Notes under the pieces: generated by a model
What the model was told of the DNA's origin: nothing
Seen by the model: the letters and a program-made list of their open reading frames with translations, nothing else
Databases searched by the model: none
Program-made: the position numbers and the translations under genes
Origin: Anniella stebbinsi
Lineage: Eukaryota > Chordata > Lepidosauria > Squamata > Anniellidae
Direction: 5' to 3'
Assembly: GCA_029215795.1 (NCBI GenBank)
Contig: JARDYH010000007.1
Coordinates: forward strand, 70,238,763-70,302,762
DNA length: 64,000 nt
Shown: positions 1 through 64,000 of the stretch, piece after piece
Layout: each line of letters begins with the position of its first letter
Position numbering within the stretch: position 1 is the first letter of the stretch

Positions 1-2330
1 ATAGTGTTTGGCCGCAGCCTCAGCCAATTCTTTGCTTCTCAGCATGCACGGCACCCTAGCAAAAATAATATTGAAAAGAAAGAGATGTTTGCGACTGGTG
101 TCAGCCCAGCGTGAGTACTCCTGGGACAAAGAGCTATCAGCATTTGCTCAGCCATGCTGGGCATGAAAGCTGCTCTGCTCTCTTGCTTTCCTGGGCTCAC
201 CCAGTACCAAAGATTTGGGAACCAACGGAATAAAAACATCTAAAAATAAAATACGTGTAAGAGCAGCTGATCTACATATTCATAGTCATGCTGGGTCTCC
301 TCATGAGCTTCACCCGCTCCTCTATTGCACATTGTTGAGGGCCCTTTACCTCAGTGCAGGGTTTAGTCCGCACTAGCCTGTTCTCTGTTCATTAAAATGA
401 TTGTTCTTTCAGTTAAAGATATATCCGTGGGATAATTATCTTTTCCGATTTGTCACCCGCATTTCAAAATATACCTCAGCAACTGCAGACTGTGAGTCAT
501 GTTTATGCTTTTTTAAAAAAAATGCCTGCACTTGGAGAACTAGTATGCCAAGGAGAAAGATTCTACCTAATTGGCAAGATTTCTCTGTGTAGAAGAAGCA
601 ACCCAAACTACGTACAGCAGGGCTATGAATGATTTCCAAAGTCAGTGGTGTTTGGGTTCAAGGGTTACTTGGCCATCGCAGCCTCTTATCTGGGGAGCCA
701 ATCTTTAGAGGGAACAGGCAATGGTTCCTCAGTAGCTAAGAAAAGCCACTCTTGTCATGCTCAGAGGAAGCCTGTTATTACTTCCCATGTTTCAGAGTTG
801 AGCTGTGGCATTAAAAAACGGAGAGCGGGAATATCAAATTCAGTAATGCTGTAGCAGAAGGTAAATCAGGTAGAATGAGACACCTGTCCTCAGGCAGAAA
901 ATCTTGAGAGCCCATTCAAAGGCAATTGCTTATAAACCATGATTATAAATTGTCACCTGCTTATTATATTTTCATACCCTCCAACATTTTACAGATGGAA
1001 ATGGGGACATGTTTGCAACACCCCTCTTATTATACCAAGGATCAGTGTCTAAACATGCACACGCAGCTGGCCGTTATACATTGGGATCTCTACTACTCCT
1101 GCCTGTTGCCCTCCAGATGCATTGGACTACAATTCCCATTATCCCTGCACAGTGTGATTAATGACCGTGATGTCTGGGGATGATGGGAGTTATAGACTAA
1201 CAAAGAGCGACAGGTGGGAGGGGGCAGTAACTGAAAAGCGAAGGGAAGCAATGGTGTTTCTGTTTACAGAGATGCTGGGTGGCGAGCGGGGGGGGGGGGG
1301 GGGGGGATCATAATTCTCCTACAATTTTACCATGTATCTCAGCAACTGTAGTGTGTTGGCAGCTTGTTGATGTTCAGCAGGCATTTATACGGATATACAT
1401 TAGAAAGGAGAGGAATCCGCCTCCCACTCAATGAATTAAAATTTCTAGAGACCCCTGTGGAGGGAGCAGAACTCAAGCTAATAAAATGTTAATAAGACAT
1501 CCCCCAAAGGCAATAAAGTAAATAAAATAGAGACAAGAACCAGAAGATAGGGCCTGTCCCTGATAAAATGAGACAGTTGGAGCATATGTATTTTGACCAC
1601 CAATTGAGGGACAGGGGGCACCATTTGGATATTATGCCTCAGGCTCCGAAATAGTTTTAAGTTGTCTCGGTGTGAAGGCGTCTGCCATGTTGTGTGATGA
1701 GAGGGCGAGAGAGAAAAGAAGACAATTTTAGAAATGAGAAAGAAAGCTCAGTCTGACCTCTATCCCGGACATCTGCTTATGCTTGTGGATTATTTAAAGC
1801 TCATTCAAGGGTATATTAAGAAAGAATATTCTGGTTTCCGACTCATCCCAAACTAGAAATTCCTGCTACAGTTGTTTTCGTCTTTCTGCACCCCATAGCG
1901 TGGAGGGCCCTCCGTTCTCCACACCCCACCCTGGTGTAATAAGGAACAATAGCAGGCCATACATGTCTCCAAAAGTCCAGAGTCCAAAGGGACTGGGATG
2001 GGCGTGGAGATCCTCACATGGGTTTTATTTCCTCCTCTAGTATCTCATAGGGCTGGGCAGGGGCCCAAACACAAACCTACAGTTAGTGATTTACCAGTGG
2101 CCCCAAACACCACTGTCACAATATGGCAAGGTTTTACTTGCCTGTGTGGAAAGGTGACTCAGGATATTATGGAACAATGTGGTTTTGAACAGTCTTCTAA
2201 GGAACGGTGGAGTTCCCCAAAAGCATGCCCAGAATTCCTTGATTTGAAGACCTGCTGTCGCAAAGAAGCTACAGTCACAGAGGAGTGCTGGATGTGTTCT
2301 GAGGGCACATTTCTGGTGCACATAAGGCCA
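1..2330. other. Intergenic stretch, no gene seen
   Basis: I see no conserved coding exon or RNA gene here. Open frames are short and have low-complexity or unrecognisable products. The stretch contains a 19-base G run (1288-1306). Around 1105-1200 lies a palindromic motif of the widespread amniote family built on 'actacaattcccat...gatgatgggagt', a decayed DNA-transposon-like repeat. The remainder looks like old unique intergenic sequence. Confidence 0.6.
1288..1306. repeat. Poly-G homopolymer, 19 bases
   Basis: This is an uninterrupted run of G. Long runs of this kind recur through the window (for example 36176-36190 and 40286-40298). Such tracts can form G-quadruplexes and are also prone to sequencing-length error. 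Confidence 0.9.
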
Positions 2331-2500
2331 CAGCAAAACTTAAACATTTTCTGTGGTAAGAAAAAAGATGGGAGATATAGTGGGAAAACATGGGAGGCTC
2401 CCAATAGTGGGAAAACATGGGAGACTCCCAAGTGGAAGAGGTTAATGCCTGGTCTCCTCATAAAATTCCGTGAAAGAGGCAGGGTGATTGCACAGTAAAA
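2330..2500 (+). repeat. Dispersed repeat, unnamed family A
   Basis: The segment with 'ttctgtggtaagaaaaaaga', 'gggaaaacatgggagg' and 'aaaattccgtgaaagaggca' is shared with 13,545-13,660 and 35,700-35,870 on the same strand, and with 31,430-31,600 on the opposite strand. Four diverged copies in one window show a dispersed element, so the 166-codon frame running through this copy is unlikely to be a gene. I do not recognise the class. Confidence 0.55.
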
Positions 2501-2514
2501 TCCTTCCCTGGAAG

Positions 2515-2630
2515 TTCCCTAGGACTGGGGAGACCTGGGTTCAAATCCCCACTCTCAGCCCGGAAGATCTCACAGGGTGACTTTAGGCCAGACACGCTAG
2601 ACAGGTTCACACACAACCCCATCCACGATT
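2515..2630 (+). repeat. tRNA-derived (MIR-like) SINE fragment
   Basis: A B-box-like 'ggttcaaatcccc' is followed by 'cagggtgactttaggccag'. This is the arrangement of the tRNA-headed SINE that also occurs at 33,930-34,150 and 63,070-63,300 in the opposite orientation. Confidence 0.55.
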
Positions 2631-3289
2631 GAAAGAATTCATGAAGGGGAGCATGGGGCACACAGGCTTGCCCCCAAGATGACTACCCAAAGAAGATCAC
2701 ATTAATGTGCATAACATTTGCGTATGCTAATTTATATGTACAGGTGCAAATTTAGAAAGAATAACTATTATTTCAATAGAAACATACATCGTTTCTCCAC
2801 AGTAGGCAGATTGATTAGGTGTCCTGTGTGTCTACTCAGTCTGCTGTCCAGGTGCTGCTATGTATTGATGGACTAGATCAAGGTCTCTGTGCTTCTCCGT
2901 TCGTGTGGCTCTTTGATGTTAAACCAGACTTGGACTTGACAACCCATCAAAAAGAGGATGCCTTCAAACAGAAGACTGTTCTGTGCTAGCTCTCCAAAAA
3001 AGAAGAATGTCCTCTCTAAAGTAGGACATCTGGCCACTCTAAAAGATGTCCTACCTGTCCTACTGATGCACCCGGGAGCCATCCACTGTCTGTGCATTTT
3101 GAACACGTCAGAAGGGGCTTTGTGTACATAGGACGTATGGCGTAGAATTCCTCTATGTGAGGGGGGTCCCTGACCCAACCAGTGTCGGTCCTCACATGGG
3201 GGAGCTCCATGAAGCAAACATGGGTGTACACACACAGCCCTTTCTGAAGGTGTGGAGAGTGGGGGCGTGGCAGCAGGCCATGAAGAACC

Positions 3290-3575
3290 TCGGTGGCGGG
3301 GCCTTCTCTGTAGTGGCACCCACCCTCTGGAAAACCCTCCCTCGTGCGGTTCGGGAGGCAGAAAATGTTACATCTTTTAAACGCCTCCTGAAGACGTACC
3401 TTTTTACACAGGCTTTCCCTCGTTTTTAATGTAGCTCGTTTTACACTGCCTTTTTAACTTTTTAATGTTTAAATTTATATTGTTATTTTTTATCGTTTTC
3501 AATTGTGCACTGCCTAGAGAGCTTCGGCTGATGGGCAGTATAAAGATGTAATAAATAAATAAATAAATAAACCAT
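3290..3575 (+). repeat. L2 LINE, 3' end
   Basis: The translation near 3,290-3,430 reads as the end of an L2-type reverse transcriptase ORF: a 'SVVAPTLW..LP' stretch followed by 'FKRLLKTYLFTQAF'. A 3' UTR follows, ending 'gcctagagagcttcggctga', 'gggcagtataaagatgtaa' and an (AAAT)n tail. A second short L2 tip ends in (GAT)n at about 3,617-3,676. Confidence 0.8.
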
Positions 3576-3714
3576 GGGGGCAGGGCTAGCCTGTGCAACC
3601 TTGTGACCCCTTTCAGTGCCGCCCAGAGTGCTTCAGCTATGGGGTGGTATAGAAATGTAATTGATGATGATGATGATCTAAATGGGGAGGGGGCATGTGA
3701 ACTCCCCTTTTTTC

Positions 3715-3840
3715 TTATTCTAACTTATATTAGAGAATTGTTATGAGGATAAAACTGGGGAGGTATGAAAAATAATTTCCACCACCTCAGTTCTGTTCAA
3801 AAAGGGCAGGATATAAATATCAGAAAGGGAAAAAAGAAAG
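3715..3840 (+). repeat. SINE tail fragment
   Basis: The segment 'attgttatgaggataaaact' through 'gggcaggatataaat' matches the 3' part of the window's tRNA-derived SINE, seen in reverse at 63,070-63,300. Confidence 0.5.
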
Positions 3841-3884
3841 GGAGAAAGAAAGAATAGGGATTAGGTGATGTTACATTATCCATC

Positions 3885-4190
3885 TTCAAATATTTGATGG
3901 GCGGTCACCTAATTGATGGAACATATTATTTGTTGTAGTTATTGTTGCTCCAGAGGGTAGGACCCAAACAACAGGTTCAAATTACAAGAACGGGGATTTT
4001 GACTAAACGTTAGGAAAAACTTCCTGATGATGGTAAAAAAGCTATTCAGCACTGGAAGATGGTGGACTCTCCTGTCTTAAAGGCTTTCAAGCAGAGGCTA
4101 CATGGCTATCAATGGTAGTGGATTTCCTGTGTTGGCAAAGGGTTGGACTAAATGACCTTTGAAATCCCTCCCAACTCTATAATCAGGTTC
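3885..4190 (+). repeat. CR1 LINE, 3' end
   Basis: The segment carries the signature of the CR1 3' region: 'aggaaaaacttcctgatga', 'ggtggactctcctgtcttaa', 'ggttggactaaatgaccttt' and a terminal 'ccaactctataatc'. It is diverged and non-coding. Confidence 0.75.
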
Positions 4191-4228
4191 ACACATAATG
4201 ACAACCCATCAGTTTTAAAATCATATAG

Positions 4229-4425
4229 GCCTGGTTTCAGTCAGAACAAGCCAGATAGCTAAAGGACCCATGCAAAGCGCTCAGACATAATGCCAACATA
4301 GGTTCAGCACCTTGGATAGCCCCTTTAGAGGTCTGGCTGGTTCTGAATGAAACCTGGAATGGATTTACAGCCCCACTGAGATCTGAACCGCCAACCTCCG
4401 CTGAACCAGGCCTATATGACTCTGT
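4229..4425. repeat. Foldback MITE (GGAGGCTGGTGGC family), old copy
   Basis: Left-arm sequence 'ggtttcagtcagaac' and right-arm sequence 'gttctgaatgaaacctgga', 'cagccccactgag' and 'ccaacctccgctg' are inverted with respect to each other. They match the better copies at 13,126-13,312 and 21,102-21,274. Confidence 0.6.
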
Positions 4426-4806
4426 AAGGTTGGTTGTCCAATCTCCTAAGCCTCAGGCCTTAGTTGCTTCCAGGAGTCAGGTTTTTAGCAAAATCCATTC
4501 ATTGCTCTTCTGCTGTTAACTACAGGGCAGAATTGCAAGTGACTCTCTACTCTTTGGTGAGGATTGTGCTCGCTCGCTCGCTTGCTGTTTAGACTGAAGC
4601 CTGGGGGCTCCAAGTTGGTTCCTGGAGCAGAGACCAGCAACATTGAGTGACGTGCTGTTGTTTTTAGAAGGGATCTGAAACCTCTCTTGCTGATAATTTG
4701 TTCATGTACATTGCTGATCTCTTTCCCACATGTTTCCAAAATATATTTTATTATTCCTTTATGTGTGTCAGACCTGGCAACCCTCGCATACCGGGTGTGC
4801 GTGGTA

Positions 4807-4938
4807 CACAAATCACATCAGGCGCTGCCTTGTACTGGGTCAGACTAAACCAGTTTCGTCTACTTTGACTGGCAGGGCCTCACCTGGTCCTTCAAAAAAA
4901 TGGAGTTGCCAGTGACTGGATTTGGGAACATCTGCATA
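4807..4938 (-). repeat. tRNA-Ala-derived SINE, reverse copy
   Basis: 'ctgccttgtactgggtcaga' followed by 'ttgactggcagggcctcacc' is the reverse complement of the body of the tRNA-Ala-headed SINE at 43,346-43,530. It is truncated and diverged in the tRNA part. Confidence 0.6.
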
Positions 4939-5524
4939 GAAAAAATAAACTACACTGAGCTATAATCCTTTTTCTCAAAAGGGATGTGATCACCAGGTTC
5001 CCACAAGGCAGACAGCCTCATTGAATGGACTCTACATGGGGAGGTGATGCATTCATTCAATCTGTCAAGGCAGATAATATACAGCCCTGCCCATTAAAAG
5101 CTTCTAAATCCATACAGGTAAGAAAGGGGTGGCCACTCATCCTTTGACAAACAATGCTAAAAAAAATACATTGAGTGATCCCCTACCCCACCCAAGTGCT
5201 TCAATTATAACCTCCTTTAGTCAAGAAGGGATAGTTAGCGACTAAGAGACTGAGCTGATGAAACAGGAAATCTCCGGTTTTAATTTCACCTTCACCACAA
5301 ACTCAGTGAGCCAGTTTGCACAATCAACCGGCAGTTAACAATCATGTTGTGAACGTCACTCACATGCCGGAGGTGGGAGTAGATTTGAAGAATTACGGCT
5401 TGTTGGGTCACGTGAACCCAATGGCTTGTTGACCTGTGTAACAATAAGCCACCCAGAACCCATGGGCTGTTGTAGGGTTCTGGTCTGGAGGAAAGACAGA
5501 CTATAAATGTAATAAAATAAAGCC

Positions 5525-5568
5525 GAGAGAAAGAGAGAAAGAGAGAAAGAGAGAGAGAGAGAGAGAGA
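5525..5568. repeat. (GA)n / (GAAA)n microsatellite
   Basis: This is a purine-only GA-rich tract. It sits within a block (about 5,270-5,810) that contains repeated 'gtttgcatgacatgaca' motifs, probably the remains of a palindromic element. Confidence 0.8.
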
Positions 5569-6339
5569 TGGTTTGCATGACATGACAGCCCACTGTTAAC
5601 TTGGTTAATTTGGGCTGTCACACCATGCTGTACCCGCAGCTGCCCTGCTTACTGTGATGTGTACCCAGGCGACAGCATTAAACAACCCTCAAATCACCCA
5701 TGGGCCTTTTTTTAGGGTTATTGGAGGTTTTTCTAACCCTCAAACAACCCCTGCCTCCTGGGTTTGCATGACATGACAAGCAAACCAGACTATACCTGAA
5801 AAACATAACTGTCATCCATTCTATTACTGAGGATTCAAAACAGGCCTCTCTAGCATCTAATGTCGCCAGGAAAAAAGGTGGCAACCCTTGAACGCCATTC
5901 ACCCTGATATGTGCTGTCTGCAGAAAGACATATACCCTCATGTGGAGCTGCCACTTTGGAATTATAGTTGAAAATGGAATCTCCATGTGAGGAAACACAG
6001 CCTACCTGTGAATAACAAACGATAGTTGAAGGTTAAAGACTTGCCAACCGTTGTTACTGGGTATTGTTTGGCACCTTTCACTGCAGTTTGATCTGCTGAT
6101 GGTAGCAAGCGATAATACTTCATCTTCACTCGCTGACTTCCTGCATACAAAGCGGCTATTAAAGGCATCTAGGACACATTTTCTTATCCTCCTTTCCATC
6201 CTTGGCCAATTGGCAACCCAGGAAGGTCATCACGCCCTTACTCGGGAGCTCCAAAGACATCTGGCTGTCCACTCTTGGAAACAGAAAGCAGGACTCGATG
6301 TCACTGTATTCTGATCTAACAGACCAATTCTTAAAGAGT

Positions 6340-6500
6340 GGCCTGGTTCGCATGTAATAATGGCATTCGGTGGCAAATTGTGGATTAGTTAACCCACAAT
6401 TTGCCGGGATGTTTGCTATCTGCAAACCGCATCCAGTTTACAGCAACAACCTACGAAAGCCCGTTTGTAAGTTGTTAGCATGACATCCAATGCCAGTTTT
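6340..6500. repeat. Short palindromic MITE-like repeat
   Basis: 'gtggcaaattgtggattagt' is followed directly by the near-palindromic 'taacccacaatttgccgg'. The same palindrome recurs at 62,590-62,935, so this is a dispersed foldback element. Confidence 0.5.
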
Positions 6501-6539
6501 CAGAACAAGCCAAGTACATCATGTCTTAGGGCCTCATAT

Positions 6540-8030
6540 GACGAGGAGCCTCTAAATATTTTGGAGATAACTAAAAAGTATTATAATTGAAAACGCTTCA
6601 GCTAAAAGCCTGGTGTGACTTTGAGCAGCGTTGCCTTATAAAGAGAAAGCGTGGCAACACAGTATTTAATAATGGAGGCAATAAACGCAGACAACACCCA
6701 GTTTAAAAGAAGTTCAAATCAACTTACTTTATTAGTGCTTTTATATACATCTTCAGAGAAGACTATGTAACACTGTTTAACTACAAGCATCTCCTAATGC
6801 TGGGCAGGTGAGTGTAAGGAGAAACTGCATGGCACTTACTGCAAAGAAGGAAGAGGATCTGATTAAGTTACAGGGCATTTTTTTACTTCTGCCCTAGTGT
6901 CTGGAAGCATGCGGACTTGTTCCTGTTATCCAACCAAATAACCTTTCATATGAAATCCACCACCAAAATTCTGAACCCTGACTTCCCCATCCCAATTCAT
7001 GCCTAATCCCATCAACTTCCCTTCCAGGGCTGCTGGAGTACTCGCATCACACAGGCTTGGAGACAGCCTCAGTGTTCTGCGCCCCCCCAAATTTTTTGAG
7101 GGGGTGTTGTTGTTGTAGATTGTTGTACATCTCTACTCCCATTAACTAAGTTCTAATTTCTGTAATTGCACTTGTGTTTTTATCAATTAAAAGTCTTCAG
7201 TTCCATATATGCTGTCAAGGTCCCACATTTACCTAGACCCTTTGTTCAGTTCCTTAAAGATATTTTGCCTCTTTAAGAGCCCCTCTTTACATCAGCAATC
7301 AAGTTTTTACCTCTCACCTTGACCTCTCAGTAACATGAGGTTTAGGCCTTAGGCATGGTGAGAATGACAAGGTTTTAACAACAGCTCTTTACTATTTTAT
7401 ATCAGGTAAGGCAAAAACATATAAACTTAAGGCGTTTACGCAAATAGAGCTGCAAACTTTAAAAGGCATGTACAATCAAAATAAAAGATACAAAAGCCCT
7501 TTAGCCTAACTAAACTTTTACCTGTAAATTGGGTCTAGAATCCCTTCCAGCCTGATCCTGGCTGTTCTCCTTTAGGGTCTTTATTCCAGAGCCTCTCCCA
7601 GTGGCTTTCTGCAGCTCTTTCTGTAGCTCCTACCACTCTACAACTACACAGAAACTGAAACATACGATCAGGTGACTTGAAACTGAGGGAATGAAACTCA
7701 GGAATGCCCCCCCCCCCCATCAGAGGCTTCTCAGACCTTCAGGCCTAAACCAAAACCAGGCCTGTGTAGGCCTCAAACCTTCACATATGCTAATTAAGAA
7801 GTCATAAGGTATCTGATAATGCAAATAAAGCATTTTGCAAGGAGCATGTTTCATTTAGTTGTTTTTCATTGCATTTCTGCCTAAGGATATATGCATATGT
7901 AATAGCTTGCCATTTTTTTTCATTAACATTATTATACTGTTATACACTTTTCCCCACTTTATTGTTTATGGTATGGGGCTTCTGAATCTTGACATGCCTT
8001 AGGGCTTCAGCATGTCTTAATATGGCCCTG
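6540..8030. other. Intergenic stretch, no gene seen
   Basis: The sequence is AT-rich. No recognisable protein, RNA gene or intact transposon was found. It contains a 12-base C run at 7707-7718. Confidence 0.5.
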
Positions 8031-8180
8031 GTGACATCTGAATCCAGACACTTCGGGTTATTCGGGGGTTAAACAACCCAAAGTTAATCCATGGTTTGTT
8101 CTTAGGTTCACATTGGGTTGTTTGACCCAAGAATAATCCAAAGTGTTTAGATTCAGACAACACGCTAACAGCCTACAAAT
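8030..8180. repeat. Palindromic MITE-like repeat
   Basis: 'gacatctgaatccagaca' at the left and 'gtgtttagattcagacaac' at the right are inverted copies flanking internal inverted motifs ('caacccaaagttaatcc', 'ttgggttgtttgaccc'). It resembles the family at 46,742-46,974. Confidence 0.45.
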
Positions 8181-8554
8181 GGGGTGCCCATAGATTGTTG
8201 CTGAAAATGGCAAGCACACGCAGTGCGTGCGAATGTCACCGTTACGTGAGAACATCCCTGCTGTTTGTATTGGTTCGCTTCACACACAGGGACTGCCAGC
8301 CCGCCTCCTGCATCATTTCACCTCTTGTCATGTAGGTCTTCTGCTTCGAAGTTCTACAAAAATCAAGATTCTGGTATCAATTAAGATCAATGTTTGCAAC
8401 ATTCTGCATTTTCAGAGGCTGGGAATCTCACCTTACCAAGGCCAAAGCTAAGGGGAATGATTAACCATTAACCTGTCCTTAGCTGTTTCTGGGGGAAGCC
8501 CTGCAGGTGTGAACAAGTGAGCCATTGCGTTCTTTTTCCTTTCCATCCCCCTTT

Positions 8555-9125
8555 TCTTGGGCTGCATTAATAAAAGTATAGCTTCCAAATCGTGCGAGGT
8601 ACTGGTTCCCCTCTATTTGGCACGAGTGGTTAGGCCTCATCTTGAGTACTGCGTCCAGTTCTGGGCACCACACTTCAAGAAGGATGCAGACAAGCTGGAG
8701 GATGACCAGGGGTCTGGAAACAAAGCCCTATGAAGAGAGACTGAAAGAACTGGGCATGTTTAACCTGGAGAAGAGAAGGCTGAGGGGAGACATGAGAACA
8801 CTGTTCAAGTACTTGAAAGATCGTCACACAGAGGAGGGTCAGGATCTCTCCTCGATCAACCCAGAGTGCAGGATGCGGAATAATGGGCTCAAGTTGCAGG
8901 AAGCCAGATTCCGGCTGGACATCAGGAATAATGTCCTGAATGTCAGAGCAGTACAACAGTGGAACCAATGACCTAGGGAGGTGGTGGGCTCTCCCACACT
9001 AGAGGCTTTCAAGGTGCAGCTGGACAGCCATCTGTCAGGTATGCTTTAATGCAGATTCCTGCATTGAGAAGGAGGTTGGACTCTATGGCCTTATAGGCCC
9101 CTTCCAACGCTACTATTCTATTATT
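8555..9125 (+). repeat. CR1 LINE, 3' region
   Basis: The segment carries 'gaagagaaggctgagggga', 'ccgattccggctggacatc'-like text and the terminal '(t)actattctat' motif typical of CR1. The translation contains '[18 protein letters not shown]', the conserved end of the CR1 reverse-transcriptase ORF. A close relative lies at 19,345-19,912. Confidence 0.85.
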
Positions 9126-9591
9126 CTTGTTCCGCAATTTGTTTTTAATAGCAGATTTGGAGAGCAAAGAGACTTCCTCCCCCCCTTCTCTTTCTCTTTC
9201 TCTTCCACACCTCAGATGAGTTTTGGCACCTGGCCTATATCACCAGGGTGCTTTCCTGTTGAGTTACACTTGCATCTGGCCGATGAAGCATTGCCAGCCA
9301 TAAAACAATCCTAGCATGAAAAATGAGGTGGTTTATACAGGAGTAGTACTATACTGCTTTAGCAATCTGGCTTGTATCTTGGTATTTCATGAGGAAATAA
9401 GCAGAAGGTTGTCCAGTTTTTCTGATTCCAGTTTCCTAGGACACAACGAGAGGGAGATTTCTTGGATCTCCTCACATGATACATTGTGGTGGGAGTGATC
9501 AGTTGTTCCTCAGCTCTGGACAGGAGGTTGCCAGTAGTCCCTGGCATACATTTAGGTGGGCCCTGAGACCACAAGGTTCATGCACTATATT

Positions 9592-9761
9592 AGAGTGACC
9601 ATATACAAAAGAAGGCAGGGCCCCTGCAACTTTAACTGTCGTGATGAAGAAGGAATTTCACCAGGAACTAATTGCATACAAATGACACTGGCTGAAATTC
9701 CCTTTTCTCTACAACTATTAAAGTTACATGAGCCCTGACCTGGATTTTATCTGGTCACCCT
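9592..9761. repeat. Half of foldback MITE (GGGTGACCAGAT family)
   Basis: One arm of the palindromic element is present, from 'agagtgaccatatacaaaag' to 'tttatctggtcaccct'. Full two-armed copies are at 16,923-17,242, 17,337-17,657, 30,312-30,629 and 31,604-31,921. Confidence 0.75.
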
Positions 9762-9929
9762 AGCATGAGTAGCTGCCCTCCTCCTAGGCCCTCTTTGGCT
9801 GCAGCCATCAAAGGTGCAAAAGCCTGTCCAACTTTGCATCACCTGCACCAAGGGTGGGATTGTAGAGCAGCTCTCACCCTCAGCAGGCTCGCATATCCTG
9901 AAAGAGGCCGTGTGTTCAAGTGGAGGCAT

Positions 9930-10230
9930 AAAAGCATAAGAAGAGCCAATCTGGATTGGGCCATTTGTCCATCGAGTCCACCTTCCTCTTTCTTTCCAGT
10001 AAGAGCCCAAGGAAGGCAACATGTGGTGCCAATAGTCTTCTTAAGACCACTCTCTTCACTCGTTCCCTGAAGTGGGACCCAGCCAGCCAGGGTTTGCAGA
10101 TTGTGTTGGTTTTATTGCCAGTTAATTTGTAATATCGTGTACTTTTTATTGATACATTTATTGCTGTTTTGATGCCACGGTATTTTATGCTCACTACTTT
10201 GATATTTTTGTGGAAAGCGGGATATAAATC
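9930..10230 (+). repeat. LINE-derived tail
   Basis: The segment ends with 'tggaaagcgggatataaat' just before a microsatellite, the usual termination of L2-type 3' UTRs here. The part before it is too diverged to place. Confidence 0.4.
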
Positions 10231-10231
10231 T

Positions 10232-10320
<89 letters not shown>

Positions 10321-10321
10321 T
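10232..10321. repeat. Compound microsatellite (GATA)n-(GA)n-(CAGA)n
   Basis: Three contiguous tracts are present: GATA units, about 17 GA units, then about ten CAGA units. The tract directly follows a LINE tail and probably grew from it. Confidence 0.9.
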
Positions 10322-10689
10322 AGAATATGAGACGGCACCAGTCTAAATACACGTGGTCTAATATGTTTATAGTTATCGTTGTCATTAAATAATGGCCCTG
10401 CTCTGAAGACACCTTAAATAAGGCATTTTGCCTTGTTCACCGTGGTTAAAGCCGTGGTTCAATACGTCTTCTCAACAGAGCCAATGTTAATCAAACCAAA
10501 GTTAACCAATAGGTGACCAGACTCCAACAGCTTATCAATCACCCCACAATCTTTTCCTTATTGGCCAGGACACTGGAAAGCAGAACTTGGTTTCCTTACT
10601 GTGGCTTCCCACTTCCTCAAAATCTTCTGGGAGGGGAAAGAGGAAGTAAACAAAGACCATGTGGCCCATTCAGAGGCTATTTTTATGGG

Positions 10690-10860
10690 GCACTTTTCCG
10701 ATCACGGCACATTCCATTTTAAAAACAAAGTCAGATTAAAAGGGGTCTATTTTACTATGGAAAAACGAGCAGAAGGAGCAGCAGGCAGCTGTCGTCTAAA
10801 GGACCCACGAATTTCCGTAAGTGGGCAGTAGCGAGCGTGTAATAAAACGCTCGTCTGATG
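10690..10860 (+). repeat. Dispersed repeat, unnamed family B
   Basis: 'aggacccacgaatttccgt' and 'gagcgtgtaataaaacgctc' are shared with 18,345-18,640 and in part with 12,095-12,215, all on the same strand. The terminal part is a small inverted repeat. I do not recognise the class. Confidence 0.5.
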
Positions 10861-10869
10861 ATCCTCCTA

Positions 10870-12090
10870 CTGACCAATTGGGTAGCGTTCTGCTTACACA
10901 CTTCCCCTTATATCTCTGCAAGTAGAACACATATAGCCATTAAAAGAAAAGGACAGGATGCAAGGATTGGCAACTGATTGGGGGGGGATGTAAGCTGCTC
11001 TTCTCCTGCGCCTTTAAGAGCAGTTTGATCAGGTAATGCTTCCCTCTGCTGTTGAAGTTTCTGCAGCCCAGATGTTAGATGCCAACGTCAGAAAGACACC
11101 ACACCCGTCTTTGTTTACGTTTGGTTTTCCAAGTGCACTCAGAAGGAATAAACAAAACGTTGCCTCGATAAAAATAAAAATAAGAAAAATTAAGCACATG
11201 ATAGAACAAAGAAAGGGAAGGCAGAGTTGTGATTTCCAACCGGCTTGAGTTGCCCGTCGGCTTTTTCATTCTTTCGTTTTTCCGTTTTCTGTAAATCAGC
11301 TGACTGGGATGAAGCCAGCAATTTGATACAATGGAAAAACACTAGGCAGATCTCGGAGATGACCGACAACCTCCTGCATCCTCACCCCCTCTGCAAAGCT
11401 CTTACATCCTGCAAAAAGATGCGTGGCAAGCAGAAACTCAACAGGTTAAGCTTTTCCACATCACTGTCTTTATGTATCATGAAACAAAAGAATCCACTGC
11501 TTAAACCTGATCATGACAGGGGTGGAGAAGGTCCAGTTAATAGCACAGGGGAAAATCGAATAAAATCTTAGCTACCGCAATGGCAGTCTGTAACTCTGGT
11601 TCCCCATAGTCTGAGTTAGGGAAAATAGGAATACAGGGGCATGGGTTGGCAAGACAATTCAAGATCTGCTCTTTCATGCCTTGTGTTTCATCCGCTAGGC
11701 AACAAGAGGCCTAGTCTACATATGTAGCAGAATGAAACAGGAGTAGATGAAGAGGATAGAATTCTTCACTGGATTGTGAAGTGGCCATGTGTCCTCTTTT
11801 GCAGAGGATGGCCCTCTACCTGAAGGCACTCCCGCCTCCAGCATCACAACACACCTAGAATCTTCCCTGTGTGATCACAGTTGCCAGTCGTGGGAAGGAA
11901 TCTATGCTGGATTAGCAAAATGTGTGAAGAATCCCCCTTTCAGATATTCCTGCTCAATAACAGAACATCAGGGGTGGAGGCAGCGATAAGGGGTTGTTTG
12001 GGGCGAGGCTGGCACACTCCTCCTCCGTGGGGGGAACAAAACTTCAACAGTTCCGACTTTACACACTGGGGAGTTCCCGCGAGATCCTGG
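10870..12090. other. Intergenic stretch, no gene seen
   Basis: No coding exon or recognisable repeat was identified. Short open frames have no family features. Confidence 0.45.
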
Positions 12091-12094
12091 CAAT

Positions 12095-12215
12095 AACTTT
12101 AAATACTGCATTATCTCCGACCTTTTTAAAAGCAGATTACTGGGGGATAGTGTGGGAGACGTCCTGGACATTGACGGTGTCATGTAATGGATCTCCAAAC
12201 TTACATGTAATGGAC
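12095..12215 (+). repeat. Family B repeat, partial copy
   Basis: 'ggatagtgtgggagacgtcc' and 'tgtaatggacccgcaa' match the copy at 18,345-18,640. Confidence 0.5.
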
Positions 12216-12224
12216 CCGCAAGCC

Positions 12225-12400
12225 TCTTGCTATGGCCCAGGCAACAGTGTGGTGAGAAGGGGGAGCAGCAAATACCATGGGCCTATTCGCTCATTGGCTC
12301 TCTGCCTGTCAAGCGATAGCAATGATGAGGAAGAGGAGGAGCAATAGCAGCTACAGAAAATGGCAGTGAGAAGGCAGACTCACTGAGGGAGGGGGCTCAT
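12225..12400 (+). repeat. Dispersed repeat, unnamed family C
   Basis: 'caacagtgtggtgagaa', 'ctctctgcctgtcaagcga' and 'gagcaatagcagctacagaa' match 30,150-30,310 in the same order. The shared segment mimics a short acidic coding frame but is repetitive. Confidence 0.5.
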
Positions 12401-13125
12401 GGAGGGGGCCTTGCCCAAGGGACCTCCAAAACCTGGAGCCAGCACTATCTCATCCCCCCCCCACACACACACACCTCAAGCGGACTAGAAACTGAGAGGC
12501 GCAGTGCAAAGCCTGAAGACCACCCCCAACTTCCTCAACCCAAGATAAAGTCAGTATTTTTACAGGAAATCACCATTGCTCCTGGCGACAAGGGGCACCG
12601 GAGTGTGTGTTCGCGCTGTATTATCTTAAATCACATGATTTAAACAGATCTGATTATTTTAGGCTGTGAGGACAGGAAAGCTGCCGGATGACCTTTGCAC
12701 CAGCAAACTCATTAGACAGTGATACTGGTGTAATTTCCATAATTCATCTTGTAATTATACCCATTTCCTAAAGTACACATGAATCATTATCAACCCATGC
12801 CATTTCTGTTGACTCTCCGCAATTTGGCGGGTGCGTGTTTTCTTTTCTAATGCTGGTTTCGCCTTTATTTCCAGCGTGTTTGCTCTTCTCCCTTTGGGAC
12901 ACTCCTTGAGTTGTTTAGGAGTCTACCTCTCTCATCTCATTCCTTTCTGGTGAATTATTTAGAGGCCATTTCCTGGAAACTCCACTTTCCTCCCGGCCAA
13001 GACTAAAAGCTCAGACAGGGAGAACAAAAAGCCTGAGTATCCCTCCAAGACTTGGCTTTTCGGGTGGCTGAAAATTAAAATGTCATTTAGGAAAACAAGA
13101 GGTTGTATAAAACGTGACAGGAGCC

Positions 13126-13312
13126 CAGTGGAGGCTGGTGGCTCCGATGTCAGCGAGGCGGTGAATCCGCTCCAGGTTTCAGTCAGAACTAGAAAGGAGC
13201 TATCCAATGGGCTCTGCATCTTGGACAGATCCTTTCTTGTTCTGACTGGTTCTGACTGAAACCTGGAGCAGATTCACCGACTCGCTGACATCAGAGCCAC
13301 CAGCCTCCACCG
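13126..13312. repeat. Foldback MITE (GGAGGCTGGTGGC family)
   Basis: The left arm 'cagtggaggctggtggctcc' and the right arm '...gagccaccagcctccac' are inverted repeats covering nearly the whole element. The centre carries 'aaaggagctatccaa'. Six further full or partial copies lie at 4,229, 16,157, 18,886, 21,102 and 22,157 and nearby. Confidence 0.8.
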
Positions 13313-13350
13313 CATGAGCCTAGAATGGATCCTAGTGAGTTTTATGTCAA

Positions 13351-13465
13351 GGGTTGGATCCAGACTTACCCAGACTTAAAGGAGACCCATTGACATAAAT
13401 GAGGAAAGGAAGTCATGACTAACATAACTCCCTCGGTTTTTATTGGTCTACTCTAAGCAACATGA
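13351..13465. repeat. MITE (GGGTTGGATCCAG family), partial
   Basis: It starts 'gggttggatccagactta'. Its interior ('gacccattgacataaatga', 'ggtctactctaagcaa') matches copies at 14,844-15,061 and 39,616-39,720. The right terminus is lost. Confidence 0.55.
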
Positions 13466-13544
13466 TGTTACTTCAAGATGACAGGCTCCTCATACAACTA
13501 ATCAGAAAGCGCCATGTCATGACTGCAACTTTCCTTCCTTAATT

Positions 13545-13660
13545 AATGGATTTTCTGCAGTAAGAAAAAAGACGGAAGAAGCGGTGGGAAAGCACGGGAG
13601 GGTTGAGATTGGAAGTCAACGACATGAGAGTAATATTCTGTGAATAAAAGCCTCGTCTAG
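13545..13660 (+). repeat. Dispersed repeat, family A
   Basis: 'ttctgcagtaagaaaaaaga' and 'gggaaagcacgggagggtt' match the copies at 2,330-2,500 and 35,700-35,870. Confidence 0.5.
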
Positions 13661-14605
13661 AAGCACCCCAAGCCCAGATCCAATCCCAAAATGTGCCCAG
13701 ACTAAAACATGCCCAGATAAGATTCAAATGCTTATGTCTGACAGGCCCAATAATTCGGCAAGGGCTGTCGTATCCCTGGTTTCATTATCTGATTGAATGC
13801 AGCTTCAACAGCGCTAGAAGAGGGGATTCGGGCTGACGGAGCTTTCCAGTGCTGCCTCTGCCAAAGACTTGCTCGGCGGTCTTGGGCACATCACAATTCT
13901 TTCCCCTTCAATTCAAGATGGTGTAACAAGAATCTTAACAACCTCACAAAACTATGGTCAACTTTACAAAGTAAAGACGAATGAAATGTTGTGTGAAGGG
14001 CTGTTTAAATGCTAAGTATTTTTTTTAAATGAATTTATGTCTGTTGTCATTTCTTCTTTCTCCGTAACTGATAGAGGTACAGGAGCCCTCGAAGGCTTTT
14101 AATCTGCACCCGCACCCCCTTCTCTGCATGTGTGTTGCTGCTGCTGCTGCTGCTCACTCAAGTAAAAGGAGTCTGGACGGCGTGGACTCAGTCCTCACCT
14201 CCCTCCTTGCGCTCATCTGCCAACAAGAATGAGACAAATTGGAATGGTAGCAGAGAGAACAGCAAGTCTGAGTAGGTACAAGGGTTTTAAAAAAAAAACA
14301 TGAGTCCTGTTGGCTCTGGGCGCCCTATGTGGATGCCCATTTTGCAAATATGAATGCTGGTTCTGGCGCAGGTGCAGGAGAGCCACAAATGTCCATATAT
14401 GGAAGACAAGCAGAGCAGTCCTCACCAGTGCCCTGCCTGCCCCTTCTGATAACTGACGTGCAAATGGGAATGCGCTGAGCATGCATGACGGAAGAGAAAA
14501 GGACCAGGATGTCAGGGTAGTAGCAGGTATGCTGCACTTGCTTAAAACAAGTGAGTGGGCTGGGAAAGGCAGAAAGAGGGGGTGCATGTTTATATGTTAT
14601 GTTAT

Positions 14606-14740
14606 GAACATAAGAAGTGCCCTGCTGGATCAGACTAAGGGTCCATCTAGTCCAGCACTCAGTTCACACAGCTGCTGACCACAAGCAGGACACGGGTGCA
14701 ATAGTACCCTCCAGCCCATGTTCCCCAGCAACTGATGTAA
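14606..14740 (-). repeat. CR1 LINE 3' fragment
   Basis: 'cataagaagtgccctgctgg' through 'cccatgttccccagcaactg' is the reverse complement of a CR1 3' segment. It is repeated at 38,305, 51,768, 58,926 and elsewhere. Confidence 0.75.
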
Positions 14741-14779
14741 CTGTTATGTTACATCAATAACATAAATGTTATATTATGT

Positions 14780-15120
14780 TATGTTATTTATTTTCATTTA
14801 TATCCCATCTTTTCTCCAAGAAGCTCACAGGGTGGCATACATAGGGTTGGATCCAGGATCTGCCTGGAAAATTGCTCCACCCAATTTTGGGGATTCCCCC
14901 CCTCTCCCCATACCACAACTCCACAAGGCACCCCAATCAGCGGGGTCTCCTGACTCACTGTGTACCACTTCCAGGATGCTGAAGGGACTGACATGGGAAG
15001 GGGGGCTGGGAAGTCCACTTCCACCAGCCAAGTGGATCCAGCTTAAATCTGGATCCAACCCGTACTTGCCTTGTCCCCTCCCCCCTCCCATTTAATCCTC
15101 ATAAAAACCCTGTGAGAGAT
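14780..15120 (-). repeat. tRNA-derived SINE split by a MITE
   Basis: SINE-tail sequence at 14,780-14,843 ('tttatatcccatcttttctc') resumes at 15,062-15,120 ('catttaatcctcataaaaac'). The inserted element at 14,844-15,061 has inverted ends 'gggttggatccag' and 'ctggatccaaccc', which makes it younger than the SINE. Confidence 0.7.
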
Positions 15121-15284
15121 AGTAACGGTTGTGAGTCTTTTTTGCATTTGTTTTCCATTTCATGTTATTGTAACGATAAGTCCCGAGGCCCTGGAGATTG
15201 AAAAATGGATGAAAGAAGTTACACATAAATGTTAAAAAAAGAGATCTCACGTTATTTGTTTGGGATTAGAAGTGAGCCATCGTT

Positions 15285-15560
15285 TGACAAGTTTATTTAT
15301 TTAAAATATATCCTGCTCCTCTGTCTAAAAAGGCTCCCAGAGCAGCTTACACAATCAGTCCCTGCCTGCAAGCTTACAATTTAAAAAGACACGACACACA
15401 AGGAAAAGGAGATGGGGAGGGGAAAGGAAAGGAAAGGAAAGGAAAGGAAAGGAAAGGAAAGGAAAGGGGGAAGTAAGGAGATTTTCAGGAGGGCCGGTGG
15501 AATGGCCCTGCTTCACCTTTCATTTCCCAGGGGCAGGGTTGGGCAGTCCAACTGGAGCAG
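15285..15560. repeat. Dispersed repeat D with (GGAAA)n tract
   Basis: 'tcccagagcagcttacacaa', 'cttacaatttaaaaagacac' and 'acacaaggaaaagga' are shared with 56,470-56,630 and 42,270-42,345. This copy includes about nine GGAAA units at 15,419-15,466. Confidence 0.6.
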
Positions 15561-16156
15561 GCCCTGATGTTCCCTCAGACTGCTCCTGTCTCCCTTGCTC
15601 AGGGCCGTGCAGAGCTGGTAATATGCCCAGGCCAGATGGAAAGCATGTGCCCACCCTCCATTTAAAAAAAGGAGGACAATATGGCCGCTCCAAGGGGCCA
15701 TATGCCCACCAACATGTCCCTTCTACATACCTTCATATTACACCTGTTCTACAACACCTCAAGGCACATCTATCCCCGCCCCGCGTGCGGCATATGGCCC
15801 TCTGGAGCTTGTAGTCTGACCGTGGTATTCACGATGGACGGCTTCTGCGCTGTTTCCACAAGGCGGGCACCTCGTTTCTCGATGGGCCGCTTGCGCTATG
15901 GAAGCAGTAGCGTAAGCTAGGGGGCGACCTCCTCGGCGTAGTGCCCCCTCAGAATCGTGAGCCCCGGGCCAACCGGCCCCACTGCACGGCCTTGCTCTTG
16001 CTCCTTCTTCTCCACCCACCATCCCTCCTGGGCAGTTGATGTCAGAAAGAGTTGAGGCCTTAAGCCAGCGGAATAAGACAGATGTCTACGTTGCCTTTCT
16101 TTCTCATCAGACCTATCATCCCACCCACCCCCCACCCCTGAGGTGTCTCTTGACCA

Positions 16157-16320
16157 ACGGCAGCTGGCAGCTCCGATGTCGGCAGGGCTTTGAATCCGCT
16201 CTGGGTTTCCGTCAGAACCAGCCAGAACTCTAAGGCAATTCTAAGCTCTCTCTTGGGTGGGTAGCCCAGAGTGGATTCACAGCCCCACTGATATTGGAGC
16301 CACCAGCCTCCGCTGCTCTA
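16157..16320. repeat. Foldback MITE (GGAGGCTGGTGGC family)
   Basis: The left arm 'ctggcagctccgatgtcgg' and the right arm 'attggagccaccagcctcc' are inverted, with the internal 'cagaaccagccagaactcta' shared with other copies. Confidence 0.7.
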
Positions 16321-16922
16321 GCCCCACGGAATCTGAACCTGCCATGGCTGGTATTTCTTACTAGGATGGTATAGAATGTATTTTATTTTGCTGTGTGTGG
16401 GTCTCCCGTCAAGAGAATGGGAGATGCAGGTGAGGTAAGGCGATCCTGTTGCTGGAAGTCTGCTCAATGGGAGGTATCGCCTTACCTGCGCCTTTTCTTT
16501 CTTTTCTTTTTCTTTTTTTTCCCACTTGCTGCTTACTGGTTTGTCATTAACCGCAGGAGTATTTTATGACCTTTTGAAGAATAGCTAGAGAGCAGACATT
16601 CTTCTTGCCAGTAATGATGGGATGACGCAATCATGACCCACGGGAGGCGGGGTGGGAGGGGCAGCTGCCTCAGAATATGGCCTCAGAAATTAGTGGCTGG
16701 TGTGAAAAATGGTGATCGTCTTGGCTTTTGTGTTTTGCCTTGTGCTTTTGTGTTTAAAAAGAGCAAGGTTCTAGACCTCATGGGCGCATGAAAAAGCTCC
16801 AGAACAACATCTGGAGGGTATGCTAAATTCTTAGCGCATACCAAAAATTTCAGCAGTCATAGTATAAAACTAACTATAGCATAAAGCTATATAAACTTGT
16901 TAATTAATTGTATGCCTATATT

Positions 16923-17242
16923 AGGGTGACCAGATAAAATCCAGGTCAGGGCTCACGTAACTTTAACAGTTGTAGAGAAAAGGGAATTTCAGCCAGTGTC
17001 ATTTGTATGCAATTAGTTCCTGGTGAAATTCCCTCTTCATCACAACTGTTAAAGTTGCAGGGGCCCTGCCTTCTTTTGTATATGGTCACTCTAGTATAGT
17101 TCCTACAACTTTAACTGCTGTGATGAAGAGGGAATATCACCAGGAACTAATTGCATACAAATAACACTGGCTGAAATTCCCTTTTCTCTACAACTGTTAA
17201 AGTCACATGAATCCTGACCTGGATTTTATCTGGTCAGCCTAG
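16923..17242. mobile_element. Foldback MITE (GGGTGACCAGAT family), full copy
   Basis: This is a near-perfect palindrome of about 320 bases. The left arm starts 'agggtgaccagataaaatcc' and the right arm ends 'tttatctggtcagcct'. Both arms carry the same internal blocks ('gggaatttcagccagtgtca', 'tgcaattagttcctggtga'). No ORF is present, as expected for a non-autonomous element mobilised in trans. Confidence 0.85.
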
Positions 17243-17336
17243 CCTATATATGCTAGATTTGGGTGTGGAGGAGCCCACCTTGGTACCGTGGGTTGAATGG
17301 AATGGGTTTCAAGTCCATTCCAGCCTATATATAACT

Positions 17337-17657
17337 AGGGTGACCAGATAAAATCCAGGTCAGGGCTCATGTAACTTTAACAGTTGTAGAGAAAAGGGAA
17401 TTTCAGCCAGTGTCATTTGTATGCAATTAGTTCCTGGTGAAATCCCCTCTTCATCACAACAGGTCAAGGTGCAGGCACTATACTAGAGTGACCACATACA
17501 AAAGAATGCAGGGCCCCTGCAACTTTAACTGTTGTGATGAAGAGGGAATTTCACCAGGAACTAATTGCATACAAATGACACTGGCTGAAATTCCCTTTGC
17601 TCTACAACTGTTAAAGTTACATGAGCCCTGACCTGGATTTTATCTGGTCACCCTAAT
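17337..17657. mobile_element. Foldback MITE (GGGTGACCAGAT family), full copy
   Basis: This is a second two-armed copy less than 100 bases from the first, in the same configuration. The flanking 'tataac'-like sequence on both sides may be the target duplication, but it is too short and AT-rich to be decisive. Confidence 0.85.
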
Positions 17658-18344
17658 ATAACCCTATGAACAACTGGTCAATATTTTGGGATTCGGCATA
17701 GATTGAAAACCATAGGACAAGGCAGGAGTCTACTGTAGTATTGACTTTGAGGTTCGAGTGCCACCTAGTGGTTGCTTTTGGAACTCAGCCTCTGAAATGT
17801 CCGGTTGGAGATTTTTGCATCCTGTTACAAAGGTCTTTTTAAAGAAATTATTGGGTCGTTGTGAAACTTGAATGTTTATTTCCGTTGCAAAAACAAAGCA
17901 TCTAATGTGATTGCACAAATGTTACTAGGTCAGCATTTCAAGGAACCAGCAAGAGGAAATCCTTGAAGATAAAACTGCCAACCTAGGTACACTTAATTTG
18001 GGAGTAAGTCCCACTTAATTCAATGGCACTTCATTCTGAGTAAACAAGAATAGGCTTGAGCTGCATCCTGTATATATTTACACACAGGAAGGGGTTCAAA
18101 GGTTTCTGCTGACAGAAACTACATAACAGTGCTTTTCCATAGCACTCATCATAACAGTGAGATTACAATTTGTGATCTCAGGTTACAAGGTGCAGAAAAC
18201 GATCCAGAGCAGATAAAAGGAAGACCTTCTTCACACAGCACATAGTCAAACTATTAGAATTTGCTACCACAAGACATGAGCTGCTCTACACACATGAAAA
18301 AAATCCTGCAGCCTTACCAGGGCTTTCATCCTCACAGTCTTCCC

Positions 18345-18640
18345 ACTATCATGACGTGGGCTTCTTTACACGCAACCACATGATTTTTGAACTGAAAATT
18401 TCCCTCTCCAAAAGGCTCCATTGTGTTTAATGAGACAGCGCCATCTAGGGGTGGACAGATCATGTGAGATGACAGTTAATACCCCATTATCTCTGTTGTT
18501 TTTTTAAAAAAGCGAGATTCCCTAAGGATAGCGTGGGAAACATCCTGGATGTTGACGATGTCGTGTAATGGACCCGCAAACTTCTGTGAGTGGCCATTCA
18601 TGAGCGTGTAATAAATCACTCGTTTAGAGAAAACGATGCC
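18345..18640 (+). repeat. Dispersed repeat, family B, longest copy
   Basis: It contains 'ggatagcgtgggaaacatcc', 'gtaatggacccgcaaactt' and 'gagcgtgtaataaatcactc', which are shared with 10,690-10,860 and 12,095-12,215. Confidence 0.55.
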
Positions 18641-18885
18641 CACCAATTTGGATGGCTTTAAAAGAGGGTTAGACAACTTCTTGGAGGAGAAGGCTATCAA
18701 TGGCTATTAGTCCTGGTGGGTATGTGCTATCTTCAGTAGCAGAGGCAGTATGCCTAGCCTATGTACACCAGTTGCTGGGGGACATGAGAGGAAGGGTGTT
18801 GTAGTTGCTTGCGTGTTTCATGTGGGCAGCTGGTTGGTCACTGTCTGAACAGAACGCTGGTCCTGATGAACCCTTGGCCTGCTCC
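18640..18885 (+). repeat. CR1 LINE 3' fragment
   Basis: 'ccaatttggatggctttaaa', 'gaggagaaggctatcaatgg' and 'caccagttgctgggggacat' are the sense version of the CR1 segments seen in reverse at 38,305 and 51,768. Confidence 0.75.
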
Positions 18886-19189
18886 AGCAGGAGGCTAGTT
18901 GCTCTGATGCCAGTGGGGTGGCAAATCCGCTTCGGGGTTCAGACAGAACCAGTCAGAACTCTAAAGGAGCTATCCAAGGTGCTTTGCACATCCTTGGGCT
19001 TTCCACATCCCTGGCCTGTACAAATGGAAAAGTATCCATTCCATGTGGATAAGAAGAAGCCAAAATGACCTTTGTTGACGATGGCACCCAAGCTGGCACA
19101 CCGCACACCTTCCCAGGAGCCTTTGAGAAGTGTGGATATGTGCAACCCACAATCCCAGATGTTCTTCTTGGTCATGCTAGACTAGAGCA

Positions 19190-19320
19190 GCCTTCCCCAC
19201 TCTGCGGTGCCTTCTAGAGGTGTTAGACTATGAGGCCCATCCTCCTTGGCCAGCACAGCCATTGGCCAGGGATGATAGAGGTGGTAGTCCAACATAACTG
19301 GAGCGTGCCACAAGATGGGG
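19190..19320. repeat. Palindromic 'ACTACAACTCCCA' family element
   Basis: 'cagccttccccactctg' at the left and 'agatggggaaagctgtg' at the right are inverted ends around 'ggccagggatgatagaggtg'. Related pieces occur at 1,105, 21,440, 34,190, 34,285, 37,960 and 42,480. Confidence 0.6.
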
Positions 19321-19344
19321 AAAGCTGTGCCAGAGCATGACAAG

Positions 19345-19912
19345 ATAAATCACACGAAGTACTGGTTCCCCGCTATTCGGCGCTGGTTAGGCCTCAACTT
19401 GAGTACTGCGTCCAGTTCTGGGCACCACAGTTCGAGAAGGATGCAGACAAGCCGGAGCATGTTCAGAAGAGGGCAACGATGATGATCAGGGGTCTGGAAA
19501 CAAAGCCCTTTGAGGAGAGACTGAAAGAACTGGGCAGGTTTAGCCTGGAGAAGAGAAGGCTGAGGGGAGACTTGATAGCACTCGTCAAATACTTGAAAGT
19601 TTGTCACACCGAGGAGGGCCAGGATCTCTTCTCGATCATTCCAGAATGCAGGACACAGAATAATGCGCTCCAGTGACAGGAAGGCAGATTCTGCCTGGAC
19701 ATCAGGAAAACCCTCCTGACTGTTAGAGCAGTACGACAATGGAACCAGTGACCTAGGGAGGTCGGGGGCTCTCCCACACTAGAGGCCTTCAAGAGGCAGC
19801 TGGACAGCCATCTGTCAGGTAGGCTTTAAGGTGGATTCCTACATCGAGTGGGGGGTTCGATTCAATGGGCTTATCAGCCCCTTCCGACTCTACTATTCTA
19901 TGATTCTATGTT
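19345..19912 (+). repeat. CR1 LINE, 3' region with terminal ATTCTATG repeats
   Basis: This is about 570 bases collinear with the CR1 at 8,555-9,125. It ends 'actattctatgattctatg', the diagnostic CR1 terminus. The ORF-like stretch '[18 protein letters not shown]' is the LINE polypeptide end, not a host gene. Confidence 0.9.
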
Positions 19913-19984
19913 GTGAGACTGAGACCAGATTCTATAGCAAAGATAGGGGAGAGAGAGAGAGCAAGAGAGAGAGAGAAAAAAAAT

Positions 19985-20425
19985 AAAATTCAGCATAAAA
20001 ATTTTAAACATACAAATTCTAAAATAATTTAGACAACTAAAAACAGTTTCGATGATATACCAGACTTGTTGAGATGACCGGAGTGCCCAATACTATGCCA
20101 TTAAATACCTGGGAGTAGAGGGCAATCTTATCCTGGTGCTGAAAAGATGACAGTGTTGGTGCCAGGCAGGCTTCAGTGGGGTGCTTGTTCTATAGTTGGG
20201 GGCTACCACTGACAAGGCCCACGCCTTGTCTCCACTCTCTGAGGCCCCCTTGTAGGAGGCACTCGGAGGAAGGCCCCAAGTGTTGATCATAGCGTTCGGG
20301 CAGCTTCAGGACAGGTGAGGTGTTCAGGCAGGTATTGTGCTCCCAAGCTGTGTATGGCTTCATAGGTTAAAACCAACACCTGGAATAGGGCTCAGAAACA
20401 TACATGATGCCAAAGCCAGCAGGCC
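19985..20425 (-). repeat. L2 LINE, 3' region
   Basis: The reverse strand encodes the L2 C-terminal motif 'WALSVVAPNYRTSTPLK' followed by 'WHQHCHLFSTR', as in the longer copy at 61,200-62,400. A GA-rich tract lies just upstream. Confidence 0.75.
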
Positions 20426-20689
20426 AGAAATGGTCTTATGTGCAAAACATGGAAGAACTTCAGGTGCCTGGGGAAATGCAAAAGGTTTTGCCTAGCAATG
20501 AAAACACCACAATGTGGGTGTCAGGCCAGCCTCTCCACAGAACCACTGCCAAAAAGGCTAAGATGCAACGGCTTGGCTAAATTTGGTGGCGGTGGTTATG
20601 GGATGGTTTGCTCAGGTGCCAAAGTCATGTGTCTGACCTTGGGTACTATGCACTGAGACTGGGGTGGGGGTGGGGCATTTGCTGCGCCT

Positions 20690-21063
20690 TCTCTCAGTTA
20701 ACGAAAAACCAAAAGGAGGAGAGCATCCACTCAGGGTAAAAAAAGGAAGAGAAGCAGGTTCTCAAGATGCTAAGATACTTTATTGTTCACGCCCAAAGCA
20801 TTTCGGCCTATGTTGTTTTTTTAAGGCCTTCTTCAGGGGGTTGGTAAGAGATGTCTGCAGAAAACTCTTAGCAGGATGATAGTCTGCTATAGTATTCACT
20901 GGCGACTGAGCTAAGAGTTTTCTGCATCTATCTCTTACCACCCCCCTGAAGAAGGCCTTAAAAAAACAACATAGGCCAAAATGCGTTGGGCATGAACAAT
21001 AAAGTAGCTTAGCATTCTGAGAACCTGCATCCCTTCCTTTTTTTACCCTTCTCTCAGTTAGCC
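20690..21063. mobile_element. Inverted-repeat element, possibly Penelope-like
   Basis: Two arms of about 180 bases face each other around a short centre near 20,880-20,915. Each arm contains 'cctgaagaaggcctt', an A-rich loop and 'ataggcc', then a long AT-rich segment ending 'gagaacctgc'. The minus-strand arm retains CTGAAGA and GAAA (20,801-20,836), which resembles a hammerhead ribozyme core as known from Penelope-like terminal repeats. A truncated relative lies at 26,400-26,698. The class is inferred, because no reverse transcriptase is present. Confidence 0.6.
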
Positions 21064-21101
21064 AAATATTTTGGGCTGCCTGCCCTAAGTTCCATATTCC
21101 C

Positions 21102-21274
21102 CAGTGGAGACTGGTGGCCCCAGAGTCAGTGGGGCGGTTAAACCGCTCCGGGTTTCAGTCAGAACCAGCCCAAACTCTAAAGGATCTATTCAAGGGATAG
21201 CTCCGTTAAAGTTCTGACTGAAACCCGGAATGGATTCACCGCCCCGCTGACATCGGAGCCAGCAGCCTCCACTG
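21102..21274. mobile_element. Foldback MITE (GGAGGCTGGTGGC family), intact copy
   Basis: The copy is bounded by 'cagtggagactggtgg' and 'cagcctccactg', about 173 bases of near-complete palindrome. The CAGTGG ends and lack of coding capacity suggest a hAT-type MITE. I did not find a clear 8-base target duplication. Confidence 0.75.
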
Positions 21275-21439
21275 ATATTCCCTTCTGCACTTAGTCACCT
21301 TCCATATCAGCTTTGATAGAAATCCTGGAAAGTAATGAACTATTTATTTATGCATGTACTTATCTGAGTCAATATTTATTTATTACATATCTAATCCACC
21401 CATTAATCAACGTTCCCAGGCAGACTACAAATACATTTA

Positions 21440-21585
21440 ACACCGCCTTCCCCAACCGGACACCCACCAGATGTGTTGGATGCCATTCCCATCATCCCCA
21501 TTCATGGCCATGCTGGATTGGGGATGATGGGAGTCGCAATCCAAACACGTCTTGAGGGCGTTGGGTTGGGGAAAGCTAATTTCAC
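21440..21585. repeat. Palindromic 'ACTACAACTCCCA' family element
   Basis: 'gccttccccaaccggacacc' and 'gttgggttggggaaagc' are the inverted ends, with 'gggatgatgggagtcgcaat' inside. Confidence 0.6.
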
Positions 21586-21779
21586 ATCTCTTGACACACA
21601 CACACGCACACGCTTTCATTACATTTGGGACAATGGGAGCTTTTGCCAACCGGAACTGTCAAATGGGGGGGGGGGGGAGGTGTTTGAGGTGGCAGAAAAG
21701 TGTGTGGAAATCACCGTTCTCATTCTCGATGTCCTTGTGATTTCAGTATTTCCCCAGCTCCTTGAACAAATAAATTAAA

Positions 21780-21959
21780 GACAGCATTACAGGAAAGCTT
21801 TTCTGCACCGGTGACCAGGGGACTGCCCCAAAAGGAACCTATTTTTAATATCTAATCCTTCCCATTCAGGATGCCAGAAGGAGCTGAAACGTCGAGAGGA
21901 GCGGAGTGGGGAGATCCTTCCTTAGAAGCGGCGGGCACCACAGAGAGCCTGCAACTGCT
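21780..21959 (+). promoter_or_regulatory. CXCL17 promoter region and 5' UTR (inferred)
   Basis: This is the unique sequence immediately upstream of the CXCL17 start. A TATA-like 'tatttttaata' lies at 21,840-21,850, about 110 bases before the ATG, so a start site near 21,870-21,880 would give a short 5' UTR. There is no CpG island, which fits an inducible, tissue-restricted gene. The transcription start is inferred. Confidence 0.35.
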
Positions 21960-22035
21960 ATGATGGAGAGGTTCTTTGCTGTGGCTCTACTGCTTCTAGC
22001 TCTCGGTGTGGTTTGCGGCTCAACCACAGAAGAAG
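21960..22035 (+). CDS. CXCL17: CXCL17 exon 1 (signal peptide)
   Basis: The exon starts at the first of two adjacent ATG codons and encodes a short charged start (MMER), a leucine-rich hydrophobic core and a likely cleavage after VVCG. The donor is 'gaag|gtgaga' and the exon ends in phase 1. It is missing from simple ORF calls because it is only 25 codons long. Confidence 0.85.
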
Positions 22036-22417
22036 GTGAGAAGGAAAGAAAGAATCATAGAATCATAGAACAGTAGAGTTGGAAGGGGCCTATAAGGCCA
22101 TCGCGTCCAACCCCCTGCTCAATGCAGGCGTGGGAAAGGTACCCAGCCAGTGGGAAAGACAGTGGAGGCTGGTGGCTCCGATATCAGTGGGGTGGTGAAT
22201 CCGCTCCGGGTTTCAGTCAGAACCACAGAAAACAGATGGAGGAATGGAGGCAGGCAGGGGCTAGCACCCTAGAAGGGTGGGGGCTGTTTTTTTTCCATCT
22301 AGACTCTCCCCACCCCAGAGCCATCACCTACCAGCTGGGAAGGATCCGGCTGTTCTTTGAGATTATATTGAAATAGTTTGTAAACTGGCTTGGAAGAATT
22401 TGTATCCTGAAATGAGA

Positions 22418-22459
<42 letters not shown>

Positions 22460-22876
22460 AATTTACTACTACTGTGGTCAGGAATGCTAGGAATGTTTGG
22501 AAGGCACTAGGCTACCGACATGAACCTACCTGTGCACTATGCTCAGCATCTAAGGTCAGGAAGCTCGGAGGATGGCAACAAGGGAGAGGGCCTTCTCTGT
22601 GGTGGCCCCCCAATTATGGAATGATCTCCCCGATGAGGGCCGTCTGGCGCCAACATTATCATCTTTTCGGTGCGAGGTCAAAACTTGTCTTTTCTCCCAG
22701 GCATTTAACAGTTTAAGTTGAGTTTGAGTTTTTGGCCTGGCTGAAAGGTTTAAATTGTTTTAAATATTAGCTGTTTTATGTTTTATGGTTTAAAATTTTG
22801 TATATTGACTTTTAATATTCAATCATTTAATTTCTGTACGCCCAGAGAGCTTCGGCTTCGGAGCGGTATATAAATG

Positions 22877-22921
<45 letters not shown>

Positions 22922-25900
22922 GGCTGGAGAAAGTTGGAGCAGACAGCAAGTGGCTTGAGGGACCAACGTTCTAACAATAGGGCAGCTTCATGGGTTCATC
23001 CCCGAACCCTGCCCGAATAGTCCTGCAACACTTCTGAAAGGCTCTCTGGTTTGGACTTGGGGTGAGTCTTCCACAATAAAGGGGAACTTGCTCCCCATTG
23101 TCTGCCTTTATGAACTGAACATGATGAACTGGCAGTGTTATGGGGAGGGCACTGACATTGATAAAACTGTAAGGGAGAAGGCAAGCTCTAAGAAACATTG
23201 AGTTCAAGCTAGTACAGGCATGAGAGCCTCGGTGTGATGTGTTCCTGGCAGCCCATCCCCAAAATGGCATCTTGGCAGCAGGACCGCACAGCAGAATGCA
23301 ATAGATTTCCGAACCATACAAAGAGACAGGCTCAGATTCGCCCACAAGTCTCTTGGGTCTACAGCCACGCCCTCCGTCCAATCTTTTGATAAAAAAAAAT
23401 TGGACACCGAATGAGTAAAATGTTTAAACAGTTGTGTCAACAATTCTGATCCTTCTTTAGCACCCATGTTTCATTCCATCAATAGCTGGCTGCACCAACA
23501 AAATCTTTTCTTCTGAGATTTGCCTACATTCCAGTCATGGGGATAAGAATGCCCTCATCACTTCAAGTTGCCCTAGGCAAAAATTTAATTGGCACCACAT
23601 CATTGGGTGAGACTGGTCTTTCTTGTCCAGCATTCCTGTTTGTACAGTGGCCAACCAGATGCCAGTGAGAAGACCATAAGTAGGACATGAATGCAAGAGT
23701 ACCCTCATTCTTCCCAATAATGGGTACTGAAGGCATCATATAGCCATTAGGGATGTGTATTCTATTGTTAAAATGTACGACAACGATACGATATGCTCTT
23801 TATCGTGCATACGATTAACATTAACGACACGATGCAACTTCCTATGATAATCATCGGAGACGATAATTTTCAGCCCAATTATATCGGATTATCGGACTGC
23901 CATATAAATAAACCTATAACTTCTGTATTTTCAAAGTTACAGGCTTGAAACTTGGTCACAGTGTTTATGGGGTATGCCTAGGTATGTGTATGAAATTTGA
24001 GATCGATCCCTCCAACCCTCAATTTTATATGAATTTATTAAAGATCAGGTCAGAATGATAGCTCGCCACGTGCGTTCAGACCTGTCAAAAAGTTGCACGA
24101 TCTTTAATAAATTCATATAAAATCGAGGGTTGGAGAGATCGATCTCAAATTTCATCAAATGTCTAGCACATGTTGCTACACATATGTGCCAAATTTCAGA
24201 TCAATTGCTCCACCCTTGTATTTTATATGAATTTTTGAAAGATCGTGCAACTTTTGACCTGTCAGAACTTAAATGATCTTTAATAAATTCATATAAAATC
24301 GAGGGTTGGAAGGATCGATCTTAAATTTCATACACATACTTAGGCATACCCCATAAGCATTGTGACCAAGTTTCAAGCCTGTAACTTTGAAAATACAGAA
24401 GTTATTGGCATTTTTTTCTTTAAAAATCCAGCTCTATAGGGCACAATGGGGCTGCAAATTAAATATCGTATTTCCGATAATTATCATGAAGACGATATGA
24501 TTAACCTATGATATTATCAGAGATAATAATGTTTTTGGTCCGAAATTACGATAACGACAAAATACAATATTTTCTGGTGTGCACATCCCTAATAGCCATC
24601 ATGACCAGTAACCATTGATAGCCTAAGGGTGCAATCCTCTGTGTGTTTAGACAGAAAAAAAGTCCTGCAACTCCCAGCATCCCCTAGCCAGCTATGCTCG
24701 GAGTTGTAGGACTTTTTTTTCTGTCTAAGTGCTCATAGGATTACACCTTTATCCACCATGAATTTGTCAAATTTCTTCTTAAAGCCATCCAAGTTGGTGA
24801 CCATCATTACTACATTTTGTGGCAGTGAATCCCATAGTTTAACTATGAAGAAGTAAAGTGAGGCCCACTTCCCCCTACCCCAATCCCGAAGGCATGCATC
24901 AGAGGGGGCAATTTGTGTTATCTTCTGTAGGATTTTCCCTAAAAGCTTACCTCTTGAGTTAGGAACATAGGAACTTAAGAAGAGCCATGCTGGATCATAC
25001 CATTGTTAGCCTTCTCCAGGAATTGATCCAACCCTCCTTTTAAAGCCATCCAAATTGGTGGCCATCATTACCTTTTGTGACAGTGAATTCCATAATTTGT
25101 GCTCTGTGTGAAGAAGGACTTCCTTTTCTCTGTCCTGAATCTCCCACCAATCAGCTTCATGGGATGATCCTAGGTTCCATCCTCTCAGGCCTCCACTTGT
25201 CACGTCTGCTCAGGTGGGCCATTCCTGAGCGTGTGTGTATTTGTTTGCATATGAGTTTGTATAGTTGTGTTGCTCTTGAAGTTGATTACATGGCTAATTT
25301 CCCTTTTCTGTATCAGATGGAGGGCCCCTGTTTCACCACACGGAGCAGGAGCTGAGCAGATCTAAACGAAGCCTGTGGGGTTATGAACACTGCAAATGTA
25401 CAGGTGAGTCTCTTCTCCACCCTTGTGATTGGGAAAGGGAAACTGCGGAGGAATTCTGCCAAATTCTGCTTCCAGATGCTTCAATAGCAGCCAACTGGCA
25501 CCGTGGATGGTTTGTTATTTGGGGTGTGTCTTTCAAAAAGAGTTTGCCTTCCCTTACTGATACTTTACATAGTGTTCTGGGCTAGCCATTACTTAGAAGT
25601 CTCAAACCAAAGGGGAACTTTCCCTGTTGCTGCGCTCGAATTCAGGAACTTTCCAATGTGAAAAAGTGAGACCTATCTTAACAGCCTAAATTCAGAAGGC
25701 GACATTTAAGGAGAGGAGCAGTTGCTAGCCGCCCCCCCCCCCCCCCATGTGTTCAGATCACTTGCGGTTTTGATTAAGGCGCTCCTTCATTGCTGGCTAG
25801 CTTGCGAGTTCTTCACACCAAGGGTCAATTGATAAAAACAACAACTTGCAACAACACGTTACTGTGTGGAAAGCTCCTGCTCATTGTTCCAGTCCATCAG

Positions 25901-28845
25901 CCAGCCATGTCCTTCAACAAAACGCTCCATTCCATTCCACCTGGCACAACAGACTCTCAATATTCTGCAACTACTGAGCATGCTCAGTTTTCATTGGGCG
26001 GTTTTTGGTTCACCCCGTTTCCCGTTAGTCCCCTGCCCCAAAGATGTCTTAAGGACAGCTGGGAGAGGGCATGGCCAACCTGCCACTGCCCCGCTCTCCC
26101 TCCATATGATGTTAATCACATGATTTGGAATGCTAGAATAGGGCTATAAGGAAAGAGCGAAGGGGAGGGAAGAGGAAAGTTCTTCTAATGGCCAGGTTAA
26201 ATGGAAATAGGGCCGCTAGTGGAAGAGTCTCTCTCAGCTGAGCCGATGGTGTGGGCCCTGCTGGCCCATCTCCCCCTCTGCTGCAGCCAGGTGAAATGGC
26301 TGCTAATAGATCATGGCTAAGAGAAGGAAGGATCCTAATCCTCATTCATAATTGTGACTATGGATCCAGCATGGCATTCTGGATGAATTCAGAATATAAA
26401 TGTGTGGCCTTGCCTGGGTAGCAAAAAAGGAGAGAGAAGCGGTTCTCGGAATGCTGAGATACTTTATTAATTCACGCTCAATGCATTTTGGACTATGTGT
26501 TTTTTTTAAAGGCCTTCTTCAGGTGGTTGGTAAGAGAAGTCTGCAGAAAACTCTTAACAGAATGATAGTCTCTTGTGATATTCACTGGCGTGAATTAATA
26601 AAGTATCTCAGCATTCCGAGAACCGCTTCTTTCTCCTTTTTTGACCTAAGTGGATGCTCTCCTCCTTTTGGTTTTTCGTTTCTTGCCTGGATAGCACAGC
26701 TATGGAGAATGGGGAAACTGCCTTTAATACACCATAGAGAAATGGAAGGCAGTGGGGAGGGATAATTTTGCATGTGACCTGGCTTGTGTTGTGAGTCAGT
26801 TAAGACAGAGATGAAGAACAGCTGAGCCGGGGAGCGTTTGGGGCATGGCACTTCAATAGAAGTTGGCGGAAAACGGCTGGGCTTCAGGCCAGCTGATGCT
26901 AATTGCTCATCAATCCACGTCCCATAAAAGTCTGGCCAGAGCTCAGCCAAAGTGCTGAAAGCAACGACCATTTTGGATGTCTGTGCTTCTCAGCGCCATG
27001 CCTTTGATTCAAGCCTTTATTCTGATCCTTGGATTGTGACTCAACTATTCTCTGCGTGTTCCTGAAACCTTGGACTTGCCCGAACGTATCCTGACCGGCT
27101 TCCTGACTATGATTCAACGTCTTGCGATTCCAACACTGTTATCTAGACTTCAAACGGCAGCTTTGGCTTTTGACTGACGGACTGGATTACTGACCTCGGA
27201 CTTGGACTTTCCTAAGTGGCAACCTTGAATCATGACAGCTAGCTTGCATGAGTCATCTGGGCAGTTGACAGTATCTGGGGTGATGTATTAGTATGCCCTA
27301 GCTGGTTAATAGGGGGCTCTAAAGGGTCCTTCCTGCTCCCCAAATCCTGCAGCTGTCTTTCCCCATAACCACGCATACTCTCACTCACCCACTGATGGCT
27401 GATGTCATTTTAGGCTCACATAAACCCCAGAGGCAGAAGAGACATAAGCGTGTGTGTCCCTGTGATGGTATCAAGTTTCCACTGCCAGGTAAGAAAATGC
27501 CCCTAGGCATAGCTGATGATGAGACAAAGGATGAACAGGGCCTACATACACTCCCCTCCCTCCCGAGTGTAGGATGGGGTACCTAGGCAACTCAAAGTGC
27601 ATTTGATGGGAGGGAGGAAACACCACTCAGAACCCTACCTGGATACCTATCCTCACTCAGGTTGTCTACTCGGGTCATTCTCATCTCTGTAGGGCATGGC
27701 CCAGCCCCCCTGATCCATATCAAAATGACTTGTGGCTTTGATCAGACTGAGCATCATCTGTTTGGGGGTACAACAAGAAACACCCAGGCCATGTTAGGTA
27801 CAACATGTACTCCGCCCACACAGAGTGCGAACCAGCCAGGAGCATACTCAAATCCAGTTTTGTTCACAAATTCTCACCTCCAACCAAATGAGATCAAGCA
27901 AACTTTTTTAGCGCTCACCTTCTGATTGGCAGGACTTGCATGCATTTATGCATTTCTCAGATTGATATACTATTCTGTAAACCGCAAGAGCAGAAGCTGG
28001 TGGTTTGTCAGCTTTCGTGCAGTTTTGCTTCCATGCTAAAAGGTTGAAATGCCTCTCCCAAGGCTGAGCTACTGCCATTTTACCTATAAGCTGAAATATG
28101 GTAGTATCTTTGGCTCCACCCCCATTGCTTTCAGCCCTGCCCACCACTGGGATGCAGCCCCCAAGAGCTTTTCTGAAATTGAATTAGGGGGGTGTCATTA
28201 CTATACCATTTTGGCTGCTCGTTCTCTCAGATCCCCACTGCGGGGTGGGAGCAGTAAATCCCAACGGCAGGGGGGAGCGTGGGCTATCCAGTTGAAAAAG
28301 CTGCAGCGCTGGTAGTCATTCAGCTCATCAAGCCCTCCTCCTCCTTGCCCTCTGCCCTGCCTTCCCACGCTTCCCGTGATCTACCCTGGGCCTCGATCTG
28401 CCCCCAGCCTCAACCCAAAGTGAGGACACCACCAATAAAGGGAGGAAAGAAGGTGGTGACCTCAGAGCAAAGGAAAAAGTCAAGGTATGTCAGCCCTTTT
28501 AAGATGAACAGTTTCGGAGGGGAAAGCCAATGGTGGCTGCGTCATATAAACAATGCAGCGCCGCTGTGCAGCCAGAACGGGCTAACCAGGGCGTATAGAC
28601 AAGCCGGTCCCAGAAAGAAAGAGGATCAACACCCATGCTGTAAATAGTTATGAAAGAGACTGGACGGAAATTAGGTTCAGCCTCATGGAAGATTCAAAGT
28701 GGCTTGTCTTTTTCTCTCTCCTGTAGAACAGCCTCACCACCATCACCACCATGTGAAGACTCGGCAGCATCTGCACCATATTACACAGCAGTGCAAGACA
28801 TTCCTGACCCGCTGCTCTTTGAAGAAGCTCCAGATTCCATTATAG
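21960..28845 (+). CDS. CXCL17: CXCL17, mucosal chemokine-like secreted protein (four exons)
   Basis: Joining 21960-22035, 25317-25403, 27414-27488 and 28727-28845 gives 357 bases, 118 residues plus stop; human CXCL17 has 119. All splice sites are GT-AG and all three introns are phase 1. The protein has a hydrophobic signal peptide (residues 1 to about 20), a dibasic RSKR at 40-43, and a strongly basic, His-rich body. Its six mature cysteines fall as C51-x-C53, C69-x-C71 and C102-x6-C109, the human pattern (ECEC, QCPC, C-x6-C). The C-terminus is Ile-Pro-Leu, close to human Leu-Pro-Leu. In mammals CXCL17 is secreted at mucosal surfaces, has antimicrobial and myeloid-recruiting activity and has been linked to GPR25. 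LIPE follows downstream in the same orientation, as in human. Overall identity is low, so the call rests on architecture, cysteine spacing, the C-terminus and synteny. Confidence 0.88.
22050..22135 (-). repeat. CR1 3' tip
   Basis: 'aatcatagaatcatagaaca' followed by 'ggaaggggcctataaggcca' is the reverse-complement CR1 terminus. It lies just inside CXCL17 intron 1. Confidence 0.85.
22157..22235. repeat. Foldback MITE half (GGAGGCTGGTGGC family)
   Basis: 'agtggaggctggtggctccg' through 'gggtttcagtcagaacca' is present, but the second arm is absent. Confidence 0.75.
22419..22459. repeat. (GAT)n microsatellite
   Basis: About 13 GAT units lie in CXCL17 intron 1. Confidence 0.9.
22490..22920 (+). 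repeat. L2 LINE 3' end with (AAT)n tail
   Basis: The segment shows the L2 ORF end ('FSVVAPQLWN'-like frames, broken), the 3' UTR motif 'cccagagagcttcggcttcg' and 'gcggtatataaatgataa', then about 14 AAT units. It lies in CXCL17 intron 1. Confidence 0.85.
23748..24591. mobile_element. Non-autonomous hAT-type element with 8-base target duplication
   Basis: The 844-base element has inverted ends 'tagggatgtg' and 'cacatcccta', and is flanked on both sides by the 8-base duplication ATAGCCAT (23,740-23,747 and 24,592-24,599). Eight-base duplications and this type of end are hallmarks of hAT transposons. The interior is a multi-level inverted repeat: 'tttatatgaatttattaaag' and 'gatcgatc' blocks recur in both orientations. 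No transposase frame is present. Confidence 0.88.
24628..24752. repeat. Small palindromic element inside CR1
   Basis: 'gtgcaatcctctgtgtgttt' to 'gtgctcataggattacacc' forms inverted ends. The interior is the perfect inverted pair 'agacagaaaaaaagtcct' and 'aggactttttttctgtct' around 'cccagcatcccctagc'. Confidence 0.65.
24960..25200 (-). repeat. CR1 LINE 3' fragment
   Basis: 'cataggaacttaagaagagc', 'aaagccatccaaattggtgg' and 'cccaccaatcagcttcatgg' are in the same order as the copy at 38,305-38,705. Confidence 0.75.
25317..25403 (+). CDS. CXCL17: CXCL17 exon 2 (first CxC pair)
   Basis: The acceptor is 'tctgtatcag|atgg' and the donor 'acag|gtgagt', with phase 1 on both sides. It encodes residues 26-54, including the RSKR dibasic site and the CKC pair near the end. 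Only this frame links exon 1 to exon 3 without a stop. Confidence 0.87.
25410..26395. other. CXCL17 intron 2, no other gene seen
   Basis: The sequence contains a 15-base C run (25,732-25,746) and no recognisable transposon. Open frames on the + strand (for example the 119-codon frame at 25,790-26,149) have no family features and lack exon signals. Confidence 0.5.
26400..26698. mobile_element. Truncated relative of the 20,690-21,063 inverted element
   Basis: The left arm ('gagatactttattaattcac' to 'ccttcttcaggtggttggta') is followed by a partial right arm ('tgaattaataaagtatctca') that lacks the hammerhead-like part, then a terminal 'ctcctccttttggtttttcg'. It lies in CXCL17 intron 2. Confidence 0.6.
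26990..27240. repeat. Possible element fragment rich in GACTT/GGACT words
   Basis: The segment carries repeated short words such as 'ggacttggactttcc', 'ttgactgacggactggatt' and 'cttggacttgcc'. It looks like a transposon 5' region, but no class can be assigned. Confidence 0.3.
27414..27488 (+). CDS. CXCL17: CXCL17 exon 3 (second CxC pair)
   Basis: The acceptor is 'cattttag|gctc' and the donor 'gccag|gtaaga', with phase 1 on both sides. It encodes residues 55-79: a very basic run (QRQKRHKR) followed by VCPCD, which matches the CPCD block of human CXCL17. Confidence 0.88.
27490..28726. other. CXCL17 intron 3
   Basis: I recognise no transposon here. Around 28,500-28,640 is a GC-richer block with 'tgcgtcatataaacaatgca' that may be repetitive. 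No alternative coding exon is supported. Confidence 0.45.
28727..28845 (+). CDS. CXCL17: CXCL17 exon 4 (His tract, last two cysteines, C-terminus)
   Basis: The acceptor is 'tctctcctgtag|aaca'. It encodes residues 80-118: six consecutive histidines (83-88), further histidines, then CKTFLTRC and a basic tail ending KKLQIPL followed by TAG at 28,843. The C-x6-C spacing and the Pro-Leu end match human CXCL17. A longer frame that reads through this exon in another phase is spurious. Confidence 0.9.
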
Positions 28846-29180
28846 ATATATCCGCTCAACAAGAGTTTTATATCTGTGGCTAATCACCTCTTCTTGGAGC
28901 AAAATACTTCATTGTGCATCTATTTCAGCCTCAAAAAGCAGCACGTTTGCTCCCAAAATGTTGAACTGGAATTTTTTTCAATGCCCTAAAAATGACTACA
29001 ATCCAATTTCACATGTTTATTTGGCTAACATTTAACAAAACTTCTAAAAGGATGACATGTTGCTTTAATGTGTTCTATTAATATAACAAAAGTGTTTCCA
29101 ATAGTTAAAACTGTGTGAACAGAAATATTTGATGTTGATGGTGGGAATGGCAATAAAGCACACCTGCTGGATTTTCCGTG
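28846..29180 (+). promoter_or_regulatory. CXCL17 3' UTR and polyadenylation signal
   Basis: The AT-rich 3' UTR follows the stop codon. A canonical AATAAA lies at 29,152-29,157, about 310 bases after the stop, and a T/G-rich stretch follows ('gattttccgtgttatatttc'). This is the likely end of the transcript. Confidence 0.65.
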
Positions 29181-29499
29181 TTATATTTCAACAAATTCAG
29201 AGCTTTACATAGGAAGTTTTATTGGAATACTTCTAAACAAAAACAATCTGCAACATAATTTAAAACAGGGGGCAACATAATTTAAAACAGGGGACACAAA
29301 CACACAGCAGTTCCTTGTACCTGGCGGAGTGTGTGGATTGGATCCGCTGTCAGCCAGCCTCATCTGTGCCTTCAAAGGCATCTCTTCTCTGTTGGTGGGC
29401 AGCCTCCTATATGATGCGGGATGCCTTTGAAGTTGCAGATTGTGTTGGCTAGCGTGATCCGTTTCTTCAAAACAGGACTGGCGTCAAGGGTAGGCATGG

Positions 29500-29660
29500 T
29501 TGTTGTTGTTATTATTATTATTATTAACAATATTTATATACCGCTCAATTATCTAACACAGATTCCAGAGCGGTGAACATAGGTATAAACAGTAAAAGAA
29601 AGATTAAAAAGGCATATTAAAATTGTTCAATTTAAAAACAAAGGAACCAGAAACACAGTG
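29500..29660 (-). repeat. L2-type LINE 3' tip
   Basis: (TTG)n/(TTA)n followed by 'aatatttatataccgctcaa' and 'agattccagagcggtgaaca' is the reverse complement of an L2 3' end. Confidence 0.65.
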
Positions 29661-29684
29661 GCTAGTCAGTTGAGGAAGGCTTCT

Positions 29685-30050
29685 TGAAACGCAGGCCCCC
29701 TCCACAAGGATGCGCTTTTGCGCCCGGTTCCGGGATTATGCGCATTATCGCGGAGGCGCATTTACGCCTAATCCCTCTGCACGGGAGGCAGCGAGAGGCG
29801 GCGAAGCGCATTAATTCATGTCCAAAAAGCGCTTTAGAAGACGTTAACGCGCATAATCGCTTGTTCACACTGCGATAATGCGCTTTAACGGCCGGAGAAA
29901 AATAAAAGTCGCTATTTAACGCGCATTCGAAAATGCGCATTATCGGGGAAATAACGCGCCTGTACGCCCGTTTTGCGCTCCGCTGGTGTGGAGGTAAAAT
30001 TTATAATGAGCCTCTAAGGCTCATTAAACGTCTCGTGTGGAGGAGGCCAG
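29685..30050. repeat. CpG-rich inverted-end element
   Basis: The ends 'ccccctccacaagg' and 'cgtgtggaggagg' are inverted. The interior repeats GCGCATTA words in both orientations ('ttatgcgcattatcgcgg', 'aacgcgcataatcgc', 'aaaatgcgcattatcgggg'). It is unusually CpG-rich for this window, so it is either young or protected from methylation decay. There is no coding capacity. Confidence 0.55.
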
Positions 30051-30310
30051 AGTTGTTTTCAGGAGGCGCCATGGGCCCACACCACACCAGGGCCTCAGGA
30101 CCAAGAGCTCCCTGGACCTGTTCCTCCTCTTTCCTATTACAACCGCTTGTTCACCTGCCTCTTGTTCTGACCCAGACAACAGTGGTGCTGAGAAGGAGGA
30201 GCAGGAGACGCCGCGGACTCCTTGCTCACTCGATCTCTGCCTGTCAGACAAGCAAGTGGTAGCAATGTTAAGCAAATGAGGAGCAAGAGCAGCTGGTGAA
30301 AATGGCTATG
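30050..30310 (+). repeat. Dispersed repeat, family C
   Basis: 'caacagtggtgctgagaagg', 'tctctgcctgtcagacaagc' and 'gagcaagagcagctggtgaa' match 12,225-12,400. The short frames in it are not genes. Confidence 0.5.
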
Positions 30311-30311
30311 T

Positions 30312-30629
30312 AGGGTGGCCATGTGGAAAGGAGGACTGGGCTCCTGTATCTTTAACAATTGTATAGAAAAGGGAATTTCTGCAGGTGTCATTTGAATGCA
30401 TGCAGCACCTGGTGAAATCCCCTCTTCATCACAACAGTTAAAGCTGCAGGAGCTATACTAGAGTGACCATATACAAAAGAGGGCAGGGCTGCTGCAGCTT
30501 TAACTGCTGTGATGAAGAGGGAATTTCACCAGGAACTAATTGCATACAAATGACACCTGCAGAAATTCCCTTTTCTATACAATTGTTAAAGATACAGGAG
30601 CCCAGTCCTCCTTTCCATATGGCCACCCT
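30312..30629. mobile_element. Foldback MITE, subfamily of the GGGTGACCAGAT group
   Basis: The palindrome is bounded by 'agggtggccatgtggaaagg' and 'cctttccatatggccaccct'. Its interior blocks are shared with 16,923-17,242, but the outer 40 bases differ, which marks a subfamily that also includes 31,604-31,921. Confidence 0.85.
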
Positions 30630-30639
30630 AATTAAGATA

Positions 30640-31430
30640 GATTCACTGAAGGAGCCCTCAAAAAACCTGGTGCTTTGTGGCTCCCTCAAGACGCAAGCAA
30701 CATTTCATTAGTGAGAGCCTGGCTTGCACCATTGGAGGCCTTCCACTTGCTGGATTGGAAACAGGATGCTGCATTGGACAGAGCGCTTCTTCTGTTGCAG
30801 CATACTTGTGTGTCGTTGTTGTTTGGGTAAGATAAAACGATAATAAGCAGGCTGCAAAGCACTTTACTGCTCTTAGATACACAACTTATAAATGATTAGT
30901 AATGAAAGTTGGAGGCTTCAGGCTACGGAAGGGCACAGGTTGCAACCTAGTTTTTTTGAAATCATGACCCTATCTATGACTTTACTACGGGAAATGGTGA
31001 TGTAATAAAACAAGCTTTAGCTGATTTGTTGACTAACGGGTAAAAAGAGGTAAGCTTCCAAGGGATGCTTAATGGAGAACCAACCAGAATTCTTTAAGAA
31101 ACTCATACTGAAAGTGGAGCTTGTAATCATCACTTTTGAGGAAGAGATTTTTGTCAAAATGTGCCACGCAGTCTATTTTTGGGTCAACAAATTCTGTTTT
31201 GGGGACCAGTTTGAGGTTTATCCACTGTTTTGTTTCCCTTGCTTGTATGCATATGTCCTCGCTTGGCCTGAGTTTTAATTTTGCATGCCTTCTAACACCG
31301 AGTGGCAGCACCTGCTTTATCTATTTATTTATTTTAATAATTGCAAATAAACGTTAACTTACACTTTGGAGAAGAAATGCCATCTCACCTCTAGCTCTGC
31401 TTCCAGACAGGTTTTCTCCCACCATCGCCT
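30640..31430. other. Intergenic stretch, no gene seen
   Basis: No recognisable coding exon or repeat was found apart from short AT-rich segments and an (ATTT) run near 31,320. Confidence 0.45.
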
Positions 31431-31600
31431 GGCCCGGTTCCTGGAATTTCACAGGGGGTCCAGACATCATTGTCTTCCGCTAGTACCCCCTTTCGTGTTT
31501 TCCCACCTCTTCTTCCACCATTTTTTTCTAACCGCAGAAAACCCATCAAGAAGAACCAGAAAGAATTGCAGCACAAATAGCCCCTGCATCTGATTCCCAA
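31430..31600 (-). repeat. Dispersed repeat, family A, reverse copy
   Basis: 'ctggaatttcacagggggtc', 'cgtgttttcccacctcttct' and 'tttctaaccgcagaaaa' are the reverse complement of family A. Confidence 0.5.
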
Positions 31601-31603
31601 AAA

Positions 31604-31921
31604 TAGGCCGACCCTATGAAAAGGAGGACAGGGCTCATGTAACTTTAACAGTTGTAGAGAAAAAGGAATTTCAGCCGGCGTCATTTGTATGCAATTAGTT
31701 CCTGGTGACATTCCCTCTACATCACAACAGTTAAAGTTGCAGGGGCCCTGCCTTCTTTTGTATATGGTCACTCTAGTATAGTGCCTGCAACTTTAACTGT
31801 TGTGATGAAGAGGGCATGTCACCAGGTGCTGAATGCATACAAATGATGCTGGCTGAAATTCCTTTTTCTGTACAACTGTTAAAGTTACATGAGCCCTGAC
31901 CTCCTTTTCATATGGCTACCC
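31604..31921. mobile_element. Foldback MITE, subfamily of the GGGTGACCAGAT group
   Basis: It starts near 'aggccgaccctatgaaaagg' and ends 'cttttcatatggctaccc', with the same internal blocks as the 30,312-30,629 copy. Confidence 0.8.
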
Positions 31922-32259
31922 AAAAAGGCACTTACAATGAGGTTTTGCATGCAATAAGTGTATAGGAATTTAGGCTGCAATCGTATTCCCACTTACCTGG
32001 GAGTAAATCCCACTGTTTTGATGGAACTTACGTCTGAGTAGACATATTTAGGATGCATTTGATGAAGTGGACAGTGTCCACACAAGAGCATGCCAACATA
32101 AATGGGTTAGTCTTTAAAGTGCCCCCAAGGCTCTTCTCATTTAGGGCTGCCCTATTACTCAGGAGTCAGCCCTGTTGAACTCAATGGGATTGTCATCAGT
32201 CCAGGCACAGAAGTGCACAAGGGCTTTATCACACCTACTATTCCCCCCCCCCCCCCGTT

Positions 32260-32690
32260 GCTCCTGCGGGTCCCCCCTCCGTTTCCTATTCGAGCCTAGC
32301 GCTTTGAATCACACGTGGTCGCCACTGCTGCGATACTTCCGCTCATGGCGTCTAGACGGCAAAGGTATCCGCGCTCATTCCGCATTAAATTGTTCTTCCC
32401 CGCCGACCCACAGCTTTCCAGGGCGCGCGGGCCCTTTAAGGCCGGCGAGCTGGAGAAAGGCGGAAGTAGGGAGCGAGGACGCGGTTGCCGTGGGAACCGG
32501 CCGGGTGACGTTACAACGGGCCACCTCGTCGGCTCCGCCCTCACCTCATTGGTGGGCAGAGTCATGTGGCGCTTCCGACCGTTCGGTCGAAGGCGGAAGC
32601 CGGCTCCGAAGGGGGTCAGTCGGGGGCTGGCGGGTGTCGGAGACGGAGGCCCGTTGGGTGAGTGTCAGGCGAGTGGGAGGAGCTGTGTGA
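32260..32690 (+). promoter_or_regulatory. CpG island, candidate LIPE distal promoter and noncoding exon
   Basis: This is a dense CpG region with ETS-like 'ggcggaagtaggg' and 'cttccg', a reversed CCAAT box ('cattggtggg') and an E-box-like 'gtcatgtggcg'. A good donor 'gttg|ggtgagt' ends a possible noncoding exon at 32,657. It faces LIPE, 9 kb downstream, with no gene between. Human LIPE also uses several distal 5' exons. Assignment to LIPE is inference. The 254-codon frame crossing the island runs into a LINE and is not supported. Confidence 0.5.
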
Positions 32691-32954
32691 CGTGTCGATT
32701 TACCCCCCCAAAACCTGTGATGGAGGGGGCCGCGTCTGTTCTGCCTCCTCCAGGGAAAGGGCGCTTCCATTGGGAACGGGGGGGGGGGGGAGGACTTGCC
32801 ATATGGCTCCACACGATACGGAGAGGTAGATCCGGGTGTGTGTGTGGGGGGGGGGGGGGTATTATGGGGCGGGCTAAGCTCAAGCTTAGTTTAAAGGAGG
32901 GAGTTAGCTCCATGTGTGGGGAGAAAGAAACCCCAAAGTGCCTACTCTGGGCCA

Positions 32955-33646
32955 GGAGTGCCTACTATCAGCTTCGGCTGATACGCCAGCTGTGCCCCTT
33001 CCTAGAGTTGGAAGACCTAAAGAGGGTAGTGTACGCGCTGGAACTTCGAGACTCGACTTCTGCAATGCGCTGTACATAGGGCTACCTCTGTGCCTAGTCC
33101 AGAAACTTCAATTAGTTCAAAATATGGCAGCCAGGTTGGTCACCGGTACACCTGGGGTGACCACATAACACCAATCTTAAAATCACTCCACTGGCTGCCA
33201 ATCAGTTTCCGGGCGAAGTATAATGTGTTGGTTATTACCTTTAAAGCCCTACATGGTTTGGGTCCAGGTTACCTGCGGGATCGCCTTCTCCCGTACAATC
33301 CGCCCCGCACACTTAGGTCCTCTGGGAAGAATTTACTCAAGCCAGCCAGAACTAGGCTGACAAGTGTTACCCAGAGGACCTTCTCTTCTACCACTCCCAG
33401 ACTGTAGAACGACCTGCCGGGAGAAATCTGCCAACTTACCAGTCTTCTAGAATTTAAGAGAGTTGTAAAGACTGATCTCTTCCGGCAGGCCTACCCAGTG
33501 AATCTGAACTACCCAGCGAATTTTAAGACTTGGTTGATTTTAATGATGTATTAATTTTATATGCTTTTAATCAGTTTTATGTATTTTATATTGTCTGTAT
33601 GATGTTCCCCGCCTCGATCCGGAAGGGAGAGGCGGGTAAGAAATAA

Positions 33647-33687
<41 letters not shown>

Positions 33688-33690
33688 GAG
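32955..33690 (+). repeat. L2-type LINE 3' region with (ATT)n tail
   Basis: Broken frames give L2 reverse-transcriptase end motifs ('RLDFCNALYIGLPL', 'KLQLVQNMAARLVTG', 'FKALHGLGPGYLRDRL'). A 3' UTR follows with 'gttccccgcctcgatccgga', then a 38-base (ATT)n tail. The 3' UTR differs from the other L2 family in this window and matches 48,310-48,590 in reverse. Confidence 0.88.
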
Positions 33691-33929
33691 AAAAAGGTGG
33701 CTAACATACACCCCTTGGCCAGACTATTGGGGAGGGTGATTCTTTGAAGACCCCCCATATGTTGGGTAAGGGGAGATGGATGTCTTCCTCCTCCTGCCCC
33801 CCTCCCCTCCCAAGTCTTTTGAGGGCTATTGGAAGTGAGCTGCAAGAGACCACACTGAAAATATCAAGGGGGATGTTTGCCATGATCAATGGTGTCTTAG
33901 GGACTGGTGGCTTGATTATTTTTAATTTG

Positions 33930-34150
33930 CTTTATTACATTTATATCCTGTCCCTTCTCCAGGGAGTTCAAGATGGTGTGTGTGGTTCTCGCCCCAATTC
34001 CGTTTTTATCATCACAACAACCCTGCAAGGTAGATTAGGCTGAGAGGTAGTGGTTGGTCTGGAGCTGCTTTGGAGCTGAGTGGGAATTTAAACCTGGGTC
34101 TTCCCAGCCCTAGACCCTCGCAGTCTAATTTCTACACTGGCCCTCAAAGA
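33930..34150 (-). repeat. tRNA-derived SINE, reverse copy
   Basis: 'tacatttatatcctgtccct', 'catcacaacaaccctgcaag' and 'gagtgggaatttaaacctgg' are in the order seen at 63,070-63,300. Confidence 0.7.
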
Positions 34151-34184
34151 GTTCATACCTCGCCAACCTGGTTCCCTCTCAATT

Positions 34185-34415
34185 TGTTCAACTGTAAATC
34201 CCGTCATTCCCAGCCAGCATGGCATGGAGTTCCAGTCCAGTGCATCTGGAGGGCACTGGGATGGGGAAGGCTACTCTAGAATAGGGGTGGGCAGTAGATA
34301 GATCTCCAGATGTTTCGTATTTCAACTCAGAGAAGCCTCTGCCAGCATGGGCGATGGTCAGGAATGCTGGGAGTTGAAATCCAAAACATTTGGAGATCTA
34401 CTTTCTGCCAACCCA
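34185..34415. repeat. Two palindromic 'ACTACAACTCCCA' family elements
   Basis: A partial copy at 34,190-34,280 is followed by a full one at 34,285-34,415, bounded by 'ggggtgggcagtagatagat' and 'agatctactttctgccaacc'. Confidence 0.55.
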
Positions 34416-34419
34416 GATT

Positions 34420-35700
34420 CAGAAGTTAGCTCTGATTCTTTGTGGCGGTCTCTGAAACACACAGGATGGGAAGGAGGGTGCTTCTGAAAGCTAAATTGTC
34501 TTTGATCTGTGAGTTAGTGAGCCGCTTTGAATGTATCTTAGCTGTTTCGATTAAAATGTTTAATTAGTTAATTGCTTCAAACTTGTGTTTCTATTAAAAT
34601 ACATCAAGTTGGGTGTGTGTATTTGAGCTTCTGCCTCTGGATGTTAAAAAAAAGCTGTGGCAGATTGGCACAACCCCACTGACAAGATGTGGTGGAGAGA
34701 TTTCTTGGCATAACCTCCAGGTGCCATTTTGATATTATTCTGCTCTTGATCCCATGGTGGTTCTAGGACTCCAGGGAAGTGTGTGTGTGTCATTTGCATG
34801 TGGAAATCCCCACAAATTCTCAGATTTCAGCTGTGTATATCTGAAAATCCAAAGAGATGGATGTGTATTTAGATTTTGATACTGACATTTCAGGAATTAT
34901 TACATAAGCTTCCAGGTTCTCAGTGTTTGGATGGATAGTTTAGTTTTTAATTTCCCACCCAAAATAACTTGAACATTTAGTCTGCAAACCTGTGCACACT
35001 TTCCCATTTAAACTGATAGCATTTACTTCTGAATAGGCATGCATAGGATCGTGCTGTAAATATCACATTTCGCTGCTCTTAAATATCTTTCCTTTCCTTT
35101 TAGGGGTAATGCTTATTTGCTGTAGTATTTCTGCCTGTGATAATATCAATTTCGGATGAGAGCCTCTTGCTCAGTTCCGTAGATCTTGGATTTTGCAGAA
35201 TTTCTTACTTATGTTTTAAAATGCAACTAATAAAGAAGAGTAAAGATCTATATCCTAGGCTGGGGTGTGAGAGTGGAGCCCTGTTGCTGTACCTACAGAA
35301 GGCAAACAAGTCTGAGAGTAAATAGCAGTTGCTACCTCTGTCAATTGATACTGCGATTCTATCTCTCTCCTTTCCCTTTCATTGCTTTTTAATGAGCCAC
35401 CTTTCCACATCCTTGATATCCTGATAAGATGGCAATTTTAATTAGGCTTACTCGTCCCATGCCTAATTGCTGGGTATATCTTCTGTCCCCCTAATTACAT
35501 ACCTTTCAACCCATAGTTCCTATGATTTCTTAGTGTCCAGAAGATCTTCTTTATATAGCGAGGCATGCTGAGGCAGGCTACCCCAGAACAGGAATGGGCA
35601 GGAGGTAAATCGCTAAGTGATTTGCAGTAGATTGGTGAGAGTTTCTGACTCCCCAAGTTCCTTCCAGATGGAGGAATCCTAGCGCTAGCTATTAGAATGC
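34420..35700. other. Stretch without a gene
   Basis: The sequence is AT-rich and non-coding, with the short motif 'acttctgaataggcatgcat' of a common reptile repeat near 35,020. No exon is supported. Confidence 0.45.
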
Positions 35701-35875
35701 ATTGTGCAGCTATTCCATCTCTTTTTCCTGCAGTAAGAGAAAAGTTGGAAGGAGGAGTGGGGAAACATGGGAGGGTTATGAGTAGAAACTGTCGTCTGGG
35801 CTCCCCGTAAAGTTCTGGGAATAAGGTAGGGCGAAGGCATGATGCAAGCTTTGTCTGTAACACACACACACACTG
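35700..35875 (+). repeat. Dispersed repeat, family A
   Basis: 'ttcctgcagtaagagaaaag', 'gggaaacatgggagggttat' and 'gttctgggaataaggtaggg' match the other family A copies. Confidence 0.5.
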
Positions 35876-36175
35876 CTTAACAGTACCAACAGAAAGGCTC
35901 TTCCACCACATGAGCCCACTGAAATGCAGAATGCTTTGCAGGCAGAACCAGAAGTGGATTTGTAGGCGAAAGAACTGATACCGAGAACAAATTCCTGGGC
36001 TGAGTGTGTGCTGAGAGGTACCTTGCATCTTTAATTCCCATGAATGTCTGGCCAATAAGTCACTGTGCTTTGTTTGGGCTGGAGGATCGTGGGGCCCGAA
36101 CCCAAGTAGGTCTTGTCCGCCTGAAGTCTCCCGACTCCTGCCCTCAAAGCAACCTGCTGGAGTGCTAGGCGCAAA

Positions 36176-37500
36176 GGGGGGGGGGGGGGGAGAACCTTTG
36201 CAGGGCTGCCAATGCCTTTCATTAAAAAAACGGGAAATGGTGGGTTTCTTTTCCCGTACAAACATCCACCTGACAGGTGGGTTGTAAAGATTGTTGAGGT
36301 TCGTCTTTCATTTTAGCCTATTCATATGGCGCCTTACCCTCTGCCCTCTGAACAGCTTACCCAATTTAATCCTACCTGTCACTGTTTCAGAAGCTGCATA
36401 TATCTGTGTCATTTCTGCGAACTGGTTTGAACGCTTGTAATGTGTCACGTAAATGCCAAGTTCTTGTCATTGCTATTACTCCTCTCAGTGACTTGCAGAG
36501 TCGTGAAGAGTTTGCTAAACCGCCGTGAGGGCCTGAGGCGCCACATTCCTAACTTATGAGGCCTGGGTGTTGCAAAACGCGGCCATTTCCCCCCCCCCAA
36601 CCCCCCCCCCCCGAGATCTCTGAACCTGCTTCCACCCTGCACCTCCAAGTTCTGTATCTGTGTCAAGGATAGCAGGGAGGTTGGCATCTCAGCTGGCAGC
36701 CGCAAAGAGAGATTTATGCAATGCGCGGCCGGCCCAGTGAGCGGTTACTTGCCCCCGGGGCCAGCCTCTCGACCCTTGACACGTCTTGCTTGCTAATCTT
36801 AATTGAAGTGGGCATTTTCCCTGGCAAAGGCAAATGGGAGGCGCTCCTTCTCTCCCATCGTTGTTTTTGACAGAAGCCGAAGCAGCAGCGTTGCTTCGAC
36901 ACCTGGCCAGGGCGGGAGAGCTAGAGGGAAGTTCAGGAAGCAGTGGCGGGGGTTTTCCACACCGATGCTAGAGTGGGTGGACATGGCGGGACATGGCGGG
37001 ACACGGCGGCCCAGCCTCTGCCGCTAATCCCTGCCATGCCATAGGTCAGTCATCTCTTGCGCTAGCTTCCTTTCTCCCCTCTTTCCACAGCGGAGGTCAA
37101 AGAGCAAAGGCTTTGTCCTTCTGCCTGGGCAGGCGGGGTGGGATGGGGGACGATCCTTGACTCAGTGCCCCCAACTCCACCCTCTTCGCTCGCTGTTGAC
37201 TGTCCCAGCTCCGCGGCTCTTCCCTGCCCTCTCTCCCAGTCCCCTGTTCTCCCCCTGTTTTTGGCGTTCTTGGCAATCTCCCTGTATCCCCCTTTGCTGC
37301 CCATGCCCCTTGGCCTAATCCTGCCTCCTGGGCCCCAGCCGGGCTCGCTCTGCTTCCTATGTTTCCCCCAGCTCTGAAGTTGTTGTTTTTCCCAGCTGCC
37401 AAAGTAATGACTCAGCCCCACCGGTAGCAAACTCCACCTCTGGGGACGGGTGTGGAGTGCTGGAAACCCTGCATATGTTGGTGAGATTGTCCGGCACGAG
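36176..37500. other. GC-rich stretch without an identified gene
   Basis: It contains a 15-base G run (36,176-36,190), C runs near 36,590-36,612, a tandem GGACATGGCG-type triplet at 36,979-37,009 and moderately CpG-rich sequence around 36,720-37,020. The minus-strand 207-codon frame at 37,062-37,685 has no family features. Regulatory function is possible but not shown. Confidence 0.4.
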
Positions 37501-37959
37501 GGTGAACATGGTGGATTTTGTCGTCCGGGCAGCCAGTACTTTTTTTGATAAAAATGGGTTTGGGTCCTAAGCTGGCCAGGGGTTATGCCTTTTAACCCGG
37601 AATGTGGTGTTGCTGTGGTGTGTCTCATGCAGCTGATATAGGGTAAGAAGAGCAGGGACAGAAGTAATGAATTCCATTCGTTCATTCATTCATTCATTCC
37701 TATGAGCAAAATTGAAGTATTGCACTGGTTCCTAGAGGGATGGGTTCACCAAATCCATGTACAAGCCCTCTCTTTTCTCATGCACGCACATCTTAATAAT
37801 GATGGGTGTTTGCTAGTTAATAGTAACAATAAAGAAGATTCATCATTGCATTATTTAAAAGCCGATTGCTTGATTCTTAGTGTGCAAACACACATTAATG
37901 TTAGTGGTTGAGCCACTGTAGAAGTACACAGGTTGCTTTGTGTATAAGACGTACCTATT

Positions 37960-38060
37960 CAGTGGAGGTGGGCAACATCATCCCTAACCATTGGCCATGT
38001 TGGCTGGGGCTGATGGGAGTTGGAGTCCAAGAACATCCGCAGGTTCCCCACCCCCGTTCT
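37960..38060. repeat. Palindromic 'ACTACAACTCCCA' family element
   Basis: 'ggaggtgggcaacatcatcc' and 'ggttccccacccccg' are inverted ends, with 'gggctgatgggagttggagt' inside. Confidence 0.6.
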
Positions 38061-38304
38061 CCAGGATCAGGCGACATGAAAGCTGGCAGAAGCTGGCAGT
38101 GCACTGTGCCCATTGGCCAGCGTCTGTGGCATCATGATTCCACCCAGCTCCAGCGAGGTTTTGCACCTTTTTTGTCCTCAAAAAGAATATCAAGCAACAA
38201 GGAATATTGACATGAATAGCCATGCAGCGCTTCAAATCGAAACTTATTGATGCAGCATGGAAAGAGCAAGTTTGATGGCTCAGTTCAGCATTTGAATCGC
38301 AGAT

Positions 38305-38705
38305 AAGAACATAAGAAGTGCCCTGCTGGATCAGACCGACGTTCCATCTAGTCCAGCACTCTGTTCACACAGTGGCCAACCAGCCGTCCACCAGGGACCA
38401 ACAAAGCAGGACATGGTGCAACAGCATTCTCCCACCCATGTTCCCCAGGCTTACTACACACAGGCTTACTGCCTCAGATACTGGAGGTAGCGCATAACCA
38501 TCAGGGCTAGTAGCCATTGATAGCCTTCTCCAGGAATTTATCCAATCCCCTTTAAAGCCATCCAAATTGGTGGCCATCACTACCTCTTGTGGTGGCAAAT
38601 TCCATAGTTTAACTCTGCGCTGTGCGAAGAAGTCCTTCCTTTTATTTGTCCTGAATCTCCCACCAATCAGCTTCATGGGATGACCCTGGGTTCTAGTAGT
38701 ATGAG
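38305..38705 (-). repeat. CR1 LINE 3' region
   Basis: This is the best-preserved reverse CR1 segment of its type: 'cataagaagtgccctgctgg', 'agccttctccaggaatttat' and 'cagcttcatgggatgaccct' in continuous order. Confidence 0.85.
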
Positions 38706-38709
38706 AGGC

Positions 38710-39610
38710 ATGTCTTGTTTGATGTAGGGTGAAGGTTATGGGGGGAGGGATAGGCTCATTCTGTGGGTAGGGGGGAAGTAACAAGCTGCATGTAAAGGCA
38801 TGCTTGTATGCGCTCGTAATGCGCATATCCGATCTGTGTTTTGATTTTGAAGAGCAATGTACATAGAAGCAGACCTTAGAATTGCTTTTTTTTTGCAAAA
38901 ATCTGGGCGATGGAGGAATGAGGCATGGCAAAGGACAGAAATTATATGAAGCTAAGAAGTGAAACGTCTGGCTGATTGGAAGGAAAGGAGATCCCGCCTG
39001 GGCTGCTTTTTTTCTGACCTGTAGCAGAAATGGCAGGCAGGTTGTATCCTTAGGAATAGTCTTTTATTGGTAGTGTCCCGTTCCTAAGCCCATCCGTCAA
39101 CATCTCCCTTTTCTTTGCCCCTGTCTCCCCAGCTCTTGTTAGTGAACAAAAAAATTGAGGTGCTACTGGCATGACCCACCTTGGATTGGCGCATGAGCCA
39201 CACGTTTAAAAAAGCTCAAGGTCATTCATCAAGCCCATCTAATCTGGGGTAGCTGTTAGCTCTTCTGAGCTGGGCCAGCAAATCCGTTTCCCCATTCCCT
39301 GCTCCTGGGGCTCTGTGCAAAGGCGAACGCTCTGCAATAGCCTGTTTACTTCCTGATATTTTCCAAGGCGCCTCTGGGGCCCAGCTGTACATGGGGTGAA
39401 CTTGGCACCTCGCGTGCCGGGCTGGTCTAATAGGCCACGTTCCATCTGAGCTCTTCTAGAAAACATGGTCATGAGGGTCCCGTAAACAGCCACAGCCATG
39501 TGTGAGGAAAGTTTGCTTGTGCTCTTCTTCTGGTGAAAAGAACTTAATTCTTCTGTTGTGGAACCATCCAGCAGAGTTCTTGTAGGTCCAAATAAAATGA
39601 AATATGGTGC
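38710..39610. other. Stretch without a gene
   Basis: No recognisable exon or repeat was found. A minus-strand 130-codon frame at 39,239-39,631 has no family features. Confidence 0.4.
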
Positions 39611-39615
39611 CTTGG

Positions 39616-39720
39616 ATCCAGACGTGGTCATAACCTAGCCTAGGTAGCCCATTGAAATGGGTCTACTTCCTAATTTCAACGGGTCTATTCTAGGTATAAC
39701 TAAATCTGGATCCGACCCGG
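39616..39720. repeat. MITE (GGGTTGGATCCAG family)
   Basis: The inverted ends are 'ttggatccagacgtgg' and 'aaatctggatccgaccc', with internal 'gcccattgaaatgggtctac' and 'tttcaacgggtctattcta'. Confidence 0.65.
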
Positions 39721-40399
39721 TATAGATCTGCAGCCGGGGGTTTAGGGATCTGCATTACCATGCTCGTTCTGCAGATTGTGTCCCATGAGGAATCTGAAAA
39801 TGGGAGGAGGTAAAATTTCGGCTTCCTCTTAAAAGAAAACAAAAGGAGTATGTTTCTAGACCTTACGGATTGCACAGAGAAGGAATCTGTGTGTGTCTAT
39901 GTAACGAAAGCAGAGGGTGGGCTTCCAACTGTCCATTCTCTACACCACTTAATTTGTGCCCCATATATTCCATCCCTTGCTTCCCCAACACACACGCACA
40001 CACACCTGTGGCTCCCTCCAGCTTTCCTGACCCAACTTTCCTTTTGAAACGGCTTCTCAGTTTGGTCCTTCGTGTTCTCAGAACAAAAGTACAAAAACTT
40101 CTCCATTTTGCATCTTCTCCTCTTCTGTCCCCCGATCCCCGTCTGGAGTGCTACCCAGATTTTTAGTTAAGTCAACATGTGCATAATATATTCCAGTCAT
40201 GGGAATTGGGAGATAACAGGGGCTGGAATTTTGATCCTGGGCCCCAGAATCCCAGACCTCTAAAAGGAGGATCCTCTCTCGTACAGGGGGGGGGGGGGAG
40301 AATCCAACGCTTCTTGACTCCCCTCCCCCACACCCATATGTCTTTCCCTTCCTCAAGGCATCTCAGCCCTCTGACGTCTCTTCCCACCACCCCACAATT

Positions 40400-40570
40400 C
40401 TCTCTTTCCCCTCCCTCATGTGGGCTGTCCTCCTCCGAGGCGGAGACAGCTTGTCAACTTCCCCAGCGGTCTTTTAAGCTGGCCGCATGGGCAGCCAGCC
40501 AGTGATCAGAACGCAACTCCAGGCAGCATCGGAAGCCGCAACCCCGTCCTTAGCCCGTGGCGGGTGAGTG
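40400..40570 (+). promoter_or_regulatory. Possible proximal LIPE promoter or alternative 5' exon
   Basis: The segment is locally GC-rich and ends in a strong donor ('gtggcg|ggtgagtg', exon end near 40,563), about 0.95 kb before the LIPE coding exon. The adipose-type human transcript likewise starts close to the coding exon. An ATG at 40,487 opens a frame, but its phase does not join the next exon, so the exon would be noncoding. This is a weak inference. Confidence 0.25.
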
Positions 40571-40983
40571 CCATTTGTTCAGTCATCCCGGTTGTCCGAT
40601 AGCCAAGGAAGAATTTGCACGAACTCTTGAAGTGCGCTGTACAAATGTGGGCTTGTTTTTTTTGACTGGCAAAAATGCCTATCATTTGTGAGCAAAATAG
40701 GATTTGTGAGCAAAATATGTGTGTGTGTGTGTTTAGGCTGGGATGTGGGGGTTGCATCTTGCAGATTCTTCTCAGTGTGGTCTTGAGCGGCTAGTGTTGG
40801 GGTTGAGGTAGGCAGTTTTTTGCCCTTCCTACAACAGTGTCCACAAATGCAGTGGTTTATACTCTTCCCATAGGGAAGATTGCCGGACAGGCGCTTAACA
40901 TGGGCAAAAATTAGGGTGTGCTCGGAAACGCCACCGAGCTATGGGTTAAGCCTGCTTCCTCACATCCATGAGAAACAGGCTTA

Positions 40984-41156
40984 GATAGGCAGTCAGCCCA
41001 TATGCACCAGTTGCTGGGGAAGGTGGGTGGGAGAGGGTGGTGTTGCACCCGTGTCCTGCTTGTGGGTCCCTGGTTGACAGCTGTGTGGCCACTGTGTGAA
41101 CAGAGCGTTGGGCTAGATGGAACTCTGGGTCTGATCCAGCAGGGCTCTTCTTAAGG
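40984..41156 (+). repeat. CR1 LINE 3' fragment
   Basis: 'caccagttgctggggaaggt', 'gtgtgaacagagcgttgggc' and 'ctgatccagcagggctcttc' are the sense version of the CR1 segment at 38,305. Confidence 0.8.
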
Positions 41157-41526
41157 TCTTCTGTCATCGGCGTAGCCCCACCCTGCATGATGTCCCTTGG
41201 TCCTTGCTAGAGCGCGACGGAATGTTGGACGGATGGGGCAGATTATTGGGATCCGGCTCTCACCACCCACGGAGACCATTGTATCAAGCGATGCCCCCGC
41301 TGCTCGTAGGGCTTCCAGCCGGCCCGGAAAAGAGAGGGAGACAGAGGCGTCAGGCAATATGGAGAACATAGCAGAGGCAGTAACAGGGGAGTGTAAGTAA
41401 CAGTTAGGAGTTTAAGCCAAGGCTCCCACGCCTCCGTCACCTCCTCTCCCGGCCTCCATCTTCTGGGGGTCCCCATCTGGTCCCTCACTCTCTTTCCCTC
41501 TCGCAGGCCCGCTTGCGGCCAGCAGC

Positions 41527-42039
41527 ATGGATTCCCGGCCGCTGTTCCAAACGCTGCACATGCTGGCGGAAGACAACACCGCCTTCTTCCGGAACAGCAC
41601 CAGCGAGACGGGCCAGCGCTTCCTGGCGACCTTCACGGCCATCCGGGAGCACGCCCGGTGCCTGGAGCCGGTGCTCAGCCACTTCTCCACCATCTACCAC
41701 ATCTTTGACCTGGACGAGCACACGCCGGCCAACGGCTACCGCAGCCTGGCCCAAACGGTGCGCTGCTGCCTGGCCCACATCGTCCACAAGAGCCGCTACG
41801 TGGCCGCCAACCGCCGCAGCATCTTCTTCCGCAGCAGCCACAACTGTGCCGAACTGGAGGCCTACTGCACCGCCTTGACCCAGCTCCGGGCCCTGGTCTA
41901 CTTGGCCCAGCATCTCCTCACCCAGAACCAGCCCGGCTACCTCTTCAACCTCGAGGAGCGTGGGCTCTCGGAGCACTTCCTGCGGGAGTACGTCTCCATG
42001 CAGAAAGGCTGCTTCTACGGCCGCTGCTTGGGCTTCCAG
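41527..42039 (+). CDS. LIPE: LIPE coding exon 1
   Basis: The exon begins at 41,507 after 'ccctctcgcag', with the ATG at 41,527, and ends 'ggcttccag|gtgaga', phase 0. It encodes 171 residues that align with human HSL from MDLRTM through [11 protein letters not shown]. The conserved TPANGYRSL and [10 protein letters not shown] blocks are clear. The 197-codon antisense frame over this exon is a shadow. Confidence 0.97.
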
Positions 42040-45000
42040 GTGAGAGTGCCGGGGGGCTGGGGGCTCTTGGGAGGACAAAAGGCAGGAGGCTCAGTGGGGT
42101 ATGGAGATGCGGGGCTTTCTGGATGCTGGAAATGGGCCTTTTTGCAGGGTCTGCCTCGGACCGTTCAACAATATTTGTTTCCTTAAACTATTTTGATACC
42201 CGCTTACCAGCCCAAATATACCAGCTTCCATATAATCAGTAAAACCAGACCCGACCCGACCTGGAGGCTCACGATCCAAAAAGACACGGCACACGAGGAA
42301 AAGGGAACGGGGAAGAGATTGGGGGAAAACCTTTCAGCGGGGCTGCGGAACAGTCCCGCTCCCCCTCTCGTCTCCCTCGGCGCAGCCCCGCTGGGATGGC
42401 TGCTCGTGGTGAGGGAGGAGGCGTCTTCGTGGAGGAGGGTCTTCAGCAGGGCTAGAGAGTTCAACCTTCCCTAGCCTGCTGCCCTCCAGATGTGCGGGAG
42501 TGCAACTCCCATAATCCCCAGCTGGCAGGTTTTGGAAGGCTGAGGTAGTGAATAGCCATCCCTGCACGTGGGCCTTCTCTGCCCACAGGTCTCCTGGTCT
42601 CAGATGAACGTGGCCCTTTTCTCTTGCTGCGCTTCCAACGGCCACCTGGAATGTCTGCATTGCACCCCCTTTCTCTCAGCCTTCCTAGCTCCCAGCCCCT
42701 CTCTTTGATGAAGCCTGGGACTGGATTTGGCATAACTGTCGGCCTGGCCTCTCCCACTGTCTCCACCGCTCCGCCTACACTCTTGACTGCATGTTCCTTG
42801 GGGCGGAGACCTGTCTTTTGCCTACCTTCCTCTGCAGTGTAGTTTTTATTGATCTGATGCCGTGATGCTGCCGTGGAAGTCAACAGTCTAGCAATGATAA
42901 TCCTCAGGAAAGCCTGAGGCATCCCGGAAAAGGCCGGCACCCTCTCCTCCCAGGAAGCAAGCTCTGTGCACGGCTGAACTCACATTGTTCTCTGCCAGCC
43001 TCGAGGGGGCCTCTGGCCTGATTTCCCCAAATGGAACCTTCCGAGTTTTTCCTGAGCGAGTCCATGAGGCGAGAGCAGTTTGCCAGACGGGGCCTCCCCA
43101 CAGCGGACGGCCTGCCCTGGCCTTCCCCTCGCCTCTTTCCACCTTTCCACGCAGGCTGCAGCCTTGGTAATGTGACCCTGAGCAATGCATAATGGGATCA
43201 CGCAAGTCCCTGGAGCTCTGCATCTCCTTCTTCTCCCCCCTTCCTCCCCCCCCCCCCCCGAGGCTCTTGCCCCGTCAGGGTCCCGTCTCTTTGGAAAAGG
43301 AGCTTCCCAGCTGAGTGTGGATCTCAGTTGGAGAGGGGGCAGGGAGGGGCCGTAGCTCAGAGGTGAAGCATCTGCTTTGCATGCAGAAGGTCCCAGGTTC
43401 GATCCCCGGCGTCTCCAGGTAGGGCAGGGAAAAAAACCTGCCTGAAACCCCGGGGAACTGCTGCCAGTCAGTGTCGGCAATACTGGGTTAGATGGTCTGG
43501 CTCAGTATAAGCAGCTCCCTATGTTCCCGCAGCTGTGTCTCTGGCCCCATCCTTCCCAGGTGGCTTTGTGCATCCCACTCTTTGCAACGATGAGACAGCT
43601 GCACGCTGCCTTGAAAGGGGTCTGCATCACCTTTGCACCTTTGGCCCAGCCAGGAGAGCCGGGCCTTTGCTCTTGGCCCCGGGTGGGAGGAACTGATGAA
43701 CAGCCGGCACACCCTGTGAACCGTCCCCCTCTCTTTGGCAACCCTGGCACCGGATCTGTGCTGCCCTCTGGGCGAGAAGCTGCAGTCCCGGAAGGCGGGA
43801 GGAACGCCACGTCCTGCTCCCCAGCCTTGATGTTGCTCTTTTGGCTCACAGTTTGCACCCTCGATCCGGCCCTTCCTCCAGACCATCGCCATCAGCCTCA
43901 TCTCCTTTGGCGAGAACTACAAGCGTCACGTTTCTGGCATTGGTGAGTAGCCGGGCCCAGGTGTGCATTGATTCACGTTAGCGACGCCACACCTGCGTTG
44001 CTTTCGCGGTGTACCTGTTCGTCCTCCTCTTCCCATAATCCGTGGCTGCCTCGGGAGCTCTGCCTTCCCAGGTTGCATTGCCGGCCAGTGGGGACTCGTG
44101 CCGTTTTCCCCCACATTATGTGTACAGTTGTTGTTGTGAAAGGACAAGGGCGTTTGCCTCCAAGGACAGGGAAATTTGGCAGAGACACGTAACGGGAATC
44201 GTTAGACGGCTGTGTGTGTGTGTGTTTAAATCGGCTTGATACCTAAACACAAGTAGATTGCCCCAAGCCAGGAATGACGTTGTCTGCTCTTGGCAGCTTG
44301 CCTCATGCCAGGAATGAGTTTTTACCGTGCATCTTTACATACCTGCCCTACCCACCACCACTTGCAGTAACCCCAGTGACTCAGTAGGGTCATTATTTAG
44401 TTGCAGGGTACCCTCTTTGGCTTCCTTGCCTCCTCCTAGCAATACACCTTTCCTTCCCATGCACCCTGGGCAATATGGTACCCTTGCTCGCTGCCGTGGA
44501 TTTTACTTCCCTCTTTCTCTGCACCAGAGAGGTGGAGGGATGTGATGCAGGGTGGGTGGCCCTCTTCCTTACCCCTCAGAGCAGAAGCCTCCTCTCGAAC
44601 GGCGCTGATCATCCCTCTTTGATCTCTCTTGTCTCCCCTCTGCTGCAGGGGTGGCCGCTAGCTCGCTTTTTACCGGCGGGAAGTTTGCTATCGACCCTGA
44701 GCTGCGAGGGACCGAGTTCGAGCGCATCACTCAAAACCTGGACGTGCACTTCTGGAAGAGGTTCTGGAACCTCACCGAGATGGGGCTGCTGTCTGTGAGT
44801 CCCTGCTGGAGGGGAGGCGAGAGGGGGCCGGGAGGCGACGTCCGCACCTGTCCAGGGAAGATCTGGGGGAGGAAGAAAAGGACAGCAGGGAGGGAAGGGG
44901 AATCTGGGGCGGGATCCTGCCAAGCGTTTGCGGGGAATGGGAATGGGGAAGCGAGAGGTAAAGCCGGCGGGGGGCTTGTAGTCTGGCAAGGAGACGGGGT

Positions 45001-46701
45001 ATTCAGCGTGGAGTGGGACCATACTGTTGTACTTTGGATACTCCTACAGGGAAGGAGGGGGTGGTGTTTAGGATATGAATTCCAGAGGGATCATGCCTTT
45101 TCCTGCCCTGTCCGCAGTCCCTGGCCAGCATGGCCTCCACCCAAGTCCGGTTGTGCCGGGCCTTGTCGGTGCCGCCTCATTCCTTCGACCTGCCTCTGGT
45201 CGCTGACCCCACGCTGACAATTACCATCACGCCCCCAGTGGCCCACACCGGGCCAGGAGCTGTCCAGATGAGGCTCATCTCCCACGAGCTGCGCGAGGGA
45301 CAGGTAAGGGACCGAGAAATCCCCCCTCCCCCCCAGCGGAGGCTCAGGCCTGGTTTTCTGCTGCAGTTGTGAGTCCTGGGTGGCGTAGCAAGAGCAACTT
45401 CAAACTTCAAAGCAGGCTGAGCAATGGACTTTAGCTGTGGAACAGCTTTCTAGGAAAATAAGTCTCATTGTGTGGTGAAACTGCCCTTGGGCTGTGCCAT
45501 GGATTAGTGGGATAGTTTGAGTAACTGGACACTCTCTCACAAGTCAAATTCTCTGAAAGTAGGAAACTGGATCTCACCTTCTTCCTGTTTACTGCTTTTT
45601 AATTGCTCTGCTGATTGGCTGCTGATGCTTTATTGGTTTAACTGATTTGTGTGTTCACGTGTCTGGGTGACTTCCATTGCAAGCCACGTAGGATACTTCT
45701 AACAGACAAGCAAACCTTTCGAGGTCACCAGATCTCTTCGTCGGGCAAGATGTTACAAAAAGCAGGTTACAGGGGAAGGGGGAATAGGAGGTGGTGGGGA
45801 AAGGCTGACTGGATGTTGTAGTCAGGAATAGAGATATAAAATTTCCAGAAATTTTGAAGCCATGGGGGGCGGGGGGGGAACATTTATTTTTCTGGGGGGG
45901 TTCGGGGAGGAAACGGAATTTTTTGGAAAAACTGAAAAGAAAAAAGAAAGCAATATTAGCATATTTTACAGATTGAAAGTCACTTTGTTACTTTAGGAAC
46001 ATAAAATGTAATTATGCACAAGTTGGTTTAGCGTAAAATTATCATATTTGGTACGTTAAAAGTATGTATTCAAACAATTGTTACAAATTGAATTTACTTT
46101 TTTAAATTTTTACTTTTTGGGAGGGGGGGGTAACAAATGGAGCTACCAGCTCCTGAACTGTAAGGAATGCCTGAACCGTAAGAAACCTCTTTGGTTTTGC
46201 CAATTTTTGAGGAGAAGGCAAAGAACATTTTTTTAAAAAAAGAAGGAACTATCAACATGAATAACAAAGAAAATTATTTACATCTCCGCTAGTCCTCCAC
46301 AGTGTCAAGCAGACATAAAGCACCCATTCCCATAAAAAGGTTTTAGAAATCATTTGGAGAAGTAAATATATGAACACCTTGTCTTAAACATTTTATTCAT
46401 CATGCTAAGATAAAACATTCCATAATCCATTTTTTCTTCATTTTTTCAGTTTTTGGGAGGAAAAAAAACAAAAAAGGCTTCAGGGGGAAATGGGAAAAAT
46501 GAGGGTTTTTTCCTGAATTTTTCCAGTTTTTTTTCTGGGCCTTCACATCTCTAGTCAGAATGTCTGCATAGTCAGAGTCTTACGTTGATATGGAGGATGG
46601 AGGAGGTTGCAGACATTCAAATTAGATTTTCCCCGGTGATGTGACGGTTTCAGTGCCCCTAGGACCACTGGGTAGAAGAAAGTCTCAGAGAATTGTAGAA
46701 C

Positions 46702-46742
<41 letters not shown>

Positions 46743-48112
46743 GCTGAATTCGGACAACACGACAGTCAATGGTGGGGTAATAATCAACTTTACAGTGGTT
46801 CATCTAGGGGGTACTCCCCACACAACATGGTAATAAATAATCAACTGTGGTGTGGATTAGGATCAGCGTTGAGTTGACTATAGCAGCATTTGGACGACAC
46901 GATAGTCAATACAACTGACGATTGTCCCCCCCCCGCGCCCCCCAGTTGCTTATTGTGTCGTCCGAATTCAGCCAGAGACAGAGATATAATCAAACTGTCT
47001 CTATCCTGGGCAAAGCAGACAAGTTCCTTGGTTGGTGGAAAACAGCAGTTTGAGATATATTTCAATGCTGTGCTAGGTTAAAAAAAAAAGAAAAAGTCAA
47101 GAGAAGACAAATTGAATAGCTCTGTCTAGCAGTTGGAGGGGATGGGCATACTTATGTAGATAGTTTTCAATAGCTTGGTTGAGAGGGAATGCCAAACCTC
47201 AGGTGTCTGTGTTTCTTCGTCCTGCTTCTCTTCTCCCCTGGCTTGCATTCGGTACGTTTCTCCAGGATTTGATCCTGGTTTCTAATCCTGGCTTGTAGGG
47301 TCAGAGCAAACCATAGGTTGCTGTAGATGAAACAGGGAACTTTGCCTCAAACAAGCCAGGACAGGTGGGAGCGGGCACCACGGAGCAGGGAGGGGCGCGA
47401 GCCCAAGGTCCCTTGTAGGTCGAAGCAGGGTTGCTATTCCCCTCTGAACCGAGCCTGAGCGTAAATCCCTTTTGAATTCAGTCACAAGATTTTCCCCCCA
47501 CCTGCAGTCTGGATTGATAACTGTGCAGAAACAAATGGCTGACTTGTTTGTCAAGCGATCCCTTGAGATTCCCTGGCCCCAGGGACTGGCACTGCCAGGA
47601 AAGGCGGGCGGATGGCAGCTGGGTCCCTTTGTGCCTTGGCGCCTGACCCTGCATCCCCTACTGTGGCTGCTGCTTCTTCTCCCGCCTCCAGGACAGCGAG
47701 GAGCTGAGCAACTTCCTGCATCCCGAAAGCCCGCTCGCCCTGGAGCTGCACTGGAAGACCAAGCCCTTGCCGCGCTCGCCTTACTTGGTGGTGCATTTTC
47801 ACGGCGGCGGCTTCGTGGCGCAAACCTCCAAGTCCCATGAGCCCCACCTGAAATCCTGGGCCCAGAGCCTGGGTGCCCCCATCCTCTCCATTGACTATTC
47901 GTTGGCCCCCGAGGCCCCCTTCCCTCGAGCCTTGGAGGAATGTTTCTATGCTTACTGCTGGGCCATCAAGAACTGCCACCTGTTGGGTGAGTAATGGGGA
48001 AGGGCGTTTGGGGGGCAGGGAGGAAAGAGACTGGATCTGGGTTCTGGACCCTGTTTGTGAGAGGAGCCAGCTGCCAAGACCCTTCTCGAATCATTATCCC
48101 ATGCTGCCTTAA

Positions 48113-48145
<33 letters not shown>

Positions 48146-51100
48146 CATCATCAACAACAACAACAACATCCACACCAACATCCAGAAAGCAGTCATACTT
48201 AAAACATGCTCAATTGTAAGGAAATTCCTGAATCTGTAAAAGACAGCGTGACTTGGCAAAGCCCATCATGTCTGTCTAGAAAAACCGCCACGAGCGAGAA
48301 AGAGTAATAATAATAATAATAATAATAATAAATTTATTTATTACCCACCTCTCCCTCTGGATTGAGGCGGGGAACAGCATTGAATACAAAAATACTATAA
48401 AATACATAAAACTGATTAAAAACATATAAAACTCATTATTAAAATAACAGTCAAACATCTTAAAATTCAATTGGGTAGGCTTGCCGGAAGAAATCAGTCT
48501 TTATGGCTTTCTTAAATTCAGAGAGGCTGTTAAGTTGACGGAACTCTCCCGGCTGAATCACACCATCAGTCTGCCTAGCCCCATGTGGCTGGTTCTGATA
48601 AGCAGCCCCTCCTTGTCTCTGGCGGAGGTCCCATTCCCAGCCATGCTTCCTGAGATGATGATGATGATAATGATTTATTTCATTTCTATATCACCCAATA
48701 GCCAAAGCTCTCTGGGTGGTTTACAGTTCCCAAGACAATAAAACACAGCACTAAAAATTTAAATATCCAACATTTAAAACAATTAGGTGAAAACAGTTTC
48801 AATGAACTACTAGACCTGTTTAGGTAACTGGCAGAGATGGCCCGTTGCGTATGCCATTCAGTGCCTGGCAATAGAGGGCAGTCTTAACCTGGTGCTAAAA
48901 GGATGGCAGTGTTGGTGCTGGGCGGTCCTGAGCGGAGAGCTTGTTCCACAGTCGGGGAGGGAAGAGCGGGGAAAAGAAAGGAAATTAAGGAGGCTGATCA
49001 GCAGGGCGGGTGGGAAGGCCCTGCTCAGCCCTCTCTTCTCCCAGTGGAGGGGAAGATCAACAGCTCCTTCTTCTTTCCCACAGGGTCATGGTGTCCATTA
49101 GCCCTGCGGGGTGGGTGGGTTCCCAACCGGAGCAGGCCCTGGTGGAATAAATTTCATTTATTTGCTGCACTTTTAAGCCCTCCCAATAAGTGAAGTTCTC
49201 TGGCTGGCGTACTGTTCTCCTCTTGTTACGTCCCCAAAAGTGGCTCGCTAGTTGCCTGTGGGAGGCCTGCAGGTGGGGGGCCTTGTTTTTTTTTTTTGTC
49301 CTCCAGCATCCGGTATTCAGAGGAATTTTGCCTGTTTGACCCCCCTGGTTTCTTCCGTCCCCTGCGGGTCCTTCTGACTCCTCTCCACCCCTCGGCAGGT
49401 TCCACAGCACAGAGGGTGTGCCTGGCGGGAGACAGCGCCGGCGGCAACCTATGCATCACGGTCTGCATGCGAGCGGCTGCCTTTGGGATCAAGATGCCGG
49501 ACGGGATCATGGCGGCATATCCGGTCACCCTCTTGAAGGTGTCGGCCTCACCCTCCCGCCTCCTCACCTTGCTCGACCCGCTCCTGCCTCTCAGTGTCTT
49601 GTACAAGTGCCTCAGTGCCTATGCCGGTGAGGGCATCTCTGCAGCGGCGGCCGGGGCATCACCTTCGGTCCCGTGGAGGGGGGGGAAGGGAAATGGCAGG
49701 GTTGTGTGCCGGGCGGGGGGGGGGGGTGGCGTGGCGTGGCGTGGAGATGAGCAGGACTTGAACCGGGGGCTTCCATCGGGAGGCTGGACAAGCCCTTGAG
49801 AGATTGGATCGAAGGATCAGGAAGGGGTTATCCCAGCAGGATGGATTCAAAAGGTATTTACTCCCCATATGGTTGAGGAAACTCAGGGTCTGGGCGATGG
49901 AGTCCGAGGCGCCTCTCTCAAGCCGGGAAGGGAAGTAAGAAGGGGAGTGGGAGCATTTGGCTGGTATTAAGAAAAGGGGGATTAGACACACAGAGACACA
50001 CACGCCAAGGGGAGCCAGGACATTACAGGCATAGAGAAGATTGCGGTGTGTCTTGGTTTGCTGCTGTTGCTTTTAAAGAGATGGGTGGAGTCTTGGTGCT
50101 ATGGGGGAATATTTATGGGCCTAAATGCTTCCCCCCCCCATCTTTGTGCCCCGTATCCAAGGGATGGATCAAGAGTCGGAAGACTTCACCCTGGAGAGGC
50201 TCAGCCCCGTCAATATGGTGCGCAGGGACACGAGCCTTCTCTTCCAGGACTTGCGCCTGAGCACCTCGGCCTTCTTTGGCTCCTTGCTTGAGAACACAGG
50301 CAAGATCAACGGGGCGGAGGGAGCACCTGGTAAGAAGCCGCCTCTCCTCTGTCCGGCGCCGCCATCCTCTTCTCGCCTGTCCTTCCCTGCCTTCTTCTCA
50401 CCCACCTTGTCTTCGCAGGGCGCGGCCCCTTCTCGTGGTGCCTGCAGGGCTACTTCAGGCGGCCCGTGGCCCAGCTGCTGTCGGCGCTGTCCCTGGTGTG
50501 ACTCTTCCGGTCCCAGGGCCTGTCCCTTACTAACCCAGCAGCTGGTAGGAGCCGCCCCCTGCCCGTAAGGCATGCGCTGCTGCTTTAGATGAGATGAAGG
50601 GGTCGTCGCTGCTGTTCCTTGCTTCACAGACCCGGGCGCGGGTGCTGAAGCTGGCACGGGTGGGCAGATGCGATGGCCTGGCAGGGCTCGTGGACGGAGC
50701 TGGCTGGCTTAGGATGGTGTGGTTTTTTTCATGAGCTCTGCATGGTATTTGTGGAGGAGCTAAATAACGCTTTATATAGAGCGAATCCAACGTTTGGCAA
50801 CTGCCCTGTTCGTATCATCCAGCTGGAAACCTCAAATTCCACGACCGAGCTGATTTTTTTGCAAATTCGGCATGTTACGTTACGGTTGCATTTGCTCTTT
50901 CAACAACTTGGGGAATGAGATGAGAGAGAGAGAGGGGGGGCACAACGGAGGGTGTTTTTTTGAAGAAGTGGCATTTCCCACTTTGCTATGCAAAACAGAC
51001 TTATCTACTTCCTCCTGGGGAGCAAATCTCTCCCTGCCCTGATCTTGCCTTGCTGTAAGAGGCAGAGCATCGACGGAGCTCCCTTGTCTACTACTTATTT

Positions 51101-54100
51101 TCCTGACTAGCTTGCACCTTTCCCGCATCTTTTCCTCCACGACACAGTACAATACACCAGCCTCTCCCCCAACCAGATTGAGGAAGGCTGCAATATGCCA
51201 CATTTACCTCAGCCTCCCATTTTCTAAGACTTCAGCAGAAATGACCGGGAGGTTCTCCCCCGCCCCGCAACCGCCAGCTGCAGCCCTGAGGTCTAGAAAC
51301 TTGCTTTCCTTTTCTTTCTCCTTTGCTTCCATCTATCCCCTCCGTGTAGAAGCGGAGATTTTCAGAATTTCGTCCCACTTTGCTGCAGTCTGTGTTTCAG
51401 GCCGCGTTCCTTCCTTTCCCCAAGCGGGAGCAGCTTTTACAGCTGGCATAGCTCTGTGCCATTGTGAGAGGCCCGCCACAAAAGCGGCTGGCACTGCTTG
51501 GCACACATTCACAGCCTGGCACAGAGCGTGGAGGAGATTGCCTTGTAAACCCAGCACTGGCTCTTCCCCAGGGCAGGGAAGTGCAAGTGTTGGGAAGTGA
51601 GCTGTCCAAGGAGGTGGGGTGCGTTGACCCAGTCATGGCCAAGAATATTCATCTCCTCATAGGGGTGGGGGTCCTAGCACAGGCTTTCTATCTGGAAGGG
51701 CCCAGCTTCAGTCCTTGGCTTCTCCAGATAAAAGGAGAGCGAGACTCTGATTCTACAAGCAATTTAGAACATAAGAAACCTAAGATTAGCCGTGTTGGAT
51801 CAGACCAAAGGTCCATCTCGTCCAGCATTCTGTTCACACAGTGGCCAATTAGCTGTTGACCAGGAACCCACAAACAGGACACGAGTGCAACAGCACCCTC
51901 CCACCCATGTTCCCCAGCCACTGGTGTACATAGGCATACCTCCTCTGATACTGGAAGTAGCACATAGCCGTCAGGACTAGTAGCCATCGATAGCTTTTTC
52001 CTCCATGAATTTATCCAGTCCCCTTATTTAAAGCCATCCAGATTGGCGGCCATCACTACTTTCGTTTTGCATGCCACACTCTGTTCTGGATATTTGGAGA
52101 AATCTGTTTTTGGTTTATATTTGTTTAGGAACTGGCAAAGAACAGTGTGGCAGCAAGTAGGACTGAGGGTGGGGGTGAGGATTAGTTTGGGAGGTCCTGG
52201 CAGTAGGAAAACAAAGGCAACCCTCCTGGTCTCCAAGTAAGTTGGAGTCACTCTGTCCCCTGCAAGCTGGAGCCTTTCACGACAACCCCCAGGGATCTCT
52301 CCTAGAGGAGGGAACCCACACCCAGGTATCGCATTCTGTATGCGGGATCAGGTTTTGCTTCAGGGAACAGAAGATCAACCTCTCTGGTTGTGGCAACAGA
52401 AACGAAGGGGCAGGCTTGGCCCTGATCACCCAGTAAGGACCCAAAGTCGCAGTTTAGTTGGGGACGGAGGAGGAGGAGGAAAGAGTTTGGATGGCTCTCC
52501 CCCAGCCCAGCACCCTGCAGGTGCGTTGGAATGCCACTCCAACACACCTGGGGGGTGAGCTAGGACCTGGCCTGAGAGCCGAGGGAGGACGGGGGCTCTG
52601 AAGCAGGCAGAGAATGCTGGGATCCGTGGAAAGAGAGAGTGCGAGGCAGCAAGAGAGGGGGGGACCCAGCGAGGAAGAAACAGGGAGCTGTGATGAAAGA
52701 GAGCTGGCACTGATTTCCTCTTGCACCCTCCCCCCCCCCCCCCCGCCCCGGCACGCAGACACCATGAGGAAAAGCATCTCGGAGGTGGGTCTGAAGTCCG
52801 AGCCGCTCTCGATTTACAAAGACTCCCCCAAGAGCCAGACCTGCCAGAACCTGTCCTGTACCTCCGACGGCCCACCGGACCCAAGCCAGGCCCCTGGCGG
52901 AGAAGCCCAGCCCGGCTTCTTCCTGAGTGATGGCGAGTGCAAGGCCACCTCCTTGGGCAGCAGTATCAACGGCATGGCCTTTCCCGATGGCTTTCAGCCC
53001 CTGCGCTCCAAACAGCCAGCCGCGTGCCTGCCCCTGGAGCTGTCGCCCATCGTCAAGAACCCGTTCATGTCGCCGCTGCTGGCCCCAGATGGGATGTTGA
53101 AGGGACTTCCGCCAGTCCATATAGTGGTGAGCTGCGGGGCTTGTGGGGTGGGCGGGTGGGAGGGGCGCAGAAACATCCCTTTCAGCAGCTTGCGTGTAAG
53201 GAAAGAGGCTGGAGTGAGAAGACAGCTGCTGTGTCGGGCTTGACCAATACGGTCCATCTAGCTTGGCATCCTGCCTCCCGAAAGCAGCCAGTCGGATGCA
53301 CCAGAGAGATTTGTCCACAGAGCATGATGGGAATATCCTTTCCCTGTTGTTTGTTTTCCCCGTCATCGGAGAGGTGCTGTCCCTGTCAATAAGCAGGTTT
53401 CAGTCCAATCTATCAAATTTATGGCTCTTGATAGATCAATCCGGCCGCTATAGCGGGAAGGAGTTTCGTACTGAGGCGGGAGCACTCTCTGGGACCTCTC
53501 TTTTTGGTGCTTTCGTTTTGTGAAACTTGTGCACAGGTCGTACCAGGAAGAGAGTCAGGAGAGATCACACAGGAGGTTGTGATCTCTAAGGGACTTCAGC
53601 TATTCAGGATTGTAACCGGCACTCTCTGTCTCTCGCCTCTCAACAGGCTTGTGCCCTTGACCCCATGTTGGATGACTCTGTGATGTTTGCCCGACGGCTG
53701 CAGGCCATGGGGCAGCCAGTGACCCTGAGGGTGGTGCAGGACCTGCCCCATGGCTTCCTTAGCCTATCACAGCTGTGCCGCGAGACGCGCCAGGCGTTGG
53801 CCATCTGCACGGAGCTCATCCGGAGCATTTTGGTTCCCGAAGATCCGGCCTCTCCACAGGACCCCGCTGCCGACGCCTCCCTCCGGAAGCATCGCAAGCT
53901 GGAGCGGACCTTCCATGCCGGGGCTGCCACCAGCCAGGTGGCCAACCCCGCCCAGGAGAACAGCACTCACGCCGAGCAGGAGGAGCTGAACGGGGCTGCT
54001 ACAGAGAGCGGCGCTGCCCCCAGCGCCAAGGACCAAACGCCACCCAGCACTCAGGAGCATCAGAAGCCAGAGAGCGCTTCCCCTGGAGCCCAGCAAAGCA

Positions 54101-54213
54101 GGGCCAGAAACGGGGTTGCACCCACCTCCGGTCCCCACTCCGAGGCTGCTGTCGACCCCAGCCAGGATCCGAACCCCTCGGGCAGCACAGTGGGCAGAGG
54201 GGTGGGGGCCTGA
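41527..54213 (+). CDS. LIPE: LIPE, hormone-sensitive lipase (nine coding exons)
   Basis: LIPE hydrolyses diacylglycerol, cholesteryl and retinyl esters in adipocytes and steroidogenic cells, downstream of ATGL and under PKA control. Nine exons joined give 2,562 bases, 853 residues (human adipose form 775), with all junctions GT-AG and in frame. Residues 1 to about 315 form the HSL-specific N-terminal domain. The alpha/beta hydrolase core carries HGGG at 349-352 (oxyanion hole), GDSAG at 421-425 (nucleophile Ser423), Asp670 (DPML) and His700 (LPHGF). The regulatory insert lies between the catalytic parts (about 495-645), with RKSIS at 546-550 matching the rat Ser563 (PKA) and Ser565 (AMPK) pair. 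The second PKA pair (rat Ser659/660, RRSS) is LRSK here. The tail beyond about residue 730 is low-complexity and much longer than in human. The start ATG has a strong context (A at -3, G at +4) and aligns with the adipose start; no testis N-terminal extension was found. Confidence 0.97.
42040..43851. other. LIPE intron 1
   Basis: It holds a repeat D fragment (42,270-42,345), a partial palindromic 'ACTACAACTCCCA' piece (42,480-42,545), a 14-base C run (43,246-43,259) and the tRNA-Ala-derived SINE at 43,346-43,530. No other exon is supported. Confidence 0.7.
43346..43530 (+). repeat. tRNA-Ala-derived SINE
   Basis: The first 71 bases resemble tRNA-Ala with anticodon TGC ('ctttgcatgc'), an A box 'tagctcagagg' (43,353-43,363) and a B box 'ggttcgatccc' (43,396-43,406). 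A SINE body follows ('tgctgccagtcagtgtcgg', 'tggctcagtataagcagctc') instead of a terminator. Mismatched acceptor and D stems argue against a functional tRNA. A reverse copy lies at 4,807-4,938. Confidence 0.85.
43852..43942 (+). CDS. LIPE: LIPE coding exon 2
   Basis: The acceptor is 'ttggctcacag|tttgc' and the donor 'cattg|gtgagt', running from phase 0 to phase 1. It encodes residues 172-201, including [18 protein letters not shown]. Confidence 0.96.
44649..44794 (+). CDS. LIPE: LIPE coding exon 3
   Basis: The acceptor is 'tctgctgcag|gggtg' and the donor 'gctgtct|gtgagt', running from phase 1 to phase 0. It encodes residues 202-250 with the well-conserved AIDPELRG and [11 protein letters not shown] blocks. 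Confidence 0.97.
45118..45303 (+). CDS. LIPE: LIPE coding exon 4
   Basis: The acceptor is 'ctgtccgcag|tccc' and the donor 'gggacag|gtaagg', phase 0 on both sides. It encodes residues 251-312, including [20 protein letters not shown] at the start of the catalytic domain. Confidence 0.97.
45829..46553. mobile_element. Probable hAT-type MITE, AT-rich
   Basis: The ends 'tagagatataaa' and 'ttcacatctcta' are inverted. The flanks 'gtcaggaa' and 'gtcagaat' could be a degraded 8-base target duplication. The interior is AT-rich with paired 'tttccagaaatttt' and 'tttttccagtttttt' motifs and no ORF. Confidence 0.55.
46742..46974. mobile_element. Palindromic MITE (GGCTGAATTCGGAC ends)
   Basis: The left end 'ggctgaattcggacaacacg' and the right end 'gtgtcgtccgaattcagcc' are inverted. 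Internal 'gacagtcaat' and 'cgatagtcaatac' motifs repeat. It is adjacent to a (GA)n tract. Confidence 0.7.
47692..47986 (+). CDS. LIPE: LIPE coding exon 5 (oxyanion hole)
   Basis: The acceptor is 'cgcctccag|gaca' and the donor 'tgttgg|gtgagt', running from phase 0 to phase 1. It encodes residues 313-410 with [15 protein letters not shown], where HGGG forms the oxyanion hole of the hormone-sensitive lipase family, and [15 protein letters not shown]. Confidence 0.98.
48308..48590 (-). repeat. L2-type LINE 3' end with (AAT)n
   Basis: 'acccacctctccctctggat' and 'gaggcggggaacagcattga' are the reverse complement of the 3' UTR at 33,600-33,640. It continues into 'cttgccggaagaaatcagtc', the LINE ORF end. 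Confidence 0.8.
48655..49060 (-). repeat. L2 LINE 3' region
   Basis: (GAT)n is followed by 'tttctatatcacccaatagc', 'aaagctctctgggtggttta' and 'atggcagtgttggtgctggg', collinear with the reverse L2 at 61,200-61,480. Confidence 0.8.
49399..49626 (+). CDS. LIPE: LIPE coding exon 6 (catalytic serine)
   Basis: The acceptor is 'ccctcggcag|gttc' and the donor 'tatgccg|gtgagg', phase 1 on both sides. It encodes residues 411-486 with [13 protein letters not shown]. The nucleophile is Ser423, the same number as in rat HSL. Confidence 0.98.
50162..50329 (+). CDS. LIPE: LIPE coding exon 7 (start of regulatory insert)
   Basis: The acceptor is 'cgtatccaag|ggat' and the donor 'gcacctg|gtaaga', phase 1 on both sides. 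It encodes residues 487-542. [16 protein letters not shown] aligns with human LVRRDTALLLRDFRL; the rest is divergent. Confidence 0.93.
50330..52758. other. LIPE intron 7
   Basis: It contains a reverse CR1 3' region at 51,768-52,065 ('gttggatcagaccaaaggtc', 'cagtggccaattagctgttg'), a GA-rich tract near 50,920 and a 15-base C run (52,730-52,744) that serves as an extreme polypyrimidine tract just before exon 8. Several 100-160 codon frames here have no family features. Confidence 0.65.
51768..52065 (-). repeat. CR1 LINE 3' region
   Basis: Collinear with 38,305-38,600: 'gaacataagaaacctaagat', 'cccatgttccccagccactg' and 'aaagccatccagattggcgg'. Confidence 0.8.
52759..53126 (+). CDS. LIPE: LIPE coding exon 8 (phosphorylation module)
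   Basis: The acceptor is 'gcacgcag|acacc' and the donor 'atagtg|gtgagc', running from phase 1 to phase 0. It encodes residues 543-665. MRKSISEV (545-552) keeps the PKA/AMPK serine pair. PLRSKQ (623-628) replaces the mammalian [24 protein letters not shown] is nearly identical to human. The insert between these is shorter and different in sequence. Confidence 0.96.
53647..54213 (+). CDS. LIPE: LIPE coding exon 9 (Asp/His and C-terminal tail)
   Basis: The acceptor is 'cctctcaacag|gctt' and the stop TGA ends at 54,213. It encodes residues 666-853. [13 protein letters not shown] holds Asp670 and LPHGFL holds His700, 30 residues apart as in rat (703/733). After IRSILVP (about 728) comes a tail of roughly 125 residues rich in Ala, Pro, Ser, Glu and Gln, against about 27 in human. 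Confidence 0.96.
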
Positions 54214-55115
54214 GCCCCTCCGGGACCCCTTGGTTTGAGACTGTGTGGCATGGCTTCCTTTTGCAGTGGGAAATCCCTCTTTGGTGCTTTGACTCTGCGT
54301 TGTGATGATGATGCCCGAGCACAGTGGCCCCAGGGCTCAACACCCCCCAACACACACCCCGATCACAGGTGGGGCCCCTGTTACGACCAAAGCCCGGGGG
54401 CAGTGGGGGGGACACTTGTCCCATATTATCCATTCCTCCCACCTCCTGGAATACTGTTTTTATACACATTTGTTGTTTTTTTTAAAAAATAAAATAAAAT
54501 GTGTAGAACTCTGCAGCCAATATCTGCTGGTGGTCTCAGAGTTTGTGCACCACCACCCCCTCTCTCTCTCCCCCTCCCCCCTCCTTCTCCTTAAGCAAAA
54601 CACTCCAATGTTACCTGAACACCTTTGGGAAGGTCCCGTGTCACGATGCGGGACTTTCTGAGCCCACTCTTGGCCACAGAGAGCACAAATACTAGCCTCC
54701 CTTCCCTTCAGGGTGGCAGGGGGTCGGTCCTTCCAGCACTGCCCGACGAGCTCTTAAAAGCACCGTGGACACCTCTCACTTGCACCACGTATGTGAACAG
54801 CCGCTGTCCTGTCCCATCGCTAGGGGAGACAGCCCGAGCACTGTCCAGTATTAGCCTTCTTAGGAGGAATGCTCCGGCTCGTACTGCGACCTTCCCCCCC
54901 CCCCAATCTGCTTCCTTCCCCCCCCGCCCCGATCTCATCCTTTCGCCTTTTATTGCTGCTGCTGCTATGAACCAAACAGGAGGGGAGTTGAGAGGAGAAT
55001 GGGGGCTTCTTCCCCCCCCCCCCCGAGAAGGGCTGTGGTATTCCCTCTCCACCCTTTTCTTGGGGGCAAAGGGGACAGACTATTTTTGTAAATAAAAGCC
55101 TATTTGATTTGGATT
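54214..55115 (+). promoter_or_regulatory. LIPE 3' UTR with two polyadenylation signals
   Basis: AATAAA occurs at 54,488-54,493 (overlapping a second at 54,493-54,498) and again at 55,091-55,096. Use of the first gives a 3' UTR of about 300 bases, and of the last about 900. C runs at 54,895-54,904 and 55,012-55,024 lie between them. Confidence 0.6.
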
Positions 55116-55143
55116 GAAGTATCCTCTGTATTTGGAATCCAAG

Positions 55144-55144
<1 letters not shown>

Positions 55145-55192
<48 letters not shown>
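55145..55192. repeat. (GT)24 microsatellite
   Basis: An uninterrupted GT tract lies just beyond the distal LIPE polyadenylation signal. Such tracts can adopt Z-DNA. Confidence 0.95.
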
Positions 55193-55196
<4 letters not shown>

Positions 55197-55199
55197 GAG

Positions 55200-57700
55200 C
55201 AGTCCTGGGTAAGGATGCGGGAGACAGACCACCTGTCCGTATCTGCGTGGCCTAAAAGAGAGGGAGCAGGGAAGAAACCGTCTTAGAAAGCTTCCTCGCT
55301 TGATCACCTGGAGGGGATTTTTACTCACCACCTGCGATCCAGCTCTAGAAGTTGTAAGTTATCAAAAGGTGCTGTAGGTTGAGTCCAGAATCATGTTCTT
55401 TCTAGGCCAGTGCTGTCGATTCTGCTGGGTACTGGTTCTCGTGCAGAGATCTTTTCTAAACCGCTTTAGAAAGATCCTTTAGCTGGGATGGCAGCGACTG
55501 AAGCAAGCCAGAACCTTCTACATGCTAAACGTGTGCTTTGCCAACTGGAACGGTTTGCAAGGTTGTGGTCTCAGAAATTGTGCGAGTGGCTTTTGGTCTG
55601 CGTCGTTCTGAACATTATTGTGCCTCCTTATGGAATATGGCAGTTCTTTGGGATTTTTTTCTTTCTCTTTTTAACAAGAGTGGGCAGTGAAAGAACAGTT
55701 GGTGCCTGGGGGTGGGAAGAGAAAAGCAAAGGCTTTTGGGTGGAAAGAGAAGGAGAGCCTACTACCAATTTCGAGGGTGAATTGGGAAAACAAGTAAGCA
55801 TTTGAGCAAAGCAAAGGGCTTTGCTACTCACAGCTGCTTCTGAGCCATTTCTTAAGCACGCTGCATATGAAATTCAGGTTCACAGTAACTTCTAAGTCCT
55901 TTAGGGACCCTGCAACAGCCAGACAGTATTTTGGTAATTTGTGTTGGATGCAATTTGCTGGCCACGGTGCAGAAATCCTGAGAGCCCACTGACCTCCACT
56001 AGAAATGGACGTTTGCTGGGAATTGGACTGATAGATACATTTTTTTTTTGTTAACCCCATTCCCTCCCCCAAAGGCATCAAGGGTATTTGTAAGTATAAA
56101 CTAGAATGTCAGGCTGAAGAGGCCTGTTTTTTTTTGTTGTTGTTGTTGTTGTTTTTTAAAGTAACATGGTGATTCCCTCCAGAACACTAGAGGCAGCTGC
56201 TCTGTCCGTAAGCCAAGGAATGCTTTCAGGCTGGCCATGGCTTAGCAAGACTCCTGAAAGTCAAATAGTTTGAAATATCTTCAGATGTCAGGCAAGGCTT
56301 ATTCTCGCTCTGCATGCAAGGCTAGGCAGATCAGGGGATGCAGAGGAGAGGGGAAAGATAAAGCAGGCAGCCCAGTGGCTTGCTTTTTTATCTCCAAAGC
56401 CTGGGGTTGAGAGTATGCCCTATACCATGGGCCATACTTCTTTTTGATGCACAGGTGTTTAGAACATTTTATCTTGCTTTTCAGCCCCTAAAGGTCCCCA
56501 GAGCAGCATTCGAAGATTGGAAATAAGACAGCCCCTGCCCATAGGCTTACAATCTTGATGACACAGCACAAAAGGAAAAGGGATTGGGGAGGGAGGAAGA
56601 AAAAAGCAAACACAGGCAATTTTTAATTACAAAGTTTAACAGGTCATGGAGCTGGATTGTCTGTGTGTGAGAGAGAGAGTTGGATGGGTGTTAAATAAAT
56701 ATGCTAGTTTTCAGGATCACTGAGCAATAGAAGACAAGCCTGAAATTTGGCTAGCTAACCTATAAAAGCCAGCATATCGAACTGCAAGCTTGCACAACCC
56801 TCCAACAGATGAAAATAAGGACATACATATGCACCCTTTACTCTTATACCAAAGATCAGTGCCTGAATCCCCTCCCCTCTTTATGTATTGCTTGAAGGGT
56901 CAAGTCTTGTCACTCTAATGGCAAGGCACTCCTATGGCCCTTAGGCAGTGTCTGGGAGGTGGGGGTGGGCATAGGATACTTCAGATTCCTGGATCTGAGG
57001 TCAGAAAGCCTCAGAGCTGGGAATCCACACTCCACTGCTCGCCAACACAGAAAGAACCACTAACAAATCAAAGCTCTACAAACATTCAGGGTGCATTATA
57101 TTTCAAACGAGTTTTGCAGTGTGAGATCTGACGGAGAGAACTCAAGATTTTTTCCCCTTGCCTGCCAGGTGTCTGGCCTGTTACAATACAAAAATAGACT
57201 GCAGGGCCCAAGGTGGCCTTTATCCTAGTTGTGTAAAGTCCAGGATTAAAATAATATACAATGTATTGGCATATGGACACTCGGCCCTAGTTCTAAAGTC
57301 TCTCCTCTCTGTTAGAGGTCATGTGTGCATGAGACAGGCAGGAAATGTCCTTTACGTTCCATCCATCCATCTTTTCGCCCCCACCCCACCCCTTCCTCTC
57401 TGCCTGTTTGGGTCTTGTATTGCAGTTGGAAAGGGCTCTACAAAGACAATTTTATTCTTCCATGGTCCGAGCGATCAACAGTATGATCTTAAAGGGATTA
57501 TTAGTGGTCGTGTTTGGGTTCCATGAACACAAAACTCATTTCCTTCCCCCAATTTGGTTCCAGGATGTGTGGGTTTTCTTTCTGAGGGCTTCATTGTTTT
57601 TTAAAAAATATAGATGACTTTTGTACCCCACGCTCCAAGGAGGTCAGGATGGCTCAGAAAGGGTAATGCCCAATTTATCCTCGCAACTATCTCTTTGAGG
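55200..57700. other. Intergenic stretch, no gene seen
   Basis: It contains (GTT)n at 56,134-56,153 and a repeat D copy at 56,470-56,630 ('ccccagagcagcattcgaag', 'cttacaatcttgatgacaca'). No exon is supported. Confidence 0.5.
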
Positions 57701-57719
57701 TGATGCACATTGAGGGAGG

Positions 57720-58460
57720 TGGATTCCTAACTTCCCATGTGTGGTGATGGGTTCTGAACTGGTGGTGAATGACAAGGAAAGGGATTTTGGAATTGCAGTA
57801 GATAGTTCAATGAAAACTTCAACCCAGTACACCATTACTGCTATGAAAAGGCAACTTCCATGTCAGGGATCATTAGGAAACGAATAAAACATAAAACTGC
57901 CAATATCACAAGATTGTTACACAAATCTATTGGTGTGATCACGTTTGGAGTACTGTGTGCAGTTGCAGGAAAGGGCAAGGAAAACGATTAAGGGGCTGGA
58001 GCAACTCTCCTTATGGGGAAAGACTGCAATGTTTAGGGGTTTGTAGCTTACAAAAAAAAGCAAATATGTAGAGACATGATAGACATGGGCAAAAGGTGTG
58101 GAGAAAGTGGAGAGGGAGCAGGTGTTTTCTGACTCTTGTCGCAACATTCCAGTGAAGCTTGCTTTCACTGGAATGATTTCAGGGAGATTCAGGACAAATA
58201 AGAAGTTCGTCAAGGTAACGCATATGGAATTTGCTACAAGATGTGGTGACAGCTGCCAGCTTGCATAACTTTAAAAGATTAGACAAATTCATGGAGGACA
58301 AAGCTGTCAATGCCCACTACACCCGATGGCTATGTACTGTTATGTGCATGTCCCCTGGCTTTTGGGTTTACCCTAGAACCGTGTTTGGGCACCGTGGGAA
58401 GCAATTTGAACTCGATGGGCCTTTGGTCTGTTCCAGTGCTGCTCTTAGGTTCTTAAGGCA
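57720..58460 (+). repeat. Old CR1 LINE copy
   Basis: 'tttggagtactgtgtgcagt', 'gattcaggacaaataagaag' and 'atgggcctttggtctgttcc' appear in CR1 order, with many small gaps. Confidence 0.7.
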
Positions 58461-58925
58461 GGATAGGCTGTGAGTAACAGGAACTGGTCCAAGACTGCCA
58501 GTGACTTTCATGGCTAAGCAAGTATTTGAACCCAAGTTTCCATCTACCAAAACTATCCCACACTGGATCTCATGGTATCAGAAGGTACTACAAGCTCTGG
58601 AGAACTAAGACTTGATATGATCTTGAGTAGGAACTTGCTCCAATGTTTGGAAATTGTGAGTGACTGGATTTCTTAGCGGGCAACCAGCTGGTTGACAATG
58701 CAGTCATTGTGGTCTGATAGTATTTAAGAGCATCAAGCTTCAGCTGCATTATAGGAACAGTAATATTGGCCTACCCCACATGGCTATTGTATGGAATATG
58801 AGATAAACTGTGTGAAGAGCTTTGAACACTAAAACCCTTCCCTCAACTCTCACCTGTTAGCAGCCATTACATGAGGCTAGAGTAGAAGGAGTGAAAGGAA
58901 GTAGAGCCATCCACTGGTTCTGCTG

Positions 58926-59262
58926 AGAACATAAGAAGTGTCAGGCTGGATTAGACCAAAGGTCCATATACTCCAGTATGCTGTTCATATAGTGTACAGT
59001 GGCCAACCAGCTGTCGACCAGGAACCTACAAGCAAGACATAGATGCAACAGCACCCTCCCACCCATGTTCCCTAGCATCTGGTGCACACAGGCTTACTGC
59101 CTCTGCTATTAGAGGTAGCACATAGCCATCAGGAGTAGTAGCCATTGATAGCCAGGAATTTATCTAACGCTTTTTCAAGCCATTCAACTTGGTAGTTGTC
59201 ACTACATCTACATCTTGTGGTAGCGAAGAGACCTCCAACTTTCGGCTACTCTTCTTCCTGAA
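58926..59262 (-). repeat. CR1 LINE 3' region
   Basis: 'gaacataagaagtgtcaggc', 'aaccagctgtcgaccaggaa' and 'gtagccattgatagccagga' match the reverse CR1 order. Confidence 0.8.
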
Positions 59263-59334
59263 CAGCATGCACTCTAGCTGTTCCCTATAAAAACATAACT
59301 ACGTATGCTTTTTTCCTCTTCCTTGCCAATTTTT

Positions 59335-59463
59335 CCTTTTGTGCCGTGTCTTTTAGACTGTAAGCCAGAAGGCAGGGACTTTTTCTTATTTATCTTTGTA
59401 AGCGACCCTGGGAGCGCTTTTGGCTGAGGAGTGCAGTAAAAACAAAAGTCTTTTAAATAAATA
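59335..59463 (+). repeat. LINE 3' tail
   Basis: 'ttagactgtaagccagaagg' through 'aagcgaccctgggagcgctt' with a terminal AAATAAATAAA is a LINE-type 3' end. Confidence 0.6.
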
Positions 59464-60089
59464 AAGCTGCTACGCAAAAGCAAATATTACTATAATCTTT
59501 GTGTGACAATTCCTTTGTTTCAGAAAGTGGTACAACAGGAAGACGGTATATTTGATGCCGTTTCTCTCACACTATATCTTTATGCCAGGAAAAGATGTAC
59601 GTATTGGATGCCTGCCTGTTTGGCATCTGATAAATGTCACAGGGCAGGGGGAAAGTGTCATCCCATGGTCTGGTAGTGATTTTAGGTGCTAGAATAATTG
59701 TCATACATTGAGGGCGGGGGGTATAACAGGGTGCAAAAGGGCATTTGAAAGGGAACGAAGACCCACACTGGGTTGGTCCTAGATTTAGTTGTATTTGGAG
59801 TAGAGCCATTGAAATAAATGGGGCTTAATTTAGCCAAGACTAACTTAAGTCCCACTGATTTTCAATGGGTATGAGTCAATCTGGTACAAAACAGTGTGTT
59901 GTAAGAAAAACAGCAATGTAGTGAAGCTTGTGGGTGTTTCATATATTGGATGGATAGAGTGGGGTTAACTGCTTTCAGGCAGCCAGGAACGATTCTATGA
60001 GGGGACCAAAGGTTTATATGGGGTGGAATGGGAGTAAGGTCTTGTAAATTGGGGGTCAGTTTGGGGACTCCTTCCCAGCGGAGGGTTAC

Positions 60090-60680
60090 TGTTTCTTGGC
60101 GTGACCCTTCACTCCCCCACCCGCTCACTCGGGTCCCCCCTCGTACTGAGCCCCAGCGGCGGGTCGCTCCGCGGAGCAATCCCTGCCCTTGCCCGCCTGG
60201 GAGAAAAAGTCCCGGACCCTCTGAGAGGCGGATTCCAAGATGGCGGCACAGCCGAGGTGCTGCGAGGACCCTTAACAGAGCCGGTGTGAAGCAGCCGCCT
60301 CGGAGGCCCTAAGAAGCGAAGGTGGTGGCCCCTGGGCGAGAAAAGAAAGCACCGGAGGCGGCAATTTGGGTGAGTGGTCTAAGGAACCGCGCTCACGTAA
60401 CTTACGGAAGAAGAGTGGGGGGTAAGCGTTGGGGATGAAGCGTAGGCGGCGTCTGTGAATAGCGATTTAAGCGGCGGGAAGCTGCGTAAAGAGCGCGGCG
60501 CGGAGAGCAAAGCGGCCTCCAGAGGTCGCTGCATGAGCACCCTTTGGAGTTCGAAGCGGCGCCGCGCTAATAGTGCAAAGGGCCAGGACTGGATCCGAAA
60601 CGCAAATTGCGTAGAGTAGCGGAGCCAGCCGGGCAAGAAGGCGGAAGTGCGTTACGCAAGCAGCGTATGAAGCTTTCAAG
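60090..60680 (+). promoter_or_regulatory. CpG island promoter of the BTB zinc-finger gene
   Basis: A dense CpG region surrounds a consensus YY1 site 'caagatggcggc' (60,237-60,248), a motif usually found just downstream of the start site of broadly expressed genes. This predicts transcription starting near 60,225-60,235 on the + strand. The next + strand gene start is the BTB exon at 63.5 kb. Confidence 0.75.
60230..60369 (+). other. Noncoding first exon of the BTB zinc-finger gene (inferred)
   Basis: The exon runs from the predicted start to the donor 'caatttg|ggtgagtgg' (exon end 60,369). It would splice to the acceptor 'ctctccag|ggat' at 63,507. It contains a short upstream ORF (60,240-60,275, 11 codons plus stop) whose ATG lies inside the YY1 motif. 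Confidence 0.6.
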
Positions 60681-61201
60681 AATAGTAGTAAGAGGGCACG
60701 TGGGGGGTGGAAATCGATAGCCTAGCTGGTTCGTTGAGGTTTCATTGTTTGTTGTCTTGAACAAACCCGTTCTAAACAAACCGTACACAAATGCCAACTT
60801 TAAAATAATCAAAGGGCATAGCAAACATTTGATATCAAGAGAACTAGTATTTGGATAGTCCTTACTTTTCTATTCCATATCCCCTCCCCGCCCCCCCGAT
60901 CAAGAAAAAAAATCCATTTGAAAAGTGTACTGCCATTCGATATAGAGAGAGCATAGACAGAGAGTGAGCAGCTATGATTTCATAGCTGTGTCCACCAGAC
61001 TTCAGTTTTAGTCCGTTTTGGCTGTAGCTATTAAGTTCCACAAAATAATGCAATATTGAGGTAACTCCTCCAGGTTTTTCAGCTGGGATAAGCAATCCAG
61101 TTTTGCAAGAGCGTTCTGCTGGATCACATTGGAACATTCAAGTACTTCGTTTTATAGATTTGGCATTCCTACTTAAATGTTTTATCCGTTTGCTTATGCA
61201 A

Positions 61202-62400
61202 TTTATTTATTTATTGCATTTGTATACCTCCCCATAGCCGAAGCTCTCTGGGCGGTTTACATAGGATTAAAACAATTAAAAACAATATACAAAAATTAAA
61301 ATAGCAAAAACATACAGCATACACACAATGCACACATACATTTAAAACCACTGCAACAACCCAAAAAGCTACAAAAACAAACCCAGGCTCCTCAGATATT
61401 GCCAAATGCCTGAGAGAAGAGGAAAGTCTTGACCTGGCACCGAAAAGATAACAATGTTGGTGCCAGGCGGGCCTCGTTAGGGAGATCGTTCCACAATTGG
61501 GGGGGGACCACAGAGAAGGCCCTGTCCCTTGTTGCCGACCTCCGAGCTTCCCTCGGAGTACGCACTCTGAGGAGGGCCTTAGATGTTGAACATAGTGTTC
61601 GGGTAGATTCATGTCGGGAAAGGCATTCCATCAGGGATTGTGGTCCCAAGACGTGTAAGGATTTATAGGTTAAAACCAGCACCTTGAATCGGGCTCGGAA
61701 ACATACAGGCAGCCAATGCAAGTGGGCCAGAGTAGGTCTTATATGCTCAAACCTTCTGGTCGCAGTTATCAATCTGGTTGCTGCATTTTGCACAAGCTGC
61801 AGCTTCCGAACCACCTTCAAAGGCAGCCCCACGTAGAGTGCATTGCAGTAATCTAACTTGGAGGTTACCAGAGCATGGACAACTGAAGCCAGGTTATCCC
61901 TGTCCAGATAGGGACGTAGCTGGGCCACCAACCAAAGTTAGTAGAAGGCACTCCATGCCACTGAGGCCACCTGCGCCTCAAGTGACAAAGATGGTTCTAG
62001 GAGAACCCCCAAGCTACGAACCTGCTTTTTCAAGGTGAGTGCAACCCCATCCAGAACAGGTTGAAGACCCTCCATCCGGTCAGCGGAACCACCCACTAAC
62101 AGCATCTCAGTCTTGTCTGGATTGAGTTTCAGTTTATTAGCCCTCATCCAGTCCATTGTCACAGCCAGGCACTGGTTCAGCACATCCACAGCCTCACCTG
62201 ATGAAGATGAAAAGGAGAAATAGAGCTGCGTGTCATCAGCGTACTGATGGCAATGCACTCAAAAACTCCGGATGACTGTACTCAACAGTTTCATGTAGAT
62301 GTTGAACAGCATGGGGGACAAAACTGACCCCTGCGGAACCCCATACTTGTTATCTTCCTTTCTATGCATATGTTCAGTGGTGCATACTCCCAGGTCAGTG
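61202..62400 (-). repeat. L2 LINE, long 3' part of reverse transcriptase ORF
   Basis: The reverse strand encodes about 290 residues of the L2 reverse transcriptase, starting upstream of the YADD catalytic motif (YADDTQLYFSF) and continuing through 'TSKLDYCNALYVGLPLK' and 'VPPQLWNDLPNEARL'. It is in one frame apart from a single stop near 61,935. The 3' UTR ends 'gaagctctctgggcggttta' (reverse). The element is 5' truncated and lies in the first intron of the BTB gene. Confidence 0.92.
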
Positions 62401-62589
62401 TGTTCCTGAAAGATAGTAAAGATGATGCCAACCAAATATATTGTGTGATGCCACCATAGAATATAATTTCCATGTTGAGCTTAAATGAGCAGCCTTGCTG
62501 TTTTGTTCTGGGCCATTTTATAACAAAGGAAAGTGTACTGTAAACTTGTCAACTTAAAAAATTTTTTTTAAAAAGCCTCTGTGGGACAA

Positions 62590-62935
62590 GCAAATCATGG
62601 GTGAATTAACCCACAGTTTGCCACAGCACATGCCAGGCACATTCTGCAACCTTTTTGAATATTCCATCCTCAATCAGGGGTTGCTACAATGATGTCCAAA
62701 CCCAGATACTATAGTTTAATCGTAGCTTAAGAAACCCACAGTTAACGTAACTACAAGGTTAACCAACGATTAACTTATAGTGTCCAGATTTGGACATTAT
62801 GTAGCAATCCTCAATTGGCCCAATTGGGGGTTGGTTATTCAAAATGACCATGGAACAAGCTAGGCACATGCTGCAGCAAATTGTGGGGCTAATTCACCCA
62901 CAATTTGCCACCGTTATTGCAAACTGGGGCAATGT
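62590..62935. repeat. Foldback element
   Basis: 'gtgaattaacccacagtttg' at the left and 'aaattgtggggctaattcac' at the right are inverted. 'gatgtccaaacccagatact' and 'gtgtccagatttggacatt' pair in the interior. It is related to 6,340-6,500. Confidence 0.65.
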
Positions 62936-63069
62936 AAAATCTCTTTGAGCACGTGTAGAATACGTTAGAGTTTCATAGTTGCCTTTCAAGTATCGTTTGT
63001 ATAGTAAGGTACTATTTTCTACATAGAGGCAGAGCTTTTGAATGTAAGCAGAATGTTTTTGAATTTTCT

Positions 63070-63300
63070 GTCTTTTTTTTCTTTTATTGCATTTATATTC
63101 CACCTTTTTTCCTCCAAGAACCCAAGGCAGCATACATAATCCTCCTCTTCTCCATTTAATCCTCACAACAACAACAACCCTGTCAGGTAGGTTGGGCTGA
63201 GGGTCTGTGATTGACCCAAAGTCATCGGCTGAGTGGGGGCCAGAACCCGGATCTCCTGATTCCCAGCCAGACACTCTAACCACTACACAACACTGGCAAA
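63070..63300 (-). repeat. tRNA-derived SINE, near full length
   Basis: Reverse orientation: 'tgcatttatattccaccttt' (tail), 'catttaatcctcacaacaac', 'gccagaacccggatctcctg' (B box region) and 'ctctaaccactacacaacac' (A box end). This is the best copy of the family also seen at 33,930 and 14,780. Confidence 0.8.
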
Positions 63301-63517
63301 TCTTCCTCCCCTCCCTGCCCCCCGCCTATCAAACTAAGACTTCATTTCATCGTACTCTCTTTCTTTCTTTGGTCTTATCAAATATAATGCCCTCCAAGAT
63401 GGAAATACTAGTTTCTGAAATCCCATTTCACATACATGGATGTCTTCTAATGTGTTGTATGTAATTCAGGATTGTTCTCTTTTCCACATCTTGCCTCTCT
63501 CTCCAGGGATATCAAAG

Positions 63518-64000
63518 ATGGCTCCAGCCTGTGAGCGGCTGCAGTTTCGCTTCCCTGGTTACGGTGATGGGGTGCTGCACCGCATGGACCAGTTGCGGGA
63601 GCAACGGCGTTTCTGCGACGTGACGGTGCAGGTGAATGAGTTGCGGGTTCCTGGGCACCGTGTGGTCTTTGCTGCCTGCTCCCCTTTCTTGCGTGACCAG
63701 TTCCTGCTCAATGATTCCCAAGAGGTGTCTGTCTCGCTTTTCCAGAGTCCAGAGATTGGACGCCAACTTCTGCTCTCTTGCTACACAGGATGCCTTGAGG
63801 TGCCTATTAAGGAACTGGTCAATTACCTGACGGCTGCTTCCTTCTTGCAAATGGGCCACGTGGTGGAGCGCTGTGCCCAGGCAGTTTCCCACTACTTAGT
63901 TCCCAAGGCTGATGCCCTGCTACGGGAGGAACAAGTGGAGGGGACCTATCTGTTACAGAATGGAGAGGAGGAGGAAGAAGAGGAGAAGCAACCTTCTTCG
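63518..64000 (+). CDS. BTB zinc-finger transcription factor, N-terminal BTB exon (ZBTB26/ZBTB6-like), partial
   Basis: The exon begins at 63,507 after 'ctctctccag', the ATG is at 63,518, and the frame is open to the window edge (161 residues). Residues about 10-125 form a BTB/POZ domain: LREQRRFCDVTV, then HRVVFAACSPFLRDQFLLND, LLLSCYTG and LVNYLTAASFLQMGHVVERC. These motifs are closest to ZBTB26, then ZBTB6 and ZBTB12. An acidic Glu run follows (from about residue 150). BTB proteins of this class dimerise through the domain and bind DNA through C-terminal C2H2 fingers, which would lie beyond the edge. It would act in the nucleus as a transcription regulator. No symbol is given because the orthologue cannot be fixed from this exon alone. 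Confidence 0.92.
   Translation, partial: MAPACERLQFRFPGYGDGVLHRMDQLREQRRFCDVTVQVNELRVPGHRVVFAACSPFLRDQFLLNDSQEVSVSLFQSPEIGRQLLLSCYTGCLEVPIKELVNYLTAASFLQMGHVVERCAQAVSHYLVPKADALLREEQVEGTYLLQNGEEEEEEEKQPSS

Follow-up and report, generated by a model that had tools for sequence, protein, structure and literature searches.

A probable CXCL17 ortholog upstream of LIPE in a sauropsid genome

The window analysed here, a stretch of 64,000 nucleotides, carries on its plus strand four coding exons, all short (75-119 nt), a candidate polyadenylation signal beyond them and, 12.7 kb downstream of the exons, parts of LIPE (Table 1), the hormone-sensitive lipase gene beside which human CXCL17 is placed. The genome also contains a corneous beta-protein cluster, which identifies it as that of a sauropsid; this protein family is not known outside sauropsids. 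The four exons join into a coding sequence of 357 nt, equivalent to 118 amino acids and a stop codon, and all three introns are of the GT-AG type and in phase 1. The four-exon gene model of the initial annotation, with its junctions at 22035/25317, 25403/27414 and 27488/28727, was thus confirmed on the sequence. The zebrafish CXCL17 gene likewise has four exons (PMC12905490).

Table 1. Coordinates of the features of the CXCL17 locus, numbered from the first letter of the window
Feature	Position	Strand	Description
CXCL17 coding exon 1	21960..22035	+	predicted signal peptide MMERFFAVALLLLALGVVCGSTTEE; 76 nt, donor GTGAGA
CXCL17 coding exon 2	25317..25403	+	N-terminal part, furin-type site RSKR, first CXC pair (CKC)
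CXCL17 coding exon 3	27414..27488	+	overlapping furin-type sites RQKR/RHKR, second CXC pair (CPCD)
CXCL17 coding exon 4	28727..28845	+	His/Lys/Arg-rich stretch, C-x6-C, C-terminal Ile-Pro-Leu, stop
Candidate polyadenylation signal AATAAA	29152..29157	+	307 nt past stop codon; sequence match only
LIPE N-terminal coding part	41527..42042	+	Pfam HSL_N E=9.3e-58; PDB 8zvq E=7.5e-66
LIPE catalytic-domain part	49395..49631	+	HSL residues 411-489
LIPE C-terminal part	53638..53865	+	HSL residues 686-761

Among the 478 GT sites between 20 and 30 kb the donors of exons 1, 2 and 3 rank 4, 1 and 3, and among the 661 AG sites of the same interval the acceptors of exons 2, 3 and 4 rank 4, 122 and 1; five of the six splice sites are hence within the top four of their kind over 10 kb, and the acceptor of exon 3 is weak by its rank. 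Exon 1 was the top candidate among exons running from an ATG to a phase-1 donor up to 12 kb upstream of exon 2, in a list defined by hydrophobicity and donor cut-offs whose eight rows comprised three variants of exon 1 and five candidates in a single ATG repeat. This exon rests on its signal peptide, splice donor and phase, and alignment gives it no support. When the exons were searched against the entire genome (1.89 Gb), the sole significant match of each was itself; a repeat-derived or multi-copy origin was rejected, the nine other matches all having E-values of 0.15 or worse.

The N-terminus of the predicted protein is hydrophobic, with small residues at -3/-1 of the candidate cleavage sites. 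Of its seven cysteines C19 lies inside the signal peptide, and the remaining six, at positions 51, 53, 69, 71, 102 and 109, lie in the mature part and follow the order CXC-CXC-C-C, so that the 118-residue secreted protein with a six-cysteine layout anticipated from the exons is borne out in its length, its predicted signal peptide and its cysteine order. The mature chain is basic (pI 9.6), exon 4 encodes a run of six histidines, and there are three furin-type RX[KR]R sites, RSKR43 and the overlapping RQKR/RHKR67. Three rules have been set for recognizing CXCL17 (PMC12905490), and the reptile protein displays the features named by all three: 1) it has a predicted signal peptide and fewer than 200 residues. 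2) Its mature part has six cysteines. 3) It ends in Ile-Pro-Leu, a form of the C-terminal Xaa-Pro-Yaa motif with large aliphatic residues.

To assess homology we used human and mouse CXCL17, the letters of which were checked against the Pfam family PF15211 (177.8 and 164.2 bits, respectively). Spliced alignment of both queries with the whole window, on both strands, in six runs and blind to the exon model, recovered exons 2-4 with exact borders in five runs. In the sixth, a local alignment of the human query, exon 4 was again exact, exon 3 was recovered at its donor end only, and exon 2 was absent; the borders of exon 4 were exact in all six. Exon 1 was never picked by the aligner in these six runs, and two spurious exons (14541-14550 and 25020-25082) appeared in its place in five of them. 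The local spliced scores were 107.0 for the human and 120.6 for the mouse query, as against maxima of 82.4 and 74.5 over 300 block-shuffled windows (one strand each). Scrambled versions of the human query (n=400) scored 64 on average and 86.6 at most on the real plus strand. A Gumbel distribution fitted to the local scores of the shuffles yielded one-strand p-values of ~9e-6 (human) and ~8e-7 (mouse). Pairwise scores of the mature protein were 92 with human and 100 with mouse, and 2000 shuffles each reached no more than 65 and 62. Spliced and pairwise statistics thus both establish sequence homology to mammalian CXCL17, at a low identity of 31/112 aligned residues to human (~28%) and 32/112 to mouse. 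The PF15211 model scored the mature part at 8.2 bits (E=5.6), under its cut-off of 27, and was absent at E<=1 with the full-length protein; this sub-threshold score is a limit of the profile's reach and no biological feature. A search of the PDB with human CXCL17 returned nothing at E<=0.01.

A second copy of CXCL17 in the window was rejected, as scrambling of 25300-28850 left best local scores of 51.7-74.7 on both strands with human, mouse and averaged queries. The highest of these (74.7, mouse query, minus strand) is just over the mouse-shuffle maximum, and its alignment strings together pieces over 52 kb and falls within the range of the scrambled queries. The score of 152.6 that the reptile protein itself reached in this scrambled window is due solely to exon 1, which the scrambling had not covered.

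On the plus strand the order is CEACAM-type Ig exons, CXCL17, LIPE and a cornifelin-like gene, and the human order is CEACAM1, CXCL17 and LIPE/CNFN. The proposed place upstream of LIPE in the same orientation was verified; the N-terminal LIPE part is identical to hormone-sensitive lipase (8zvq) at 109 of 172 aligned residues. The CEACAM-type Ig exons, which here stand as the upstream neighbour, lie 49-70 kb upstream of exon 1, and short-exon genes between them and exon 1 would escape the search; in the upstream flank this search covered with Pfam 88 of the 94 plus-strand ORFs among 192 in total (>=82 aa), leaving out six plus-strand ORFs, including long retroelement-like frames, and all 98 minus-strand ORFs. 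The cornifelin-like gene was located 21.5 kb past the window end by tblastn and spliced alignment. Cornifelin was not found inside the window, where the best local scores were 59.7 and 59.9 against shuffles (n=100) that averaged 52 and peaked at 66.6, and a whole-genome search for the PLAC8 family returned one match, on contig C1, and missed the cornifelin locus. In zebrafish, cxcl17 has cnfn, pafah1b3 and ceacam1 in its vicinity, and this setting is described as similar to the human one (PMC12905490). Outside LIPE the window ORFs scanned with Pfam gave nothing relevant: all 102 ORFs of >=66 aa in 1-21.9 kb yielded three single weak matches (E 0.0045-0.01), all 57 of >=75 aa in 28.9-41.4 kb matched no family, and all 94 of >=48 aa in 54.5-64 kb yielded two RVT_1 and one weak DUF3165. 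The scan of 42-54.5 kb covered four ORFs, and nine further window ORFs had no match. Elsewhere in the same genome an intact GPR25 frame with no internal stop occurs at C4:63612527-63613570 (44% identity, E=7.6e-84; runner-up match 3.0e-48).

The reptile protein shares with mammalian CXCL17 its size (118 versus 119 aa), signal peptide, six mature cysteines in the CXC-CXC-C-C order, CPCD and C-x6-C motifs, nine residues past the last cysteine, Pro-Leu end and basic C-terminal half. It departs from the human protein in the Cys2-Cys3 spacing (16 versus 23) and the Cys4-Cys5 spacing (31 versus 26), and from the mammalian proteins in its His6 run and its three RX[KR]R sites, of which human and mouse have none. 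Compared by its published description, zebrafish Dr-CXCL17 (zgc:158701; PMC12905490) is similarly encoded by four exons near cnfn and ceacam1, secreted and basic, with CXC-CXC-C-C and an Xaa-Pro-Yaa end; however, it is described as lacking significant overall similarity to mammalian CXCL17, with which the reptile protein aligns significantly. Zebrafish Dr-CXCL17-like (si:dkey-112a7.5), a GPR25 agonist, is also secreted and has six cysteines and an Xaa-Pro-Yaa end, but its cysteine order is CXC-C-CXC-C and its chromosomal neighbourhood is different (PMC12905490).

The observed gene structure and flanking genes, the homology with mammalian CXCL17 and the intact GPR25 frame are best explained by an intact single-copy sauropsid CXCL17 ortholog, probably still at its ancestral site, with the CEACAM genes on one side and LIPE-CNFN on the other, and acting by a putative GPR25 mechanism, a reading to which we assign a probability of roughly 0.88. 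The identity put forward in the initial annotation is thereby supported by the spliced-alignment statistics, the cysteine layout, the C-terminal motif, the neighbourhood on both sides and the GPR25 frame, and its interpretation as a whole was largely right. The most likely role, predicted from these sequence features, is chemoattraction at mucosal surfaces, with the C-terminal tripeptide as the activator of GPR25. Epithelial cells would secrete CXCL17 once the signal peptide is removed, the basic His-rich C-terminal half would favour its retention on glycosaminoglycans at mucosal surfaces, and the terminal Ile-Pro-Leu would enter the GPR25 pocket on lymphocytes, thereby attracting these cells.

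Alternatively, the gene could be a true CXCL17 ortholog that is not, or is no longer, a GPR25 agonist and whose main role in reptiles, as a cationic and His-rich protein, is antimicrobial or GAG-binding. Consistent with this are the His6 run, the antimicrobial activity named in the title of a work cited by PMC12905490, and the findings that human CXCL17 binds GAGs, modulates CXCL8 responses and has little classical chemokine activity (PMC10628517). However, the reptile protein keeps the Ile-Pro-Leu end, the fragment that GPR25 requires and the MAS-related receptors do not (PMC12905490), and the genome keeps an intact GPR25 frame, and we consider this alternative quite unlikely. It is much less probable still that the likeness arose by convergence, with a small secreted, cysteine-rich gene of other descent in this neighbourhood acquiring CXC-CXC-C-C and a Pro-Leu end independently; the low identity and the assignment of the fish proteins by motif, position and activity (PMC12905490) might suggest this, but the similarity is significant and collinear along the mature chain, the C-terminal spacing is that of mammalian CXCL17 and the position upstream of LIPE is the same. 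A chance chain of open stretches and splice-like sites, assembled by the reader to look like CXCL17 where there is no gene, would fit the short exons, the weak exon-3 acceptor, the unaligned exon 1 and the Pfam score below threshold, but is rejected, as 0/300 shuffles and 0/400 scrambled queries reached the real score, and is further opposed by the blind recovery of the exon 2-4 borders, the ranks of the splice sites and the expected neighbours on both sides.

Canonical CXC chemokines are also small and secreted and carry a CXC motif, but they have four conserved cysteines as opposed to the six of reptile CXCL17. A canonical chemokine was rejected here, as no chemokine family appeared in the Pfam results and none among the best 60 of 133 PDB matches, which were mostly antibody chains matched via their His tags. 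CXCL8 is such a four-cysteine case (PMC10628517), and CXCL17 is not homologous to canonical chemokines (PMC10792014).

The mammal restriction on which the initial annotation built its claim of novelty was indeed still in print in 2024, when CXCL17 was described as confined to placental mammals (PMC10792014), but that claim and the dating to before the mammal-reptile split have been overtaken by the functional fish CXCL17s published in January 2026 (PMC12905490), which already date the gene to before the fish-tetrapod split. Because sequence similarity is gone, the fish genes were recognized from their motifs, their position and their function (PMC12905490). No report of a reptile CXCL17 was found in the literature searched; what is new here is a sauropsid CXCL17 that is still alignable with the mammalian protein and that carries three furin-type sites which the human and mouse proteins lack. 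As it aligns with mammals, follows the three rules and lies in the same neighbourhood, the reptile gene provides a sequence link between fish and mammalian CXCL17. It supports a single ancient CXCL17-GPR25 pairing throughout the vertebrates and offers a template for finding CXCL17 in birds, turtles, crocodiles and amphibians.

A furin-type cut at RHKR67 may yield a four-cysteine form in which the GAG-binding stretch is retained along with the activating tail. We tentatively raise the possibility, though we think it rather doubtful, that sauropsid CXCL17 is a proprotein, in which cuts at RSKR43 and RQKR/RHKR67 would strip the N-terminal part together with the first CXC pair, freeing a four-cysteine, His-rich, metal-/GAG-binding fragment as the active GPR25 agonist. 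If so, the four-cysteine form of CXCL17, which is disputed in mammals, would be revived as an ancestral processing step, and the furin-type sites make this form testable.

The gene model rebuilt from the sequence comprises four exons separated by phase-1 GT-AG introns, with a CDS of 357 nt encoding a protein of 118 aa that displays: 1) a hydrophobic signal sequence at its N-terminus; 2) six cysteines in the mature part (residues 51, 53, 69, 71, 102 and 109), with a seventh, C19, within the signal peptide; and 3) a C-terminal end of the form Ile-Pro-Leu. The exons, intron phase, length and six mature cysteines proposed in the initial annotation are thus borne out. Ranked with weights of the general vertebrate consensus, the donors stand in gene order at 4, 1 and 3 among the 478 GT sites of window 20-30 kb and the acceptors at 4, 122 and 1 among its 661 AG sites, and an AATAAA is found 307 nt downstream of the stop. 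By eye, intron 1 also holds an AT-rich stretch with inverted motif copies (window 23750-24600), perhaps a non-autonomous transposon.

Coordinates of the features discussed (G000, source genome assembly; C4, C7 and C8, its contigs)
Feature	Location	Strand	Basis
CXCL17 exon 1	window 21960-22035, 76 nt	+	rebuilt from sequence
CXCL17 exon 2	window 25317-25403, 87 nt	+	rebuilt from sequence
CXCL17 exon 3	window 27414-27488, 75 nt	+	rebuilt from sequence
CXCL17 exon 4	window 28727-28845, 119 nt	+	rebuilt from sequence
Exons bearing furin-type sites	window 25317-25403, 27414-27488	+	RX[KR]R pattern
Five immunoglobulin-like exons	G000:C7:70190486-70211454	+	simple pattern match
Cornifelin-like (CNFN) gene, three exons	G000:C7:70324267-70325702	+	spliced alignment
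GPR25-like open frame, intact	G000:C4:63612527-63613570		search with human GPR25
Corneous beta-protein (PF02422) cluster	G000:C8:69872212-71200177		Pfam matches

The relationship to mammalian CXCL17 emerges from a spliced protein-to-DNA aligner run blind to the gene model over both strands of the entire 64 kb, taking human CXCL17, mouse CXCL17 and an average of the two as queries in local and end-to-end modes (6 runs); the Pfam CXCL17 model recognizes the human and mouse queries at 177.8 and 164.2 bits. Five of the six runs recovered exons 2, 3 and 4 at borders identical to those of the model; the sixth (human, local) recovered only exon 4 and the terminal part of exon 3. In local mode the human query scored 107.0, the mouse query 120.6 and the average 111.6, and the top local scores in 300 shuffled windows (1-kb blocks, dinucleotides preserved) were 82.4, 74.5 and 72.0 respectively; scrambled human queries on the real plus strand reached at most 86.6 (n=400), human CXCL17 reversed scored 70.2, and Gumbel fits gave single-strand p of ~9e-6 (human) and ~8e-7 (mouse). 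Likewise, the mature proteins align pairwise with scores of 92 (human) and 100 (mouse), where 2000 shuffles for each comparison peaked at 65 and 62, and 31 of 112 aligned residues of the whole protein are identical in human and 32 of 112 in mouse. The Pfam CXCL17 model is not listed for the full-length protein at E<=1 and falls below the cut-off on the mature part (8.2 bits, E=5.6), where the sub-threshold alignment is collinear across model positions 11-89 of 89. Because exon 1 was selected in none of the aligner's 6 runs, five of which placed two spurious small exons there, it rests on hydrophobicity, a strong donor and phase; it is the first of 8 candidates passing the cut-offs in the 12 kb upstream of exon 2, three of which are variants of exon 1 and five lie inside one ATG repeat.

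In the assembly searched (1.89 Gb, 91 contigs, the window being C7:70238763-70302762) the sole significant match of each CXCL17 exon is itself (E 4e-18 to 2e-6), nine further matches all having E of 0.15 or worse; hence the gene is present in one copy and is not part of a repeat family. The genome is non-mammalian, as had been assumed: all 51 above-cut-off matches of PF02422, weak one by one (best 38.9 bits), fall on C8, all but one within 69.87-71.20 Mb (50 matches). These are corneous beta-proteins, a family not known outside reptiles and birds, so that the cluster marks a sauropsid. LIPE follows CXCL17 on the plus strand, as first annotated, with an HSL_N domain (E=9.3e-58), an N-terminal part identical at 109 of 172 aligned residues to the hormone-sensitive lipase 8zvq, and further parts at window 49.4 and 53.6 kb. 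Between its coding parts, on the same strand, lies a tRNA-Ala (TGC) gene or tRNA-like element (window 43346-43417), and downstream of LIPE two ORFs have reverse-transcriptase matches (window 54500-64000). Beyond LIPE, 21.5 kb past the window end, a cornifelin-like gene with an in-frame ATG 9 nt upstream of its aligned start attains spliced scores of 297-300 with human CNFN, the one PLAC8-family member compared, where 100 shuffles of the window averaged 52 and peaked at 66.6. A whole-genome PLAC8 family search gave one match, on C1, and missed the cornifelin-like locus, possibly owing to its division among exons.

On the other side, the five immunoglobulin-like exons lie 27-48 kb upstream of the window start and 49-70 kb upstream of exon 1; 9 of 88 upstream plus-strand ORFs match Ig_3 and 9 of 88 V-set, two sets that may overlap, and other long open frames there resemble retroelements. 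The single exon tested ranks carcinoembryonic antigen (E=1.2e-24), titin (1.8e-21) and CEACAM1 (2.6e-18) in the PDB, which suggests that this exon is of the CEACAM type. The order CEACAM > CXCL17 > LIPE > CNFN on one strand is that of human. PMC12905490 places zebrafish cxcl17 in the vicinity of cnfn, pafah1b3 and ceacam1, an arrangement it likens to the human one, and LIPE is depicted flanking the CEACAM locus of reptiles and birds in PMC13278318, the main text of which does not mention CXCL17.

The reptile gene is a new representative of a known family. Its presence agrees with the earlier suggestion that a non-mammalian CXCL17 dates the gene further back; the claim to novelty lapsed with the fish genes of PMC12905490 (January 2026), presented in that paper as the first CXCL17 in non-mammalian vertebrates. 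The mammal-only rule is therefore no longer overturned by the reptile gene, which is well suited to linking the mammalian and fish genes. The main text of that paper mentions no reptiles, lizards, amphibians, birds, synteny or LIPE, and none of the open-access PMC papers listed in literature searches reports on reptile CXCL17.

A search with human GPR25 (113 of 607 first-look candidates scored) recovered a frame without internal stop that is 44% identical across residues 5-357 (E=7.6e-84), the runner-up among 115 matches having E=3.0e-48; among the best 60 of 292 matches to solved structures, two GPR15 entries match it best. W104 and K274 of zebrafish GPR25 are predicted in PMC12905490 to contact the ligand Pro and C-terminal carboxylate, and the Trp in YWCFGEG and Lys in ALKWAL of the reptile frame look like their counterparts. 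PMC10628517 reports that human CXCL17 attaches to glycosaminoglycans, implicates motifs of its C-terminus in this binding, and finds little in its structure or function that resembles a chemokine. The reptile protein retains the basic C-terminal half (K, R or H at 24 of 65 residues from 54 onward) and the Ile-Pro-Leu tail; judged from sequence, it would best be read as a mucosal chemoattractant retained on glycosaminoglycans, whose C-terminal tail would act on GPR25. A single-copy sauropsid CXCL17 in its ancestral neighborhood together with this predicted GPR25 role is jointly the best explanation, to which we assign a probability of nearly nine in ten.

The reptile protein differs from human and mouse CXCL17, which have no RX[KR]R sites, in possessing three furin-type sites of this form (residues 40-43, 61-64 and 64-67), a number that none of 20,000 shuffled versions of the mature chain, taken from residue 22, attained (mean 0.066), although the latter two overlap and are therefore not independent. 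These two fall in the Cys2-Cys3 interval; a tribasic site there in human CXCL17 is the proposed source of a 64-119 form, which PMC10628517 disputes in favor of monomer and dimer. Exon 4 carries a natural run of six His, with His at 9 of its 39 residues; by composition it could bind metal ions, and the untagged protein might bind nickel resin.
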